Below are positions 1-32,927 of a stretch of 32,927 nucleotides of DNA, piece by piece; position 1 is the first letter of the stretch, and each line of letters begins with the position of its first letter. This DNA comes from Mesaphorura yosii. Lineage: Eukaryota > Arthropoda > Collembola > Poduromorpha > Tullbergiidae. The position numbers were made by a program, and so were the translations under genes. The notes beneath the pieces were generated by a model that saw nothing but the letters and a program-made list of their open reading frames with translations, did no database searches and was not told the DNA's origin. The stretch is from positions 1 through 32,927 of the forward strand of contig WIXG01000608.1 in assembly GCA_009869945.1 (NCBI GenBank), given 5' to 3'.

Positions 1-817
1 ACACAACCTCAATAACTCTGGATAAATATCTCCTCTCTATTTCAGCCTGCCTGCACGACATTTTAAATAAATAAAATAATTTTCATATTCTTCTAAAAAA
101 ATAATGATGACCATATTGTGTAAGTGCACAGTTGTAATAAACCTTCTTTTGGTTTTAAATAAAGTCACTTTAAAAAAAATTGGTTTCCGTATTTTGTCGT
201 AAAGTAAAAATTCCAGATGGGCAACTGTCCCGTACGGTCAAAAAGTTACGGTCAAAGTGTAGTACCGGGAAAGAGTTTACGGGCAAATGGCCGACGACCT
301 CTCCTACCACTTACACTCAGAATGATTTCGCTGTATAACTTTGGAAGTGTGAGCACAGCGTTTGTGGGGGAGGCGGCTGGCTTCGGTGCTGAATTGGAGG
401 GCATTTGTCCAAGGTGCAGAGCACATGTGCAAGATTTGCGAGCCGGCCGCTACATGATTAGCCTGGAAACTTCTTTACGAATAGGAGATTACGTCAGTAA
501 TTAGTTCATAATCCTCGTCCACAGTTCATCCAAGGTATAAAGTGTATGTTCAACTTTTTGCAGGTGGGTACATGCATTACGATGTCATGTTATTTCAATT
601 TCGATTTTCAGATTCAGCCAACGTATGGGCCCAATTAGGACTAATTCATAAAGTGAATGGAGTAGAACATGATTTGCTACCCATTATCAAATGCATTAGA
701 CAAATTAATTGTAAACACCAATCCCGGCGCATGGGTTATAGAGTAATTCTTCGCAATCTTTCGCATTGTACTTTGTTCATTCTTTTGTGCTGAGTGCAGA
801 CACACTTAACCAAAAAC
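1..817. other. Intergenic, upstream of first receptor; degenerate short repeat
   Basis: I see no convincing gene. Bases 1-200 are AT-rich with several AATAAA-like strings and could be the 3' end of a gene lying outside the window. At about 217-300 a short motif recurs in degenerate form (ACGGTCAAA twice, then ACCGGGAAA and ACGGGCAAA). Open frames here (217-504 and 542-793) lack recognisable domains and have no splice or codon support. Confidence 0.4.
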
Positions 818-2107
818 ATGGCCATCATCGTCATGAAGCACCCTGCTGCAAGTTCATCCGAAGAACTCCTTTGTGACACCCTAAAATGGGCACACTGGAG
901 TGTCAAACTAATTGGGTTCAGTGTTTTGAGTCTAACCAACAAAACTCTGACCCTGAAACCCTGGCAAAATTTTGTTCGATGGGGCCCAATCTTGCACGTT
1001 GGGATCATGTTTGCATTCAACATTTACTACGTTATAAATCATGACTACTTGATGCAGTTTGCACCTTCATCTGGCTCCACCGAATACGTGGCCTTCACTT
1101 TAATCATTGCCTTGTCTCCAACGGCTGGCGTCGTTTACAGGACACTTGCAAATTTTCGTGCTAATGACATGCTGAAGTTCTGGAAACAAAATGTGGACCT
1201 ACTGGACTTTGTCGAGACAAGAATTGGACTCCAGGCCTACGCGGATGTGTTTCGCAAATACCGGCGTTGGTCCAGGAATCGACTTACACTTTATGTCGCA
1301 TTTGGTGGTGGTGGCTCACTAATAATAGGTACTTCAATACCTGTCGTGACCCACGTAACCGGTTGGAAGTACTTAAACTCCACCGAACCTCCACCCCCAA
1401 CTCTTTCAGCGTACATTTTGTACATGGCGTTGACTGCAGGGACCAGCGTATGCCAGATCATATGGATAACGGGTTTCTTGCATATTTACAAAGTATGCAT
1501 CAAGATTCTGCATAAAGAACTTGCCAGCACAAAGAGCGAAAGCAAGATTTTACATGGCCTTGCTATTTATTACAAAATAGAATCCCAGCTCGACGCGTAT
1601 AACGAATTCTTTGGGTTACGAATTGCATTTGAAGTACTTTTCCATACGGCATACATTCTTTTGTCAATCTTCATCTTCTTGGTCTCAATAAGCAAAATTG
1701 CTGTTGGAGTCGAGTACGTCCTCCTGTCCACGAATATTGTCATGGCTCTCTTGTACGGACTGTCACTGTATGATTTGAGCAATAGTTCTACGGTGCTTGC
1801 AAAGGAGGCCAATCGGCTTGGATCCGTCTTGGAGGCACTTTTACATGAGTCGAAGGAGGAACAGGTCGCCTTAAGGCAAAAGATTCAGACAGTAGTGACC
1901 AAGATTGTTGGAAAACCTTTACAGTCAGTGCCAGGTCATTTCTTTACATTGAATCGTGGAATGATGACATCGGTGAGTCGAATAGGATCTGGTAAGCAAG
2001 CAATTAAAGTGTATTGCAATTCTGTGAATGTTTTTTAGATTGGATCGGCGATAACAACATACTTGATTGTGATGCTCCAGTTCCGGTCGGCTGATCACAG
2101 GCTGTAG
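818..2107 (+). CDS. Gustatory-type chemoreceptor (seven-TM, Gr family), copy 1
   Basis: Two exons, 818-1972 and 2039-2107, with a 66 bp phase-0 intron (GTGAGT...TTTTTTAG), give about 407 aa. The protein is hydrophobic throughout with several TM-length stretches. The last exon encodes TYLIVMLQF, the TYhhhhhQF signature of TM7 in insect gustatory receptors, preceded by an intron at the position typical of that family. Such receptors are ligand-gated cation channels in chemosensory neurons. I chose the ATG at 818; the next in-frame ATG is at 833. An AATAAA lies at 2163-2168. It resembles the gene at 3128 along its length (for example CQIIWIT, EFFGLRIAFEVL, NSST in both) but has a shorter intracellular loop before the IYYKIES block. 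Ligand unknown. Confidence 0.88.
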
Positions 2108-2284
2108 GTCCTTCCTTTGGACAAATAGCTCCTGCAGTCTTTAATATGAATTAGCGAAAGTCAATAAAATTAAAAACTGCTGGTTAATTATTCATTTGAC
2201 TTGACTGAGCCTTCTCGTACATGACCTTGAGGGAATTCGATCATTTTAGTTGCTTGATGCTTGACAATTGAACGGACCTGAAGG

Positions 2285-2864
2285 ATTATTACTGTGGGCT
2301 CACAACGGGCATGTGTGTATACCAAACCATTTGGCTCACGTTATCTAGGAGTTCACAGAGCCTGGGTGAAAATCCTGCGAAAAGATCTCGCCCAGCTCGT
2401 ACAATGGGACAAGAAGCAGAAGCAGCAACCAATCCAAGTGAAGACGGGTCCATGTATTCTCAAGGTTGCAACAATTTAGAATTCAGCTATGAAACAAAAG
2501 AAACCGACACTTGATTACCAATAAAAGATTCTGAACGGTCTTGCCATTTATTACGAGATTGAGACACCCGTCCGTGCATTCAGCAAATTCTTTGGCATGC
2601 GAATGCGAATTCTTGTTTCATGGTGCTTATATTTTAATGCATCTCTTTAACTTCTTGATCTCAATCAATTCGAATGATAAGGAACAGACGCTCATGAGTT
2701 CCTGTATCTTTACCGTGCTAATCTTTGGTGTGTCATTGAATAGCATGAGTAATGCTTCGACAATGCTGGGACGAGAAAAGAATGGACTTCTGTCCGTTTT
2801 GGAATTGTTACTGTTGGAAAGTCGAGAGGAAGATGGCTGTTTGAGGCTAAAACTACAAGCATGA
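2285..2864 (+). pseudogene. Gustatory-receptor pseudogene fragment between copies 1 and 2
   Basis: This is the C-terminal third of a receptor like its two neighbours, split over several frames. About 2285-2340 reads as YCGLTTGMCVYQTIWLT, matching the neighbours' CGL.TG...CQIIWIT. The frame then shifts to a block with VKILRKDLAQLV (to 2479). A third frame from 2525 gives KILNGLAIYYEIE and KFFGMRMR. From about 2610 another frame gives FLFHGAYIL through LLLLESREED, ending at a stop at 2862-2864. The N-terminal two thirds and the final TY..QF exon are missing. It keeps the longer loop seen in the 3128 gene, so it is probably closer to that copy. Non-functional. Confidence 0.85.
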
Positions 2865-3127
2865 CATGTACCTGCCCTTCTTGAACTTTTCTTACCAATG
2901 ATTTCGCAAATATTGGAATCTTCTTTCAGTAATTTCATAGAATGGTTGATTGTTTAATTTCTTAATGGCATTCACATTGTTAATTGGCTAAAAGTATTGA
3001 GAGTGAAATAAAGGGACAAAGGTCGCAGCTTCAAATATCATATTCCATTAACTTAATTGCAAACGTAGAGTCAAATCTCACTTGTGGTGGGAGTTGTTCG
3101 ATGAGGCCATTGCATTATCACTGAATC

Positions 3128-4553
3128 ATGGACCCAACTAAGTCCAACGCCGCTGCCGCTGTTTCTTCAGAAGATTGGCTCTGTGACATTCTAAAATGGT
3201 CACTTTGGAGTGTCAAGTTGCTTGGGTACAATGTATTGTCCGTATCTGCACATCCTGCAAGGAAGGGACGGGCGCTGGTCTTGAATAGCTGGTACAGTCT
3301 TTCTCGCTGGTATCCGATTCTACACAACATTCTCTTCATCATCTTAGTCTGGTACAGCGCCAACATACGGGACGTCCTCGTCCAAGAGTACATTCCATCC
3401 ACTGGGACAACTGAGTACGTAATTCTTGGCTTGAGCAGTACACTGTTCACTTGTACGAGTGTAGTTTACAAAATCCTTGCAAATGTACATGCTAAGAGTA
3501 TGCTGGCCTTTTGCAAGCATACGGCTACGTTATTTGATTACATGGCGAGCCACGGGGTCGACGTTCGACAGCAAACCCATGTATTTGAAGCTTTTACGAA
3601 ATCAGCGCGGAAGAGGCTCCTAATTTATATCATATGTACTTGCTGTGGTGTGGGTGCAGTTGGAATCGTGTACCCGCTGCTGGCATATTTCTTGCGTTGG
3701 AAATACTACAATTCATCAAAACCGCCTCCGGTACTCATGGCCTTGTTGTTCTTGTACTGTGGATTGGTTACAGGAACCAATTCATGTCAAATCATTTGGA
3801 TCACAAGTTTCTTGCGTATTTATGAAGGTTGTATAAAGGTACTGCGAAAGAATCTGGACAAATTGGTTCAGGATGGCCATGTAGTGAAAGTGGCTCCGAT
3901 TTCAACTGCTGTTTCTGAGAAGAAACCAGCGATCAGCGTTTTGAACGTGCACCAGACTCACGAACAAAAAATTACGAACAGCTTGGTCATTTTTTACAAG
4001 ATTGAGTCACATCTTCAAGCGTACACTGAATTCTTCGGGTTAAGAATCGCATTTGAAGTTTTAACCCAAGGAATCTGTATTCTAATATTTATCTTTGTAT
4101 TCTTCATGTCATTTGGCTATAAGGCTGGTTCTGCTGAACGGATTATATTTACTTCAAGCATTGGATCTTCGATTCTCTTCATAGAGTCATTGCTCTACTT
4201 GACCAATTCCTCGACACTGGTTAGCAATGAAGCAAATCGGTTTCTATCCACTTTGGAAATGCTATTGTTGGAAAGTCGACCAGAAGACATATGCTTGAGG
4301 CAAAAATTGCAGACTGTCATTGGAAAAATTGCAGCACAGCCATTGGAACCTGCACCTGGTCAGTTTTTTAAGCTAAGACGAGGAACAATTACGGCAGTAA
4401 GTATTGATAGCATTAACAATGGTGGTGACATACCCTTTATGTTTATGTAATTCATAGATCGGATCAGCAATTACCACGTACTTGATAGTCCTAGTACAGT
4501 TTCGGTCAGCCGAAGATGGATCTTCATCATCGTGCAACTGCACCCGAGCATAG
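3128..4553 (+). CDS. Gustatory-type chemoreceptor (seven-TM, Gr family), copy 2
   Basis: Exons 3128-4396 and 4458-4553, with a 61 bp phase-0 intron (GTAAGT...TTCATAG), encode about 454 aa. The final exon begins IGSAITTYLIVLVQF, carrying the TY.....QF Gr signature, and continues into a short polar tail containing two cysteines. It is a paralogue of the gene at 818 with the same exon layout, and differs by an insertion of about 25-30 residues in the loop before FYKIESH, rich in Lys, Val and Ser. It probably acts as a gustatory cation-channel subunit in sensory neurons. ATG 3128 is the first in frame and gives an N-terminus aligned with copy 1 (E.LCD.LKW..WSVKL). Reading on without the intron would lose TM7, so the splice is well supported. 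Confidence 0.9.
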
Positions 4554-5690
4554 TACGGTCTGCGTGAAGAATGTAATCCTTGGATTGGTTTATTGAATGA
4601 TTTAGGAGAGCTTGTACGGAGCCTTAACAGTAATTGAGTAAAGAGTAAGAGTTCAGAGAGTAGCAGTAGCACGTTTTGCCCATAATAATGCAAAGATCTT
4701 GAGTTTTGTTTGTTAGTAGAATTTCAGGCTCAATTATCACTATATTGCAAAAATCAGGCTCACGGCTCATTCATTCTGTCCATATCATTTCACCAAATGC
4801 TCGAAGAAGCAACGCGTCGAATTGTCGAATTAAGCCATCTGATGATACCATCGCTTCATCCCACCTGATAAAAATACAATGTAATTATGATCATTGCAAT
4901 TAGCTAACTGAACGGCTAATACAGCACAGTAACAGTGACCTGATTATGTTCTTGGGCGACCAAGAAGGTGACCATTGTACGAGATGCGCGGAGAATCATT
5001 TCTCATGAATTTGGCGAAACCAAAAGTGTTAACGACAACGACCAAACGATGAAATCAATACTTTCAATACTGAAATAATTTTATTCCCTTCCCATCGACA
5101 AACAGTTCCACTTTCAAAGTCAAATCCATGGCATTACCTTTGAATTGGTTCAGGAATAACCTTCAATGTTGACTCAATAACAAAGAGGGAAGTTTGCTGC
5201 CCGTAGTTATTTGCAAATGAATAGAGATCAAGTTAAACTTACTGCGTAAAACTGTTTCTAAAATCTTATTACGAAATGTCGGATTGTGCAAGACAGAAAT
5301 GCCGGGGTAATTAGAATTTCGTTTTTGTTCGCTGACATTTTCCAGTGACAAACAGTTTAAATTGCTAGTAATCATCACGAAGCGTAAACGAGCCAGATCA
5401 GACAAAAGATCAAGCTTACCAAGCCGTATAAAAGTGGATAATTCATGGTATCAAGTATCACGGGTGAAACAACAAACACTCTGGAATTGGTGTTTATATC
5501 GCTTTCTGGTATCACGTAGACAAACGTGCACTAATTATCGTCTGGGACAGACGGATTTGGATCCAATTACACAAAATACGCCATTGCCATAATTAACCAA
5601 CAAAAATATCCCACGTCCACGCTCTAAATATCCGAAATTTAACATCTCATTCTTACGAATGGTGCGGTGGCATTTACATCAAAATTCAAA
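4554..5690. other. Intergenic region between receptor genes
   Basis: AT-rich sequence without a recognisable gene on either strand. Short open frames (4706-4903, 5163-5405 minus, 5362-5592) show no family resemblance. Copies of TCAGGCTC occur near 4727 and 4755, the same octamer that is clustered in the foldback repeat at 22.1 kb; here they may be chance or a remnant of the same element. Confidence 0.4.
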
Positions 5691-6803
5691 ATGCTATCTG
5701 CCACAGAGCTCCGCATTGTCCTTGTCTACATCCGCTTGGGGAACCAATGGCCGCCCATGGGCATGATTTGGGACGAGGAGCGGCTCCAGATCATGATCCC
5801 GCGAGCCCAGTCGTTTCGTACACTCGCGTACCTCATTTACCTGTGCGCAAACACGTATGTGGAGCTAGTTTGTGTCCACAGGGCGTACGTCCTGCGGGCA
5901 AGCGATGCTGCCCTGGCACTGCAGGTTGCCTGCTGGGCAATCGCAGTCGTCGCCACGACCGCCTTCGTGGTGCAGTGCTTGATGGCATTATGGAGGCGAG
6001 AACTGGCGGCTCTCTTCAACTGGCTTCTGCTCCTCAATCAACGAACTGTGGGTGGGGGAGGACCGGCTCGTGAGAGGATCGTTGTCATGTGCAACCGAGT
6101 GTACACTATGCTTCTGTGGACCTTCACTCCGACTCTTCTCGGATTTGAGGGTCTGTACGCCTGGAAAACGTCCTCCAGCGTCTGGTTTCCTTTCATGCAC
6201 GTGTGCCTGCATGCTGTCAACATGTTGTGCTGCTATATCATCATCAGCTATTTTCAGATGACCGCATTCATGTTCTTCACTGCCGTGAAGGACACCCTGG
6301 GCGGTCCTGCAGCTGGGGCTAAGGCTAACATGGGGCAGGTGCAGGTACAGACGTACAGAACCCTGCAGGTCACGTGCACTGTCTTTAACCACGTGTACTG
6401 CATGGCTCTGGCGCCCGCTCTGAAGTACATGTTAAGCGGAATGGTCATGTGCTGCGCCTACGCAGCCATCCGGATGCCGAGTGGAGGTGGTCGCGTGGAG
6501 CTCGTCGCCCGCCTGGCTCTGGTCACTCTCTCCATCTACTACAGCTGCCTCCTCACGATGGCCGTGAACGTCACCAGCAGCCTCTGGACAATCTCCAGCG
6601 CGTATGTTGGGAAAGTACGGAATTCGCGACCTGAGCAGGGCAGTGCCGAGGTCAAGCAATGCCGATATTTGCAGGCGGTGGCGGAGTCGTTTGCCCCGAT
6701 CCGATTTGGTATCGCTGGCATGTATTATATGGAACGGGAGGCGAAGCTGACGTTTCTTAATTTCTTGCTGAATGGAACACTGACACTTCTCATTGCTTTC
6801 TGA
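5691..6803 (+). CDS. Multi-pass membrane protein, candidate divergent chemoreceptor
   Basis: A single open exon encodes 370 aa from the first in-frame ATG (5691). The upstream open frame has only a GTG. Six to seven hydrophobic segments are visible, for example near residues 38-62, 73-95, 140-155, 173-198, 243-265 and 278-300, plus a final one ending NGTLTLLIAF. The size and the topology ending in a hydrophobic C-terminus fit arthropod gustatory-type receptors, and it sits directly after two of them, but the TY.....QF motif is absent. GC content is clearly higher than in the two preceding receptor genes, so it is not a recent tandem copy. It could instead belong to another seven-TM family. 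A 5' or 3' intron cannot be excluded. Confidence 0.6.
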   Translation: MLSATELRIVLVYIRLGNQWPPMGMIWDEERLQIMIPRAQSFRTLAYLIYLCANTYVELVCVHRAYVLRASDAALALQVACWAIAVVATTAFVVQCLMALWRRELAALFNWLLLLNQRTVGGGGPARERIVVMCNRVYTMLLWTFTPTLLGFEGLYAWKTSSSVWFPFMHVCLHAVNMLCCYIIISYFQMTAFMFFTAVKDTLGGPAAGAKANMGQVQVQTYRTLQVTCTVFNHVYCMALAPALKYMLSGMVMCCAYAAIRMPSGGGRVELVARLALVTLSIYYSCLLTMAVNVTSSLWTISSAYVGKVRNSRPEQGSAEVKQCRYLQAVAESFAPIRFGIAGMYYMEREAKLTFLNFLLNGTLTLLIAF

Positions 6804-7079
6804 GTACTCCATTTTCATAGGGGCAGTGTGGCTGCACGTATTTGCATTCACATTATCCATTCCCTGGTCGCTTCGTGCGAGTTTGCACTTGAGCCCAAAA
6901 TCTCGACCAGAAACTTCTCCAAAATCCGCCAACTATTTTCCAAACACGATCGAAACCGTGTCTGTTTTCAACTCAAACTAGGCAATACAAGGGAAAGGCT
7001 TCCGATTTGAATGGTAACTGCGACAACAGGAGGGCTAAAAATATTTATATTCTGCACAAGAGGGTTTTATTGAAACTAA

Positions 7080-7828
7080 ACCTGCCGGCAATAAATGAAT
7101 GAGTGCTGTCTTGTATTCGCATGAACTGTACAATCGTTGCATCCAAGAAATTGGCAGCCCTTGCAGAAGCACAACGTCTTGAGGTTAAGTGCAATCTGAC
7201 AATTGTCACATTGGCGTCCAATGTCGCCCCCAATCGTAGGCAATGGCGATGGGCTTGGGCCTGAAATGAATCGCATGTCAGCGGCTTTTTGAGCTGCACG
7301 ATGACGAGACTTCCGAATGTTTGTTTCTGCTTCTGTTTATCTTTTGGCAAGCTTCCTGGTTTGCCTTTTGTGTCAACTCCGTCAACCCCTGCGCTCCCAC
7401 GCCCGCCTTCTAAGGATACAGTTTCTCCTTCGATTACTGGGGTTCCTTGTACTTGATGTGTTCCGGGAGCGGATACACTCCTGCACACCGCAAGAAATAG
7501 TCAAAAACAAAAGTTGTTGCTTGTTAATCAAGTATATTTACCCAAACGGGCAGTTCAGCCCATGACTCAGTATATCCGTGACCTTGAGCACCGCCAGATA
7601 CCCCTCAGCTTCCAATTTGCACGGCATCTCGGCGTCTTCAGCAAGCTTTTCCAGCGCCAGACAGCGTATTGGAACATCTACGAGCTTCACCCGGCAGATT
7701 CCACAAGCCTTCACTTTGTGATAGCAGAGTTTGCAGACTAGATGACCATTCTGGCATTGCTGAATCGGTGGAATGCTAATGTCCAGGAAAATTTGGCATT
7801 CCAGCAGGCTTACGATGCTGGAGATCAT
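7080..7828 (-). CDS. SIAH/SINA-like RING finger protein, truncated, C-terminal exon unresolved
   Basis: The minus-strand exon 7828-7542 starts at an ATG and encodes a SIAH-type RING: LLECQIFLD, then IQQCQNGHLVC, CYHKVKACGICR and CLALEKLAEDAEMPCK. SIAH proteins are E3 ubiquitin ligases. Two features are odd. The second RING cysteine (ECPVC in SIAH) is Phe here, and GLNCPFG matches SIAH's CPCPG with a Cys lost. The donor at 7541 (GTAAAT, phase 2) is followed by candidate acceptors at 7481-7483 (leading to a Gly/Lys-rich open frame) or near 7257. A cysteine-rich stretch at 7276-7076 (CDNCQ, CFCKGCQ, CNDC) looks like a zinc-binding C-terminus, but I cannot join it cleanly. No SINA/TRAF-like domain is present. 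It is either a divergent short paralogue or a decaying copy. Confidence 0.6.
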
Positions 7829-8098
7829 TTTTGGAGAAGAAATTAATGCTGCAGTCGTTGGCCGAGTTCGAGTTTGTTTTTCTATTGCAGACGACAGAGC
7901 CAACTGTCGGACGTGCAATAAATATAATCTTTGCAAAACATTACCAGAGCATATTTTATTTTATGGAGCTCATTCAGTCAATAAAAGATTGCAAACCGTT
8001 TAACACGGTAAAAGCTAACCTCATATCTTGAAATCCACTCCCTTTAATATATAAGTTAATCATAAAAGCTGAATCACACCGAAATCTAATTAAGTGAT

Positions 8099-8340
8099 TT
8101 ACTTCCATACCGACAATTCTTTCTTCAGTGGTTGTTTGTCTTCATCAAATGTAGTCACGCGTCTACTTCGCTTTGGAGCAGGCAAAGAAAAGACCAGTCG
8201 TAGGGTGATCCGAATTTCATCCACCAAGTCCCCCACAACCGCGATGGTGAGGAACTGGAGCCAAGTGGGAAAGTCGACGACGCCCAGTCAATTCACATTG
8301 TTTCTCAGACGGTGCTTGTCATACTCGCAATAATTCAGCC
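8099..8340 (-). pseudogene. Unidentified coding-like fragment with an in-frame stop
   Basis: On the minus strand an exon-like stretch follows a possible acceptor (CTCACCAG, about 8343-8350). It reads YDKHRLRNNVN, a TGA at 8288-8290, then GVVDFPTWLQFLTIAVVGDL and a basic tail ending ELSVWK-stop at 8099. The composition (a hydrophobic helix followed by a Lys/Arg-rich tail) looks like the C-terminus of a membrane protein. The TGA sits where a Trp codon would fit. I do not recognise the family. It may be a relic, or two pieces of a gene whose other exons I cannot find. Confidence 0.3.
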
Positions 8341-8679
8341 AAACTGGTGAGTGAGTGAGGGATAATGAGATTAGAAAAGGTCGAGTACAGAGACTATCGA
8401 CACAAATCGATATCGTGACTCCAAAAACTACACACAAGGGTCCAATTCAATATAGCAATGGGGAAGGGCATAAACAGAAGCTGCCTGCAGCAGTATCTGA
8501 TCTAATGTCTCTTTTATTTGCTAGGATACAAGGATTAATAAAACTTTTGAAATCTGGAATGGTTCCCGATTGAAGGGAAAGAATACGTTGACTAATTGTA
8601 ATCAAGCACGAATATGAATTGTAGAGAAGTTACAACCTTAATTTACAGGTGAAAACGCCGGTTTGGGCTTCCCTGGTGT

Positions 8680-9691
8680 TCAGGATGGTGCACAGACGCA
8701 ATACTCATTGTCGCAGTTGTACGCGACCTGACCCGCACCACAGAGTCCCCTGCAGATGGTCGACTGAGTGCCCTGACCCGCCGGTCCGCAGTATTGGCGA
8801 CTGGGCGGGTGGTCACACACGCAGCTGCCGACGGAGGTGCACACCGCCTGCGAGTTTGGGCAGAATGCCTGGCAGAAACACATGGGGTTCTCCGAGGCGG
8901 CCACTTGACAGGTGATGTTCGTAGTCTCCTCGTTAAACGTGTAGCACGTCGTGACGGAACCGGCGGGTCCGTCCAGGAGGCCAACGCTGTTGCAGACAAT
9001 GTTGGACAACGGAGTGAGGAAGGTGATGACTGACTGCAAGAGGGACGTGGGCAGCGAGGGAAGAGGCAGTTGAAGCAGCAGGTTATTCAGCAGGTTAAGT
9101 ATGCAAGTGTAGAAGGGAGGTACGGGCAGGCTGAGGTCCGGAAGGAGGTTAAGTGGCGTGGATGGCGGGGCACACACGCAGAACTGCTGATTGATTTGTC
9201 GAGGAATCGGTGACTCGCAAAAGTACTCCGTCTTGAGCTCAAGACCACAGAATCGCTCACAGGCCGTGACTGCAGCGGAGGATGGGGCCCTCGGGGCGAG
9301 GAGGAAATTGGTGGCAGGAAAGCACCACGTCGGAGGGGTCTGTGTTACTGGCTGCAAAGAGAAAACGAAATATTCAAGCGTGTGACTGTTGCGCTCTTAT
9401 TGCATTGGTTACCGTGTTTGGGCAGTAGCAGTACAAATTGTTCTTGCAGTACGCGCCCGTGTTGCCGTTGCAAAAGTACTGACACAGCTCGTTGGGGGTC
9501 ATAATGGGGCTTTCCGTAGCGTTGTTGTTGTGGTAGGCGCCGCAGGTGCCCAGAGCGGCGGCGGGTGCGTTCACCAGCCCAACAGATGCACAGACGAGGC
9601 CCCCCGGACTCACTTGGCCCACAACGAAGCAGCAGCTGTAGCACAGGGTCCATGCAATGGCAACCCAACTGACGCCGTAAATTTTAGCCAT
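8680..9691 (-). CDS. Secreted protein with four defensin-like (CS-alpha-beta type) cysteine motifs
   Basis: Two exons on the minus strand, 9691-9413 and 9351-8680, with a 61 bp phase-0 intron, encode 316 aa. Residues 1-25 form a signal peptide. The pattern C-x3-C, 6-9 residues, C, 4-12 residues, C-x-C occurs four times: C70/C74/C82/C88/C90, C124/C128/C138/C151/C153, C253/C257/C264/C270/C272 and C293/C297/C306/C311/C313. Each has an upstream cysteine (C50, C103, C229 or C241, C281). This is the spacing of the CS-alpha-beta fold of arthropod defensins. A Leu/Pro-rich linker (about 155-205) separates motifs 2 and 3. I infer an extracellular, possibly antimicrobial or matrix protein; a different disulfide module such as an EB-like repeat remains possible. 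A reverse AATAAA lies at 8513-8518 and a TATA-like TTTAAATAA near 9753-9761. Confidence 0.75.
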
Positions 9692-9817
9692 GTTAACAAA
9701 GGTAGAGACTGGGAGCGAAAAGCAGACTGAAATGCCTGGCGTGGCACGAGCAGATTATTTAAAGAATCCTCAACAAAGGCCCGCACTTCAGAGGTCAACG
9801 GAGCAATTTGCTTGCGC

Positions 9818-9939
9818 ACGGCGCGTGTAAAGTTCAACGAATCCGAGACCTAGTCAGCATTTCATAGGTCAATAGTCAACAAAACTCGTACCAACACAGA
9901 ATCTGCTTGAGAAAACGAACGGCGCGTGTATAAGTTCAA
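9818..9939 (-). promoter_or_regulatory. Pair of direct repeats upstream of the cysteine-rich secreted gene
   Basis: On the minus strand TTGAACTTTACACGCGCCGT (9837-9818) is repeated as TTGAACTTATACACGCGCCG (9939-9920), one base longer, about 100 bp apart. They start roughly 130 and 230 bp before the ATG at 9691. The near-identical 20-mers within otherwise unlike sequence, in the promoter region, suggest paired binding sites. They may also be a chance local duplication. No known factor is assigned. Confidence 0.35.
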
Positions 9940-10229
9940 TTTGAAGGTGAAGATAACCTCCTCAACGTCTGCTCATTCCTTTTGACAGCTGGTACTGCGT
10001 AATCTTATCTCCGGTCGCCATCTGGTTGATCTCCTACTGTGGTCAAATGAAGCTTCAGTTTATGTAATTGCGACGGTTGGCGGTCTACAAAATAATCGCA
10101 ATGATGGCCAGCAATGAAGGACCTTATATTGGCCAATGCAAAATCAGGCTCTAAGGCGTTTTTTATTTCTCTGACTATATTCGAGTAGAGCCCTTCGAGG
10201 CTGACATTCAAATTACAATCTGAGTGTAA

Positions 10230-10950
10230 TTCGTCAAGGCAAAATATTTATGAACCAAAAGTCATCAACCTCTATAACGGAGCCTTATGGTAAACTACGT
10301 TTACGGGAAACGATATAGCTATTGCTGCACAACTTTTATCATCATAAATGAACTTGAACTGTGTAGCTTTGACTTTTTGAGGAAGGTTTCGCGAGGGGTC
10401 ATTCAGGTTAGGTATTGCAGAAAAACGCTGTGTATTCGGCTATGGCTAGGGAGTTCACGTGTTAAACTTCCTAGTTACAAACCTGTGACTTTCTTGTCAC
10501 AGGGAACGCCCCTGGGAGACTCCAACGTCCCTGGGTAATAGGAACGCCTGTTGAGGACAGCGACATCCCTGGGAGACACCAGCACCTGTTGGGTTAGGTT
10601 CAGGTTTAGGTTAGGTTAGGTATAGGGAAAAGCGTAAAACAATTGGGTGGACTGTGGAGTTTCACATGTTAAGTGAAACTTGTCACTTGACGTCACTCTG
10701 TCACAATAAGACGCCCGGAACACGGAGAACACAGCGACACAGGGACACAGGGGTCTCAGGGACCGCACGTACATGGGGAACAGAGGAATCTAGGAATTTT
10801 GCTACCGGAAATTTGCTACCTGCAAGAACGCTACCGGATTTTTGATACCCGACAGGGTTGCTACCCGGTCGGTTTGCCTCCCCGGAAATTTTCTAACCGG
10901 TAAGTTTGTGATCCATTCAATTTGCTACCCGACAAATACGAAAGGCCAAA
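10230..10950. repeat. Repeat-rich intergenic block with TTAGG units, hairpins and degenerate repeats
   Basis: Three kinds of structure lie together. Perfect 8 bp hairpins occur at 10482-10503 (CCTGTGAC, 6 nt loop) and 10658-10680 (AGTTTCAC, 7 nt loop). A short run of TTAGG-type units lies at 10593-10625, flanked by GGGAGAC-type repeats (10515-10585). From 10797 to 10940 a degenerate unit like TTTGCTACCCGG recurs about seven times at 16-22 bp spacing. TTAGG is the arthropod telomere unit, but the run is far too short to be a telomere. No coding potential is seen. Confidence 0.55.
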
Positions 10951-11057
10951 AGAATGGTAAAGGGAGTGCAGCAACAGGCCTCAGATTATATAATGCAAAT
11001 TCGCATCAACCTTCTTGTCATTTGCAAGGCTTTTGTAATCAGAAAAGGGTTTATCTT

Positions 11058-11580
11058 TTATTTTTTGACTGGAGCGAATGAAAGCGAACCTTTTTGTGGA
11101 GTACAATCTCCTATCAAGATGGCCATGATTGCAGCAATGAGAAGAAATACGAAGGAGGCGGCATGGGTAATGGCGAGCGGCGCCTCCAACTCCGCCGACA
11201 TCTTCAGGATTGGGATGACTGTCGCTCCGAGTGTCTCATTGAGTTCATTCGTCTCATTCAAGATTGTCAGAGCACGACAGATTCTGACCGGTGCCTGTAG
11301 GCTCCTGTGACTCATCAGATGATGTGATGGCGAAGAAATGGCACAGCACTCGCGTTGTTGTCACGCGGTAAGAATAGCCTATGCCCACGTCAACAAAGAC
11401 CTCAAACGTGCAAGAAGCTGGGACTGCGACGCCAGTGGAAGGGTCAAATCTGGGTGGAAAGTGGCGCCACGGGTGAGAAACACGGCACAGACGCACTCAA
11501 CGAGAATGAAGGTGAGTCCGCGGAAGATGAGGCGCTTATCATTCGCTCATGGAACCTGGACACGGTCGGCGTTGGATGAG
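11058..11580 (-). other. Unidentified minus-strand coding-like segment, frames interrupted
   Basis: Successive minus-strand frames look protein-like but do not join. About 11545-11430 gives a hydrophobic stretch (GLTFILVECVCAVFLT). About 11460-11254 gives VDVGIGYSYRVTTTR with a stop at 11254. An ATG at 11315 opens 85 aa with two NET glycosylation sites and a TM-like segment (FVFLLIAAIMAILIG), ending at 11058. This could be a small membrane-protein gene with introns I cannot place, or a frameshifted relic. The plus-strand frames here are Arg-rich and look like shadows. Confidence 0.3.
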
Positions 11581-11599
11581 CAAGCCTGCAGATTCACAC

Positions 11600-12328
11600 T
11601 GGTGCTATGGAAGAGTCCGAAGTTTAGAAACTCCGGCACCCAAGCGCGTGCCACAAGTCAGCCCCAGGCCAGAACAAGCTGGCTGTCAGCGACGATCAGT
11701 GTCGCATGCAAGAACATGTGAATGTAATCCAGCGGGGATGCAGTTCTCATTGTTTACGGCCAGCCGACTCGAAGCAAGAACGCAGAATAGCTGACGTTGA
11801 CCCAAAAAGATACGTGGCCTTTAACTGCCGCTGCCTTTAACACAATATGAAAAAGTGAATCATACAAAAAGTGGCACATTGTCTAAATCAAACAACGAGG
11901 CTTCATGTTTCGCAAAAATTGCGAGTTGAAAATTTAAAAAAAAACACATGATAACCGTATGACTGAGCATTATGATTCTTGAAGTATTTGTGTACAAGCT
12001 AAATTAGTTTATAAAGTTATGTGGAAATCGCACCGTCATCCTCTTGATTGATGATGTGATTGAAATTCACAAATAAACGGTTATTCAGCTTTTAGGCTCT
12101 CCACAACGCGGTCCGCCTCCTCGTGACGTGATCGTGATGCTGATATTCCGATTACAATCTATCATGACCAAATACAGTGTAGTTGCCCATCTGGGCCAGA
12201 TCTGCCGTCTTCTGTGTTTGCGTTGACGCCGCCAAGCAACTGACGTGTGTAATAACTGTCAGTCGCAGTCGGTCAGTACTGCTGTTGTAGCAGACGACAA
12301 TCACTGATATCAAGTGCCAACAAAGTCC
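11600..12328. other. Intergenic region, no gene seen
   Basis: AT-rich in 11800-12080, with no open frame resembling a known family. The 3' part (12100-12328) is the presumed promoter and 5' UTR of the secreted-protein gene that starts at 12329. Confidence 0.4.
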
Positions 12329-12991
12329 ATGGACTACCCCACTCAGACGCGCACGCTTTGGGTCCTTGCGACCCTCCTCAGCATCAGTGCCCCCTTGACT
12401 GCAGCTGCTGCATTGGCCTCTGGCCTGGCGCCCAGGTCCCTGGCGTGGACAAATAGCTCGCGTCGTCATGGCCATATCGCAACGAGCAGCCCCGTCACTT
12501 GTCGCGAAGGTTCAGAGCTGCTGCTCGAAGACTTGCACCTCCTCAGCCAGCTTCTTGCAGGCGCGGGCCTGGATTTCGCCGCCGTGTCCTTCCTACTCAT
12601 CAAGTTCCTCACCGTCTTCGTGCTGACCCCGTCGCGGCTGTTCGTCGGTCTCCCGCGCCTCGTCTTGGAACTGGCCAACTTAGCCGGAATCCAGCTCCTG
12701 CCGGCCGACTCGCTCTACGAGCGCCTGCGTCCGTACCTGGGAATCCTATCCGAACTAGCTGAATTCCTGATCGTTGTGCCCGTCTCGGCCATCGCGGACT
12801 CGGCTCACTTCGTGGGCATTATTCTGGACTCGGCGGCAATTGCCCTTGACGCAGCCGTGACATATCCGCAGAAACTGCTCAAGAAGCTGCGGCTTTTGGG
12901 GGTGAAAGAGGCCATCGACGCTGGTTATGGGTGCGACAAGGTCACGCCGGCGGTGCTGGTGAATGCAGTGATAAATAAGGTTACATTGTAA
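12329..12991 (+). CDS. Secreted hydrophobic protein of unknown function
   Basis: A single exon of 220 aa starts at ATG 12329; the open frame extends five codons upstream only with a GTG. Residues 1-30 form a signal peptide (LWVLATLLSISAPLTAAAAL). The mature part is rich in Leu, Ala and Val, with several amphipathic or hydrophobic helices (LLIKFLTVFVL, LVLELANLAG, AEFLIVVPVSAIA) and very few cysteines (CREGSE near residue 58, GYGCDK near 206). Codon use is GC-rich and consistent, supporting a real gene. An AATAAA lies at 13026-13031, 35 bp after the stop. I do not recognise the family; an extracellular lipid-associated or membrane-interacting protein is a guess from composition only. Confidence 0.65.
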   Translation: MDYPTQTRTLWVLATLLSISAPLTAAAALASGLAPRSLAWTNSSRRHGHIATSSPVTCREGSELLLEDLHLLSQLLAGAGLDFAAVSFLLIKFLTVFVLTPSRLFVGLPRLVLELANLAGIQLLPADSLYERLRPYLGILSELAEFLIVVPVSAIADSAHFVGIILDSAAIALDAAVTYPQKLLKKLRLLGVKEAIDAGYGCDKVTPAVLVNAVINKVTL

Positions 12992-14025
12992 GCAATGTAT
13001 TGGTTATACGCTGACGCTTTTGTTCAATAAATCGGTGCAGTCCATTTGATCTCTTGACAATTAATTTCGACTGTTGTTTTGTCCACAGCCGACTCCGGCA
13101 AAAATAATCTCAACCAACAAAGGCTTGCCGTCCCCCTCCTTTATTACACACTAAAGGTCTTCCAACCTCCACTTTAAAAGAAAAGAAGATGGAATGGAAA
13201 AGTAAAACGCAGCTAAGGAAAGCAAAGGTTGATGCGTTTCGAATCGGATCCAACCTATCACCCACGCACGAGCCTTGTTCACCGGTTAAGTCGCCTGCAC
13301 AAAGTGAACTTGGGTGCGCCCGTTGCGCCACGTGCTCCTTGACATTCCTGTGAATCTGTGCGCACTCGTTATCAGTGATGTCCACCTCTGCAGTTTTCAA
13401 CGTATCCGCTTTGTGGGGTGTGTTCTGATCAATATCTCGGCGGGTTGTGTCACTCCAGCCGTAAATTGTGCACTTTTCTCTAATTGTGTACAAAATACTG
13501 AACAGAACGTGTACAAACGCGAATACGGCACATTGTTGAACTTATTGGGACTATCTTTGATGTTGGTAGCTGCAAGTGAAATTCTTTGAACAGCTTCGTT
13601 CAATTCTAAAAGTGTGAAGAGTTCAAGCAATGCAGTATCATTTATATTGTATCTTTCTTGTCCTTATGAATGGCACACCTCTTGATGCCCATGGATTGCT
13701 CCTTCCCTTCCTTCTCATTTCTGATGTTGTGATCTCCGACATAGACTCGTGAGGTAATTACCAGCTGTGATGACGATCGTCTCGGAAATGATCGAACCTT
13801 TATTAAAACCACAGAAAAGAATAAAAAGCCGCAAATTGATTGACTTTTGTCTTCATTGCGATGGCCTTCCTCGTTTCCTTACCACTGCCCCTTCATTGCT
13901 GTTTGGAAAGGAAATTGGTGTGGATCCGACATTTTCCCCGCAATCACTCGACCTTGCGGCCTGAAGGCATCAATTCTTCCGCTGGCGCACGCTATAAGTA
14001 TGACTGCCAACATCAAGCTGAATTC
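12992..14025. other. Intergenic region, no gene seen
   Basis: After the polyadenylation signal at 13026 no convincing gene is found on either strand. Small frames at 13110-13630 (both strands) have no family resemblance. Some of 13760-14025 might be the degraded N-terminal part of the E2 relic that follows, but I cannot align it. Confidence 0.35.
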
Positions 14026-14570
14026 ACTACAACCCGTTCTGAAGAAATCTCGAGTCTCTATATGGCGGTACCACGGCGGCTACAGAAACTGGAAGATTTC
14101 GTCGCGAACCCGGCTAACGGTATTTATTTAACGGATGACAACAATATCTTGCTGTTTCATGCTCTTATTGTTAGCCCGGCGGACACTTCATACGAAGGTC
14201 AGCTCAGCTGTGTTTCTTCGACTCCCGCGTTCAATTTACCTTTTTCTTCTTTTGGCAGGAGGATTCTTTTATTTGCTGTTCCAGTTTACGGAAGCGTACC
14301 CAGCGGAGCCTCCACTTGTCCAATTCTGACAACGGGAGAATTCGTTTCAATCCGAATCAGCACCCTGATGGGAACGTGGCTTTATCATTTCTGGAGGCAG
14401 AATGGTCCTCGACGCTGACGATCTGCACTATTCTTCTATCAATCCAGTCACTCCTGTGCAAGGACCCGTATGTCCACGATCACCAGCTCCACTTTATGGG
14501 CGGTCTCAATGAATTTATGACCCATGTTGACGGCTGCCCAGGGCAAACCATGCCAAAATTTTGCATTTAA
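14026..14570 (+). pseudogene. UBE2Z-like ubiquitin-conjugating (E2) relic without catalytic cysteine
   Basis: The segment to 14197 reads LFHALIVSPADTSYEG. It joins through a 61 bp phase-1 intron (GTCAGC...TTTGGCAG, 14198-14258) to GGFFYLLFQFTEAYPAEPP, the beta-sheet of an E2 core closest to the UBE2Z/USE1 type (HALI..P.DT.YEGGFF). After LVQF a stop occurs at 14327-14329, and the rest lies in another frame: RIRFNPNQHPDGNVALSFL, then LLSIQSLLCKDPY, matching UBE2Z's RFNPN...GKVCLS and SIQSL...PY. The active-site Cys position (V-C-L-S) is Ala. Frame break plus missing nucleophile indicate a pseudogene or catalytically dead remnant. An AATAAA persists at 14638-14643. Confidence 0.75.
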
Positions 14571-15043
14571 CCAGCAGCCGATTATCCGTCTACGACCGGC
14601 CCACTTTCAAAACATTTTTGAGGACTTTGTATTTGGTAATAAATATTTGCAACATTCACGCATAACACTTTGACGATCCTTGGCGCTGTGATAATTCGAA
14701 TGACCGAATACATGTATTCTTGAACATATAATAAACATGACACACGAAAATCCATCCAAGTTGAACCACTTGCCGTGTAGCGGGTGAGTGCGCTTTCATT
14801 TCGTTTCTCGTCATCCAGAAGCCAATGAATCCAAGTTATGAGTGACGAGAGTAGAGTGTATACAAAGTGAGATAACGTCCATCAGTCGATTGTCAACTTT
14901 GTCAACTGCTGACGACAAACGACAGAGATGGATGGCGGTTGCAGGTGCACGCAGCCACTTGCCACTTGAATTTTCCACATCTGCTCGACCTCTGACTTCT
15001 GTCCCAGTTCGTGTTCACAGTTGCATCTGGTCTTCACTCCAAC

Positions 15044-16054
15044 ATGCTCACAAAACACTTTTTGCTCCTTCTTATTCCTTTCTATGGGGCGTTTCTGCGT
15101 TCCGCATCCACCCAACCACAGATTCTTCAAGCTGTGGAGTCTTCTGCTCGTCTTCCTTCGGCGCGTATCTTCGTTCCCGTTGTTGAGGATGGAGCTGACT
15201 CCATTTACTTGATAGGTGGTTATCATGTGTCCGAGATCATGCGGTTCTCCATCTCCAACGACAGTCTGGAGACCATCGGCTCTGTGCCTGGGCAACTGGC
15301 CGTGGGCGGAGTGACTCGTGTTGGCCCCTCGGATATTTTCTTCGGAGGAGGAATGCTGGGGCACAGTGTGGACACCTCTGACATCTGGAGAGTCCGCATT
15401 CATGAGGACGGACAGGGCGCCGACATGAGCGTCGTGGGTTCGTTGCCACGGCCTCACAGTTTTTCGTCTGCCGCGTGGGATGGAGAGGATGGAGTGTACG
15501 TGGCTGGAGGCTACGAGGCGGCGACCGCGACTCCTCTTTCTACCATCGTCCGCTACTCTCTGCGGAACCAAAGCACTGGCGGAGTGGCCGAGTTGCCCAC
15601 TCCACGCTACTCGACGGCCAGCGTTTGGGACGAGTCCAAGCGTCAACTGTTGCTCATCGGAGGCTCTGAAGGTAGCGCATCGGGTCCGTACTTGGACGAG
15701 ATTGTGACCTACGATCCGTGGAGTGGTTCCATCGCGATGTACCCTTCTCGGCTCCCACATGGCCTCATGTTTTCTTGCGCGGTGTGGACAGGGTCGGAAG
15801 TGTACTTGGTGGGCGGGTGGTCCGCGCTGGGGCGCGGAGCTCCTTCTCTTGTCCGTTTCAGCCCGAAGACGGGGACGCTAAGTGTGTTGGAGGTGGATGG
15901 ATTGCCTGGAGGTCTCAACGCAGTCGGATGTGCGTACGTGAGGAGGCTGCAGAGGCTGTACGTGTTTGGAGGTCGCATTGGAGTCGAAACGAACGGATCG
16001 CCGTCCCGAGATCAGATTCTGCACATTGACTTGACCGATGTAGGAAATCAATAG
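15044..16054 (+). CDS. Secreted kelch-repeat (beta-propeller) protein
   Basis: An uninterrupted exon of 336 aa starts at ATG 15044; the frame upstream has only GTG. Residues 1-22 form a signal peptide (FLLLLIPFYGAFLRS). Kelch-type blades follow, each with a double-glycine turn and a downstream aromatic: YLIGGYH, FFGGGML, YVAGGYE, LLIGGSE, YLVGGWS, YVFGGRI, about six repeats, as expected for a propeller. Most kelch proteins are cytoplasmic BTB adaptors. This one has no BTB or BACK region and carries a signal peptide, so it is probably extracellular. One Asn-linked site (NQST) is visible. Partner and function are unknown. It is intronless, unlike most neighbours. Confidence 0.85.
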   Translation: MLTKHFLLLLIPFYGAFLRSASTQPQILQAVESSARLPSARIFVPVVEDGADSIYLIGGYHVSEIMRFSISNDSLETIGSVPGQLAVGGVTRVGPSDIFFGGGMLGHSVDTSDIWRVRIHEDGQGADMSVVGSLPRPHSFSSAAWDGEDGVYVAGGYEAATATPLSTIVRYSLRNQSTGGVAELPTPRYSTASVWDESKRQLLLIGGSEGSASGPYLDEIVTYDPWSGSIAMYPSRLPHGLMFSCAVWTGSEVYLVGGWSALGRGAPSLVRFSPKTGTLSVLEVDGLPGGLNAVGCAYVRRLQRLYVFGGRIGVETNGSPSRDQILHIDLTDVGNQ

Positions 16055-16839
16055 CATTACAGCGCAAGCACATGCGTCCATTTCTCCATTCCCAGTCTCA
16101 TGAATTGTAATAATTAGCGAAGATTGTGATTTGATTCATCGATTCGAATTGTCGTCCAATCCTTCTTCTGTAAACTGTTATATTTGTAACTGTAATTCGG
16201 TACTTTGAAAATTGTGAGTAAAATGAAACAGAAAATGCTGTGCACAACTTTTGTTATCAGAGAGAAACTGAAAAGAAAAATTCGTGGGCAACTCGTCACG
16301 CTTCAACTAGAGCATGGAATGACCGTTGATGGAGTGAACTGAGAAGATTGCAAACTGATACGTGGAAGGATTCACAACTCGGCGGCTGTTTAGAGACTGA
16401 GAGACGTTGATTCATTGTGAATTTTATTTAGTTCGTGACTCATTTCGCTCACATAGGAAAGCACGCATCGTCTCGCTGTTTCTCATGCCTCGTCAGGGAG
16501 TTGAGTCATTCAGATTTCAGCTAAATAGCTAAGTCAATGCTTAACTTTGCTCAAATCGAGTCTTGATGCTTCCAGAGCTGAGGCGCTTAGTCATTGACGG
16601 ACCGGCGAGGACAGTTAGAGGCCACGACTCGAAATACGTTTGTCGTTTGGATAAACTGACTGATCTGTTTGTGTACTCGCGGGAGCTCATTTTCTTCCAT
16701 GTGTCGAGCCCTCGTCAGCATTCGTCTAACTGTTACCTCACAAATTGTTCCGGACTGACGTTGAGCGGCGATCGTTCAGTCAGGCCTCCAACTAGGGTGC
16801 AAGCTCAGCAATCAAAACTATCTGACCTTTCCCAGAAGA
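16055..16839. other. Intergenic region downstream of kelch gene
   Basis: AT-rich sequence with no recognised gene. A 139-codon open frame beginning near 16563 has no signal, domain or codon-bias support. Confidence 0.4.
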
Positions 16840-16977
16840 ATGAGGATCGTGGTGATTTTTGCCCTGGCGGCGCACTGCCATGGCATGGGAGTGTCATGGC
16901 AGTGCGTCCGGGCAGGACTCGACCGGAAGTCTCTACGCCAGCTGAACACTCACATGTCAATAAGTTCCACAGCTTAA
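16840..16977 (+). CDS. Possible small secreted peptide (45 aa)
   Basis: An ATG at 16840 opens a 45-residue frame starting MRIVVIFALAAHCHG, a short signal-peptide-like start, followed by a polar, basic stretch. An AATAAA is found at 17032-17037, about 55 bp after the stop, which is the expected distance for a polyadenylation signal. There is no family resemblance, and the hydrophobic core is short. It may be chance, or the last exon of something else. Confidence 0.25.
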   Translation: MRIVVIFALAAHCHGMGVSWQCVRAGLDRKSLRQLNTHMSISSTA

Positions 16978-17366
16978 ATTAGTAAATTAGTTTGAATCAT
17001 GGGCCACGTTCACTCTTGCATGCGCCGACTCAATAAACAAAATACAAATCCCGTGCGAGGGCAAGCTAAAATCCTGGGGTTTTATCACGCTTGATTTCGC
17101 TTCACTATCTTTACAACCTTCACCTTGGGTCGATTTGATCGAGCTCCGCAATACTGCATGAGTTGGTTGAGGTAGGTGTCAACAAGTGAAAAAAACAGCC
17201 TCTTATCAGCCTCGCCTCGGTCTCTGTGCCTTTGACCCGTAAAACGACCTGCCTCATTTACAACGCAAGTGCTTACACTGACAACAGAGTTTTTCATACT
17301 GCCAGCAACAATTCGCTGCAGACTTTCATGTGCGTCCAGTGCCAAGGTGTCTGGATCTCCTGTACC

Positions 17367-20300
17367 ATGACCTCTTTCGACTGGGTGTCCCGGCAGCTCG
17401 TCCATGTCTCTGTCCTGCCTTTGTTGTGCCTTTGTTTTGAGATTGTGGCACGTGAAGCCGCGAGCTCCTGCTCCATCGAGTACCCTGAGAACGCGGAGGT
17501 GGTGACCCTGCACCAGGTGCTGCCTGACTCCTACCTGATTTGTGAGATGCGGCTGTTCCAAGCGAGGACCTCTTCCGGGCAGGGTATTGCCCAGTGCGTC
17601 GCGTCAGCGGGGACCTTGGCTGCCGTGAAAGTGGAGCCCGTCTGGCGAGGGATCCATCGAGGAATTGAGTGCAACTCGAGCCACGTGATGCAGGTCCAGG
17701 TGGAGTACTTGCACACGAATGGTTCGTACGTCCGGAATGACACGTTCATTCAGTCTCGAGTGGACACCGACATGGAATCAAAGGATGGAGCGTCAAGATC
17801 AATGTACCAACTCGCAATACGCACGGAGACGTTCACGGAGGACTCGGCCCCAGTCAGGTACACCATACGAGGACGGGCTGCAGAAGGAGATGGTGCGCCA
17901 GGAGCCATCATTGCCCTGCTCATGTCATTTCGGAAGCCGCCTGTCTCTGACGAAGGTGGGTAGGCTCCCGGCAACGCTCAAGTATAATTAAGTGCATACA
18001 TAATTTGGAAATTCAGACCAACTCATTGGGATTTACACGCGGAACGGGCAGAACGAGTTCCTCGCCCTCGATGAGGTCGTGAGTGTGCCGTGTCTAGACA
18101 TTGGACAGGCCTACATTCCCCCCAACGTGTACCACGTCCTGGTCGAGGGTTACTCATGCCATGCTCTGAGGCTCCTCCCTCCCATCTTCCGCTACGACTT
18201 CTTGAGCGGCATTCATTTCAATATGTCTCGGCTCCTAAACTACTCCCGGGGTGGGAGCAGGTTTCTTTGCTGTGCGGGCCCGGATCCGCTGGGGGAAGGC
18301 GAAGGCTGCTCCCCAACGCCCCCGGAACTCTGCGTGGCATTCAGCATCAAGGACCCGCCAGATTTGGTCGTCATCCCCGACACACGGCCATCTGGCCACG
18401 CAGTCGACTTGCTTTCGACCCGAGAAGATGATCCGATTCAAGTGTATTTCGAGTGCAATTACAAGTCTCACATCTACTTGACAGTGAGCCACTACAAGGG
18501 TTCGCCCGTGAAGGGTGCCGGTCGTATTGGCGGCGACGGAGGATACAGCATTCCCTCCGCCCCCGCTTCTCATTCCACTACAAACTCAACCTCGACGTGG
18601 GACATTCGTCATCGCGCCTCCGCCGTGACGGCAGTCCGTGTGGGCGACTCCGTCTTCGGCCACTGCTCCACCTCCGACCAGGGCCTCCCGAGGGACCTTC
18701 ACGTCTGGTGGTACGTCGTGCGGGGTCAGAGCAAGGAGCAAGACTTAATGCAATTCACAAATGCATCAACTCTAGTTGTTGATTTTAGATGCTGAGCGCC
18801 AGAATTCAAACACAAGTTACTTGAGGGTTTCGCTGAAGTCGGCGAACCCCGTCCCCTCCGAGAAGGAAATCCCGGTCCGCGTTTTCAGGTGCGAGTCGGC
18901 GCACGCTGACTTGCGACTGCGGGTCGTCAGATGCGCCGACCCGCTCCACTGCAGTCTCCTGGAATGGTGCCTTGAGGTGGAGTCCGCCAAAGAGGTTCGT
19001 GGTTCCTGATGCACTCGCTCTAATTTGAGTTTCAAGCATTTGTGATCTTGTGATGCAGTGTGCGAGTTGGGACGAGGTCCGCTCGGGCCAAGAGTGCGCG
19101 ACCGTTGACGCCCGACGGGCTGCGCATTGTCTGGAGGTGGAGGTGCCGAGTTCCCCAGGACTCTTTCGCTGCACGGCGGGGGCGTACACGTTCACGCAAC
19201 TCCGGTGGCTAGGTCTGAGTGGAGCTCGAAGCTGTAAGTCCAAGTAGACCAGCGCAATTTCAATTCTGCAATCAACTTGCTTGCATTGCAGATGCGTACC
19301 GCGATGCCGACTTTTCGAATGCCACCCTGAAGGATGAGATTATTCAAATGGGAGGACCACCTGAAGACATTTTGTACACACACGCGACGTACAAGTTCAC
19401 ATGCCGAGTGGCCCGGTTTTGGTCCGGCGGCCGACTCCGCTTCTGGTTTGACTTTCAGGGAAATGAGAGCTTGCTGGAACCTGTGCGAGGTAAGAACAAG
19501 GTCAGGTGGAATTTTTAAATTTCCCTGCCACAGCCCTGCAATGGTTTTTCAGCCCTAGAGTCAGGATTTTACATCGCCGGAGAAGAAAACACGCACAATG
19601 AGTGGGTTGAGACCAAGATTCCTTCCCCCATCGTGGACCGCGTTATTTGCGCCGCGCCAAAGTCCGACACCGAAGACCGGTGGATTTCCACTGGTCTGGC
19701 CGTGCGAGTCGTTCAGTCGGCCCGACCCCGCATCCTGAACGACGCGAACGAGACTGCGCTCGCGTTCGCTAAGGATGCGGGCTCCGCAATCGTGTGTGAG
19801 TGCAGCGGACAGCCACCGCCAAGCATGAAGTGGGTTACCGTCGACAGCGTGGGGCAGGAGACAGAAATTACGCCGGACCAGGAGGCGGATGTGCATGTCG
19901 TTCAAGCTGGCCACAGGATAGCACTGACATTTCGGAGATTCACGGCGGAGCAGGCGCGCACGTACGTCTGTAGCGTGCTGAACGACCTCGGACAAGACTC
20001 GCGTGAGTTTGAAGTGTCGCTCTTGCCAGCAGAAAATACATCGGAGTGGGTAATTTTGGGCGGTGCTGCGGCGGGAGCAGTGCTGGTGCTGGTGGCCGGA
20101 GCGGCGCTGGCGTATCGTGTGCACTTCAGGGTAAGGAAGAAACAAAGCATTGTTTACCTCAGCAAGTGCGAATAATTGACATATTTTCGCATTCCGTTTC
20201 GGAGTCACAGCCTCGGCGCGTAGTGAGCGAGGTCATCATGAAGACATTCCGATTCGGTATTAGCACAGAAGACGGGGATGCAGAATTTGAGCACGTGTCT

Positions 20301-21557
20301 GACATATCGTCATCGTCAGCTGTCATCGTGCCCGCGCCAAACTTAAGCACACATGGCACCACAGTTGAGGCGAAGGACTCAGAGGAGCAGCGGATCGAAG
20401 GCGAAGCCACCGCCAATGCGGCCGAAGCCGTGCCCACACCCGCCTGGCAGCAAGTCGCACGTCTTAAGCCGTTCGACGTAATGTTCGAGATTGAGAGGCA
20501 GAAGTTTACGTACGGTACGTGAGAACGTAGAAACGCGCGTGCTGTGTACATTTTGACTCGCTTGTGTTTACTCTTTCTCAGACAAAGGCAACCCGCTTGG
20601 CTCCGGTCGGTATGGAAGAGTTTACGCCGGCCTGCTAAGCTGCTCTGACCCGCCGATATGTGTGGCCGTCAAGGTGCCGCACCCGGGCAGCTCCGAAGAT
20701 GTACTGGAATCTTACCTAACCGAAATTAAAATCATGACCAAACTGAGGCACGAAAGCATTGTCAGCATGGTTGGGGCGTGCACGGGCCGAGCAGAGTTCG
20801 GGAAAGTGTACATTCTCATGGAATTCTGCGAGCATGGGTCGATAGACAAGTTTCTCAAACGCTACGCGTGCTACTACGCAGAGGCGGACGTTGACAAGAA
20901 CGAGACGAACGCCGAAGTAAAAGCTGGGCAGCATTCTAATTACGCTTCTAGTGAGTAGAAGAATATTGTTCTTATTCCTTATCCTTATATATACTATGTA
21001 CTTGTTTTGCAGTGATTCCAACGGCTTTAAGGTTCGGTTACGCCGACCTTCTTCGCTGGTCGATGGAAATTGCGTCCGGGATGGAGTTCCTGGCTGGGAT
21101 GGGCATGGTCCATCGCGATCTGGCCGCCAGGAACGCCCTCCTCTCGGCGGGCCTGCACGCCAAGGTTTCAGACTTTGGTCTGACACGGCAGTTGTACGGG
21201 AGCCTAGCGTACACGCAGAAAACTTTGGGCCTGGAGCTCCCCTACCGGTGGATGGCTCCCGAGTGTTTTCAGGGCACCTTCTCCACCTCCTCAGACGTCT
21301 GGGCGTACGCGGTCCTCGTGTGGGAAGTGTTTTCGTTCGGGGAGGTGCCCTACCCAAGCGTCGGCTTCACGGCGGAACAGGTCGCACTATTCCCGGCCTT
21401 CCTCGGGGCAGGTCTGAGAATCAAAGAACCGCGTCGCGCCAGCACTCGGGTGTTCAGCAAACTGAGTGAGTGCTGGGCCGTGACCCCCGAGGACAGACCC
21501 TCCTTCACGGAGCTCAAGGACTTCTTCTTGGAGGCAATCCACAAACCAGAAGAATGA
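17367..21557 (+). CDS. Receptor tyrosine kinase with Ig-containing ectodomain
   Basis: Nine exons with consistent phases: 17367-17955, 18017-18724, 18789-18994, 19059-19233, 19292-19489, 19553-20130, 20211-20514, 20582-20950, 21013-21557 (introns 58-80 bp, all GT-AG), giving 1223 aa. The order is signal peptide (about 1-33); a long cysteine-containing ectodomain with Asn-linked sites; a clear Ig-like domain (about 700-780: VCECSGQPPPSMKW...ARTYVCSV); TM (about 791-812); and a tyrosine kinase with glycine loop G926-V933, Lys950, a short kinase insert, HRDLAARN (HRD 1076-1078), DFG 1096-1098 and RWMAPE. All catalytic residues are present, so it should be active. The split kinase and Ig ectodomain suggest the PDGFR/VEGFR/FGFR side of the family, but the ectodomain is very divergent. 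An AATAAA lies at 21573-21578. It converges on the second kinase gene. Confidence 0.88.
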
Positions 21558-21636
21558 ATGAATATCAACTCAAATAAATTCCGTCGTGTTTATCCACGTA
21601 GTAAACGAAGGGCGGGGAGAATTGACAATTTTCTGT

Positions 21637-21900
21637 TCAAGGGCACTTGCCCTTGAGCGTAATTTCCGAGTTGTGGCTGTGGAAGTTGAAGGGGCGGTAG
21701 GAGAAGCGCTCGTGGTAAACGTTCATGATGTGGCACTCCTCGGGGTGCGTCGAGTGCGTGATGCCGTACGTGAACCAAACCACCAGGTTCTCGTCCACGA
21801 CGGACTCTGTCTCCAGCTGCGTCACGTTCAGCGGGAGGCCCTAGTTGTTGGACGCGTGGATGGTCCACCACAAAGTTGCGGAATAGTTTGGTTGAGTGTT
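21637..21900 (-). pseudogene. Copper amine oxidase C-terminal relic
   Basis: The minus-strand frame ending at the stop at 21637-21639 reads VDENLVVWFTYGITHSTHPE and RFSYRPFNFHSHNSE. This matches the C-terminal end of copper amine oxidases (EDLV.WVT.G..H.PH.ED ... F.LRPFNFF). Upstream in the same frame is a TAG (21841-21843), preceded by LWWTIHASNN. No other amine oxidase exon is found: the sequence further upstream is a foldback repeat and a transposase-like fragment. The remnant begins only about 80 bp past the stop of the + strand kinase gene, close to its 3' UTR. It is non-functional, probably a piece left by rearrangement or transposon insertion. Confidence 0.6.
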
Positions 21901-22059
21901 AGGCAAAATATATCCCCTCCGTAGATCAAAATATCCAAGACGCAGTTAGTGCTTCAGGTATTTCATCACGGTGCTGGTACTGGTTGCTGGGCGGAGTTGT
22001 TGTGGTCGTGTTCGGATGAACTGGTATCTCACCCGAGCATAAGACCGAGTACAGCAAAT

Positions 22060-22262
22060 CCGGGTGAGTTGCATTTTTCCGGCAAACATCAAATTCAGGC
22101 TCAGGCTCATTCAGGCTCGGGCTCAGGCTCGCAAACATTTGCTTGTTGGAGTCAGGCTCAGGCTCATTCAGGCTCGCATGCATTTGCTAACCTAACCTAA
22201 CCAAATTTGAGCCTGAATGAGCCTGAATTTGATGTTTGCCGGAAAAATGCAGCTCATCCGCA
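22060..22262. repeat. Foldback (inverted-repeat) element with internal TCAGGCTC repeats
   Basis: The left arm at about 22062-22112 and right arm at about 22207-22257 are near-perfect reverse complements sharing GCATTTTTCCGGCAAACATC followed by AAATTCAGGCTCA. The roughly 100 bp between them contain clustered TCAGGCTC units in two related blocks (about 22096-22143 and 22152-22187), each ending in CATTTGCT, then CTAACCTAACCTAACC (22187-22202). The DNA could form a long hairpin. The layout suits a small non-autonomous foldback or MITE-type element. Target-site duplications were not identified with confidence. Confidence 0.75.
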
Positions 22263-22306
22263 AATCCAAAGCATCCTAAGACCTATTTCCGATGTTTCTG
22301 TCTAAC

Positions 22307-23150
22307 TTAATCGTGTTCAGTTTTTCCATTTCTTGCAACCTTTTGGCCATTCGCTGGAGCTGATAATTGTGAGAATGCGGAAGACTTGATTTTTTGCATG
22401 TACGATTCGAATCCAAATGTGCTAGCATCGTCTAAACTCGCGAATATTAACGCATCATCGTTTAAGTGCATCATGCAATGGACGATATAAACCGCAAATT
22501 CAACTCCGTAAATACTTATACCATTTAGAGTCAAAAGTCGTTTGGCAACTTGACTCCATTCTTGGCAGGTTGCTTTCGGTGACAATAAAATGAAAATAGC
22601 TGTATGAAAATCTAAAAAATGATCGACATACTGCTTTGGTAAAATTTTATATGAACTGCCTTAGCCGATGTAAAGTAGCAATGTTCGAAATTCAGTTCCC
22701 TTAAAGTGGTCAATTTCTTGAATTGAACGAGGCTTTCTTTGAAAATCCCTTGGGAAATATTTTCGTATCTGTTGAAGCTTGTCACTTATCTGTAAGGTCT
22801 TTCGACTCGGTAGCCTAGGAAGCTTTCCTTTTACCCACTGACGAAAAAGTTTTCTAGTCACACCTAGACAAACCGAATATAAATAGTCCAATGAAACCTG
22901 CTGTACTAAATTTACGTCTAATTCAAGAAATGGGCTCAGTCCAATATGGTGACCTTCGTCAGTTTGTTTGCGAAAGTCTGTGGAGGATCTAACAGCACCT
23001 GACATGTTGGGGTACACTAAACGACCAAACCATTCTCCATCTTCGGTGCATCTCTCACAACCATGATAACTGTTATGATTTTTAATGGACTTAATAAAGC
23101 TACGAGCCGGGGCATCTGCAAGAATTCTCGAAATTCTAAATTCATATCGT
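22307..23150 (-). mobile_element. Decayed transposase-like coding fragment
   Basis: On the minus strand one frame runs from about 23149 to 22307 with a single internal TAA at 22661-22663. In order it shows LADAPARSFIK, a zinc-like HGCERCTEDGE, a DEGHH block, LDYLYSVCLGVTRKL, HFKGTEFRTLLLYIG and VHCMMHLNDDA. These are hallmarks of the transposase-domain proteins common in animal genomes (.CDAPAR, GY..CERC, DYMH.VCLGV.RKL, EFR..LLY.G, NVH.L.HL.DD). Both ends are missing, and sequence before 23150 continues in another frame. It is an inactive copy of a DNA transposon, lying beside the foldback repeat. Confidence 0.7.
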
Positions 23151-23423
23151 TACAGACCTCTTGTCATCGACAGCAGCGACAAGTGTAATTTTGATTGGGT
23201 AATTGTTTCTGTTACAATTGCGTAGGAAATTGGTGCCCGTCACCCAATTCATGTGAAACGCACCGAACTCTACTCGTGGCTCAGGATTTCAATCGCACAT
23301 TCACATAAAATAAAGTACGGCGAACATGGACACCGAACGCACATTTTATATATATAGGTTAACTTTTAATCTAGTGGAGTTCAAGAATAAAGGCACCGGA
23401 AATAAGCAAATGTAGTTGTAAAG

Positions 23424-26379
23424 TTAGTTCGGAGGGGACTGAACTTCTCTAAAACAGGAATCCAAAGCACTGAAAGCAATATACCGCCCTGCCTCCTCGA
23501 GGCTCGTCGGCGAGCTCTCTTCCCGTCGCACTATCGCGGATCCTGGGCCATCCCCCACCTGTGTCTGCACCTGTGCCTGTGCTTCCGAGGTGGGGGCCGG
23601 ACGCCTCTCCTGAATTGTGCAGCACATTCTCTAATTGAGTGCAATCAAAATGTCATTGCATGCTGTTTTCATGTGTTCTTATGCAGAGGTACTTACATCG
23701 TAAATAGTTTGCAGTTGCCGTGTGAGAGCATCGAAAGAAGGTCGATCCGCAGGATTCAGTTTCCAACAGGCACACATGATTCCGTAAAGTTCATCGTCCG
23801 CGTCCTGTGGCTGCGGAAGGATGTGGTTCTGTTGAAGGGCGGGAAGCAACTGCACTTCATCGGTAAATTCTCTCCAGGGTATCTCCGCGAAACTGAATAT
23901 TTCCCACACCGTGACTCCGAAACTCCAGGCGTCAGAGTTTATGTTGTATTCCCTGCCCTGTGTGTCTAGCACTTCGGGGGCCGTCCACTGATAGGCAAAA
24001 TCCATCTGTGGACACATTCTTCAATGGGGTTTGGCCCTGAATTGAAATTGAAGGCGACTTACGCGTATCGTTGTTGTGTAGAGTCTGGAAAGCCCGTAGA
24101 GCTGGTGCGAGAGTCCAAAATCACAAATCTTGGCGTTTAGGCCACCATCGAGCAGGACGTTCCTCGCAGCCAAATCAGAGTGAAGGACGCGCTTGGACGC
24201 CAAGAATCGCATGCCTTGTGCAACTTGCATAGCCCACTTGGCCAAATCCACAGTTGTAAACTGGGCGGAGGAGTGTATGAAGCCGTGTTGGCTTTCTTCA
24301 TCATCGACAAAGTGTGTGAATTGGTCCATATTGCGGCTGCAGCAACTGTTAAACTTGCTTCGGTTCGCCCTCAGCCATTCATCGAGGCTCCCGTTCGAAC
24401 AGTACTCCATAGCAACCTGCAATTTATCTATAGCAACAGCAACGAGTTCAGCGTACTTTCTTGTTAAAGTTTAGTTTAAATTTAAAGTGTTGAACGCTCA
24501 CAGTTTCGGATGTTGCTTGTCTGCGCCCCCCGCAACCTCACAATGTTCTCGTGTCCGCCCTGCTGCTGGATGTACTGCATCATCTTCAGTTCGTTTAAAA
24601 GGGCGATGAAGGAGGCGGGATCATCTGCTGCTGAGCCCATCATGTGACGCGTCTTGACAGCCATGAGCTCGTCGTTCAAGTACGCAAGGCGGACAATGCC
24701 GAAATGACCGTTGCCCAATTTCTTCATGAACTTACATTCCTGCAACTCCAATTCAAAATTCGGATCATACTTTACCCGGCGAATGTCGAGCAGTTCACCC
24801 TCGTCAGGCTCGCCCTTATCTTCACCGGCCCCGTTGAAGAATGCATTAATGGCATCGTCGCTAAGGACCTTTGAAAAAGCAAAATTAATTTCCCAGAAAT
24901 CAGAGTGTGAGTTTATGAGCTTGTTTACTGGTTTCGTCAGGCGGTAAATAATCAGCGTGATGGCGATGAGTACCACGGCTGCGGCCGATACCGACGAATA
25001 AATGACTGAAATTCAGAATAATTTGTGGTTTATTGCTCGTGGTCAAGGCAAAATGAGTCGAAGAAAAATTACCGATTTGCTGAAGGCTGTCAGACTCTGC
25101 TACAGATGGGCAGTGATCCTCGTCTTCTCCGTTCGGGCAGTCAACGACGCCATTGCAAGTCGCAGGGCCATCGGCTTTACTGAGGCAGACGCCCTCTACT
25201 CCGCATGCAAATTCGGTCTTCTGGTTGCAGCAGTTGCGCGTGTTGCACACTCGCTCGTCCTCATCTCCTCCGTCGGGACAATCAGCATGGCCATCGCACA
25301 GACTTCGGAGCGGGATGCACGATCCGTCGGAGCAGGCGAAGAAGCCCGTCCCGCAAACGACGCCCCGCCGAATCCATTGTACTGTTTGCGGATTAAAAAT
25401 GGAAACGTATTGTAAAGCCTGTTCATCGCAAAGGCGAGTATCCCGATTGGAGAAGTAGTTGTTGACGAATCCCACGAGGAGCGACTTGCTTCCCTGGCGA
25501 ATGTGCAGGCCACTGTCCCAATGGGTGCAACGCATCCCTGGATTCACGGAGGTTCCCTCGGGCAGGTTGGAACCGCACACACGCAGCAGGTCAGGGTAGG
25601 GGTTAATCGTCAGAAATCTCCACGTCCGCCTGCACTCTTGTTCGGACGCCAACAGGAAATTGAGAGTGATCACTTGGCCCTTCCTGTCACGACTCCACCC
25701 CGAGAGCAACCCCGAGGTCGCCTTTTGTACTTGATCGCGTATCGACTCCTCCCCCGCCTCAATGTCAGGGAGACAGGCGGGGCGCAGGCGTCGGCTGAAT
25801 GGGAGGGGTTGTTGGAGGTGGAGGAGGACCCAAAAATTCTCCTGCAGCGGCCAAGTGTCGTTCCGTCCGTCCCAAGTAATGTCGGGGTGTGGGGTCACGT
25901 GCCCCACCATCACCTCCTGCGACTGTCCACTACCAGTGAGACTGCTGTTGGGGAGAAGTACTGTGTAGCTACTGGAATGACACATCCGCCATGGATCACC
26001 GGGATAGACGACGTAACGAACGTCTAACGTCAAAGACCAACACTTTTAGAATTTAGGATTTGGAAACCAAAGCTTAGATCATGCAGTTTAGCAGGAAGAC
26101 GTACATGAAGTGACCACCGTGCGATCATTCACAACCACTGCCGGGAACTCGGCGACGTCCCCACTCGGGGACACACGACGAACTCCGACAGTCCACGGAG
26201 CAGATGTCCAATCCAGGGTGGAAATTTCACAATCTACATACGCACAAATCGAATACTTTATCTCTCTTTATTGTCTATTCCTAAACTCGGCATATCTTAC
26301 CATCCCAATCTGCAGCGGACACAGCTAAACTTGAAGTTGTCGTGGCAATGAAGAGCAAAACCCGGTAAACTAAGCCCAT
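23424..26379 (-). CDS. Receptor tyrosine kinase with pseudo-trypsin and two LDLa ectodomain modules
   Basis: Seven minus-strand exons with matching phases: 26379-26301, 26233-26105, 26023-25073, 25005-24502, 24427-24063, 24005-23697, 23630-23424 (introns 57-81 bp), giving 847 aa. The order is signal peptide 1-23; an S1 trypsin-like domain about 30-290 (PWTVGV, LRPACLP, SGWS, C-x3-DSG, ending QYVSIF...WIR); two LDLa modules, 293-329 and 334-374, with six cysteines each and DCPDG/DE or DCPNGED; TM 387-407; an acidic juxtamembrane; a kinase with loop G484-V491, Lys504, HSDLAARN (637-644), DFG 657-659 and APE 685-687; and a 68-residue tail. The protease is catalytically dead: the TAAHC His region is VVTS with no His, and the Asp region reads ENFWVLL. 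The kinase HRD Arg is Ser, but the catalytic Asp, Lys and DFG are kept. Confidence 0.82.
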
Positions 26380-26884
26380 TTTTCTACAACTAAACTGACC
26401 GCATGACGTTACGAGGTGAAGACGAGGTACCAGAATAACTTTACTACCTTTACCAGTGCCCAGTCATCAACTCTGGCATAAGGACAACGGAAGAATAATA
26501 TCTATCCATCCCTTCCACCGCCGCGGCTCACCAATAACCTCCATGTTTACAGTGGATTAGATGTCATAGTTCCCAACTCACACTACTTCGCATTTTTACC
26601 TGCGAGTCAAAAACAATTGCGCTAAATCGTGGGCACCACCAATGCGGACGAGGCGAGGGGCGATAAGCCACAGGTGCCTTATCAGTGATTCAACCTAAAA
26701 CTGCATAAATATGACCCGATAGGTTAATATTTCCTCCAATGAATGAATTAATGAAGGAAATGATAATCGTATTTACAAATACGAAATGTAAACTCATCAG
26801 TATTGTAAACATCACAAAAAATAAAATTCATGCAATTCATGCGATTGGATTCAACTTTGCATCACTTTTATGCGCACATCCAAT
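26380..26884. other. Intergenic region upstream of the kinase gene
   Basis: This is the presumed promoter of the minus-strand kinase gene. It holds AT-rich stretches (26700-26850) and no recognised gene. I found no convincing TATA box. Confidence 0.35.
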
Positions 26885-27147
26885 CTAATTCAGCGCGCCG
26901 TAGGGGAGGACGGTTGTCCCCATATTGATCAGCTCCTGAATGAAGAGGAGGCGCCGGTACACGTTGCTCATGCGCACGACGAAAATTTTGAGTGCATGAT
27001 ACAGCTGCACCTTCTCCAAGCCCATCAAATTTACCTTCGTCAGAACTCCCGGAAATTTTACCTGCCGTGTAGCACGCCCTTGGCCTTTTGTTCATTCCGC
27101 AGTTGTACAGGTATTGAGTTGACGTTAGTGACTTTGTCAACAATCTT
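26885..27147 (-). pseudogene. Unidentified C-terminal coding fragment with a frame break
   Basis: After a good acceptor (CTTCCTGCAG, ending at 27148) the minus strand reads KIVDKVTNVNSIPVQLRNEQ and KAKGVLHGR. A one-base shift near 27070 leads to FPGVLTKVNLMGLEKVQLYH, then a helical block with YRRLLFIQELINMG, ending at a stop at 26885-26887. The composition is strongly protein-like, with regular helices. The upstream exons were not found: only 20 nt separate the acceptor from a GTAAGT. It lies just downstream of the P450 on the same strand. I do not recognise the family. It is either a relic or a gene with a frame error in the assembly. Confidence 0.35.
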
Positions 27148-27272
27148 CTGCAGGAAGGGTCACTTACGATCCGGTGACCTACATTTCGTATTTCGAGCTT
27201 GCGTGTTCCAGGATCTTATCAATAACTTGCTTTTATTGAAACAATGAACGGGAGTAATATATCAGATTAGAC

Positions 27273-28877
27273 TCAGTTCTCGTCCAAATCCGTCCTGAGC
27301 ACGACGTTCAAGTAAAACGGTTCGTAGCGCACGAGAGCCGGGAACCCGGGCCTGAGCTTCGCGATCGTGTCCGCGCGGTCTCGGAAGCGAAACTCCTTCA
27401 GAAAGCGGCACATGATGAGTTTAGGCACAAACACTCCCAGGCGTTGCCCCACGCAGTTGCGGTGTCCAAACCCGAAGGACGTGAAGGCGAAGGGGTGAAT
27501 GCTGTCGCGGTGTTGGGGGAGCCACCGCTCGGGGAAGAAGCGGTCGGGCTCCGTGTAGAAATCCGGGTTCCTGTTGGCGGCCCACGTGAGCAGAACGACG
27601 TTCATGCCTTTTTTTATGTGAACGCGGCGACCCGCCCCCGCCTGGTCGGACGTCCAGTCGCGCCCGCACATTCGCTCCGGGCGGGAGAAAGCTGGGTGGA
27701 GCCGCAGGACTTCTTGAATGCAAGCGCTCAAGAACGGGAGTTCAGCCGCCAGCGTCGGGGCGTCCAACGCAGTGTCTGGAGTCTCCTCCAGCTTGGCGTA
27801 GAGCTTGTCCACCTCCGCCGCGGCCCGCTCTTGTACGTGTGGGTTTTTTGCAAAATGGTACGCGCACATTGCGAAGACGAGCGCCATTGTCTCGTACCCC
27901 GGAATGAAGATGGACCACCCGCGCGTCATGACCGTCTCCCGCGTGACCTTCAGGCGCCTGTACTCGGGGCTCTCGAGACTCTGGGTCATGGCCACGAGAA
28001 CATCGACGAGGTCACCAGCCGCGTTGGTTACCGGAACTTGATTCTTGCTCCTTGTCGCGATCAGGTGCTCGAGTATCCGCGTAAGTCGCCCCAGGCCTCT
28101 GACGGCGTTTCGAAAGATCGACGGAGCCCAAAACCGCCGAAGGAACGGGAAAGTCTGGAGCAGCGTCGTGTTCGTGAAGTCTGGCTTGAAATCCTCAAAC
28201 GCCAGGCGCTTGAGAAGCCGAATCATTTCATTGTCCGGATTTTTTCGGTCTTCGACTGAGATTCCGAGGAAGCACTGCGCAGTCATCTCGACGAGGATGG
28301 GAATTACGAATTCACGCGGGTTTATCCGCATGGCACGAGCCTTTGTTGCCGCCGTCGACTGCCGCAGGTCGGCCACGTACTCGTCCGCGAGGCGGCCGAG
28401 CACCCGGGAAAACGCGCGGATTCGGGCTGCCGTGAAAAGCGGCGTGATCGCGCCCCGCATGCGCTTCCATTTCTCGCCCGGCATGAAGTCGAGCTGCTCA
28501 TCCAGCGTGGAGACGCCCGTTTCCACCCGCCGGCGATCGTAGAAATAGTCAGAAGAGTCCCGGACGAAGATTTGGCGGACCAGTTCGGGGTCGGTGACGT
28601 ACACGTGCGGGGAACGGCCTTCATAGGCCCCGAAAACGGGGCCGTACACGCGTGCCCACTCGACATCTTGCTCCTGGATCGGTTTCTTGTACGAGTACGG
28701 GTCGGATCCGAAAATGAAGTATGGGGGCACGATGGCAAAGCCGGCGCTCTCAAGGCTTCCGTAGTGCCATCGGGAGTAGATGATCAGGAGGGCGAGGGAG
28801 ATGGCAATGGCGGCGAGGAAGAAGGCGACGGCTCCAGCTGCAGGAGGAAAGCCCAAAGATGGATGCCAACTCAGCAT
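27273..28877 (-). CDS. Cytochrome P450 monooxygenase, CYP3-clan-like, intronless
   Basis: One exon of 534 aa starts at ATG 28877. An N-terminal membrane anchor (about 15-36) is followed by the P450 core. The I-helix is PGYETM (E329, T330); ExxR is EVLR at 389-392; the PERF region is PDRFFPERW; the heme-binding loop is FGFGHRNCVG with Cys475 as the axial ligand. Such enzymes sit on the ER, take electrons from P450 reductase and oxidise xenobiotics or endogenous lipids. Overall length and motifs fit the CYP3 clan (CYP6/CYP9/CYP3-like). Two things are unusual: a Pro where the I-helix normally has Ala or Gly before G-x-E-T, and no introns at all. A reverse AATAAA lies at 27232-27237, about 35 bp after the stop. 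Substrate unknown. Confidence 0.92.
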   Translation of the reverse strand: MLSWHPSLGFPPAAGAVAFFLAAIAISLALLIIYSRWHYGSLESAGFAIVPPYFIFGSDPYSYKKPIQEQDVEWARVYGPVFGAYEGRSPHVYVTDPELVRQIFVRDSSDYFYDRRRVETGVSTLDEQLDFMPGEKWKRMRGAITPLFTAARIRAFSRVLGRLADEYVADLRQSTAATKARAMRINPREFVIPILVEMTAQCFLGISVEDRKNPDNEMIRLLKRLAFEDFKPDFTNTTLLQTFPFLRRFWAPSIFRNAVRGLGRLTRILEHLIATRSKNQVPVTNAAGDLVDVLVAMTQSLESPEYRRLKVTRETVMTRGWSIFIPGYETMALVFAMCAYHFAKNPHVQERAAAEVDKLYAKLEETPDTALDAPTLAAELPFLSACIQEVLRLHPAFSRPERMCGRDWTSDQAGAGRRVHIKKGMNVVLLTWAANRNPDFYTEPDRFFPERWLPQHRDSIHPFAFTSFGFGHRNCVGQRLGVFVPKLIMCRFLKEFRFRDRADTIAKLRPGFPALVRYEPFYLNVVLRTDLDEN

Positions 28878-30599
28878 TTCTGCGTGCTTGCGTGATTACG
28901 TCGAAAGGGAAACTGAAGCGACGTACTGGACAATGAAGCTGTCTAAATTCTGTACAGCTGACATTAACTATCACGCTTCGCCGCGCTGTGTGGGCGTGGA
29001 ATTTTAAGTGGTCGTGCTCAGCAGGTCAGTATTAATCTTCGGTTAATCCGTGCCCAGTCCGTACATCACGTACAGTGTAGGTTTCAGATGCAAGTGTAGG
29101 TCGGGTTTACGGAATGTGTTTATCAGGAGACTCATGACATGACAGGGCTGATGATGAATAACTGGGAATCTTGTTTTGAAAAATGCTGCAGAATGCGAGT
29201 GAAAGTTTTGGAAGCGCAATCCCACTCTTTATTTTATTGGTGATCAAGTTATGGAAACACATTTTAAAGTTGACGTTTTGATATTATTGATGAACGCATA
29301 TTAGACAATGTAAAATGACTGCTAACTTAATTATAATTAGAGCGCCTATTACGTATTACTAGGCACTGGGCTCAATGCTTGTATTACAAACTCAGTCGCA
29401 ACGGGAATGACAACCTGGAATGTATGCTTATCATTAATTAATTAATTCCTCAGGGCATGGCACGCTTTTAAATGCGTGATGGGAAATTTATGACTGAGCT
29501 GACTTGCAGATCATGGATTTTCGAAAAAAAACTTCGCGTCATCACTGTGGACGGAGCTGGGATTCTGATTCGGGGCCTAAAAGATGCCGATACATGTCGG
29601 ATAGAAAAGGCCACACGACATCAGCCAACGTAAACGTGCACGGAGCCGGACTTTGGGGTACCCCGGAGGGATGGGAGGCTTGCATACATAACAACCTCAC
29701 CGGCAATTGACAAAATGGCTTGCTCATTAATTAAGCCTTGTTTGTTTTGGGATAACGGCATGTGCAATCGTGAGCCACAGATGCTAGAGTGCCTAGTACT
29801 TGGCACCCTTTACGTGGTAGAGTTCAATGTTTGCACAAGGAACTCACTGACAATGACAAGCCTTACTTAAGTACTTCAACTGAGGCCGCCCGGGCGTTTA
29901 ACACCATGTTTACCCCATGCCACGAGAAGAAAAAGATTGCCAAACTTATAGATAAGTTTAATGATAATCTCTCAGTCTCGCCTCTCGCAAATGGAAGGAA
30001 ATGAAGAAATTAAGAACCAGCGAAGATGCCGAGTCAAGAATCAAGAAGTGCCTGCGTTGTGGGGCTCATTAGAATCGAGATTATTTAAGATTTAACGTGC
30101 GAGGGACCAGAGAAGGTTCTCTTGCCAAGCCGTCCTGCGCTGAGCTGAAATGCGAGGAGGGATAAGTTTTATTTTCCTGCCTTTCCCGTGCTCAGAGCGA
30201 GGCGACACAAACAAATACGGCGTATGTGTGCTTAGTTCAATTCAATGCTTGAGGCATAAGAAGCACATCAAATTTATGAACTCGTGACAGGACGCGAAGA
30301 GGAATTCTGTCTTGCACTTGGCTACGGCTTCGTTAATCTAAGGCTACGGTTATGGAATCCTTAATATAAAATGTTCATCCCAAAACGAGGGTTGAAACTT
30401 GAAACTTCCTTAACCTACATTTAATGATACTGTTTTAGCTTACACTGAGCTGAGCTTGATTTGAGAAAGAATGGATGGGCAGAGATTGATCACCCAGTCG
30501 AGCTTGGATCGAAATTGTGGCAGGAGTTGCAAACTGAGATTTCAATTTCATCACATCATTTCTATTTCTAATTTAATTTCATATGCCCTGATGTTAAAA
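28878..30599. other. Intergenic region, no gene seen
   Basis: About 1.7 kb between the P450 start and the carboxypeptidase stop. AT-rich tracts alternate with ordinary sequence, including TTAATTAATTAATT near 29437. No open frame resembles a known family on either strand. The last 30 bases hold ATTAAA (reverse strand, 30572-30577), a likely variant polyadenylation signal for the carboxypeptidase. Confidence 0.45.
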
Positions 30600-31965
30600 T
30601 TATTGTGCTGTGAGCAGAGTGCCGAGCTCCCGAATCATGACGGCGAGGCCATCGATGAATTCCAGGGCAGAGGGCACAATCTGGTTGGCTGGGAGGAGGA
30701 AGCCGTATGCTCCCCTATCGCGCATTTCGAAGGTGTAGACGAGGGGGACGTTGCGCACTCCCGCGGCCCAGTCACCCGAACCGCCAGACGCGATGTAGCC
30801 CACAAGGTCGATCGTATTGCCTGGCGTGAACTGGGTGCCGTATCTCTGCGCGATGGCTGTGGCGGTGAGCCGTCCGATGCGCATGTACTCGTCGTGCGGG
30901 GGAAAGGGAACGCGGACTCCGTACGGGATGAGGATGTACTGGCTGTACGAGTGGAGACTCAGAACAAACTTGAGCCTCGATCCAAGGGCTATCTGGAAGT
31001 CTGAGGCGGCCTTCGCCTCGACTTCGGAGAAGGCGTGTGGGCCAGCGTACAGTTGGTAGTCGCAGGGGTTCGTGGAGCTGCCGCCGCCCAGCCAGTGAAA
31101 ATCATAGTTGCGGTTCGCGTCTGCGCCTCGGCAGCCAAGTGGGGACGAAGTTGTGGAGCGTGTCTTCCGCCACAGGCGGTCTGTGGTGCGCGCATACTCG
31201 AAGCCATCTGGGTTGTGGTGTGGCAGAATGTACCAGTCGTAGTCCTGCGTCCAGCGCTGCACGGCGGGGTCGGTGCTGGTCAGCAGGTAATTGACGACGT
31301 ACAAGCACACGGCGGAGGTGATCCACTCACGGGCGTGGATGTTGGAGTCGAACCAGATGGCAGGTTTTGTCTCCCCCGACTTGGAAATCTTGAGCAGCTT
31401 CAGGTCACGACCCTCGAAGCTCTGGCCGATGGAGATCGTGGTCGCGATGGCCGAGTGGTTCGCAGCGAGCTCGTCGAGGAGCGCGTGGGCGTCCGCGACG
31501 CTGTGATACGCTGCAAAGTCAAAGTCCAGGGCGGCGGCAAGCGAGTCTTGGAAGCCCTTCAGCTCTTCCGTGATGACGGCGTCCACGTCAGAGACCAGCT
31601 CCTGGATGTCGAGGTCCGAGGCGAGGAGCGAGTCGAGAATGTCTCCTTGGGCGTGCGGTGGAAATTCAACGTCCGACGCGTGGCCGACTCCGTTCGGACC
31701 ATCCCAGAAACGGAACTGCACAAACAAGCCGTACCGTAGAAAAAGCAATTAAGCACCGTTGGCGTCAAAATTCAAAAATTCAATGCTCGCGTTTGCTTAC
31801 CCCTTGGGTCTCGAGAGCCTTGAGAACACTTTCCTGTTCCGCCGTTTGTGGGATGATGCGGAACACTTTGTACCCGTTGTAGTGGATTCGAGTCGCCGAC
31901 ACGCCAGTGCCGAGGCTGAGCAGAGCGCAAGCGCCCAGGAGAAGCATGAAGACCTTCAAACTCAT
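30600..31965 (-). CDS. Secreted zinc procarboxypeptidase, M14A family
   Basis: Two minus-strand exons, 31965-31801 and 31715-30600 (85 bp phase-0 intron, GTAAGC...TTGTGCAG), encode 426 aa, the usual length for this family. The order is signal peptide 1-24, an activation propeptide (about 25-118), then the catalytic domain. Zinc ligands are H182 and E185 (HAREW) and H310 (LHSYSQ). N256-R257 (ANRNY) bind the substrate carboxylate, Y362 corresponds to Tyr248, and the catalytic base is E385 (TFEMRDRG). Specificity position 255 (S-x-D-W) is Gly369, neither Ile as in CPA nor Asp as in CPB. The enzyme should remove C-terminal residues, most likely in gut digestion. A TATA-like TTTAAAA lies near 32027-32033. 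Confidence 0.93.
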
Positions 31966-32927
31966 TGTTCCAGTGCCCGAGTTAATTCGAATGCGATTAT
32001 TTTCTCTGCAACTATTTGCATTGCATTTTAAAGGGTCTGGCCCGAAACTGGCGATCCATTGACGTGTCAATCAAGCGTGTGTTGAATGCGATCGGGAATT
32101 TTATGATCTCAGTCCAGCTATTGTCACCAAATACCAACACGAATACCATTGTGACAGTTGGTGTGCACCTACACGATGATCAGCCGTGGATTAGTAGCCC
32201 TAAAAACCCCGAGATAATGCGCAGAGCTGACTGCACGTCCTGAAATTAGCAACCTGAAACGTACCATGTGTCATATCATCGAGTGCTGATGCTGAATCCA
32301 TCGGGCGATCAACCGAGCCACGATCAACTTGAGAACGATGAGTGCGACCTGCGAATCACTTCAGCAGTCTGGCATCCGTCAAACACTTTACACTTGCATT
32401 GCACCAGCCGCTCCTTGACCAATGCCAAATTACGCAACCTAACGCAACGCCAAGAGTCAAGCAACATTTCTTAAGCATCGATATCCGCGTCTTCTGCAGA
32501 ATCGAGATCGAGAGCTAATCTCGCCGTTTTCTTGAGAAGCTTGTCACAATTCGCCTCTCGCCAAATCGCACTGCAAGTTGTCAAAAAGACCCGAGCTGTC
32601 CAGTCTCGGCTACCTCGCCACGAAGGCACGAAATGCGACTAGGGACTGACTCCCCGTATTCCGTGGAGCACGACTCGACGGGCAACTGGTCCACATCATG
32701 GACCTTCGCCTCCCGGCCAAACGGCACGTGTGCTCCGCTCTGCCCAACGATGACCCAATAAAGAATTATCGGTGGCCCATGTAGTACCCGCAAGCTCGGC
32801 CTTAAAGCGGAAAAAGTTCCGCAAATCCCTAGCCGTGGCCGCGTCTTTGTCCCCATTATTGGGCAAAGACCAGGCCAGAATTGGGAATATTGAGGCAACC
32901 GCGGACTTTGTCTGCGGGCCACATGCG
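31966..32927. other. Terminal region, no identified gene
   Basis: The first 60 bp are the carboxypeptidase promoter and 5' UTR. Beyond about 32100 I see no recognisable gene. The last 350 bp are GC-richer. One minus-strand frame stays open from 32922 to 32581, and a second shows DLRNFF and an Ala/Trp-containing stretch. This might be the edge of a gene or of a mobile element cut by the window, but nothing is identifiable. Confidence 0.35.

Follow-up and report, generated by a model that had tools for sequence, protein, structure and literature searches.

Putative receptor tyrosine kinases with a catalytically dead S1 protease head and LDLa modules form a gene family in the springtail Mesaphorura yosii

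Introduction

In HGF and MSP, which act with MET and RON, a dead S1 fold is used in receptor tyrosine kinase (RTK) signaling. Catalytically dead S1 domains are also found in the insect clip-domain serine protease homologues, which have signaling and immune roles and are secreted, with neither a transmembrane (TM) segment nor a kinase. LDLa modules and an S1 domain are combined within one protein in the type II transmembrane serine proteases (corin, enteropeptidase, and TMPRSS) and in Nudel; these are type II membrane or secreted proteins with an active triad and no kinase. In the RTKs ALK and LTK, LDLa is accompanied by MAM and glycine-rich parts and the kinase is of another subgroup.

The LDLa of the ALK ectodomain is reported in the available part of the work on the holozoan tyrosine kinome (PMC8662651), the main text of which contains neither "trypsin" nor "protease." According to the available part of PMC11024359, the arthropod PVRs carry two to five Ig domains, and HGDLA is the PVR variant of the HRDLA catalytic loop, with one PVR having Arg. 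The accessible text on the Folsomia candida genome (PMC5490193) lacks the word "kinase." Among the matches listed for the open-access literature, a scope that leaves out subscription papers and preprints, there was nothing on springtail RTKs and no RTK whose ectodomain is of the S1, subtilase, or Kelch type. This agrees with an earlier sequence-only reading of the DNA, which knew of no established RTK class with an S1 fold.

Here, a predicted RTK gene of the springtail Mesaphorura yosii is described from a window of 32,927 nucleotides (the whole stretch of DNA analyzed, contig WIXG01000608.1 of assembly GCA_009869945.1). The arthropod PVRs (class III/V) are its nearest kinases by search and share with it an insert between the kinase lobes and, in 10 of the 15 modeled members of its family, the HGD loop. 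It differs from them in having S1 and LDLa in place of the Ig ectodomain and an HSD loop of its own, and the S1 group stands beside the PVR references in the kinase tree. Like ALK, it is an RTK with LDLa in the ectodomain, but it has no MAM match (Pfam, E up to 10) and the kinase matches listed are led by PVR/VEGFR/PDGFR types. The type II serine proteases and Nudel, with LDLa and S1 in one protein, are among the ectodomain matches. The dead protease is the ligand in the HGF/MSP–MET/RON systems, whereas here it would be the receptor's own head, linked to a kinase through the membrane, unlike the secreted clip-domain homologues.

Results

The Gene Model and Its Protein

The gene is located on the minus strand, from 26379 to 23424, and its seven exons with matching phases encode 840 aa, ending at a TAA stop at 23424 (table 1). 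All six introns are GT-AG. On rebuilding the model, the strand, coordinates, exon number, splice sites, and phases given by the sequence-only reading proved correct, as did the start of the TM helix with exon 4; the length of 847 aa predicted there did not. The same reading had placed the S1 domain and both LDLa modules in one uninterrupted exon, which holds for the LDLa modules and most of the S1 fold but not for its first ~45 residues, encoded by exon 2. For exon 5, two acceptors were tried; the chosen one preserves the frame, and the spliced aligner picked the same. A 7tm_7 chemosensory receptor is also encoded in the window.

Table 1. Exons of the predicted receptor gene and the intron preceding the TM exon, as positions of the window
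Feature	Positions	Strand	Content and support
Exon 1	26301..26379	-	Start codon, signal peptide (N-terminus hydrophobic by eye); donor gtaaga
Exon 2	26105..26233	-	N-terminal S1 part, residues 27-69; family profile versus thrombin aligns from position 5
Exon 3	25073..26023	-	Remaining S1-fold pseudoprotease and two LDLa, residues 70-386; Pfam and PDB profile matches
Intron between exons 3 and 4	25006..25072	-	67 bases; GT-AG
Exon 4	24502..25005	-	TM helix (~387-409), then juxtamembrane segment; N-lobe of the kinase, with GNGHFG and AVK
Exon 5	24063..24427	-	Hinge, kinase insert, catalytic loop
Exon 6	23697..24005	-	APE and kinase C-lobe
Exon 7	23424..23609	-	C-terminal tail and stop

In the predicted protein, the signal peptide is followed by the S1 fold (~28-290), LDLa 1 (~293-329), LDLa 2 (~335-374), the TM helix, the tyrosine kinase (478-774), and the tail. 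RTK features found at the sequence level are thus the signal peptide (by eye), a single TM (the strongest 19-residue hydrophobic stretch is formed by residues 388-406), and a kinase with its Lys, Glu, HxD, and DFG. The tail includes GRYIAFSAL, comparable to SGYILYNSL in the paralogue C454 (loci are named by contig, the window being C608).

The protein-to-genome spliced aligner was purpose-written, and in a control with C454 as the query on the window it recovered three of the six introns exactly and two more (the first and the last) at one end. The intron between exons 3 and 4 differed at both ends, on a path that omits the TM. The TM of the window gene is for that reason based on the GT-AG intron before exon 4, the hydrophobic start of this exon, and the paralogues.

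The S1 Fold and the LDLa Modules

In accordance with the domains named by the earlier reading, Pfam searches of the full protein returned PK_Tyr at 1e-63, Ldl_recept_a at 3e-11 in two stretches, and Trypsin at 9e-4, the last with 19.5 bits against a cut-off of 20.6. When exon 3 was searched alone, Trypsin reached 20.7 bits, that is, 0.1 bit above the cut-off. Against PDB sequences, the window ectodomain alone matched thrombin at 1.6e-5, and a profile of ten family members matched it at 1.2e-10, with positions 5-226 of 263 aligned. Among six aligned members, Trypsin was found in three at E up to 1 (best 1.6e-6). Since the matches of single sequences are weak and those of the family profile secure, the S1 fold is real yet distant from known proteases. 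A single-sequence AlphaFold prediction of exon 3 gave no usable fold (mean pLDDT 34.8).

The LDLa modules show the six cysteines and, by eye, the acidic calcium box, and Ldl_recept_a was found in all six aligned members. Ig domains gave no Pfam match in the window protein at E up to 10 and are absent from the families listed for the six members at E up to 1.

Loss of the Catalytic Triad

The triad residues were labeled by motif alignment to thrombin, with no structure involved. In the family alignment, the AAHC block with His57 and Cys58 is gone in the 11 members covered there and also in C1030 and C94, hence in all 13 readable members, the window included; C444 and C297 are outside this count, neither being covered at the site. 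The Asp102 position holds Asp in 7 of 15 members, Asn in five, Glu in two, and Phe in the window. A Ser195-like Cys-x3-Asp-Ser motif is kept in 6/15, as DSG in the window, C666, C914, and C254 and as DSA in C444 and C94. It has a longer spacing in C1030 (DSG), reads GSG in C454, and is absent from the remaining seven. Of the members unread at His57, C444 is the one in which both Asp102 and the Ser-like motif are retained. No zymogen activation sequence was recognized by eye.

As the His57 site is lost in every readable member, the S1 domains are most probably dead proteases, as the sequence-only reading had suspected.

A Family of Paralogues

The genome searched comprises 93,006,257 bases in 1127 contigs. 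When the ectodomain and the kinase were each used in six-frame searches, matches to the two repeatedly fell on the same contig. Twenty loci were recognized, namely the window, C454, and 18 further loci modeled by the spliced aligner. In 14 of them, the S1 fold, one or more LDLa modules, a segment judged hydrophobic by eye, and the kinase are all present in the full order (the window, C454, C666, C914, C668, C903, C444, C254, C1030, C646, C779a, C779b, C876, and C297). C94 has no clear TM in its model, and C826, C527, C533, C320, and C703 are partial. The model of C646 contains one in-frame stop.

C454 is intronless: a single frame of 900 codons (823 aa from the first fitting Met) spans everything between its signal-like N-terminus and the tail of the kinase, and its identity to the window protein is 42% (851 aligned positions). 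In C444, C903, and C779a, one frame (570, 570, and 552 aa, respectively) leads from the S1 fold, whole or for the most part, through LDLa and TM into the N-lobe of the kinase. At 15 of 19 S1-type ectodomain places, a tyrosine kinase follows in the same orientation no more than 1.8 kb downstream, which goes beyond a chance association; the count is a lower bound, as the comparison was made with a hand-typed subset of the kinase places. The 19 places were hand-picked from the 80 rows listed for the ectodomain search, excluding rows with LDLa only and merging neighboring rows. A faulty gene model does not account for the fusion, since 13 paralogues repeat the order and one of these lacks introns altogether, reading through in one frame.

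The introns of the window gene (residue.phase) are 27.1, 70.1, 387.1, 555.1, 676.0, and 779.0. Among 11 paralogue models compared, 555.1 recurs in seven (C914, C668, C254, C779a, C779b, C876, and C297), 70.1 in C666, C914, C668, C903, and C254, and 676.0 in C666, C914, C668, and C254. Intron 387.1 recurs in C254, 779.0 in C914, and 27.1 in none. The recurring positions support a common descent of the family, with the models being not fully independent, because the window or C454 served as the query. C454, having no introns, may have arisen by retrocopying of a spliced mRNA or have lost its introns wholesale; in the former case, C454 would be indirect evidence that such a spliced mRNA existed. 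By its sequence, the S1-LDLa receptor is confirmed as real and as a member of a family of at least 14 predicted genes.

State of the Kinase and Selection

In the window kinase all catalytic residues are present. Across the 15 modeled kinases, the β3 Lys is kept in 14 (not in C297), the helix C Glu and the HxD Asp in all, and DFG in 14, with C1030 reading DFS; the APE of the activation segment is altered in C903, C1030, and C94. Immediately ahead of the catalytic Asp stands Gly in ten members, Ser in two (C666 and the window, with its HSD loop), Leu in two (C1030 and C94), and Arg in C444. To judge from these residues, the kinase looks live.

Substitutions were computed for eight pairs, none including the window gene, and seven of the eight are near synonymous saturation, so that dN/dS is only indicative. 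Between C779b and C876, pN was 0.212 and pS 0.713 over 724 codons, with 0.209 versus 0.757 in the S1 part (280 codons) and 0.148 versus 0.694 in the kinase (298 codons). This paralogue pair shows purifying selection at the codon level, its S1 part included. The pair C903/C533 is near neutral (pN 0.070 and pS 0.077 over 163 codons), and some copies may therefore be decaying.

Ancestry of the Kinase

VEGFR1 and VEGFR3 of the springtail Orchesella cincta were the best two of 2271 matches in the kinase search, with 35% and 33% identity. They are followed, within the best 120 of these matches (7991 candidates scored), by PVR/VEGFR/PDGFR-type proteins of insects and vertebrates. The catalytic loop was readable in 120 of 130 protein-search matches and was HGD in 12 and HRD in 108; all 11 of the HGD matches with a source name are from arthropods. 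Within the M. yosii genome, a pattern search found at least 59 HGD matches (one of which reads HGDF), and a companion pattern at least 34, with Arg in 32 and Ser in two. A reversed-pattern control gave zero, and the counts are lower bounds because motifs interrupted by introns are missed.

A kinase tree of 46 rows was built with references from the protein searches that belong to class III/V RTKs only, with no FGFR or other RTK class. In this tree, 13 of 14 S1 kinases form one group with moderate support (90/82), which also includes C313, a locus with an ectodomain that is Ig-like by eye. C903 is placed elsewhere, on a long branch of 2.64. The S1 group stands beside the PVR references and is not nested within them, and with no other class included a PVR ancestry is suggested by the search ranking and the type of catalytic loop. 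By search, the kinase appears nearest to springtail and other PVR-like kinases. The most economical account, short of proof, has the S1-LDLa head captured only once.

A juxtamembrane pattern (LTxxEIxEF..G) was dropped as evidence, since its loose form also matches 20 of 118 other RTK matches. It occurs in 9 of 20 S1 models, in 10 of 17 other kinases of the genome, and in both Orchesella proteins.

Outside M. yosii, two protein searches gave 8 and 43 matches, none of which combines S1, LDLa, and kinase by the Pfam domains listed; the matches were LDLa proteins, S1-LDLa proteases, and kinases. Such searches require shared words of five residues and the second one scored only the 7997 top word-sharing candidates, so that distant orthologues can escape.

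Subtilase and Kelch Heads on Related Kinases

Other heads are found on related kinases of the same genome. In C789, a subtilase (Pfam S8, 6.5e-28) and a kinase (5.9e-76) are encoded in one frame, as are Kelch propellers together with a kinase in each of C539 and C578. A kinase is co-located at 5 of 27 picked subtilase places and at 9 of 37 picked Kelch places; beyond C789, C539, and C578, the link between head and kinase is one of position, with no shared frame.

Of the five subtilase copies linked to a kinase, four were read (C793 being excluded), and the triad is broken in each. In detail, His is replaced by Ile and Ser by Asn in C789, Ser by Asp in C646 (16391), Asp by Ser and His by Met in C646 (14047), and His by Gln in C981. 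Among subtilase relatives with no kinase in frame, C225 keeps GHGT and GTSLAAP, and C464 has GTSMAAP. Two protease folds thus seem to head PVR-like receptors in this genome, neither with an intact triad where it is fully readable. The best reading is of a PVR-like radiation in which heads were exchanged, giving rise to the RTKs with pseudoprotease heads.

Discussion

The reading we prefer, with a probability of roughly 0.7, is that of a type I RTK with a catalytically dead S1 head and two LDLa modules, joined to a kinase and juxtamembrane part of PVR type. The Ig ectodomain of a PVR-type receptor would have been exchanged, most simply once, for S1 and LDLa, and the new receptor would then have multiplied to at least 14 genes. 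The S1 fold would serve as a protein-binding module, contacting its partner through the S1 surface and perhaps the LDLa modules. Candidate partners may be serine protease zymogens, secreted proteases, inhibitors of the serpin or Kunitz type, or a secreted growth factor; the sequence-only reading had proposed a zymogen, an inhibitor, or a cleaved ligand. Binding would gather the receptors in clusters and the kinase would signal. The dead-protease head would probably act as a sensor and not as an enzyme.

Other explanations were weighed. It is unlikely that the LDLa modules bind the ligand, as lipoprotein or ALK-like sensors, with the S1 fold as a mere scaffold: the majority of the columns that are invariant in the ectodomain across six aligned members do fall in the LDLa part, but C779b and C876 keep the S1 domain at a low pN relative to pS and yet lack the second LDLa.

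Rather less likely still is a switch controlled by cleavage, in which an outside protease would cut the ectodomain and release the kinase from a tethered or inhibitory head. S1 folds in zymogens and HGF alter their shape when cleaved, and trypsin-type domains are numerous in the genome (177 matches, counted by exon). Against this, no conserved basic cleavage site was noticed by eye, and the N-terminal activation sequence is unrecognizable.

That the window gene is a decaying, functionless copy is improbable. The stop in C646 and the near-neutral pair C903/C533 point in that direction for other members, but in the window gene the exons are all open, the splice sites intact, and the catalytic kinase residues all present, the constraint figures coming from other members only.

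An active membrane-bound protease that also signals is highly improbable: for all the Ser-like motifs, the Asp102 of seven members, and the joint retention of both in C444 (uncovered at His57), the AAHC block is gone wherever it can be read, the window has Phe at Asp102, and no activation site was recognized by eye. Hardly credible, finally, is a wrong joining of two adjacent genes, one for a secreted S1-LDLa protein and one for a tyrosine kinase, which the short 67-base intron and the TM-less path of the aligner might suggest and which is refuted for the paralogues by the single frame of C454, the in-frame passage from LDLa through TM to kinase in C444, C903, and C779a, and, at 15 of the 19 places, an unchanged order and strand.

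An immune role may be worth considering. Plant immune non-RD receptor kinases also lack the Arg of HRD, as stated in the available part of PMC8463890, and Pvr signaling has been linked to immunity in shrimp in the parts accessible of PMC13252836 and PMC13185635. The loss of this Arg does not show an immune role here, since HGD is already the PVR state.

A wider proposal is offered only tentatively, and we doubt it more than we favor it. The PVR-type kinase might be a general chassis for unrelated heads beside Ig (dead S1, dead subtilases, and Kelch) in dozens of receptors. Its two kinds of dead protease might then act as decoys for, or sensors of, inhibitors, proteases, or zymogens of microbes, of parasites, or of the animal's own cascades, an animal counterpart of the expanded non-RD immune receptor kinases of plants.

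It is largely the ectodomain that defines an RTK class, and new classes seldom turn up. In the family described here, a protease fold stripped of catalysis would have become the head of a receptor kinase, multiplied, and been kept under selection in the pair measured, which makes the recruitment of dead enzymes as receptor sensors directly testable. It would exemplify, in an animal, the exchange of ectodomains on a single type of kinase, with a set of paralogues ready for a ligand search.

Genes Adjacent to the S1-RTK

The minus-strand S1-RTK, a receptor tyrosine kinase with an S1-fold and LDLa ectodomain, is convergent with a second RTK of the window, located on the plus strand. The I-set Ig domain of the latter is found at 19519-20175 (Pfam, 9.4e-8), and its tyrosine kinase (7.3e-48) carries an HRD loop. 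In the kinase tree it is placed together with a SAM-type kinase on a long branch. No Pfam family matched the two open frames directly downstream of the S1-RTK (E up to 0.01); judged by eye, their products look similar to proteins derived from transposons. Adjoining them, at about 22080-22260, lies a tandem-like array in which a GAGCCTGA-type unit recurs.

Features of the window and of other contigs of the same genome
Feature	Location	Strand	Evidence
Long hydrophobic frame, 7tm_7 chemosensory receptor match	window 794-2038	+	Pfam, 2e-8
Long hydrophobic frame	window 3125-4450	+	Pfam-negative, E up to 0.01
Long hydrophobic frame	window 5643-6803	+	Pfam-negative, E up to 0.01
Kelch-repeat open frame, single	window 14996-16054	+	Kelch_6 (Pfam), 4.4e-18
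Second RTK	window about 17190-21557	+	I-set Ig, tyrosine kinase (Pfam)
Two open frames	window 22307-23149	-	
Cytochrome P450 gene	window 27273-28895	-	Pfam, 3.5e-65
M14 carboxypeptidase gene	window 30600-31748	-	Pfam, 4.2e-90
Kelch-propeller-headed RTK, one open frame	L006 (C539)		
Kelch-propeller-headed RTK, one open frame	L040 (C578)		
Kelch-propeller-headed RTK, one open frame	L044 (C654)		by eye only
S1-RTK gene without introns, frame intact	L049 (C454:10500-15000)		
S8-headed kinase loci	L062 (C789), L066 (C981), L063 and L071 (C646)		
Four grouped RTKs	L005 (C37), L007 (C604), L008 (C387), L042 (C185)		kinase tree

Kinases with S1, Subtilase, and Kelch Heads

The intronless S1-RTK gene of contig C454 is possibly a retrocopy. 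On C646, one S1-RTK and two RTKs headed by a subtilase (S8) are clustered within about 10 kb. The subtilase triad is broken in all four kinase-linked copies read (C789, C981, and two in C646), among which only that of C789 has head and kinase in one frame. The window's Kelch frame shares 31% identity with the Kelch head borne by the C578 RTK, and a kinase is found downstream at 9 of the 37 Kelch places picked in the same genome.

Radiation of the Kinases

The RTKs of C37, C604, C387, and C185 form one group with full support (100/100); for C604, as much of the ectodomain as could be read gave zero matches in the Pfam search. A pattern search of the whole genome detected at least 59 catalytic loops of the HGD type versus at least 34 of the HRD/HSD type, and these counts indicate that the kinases resembling PDGF/VEGF receptor-related RTKs (PVR-like) represent a large radiation in this genome.
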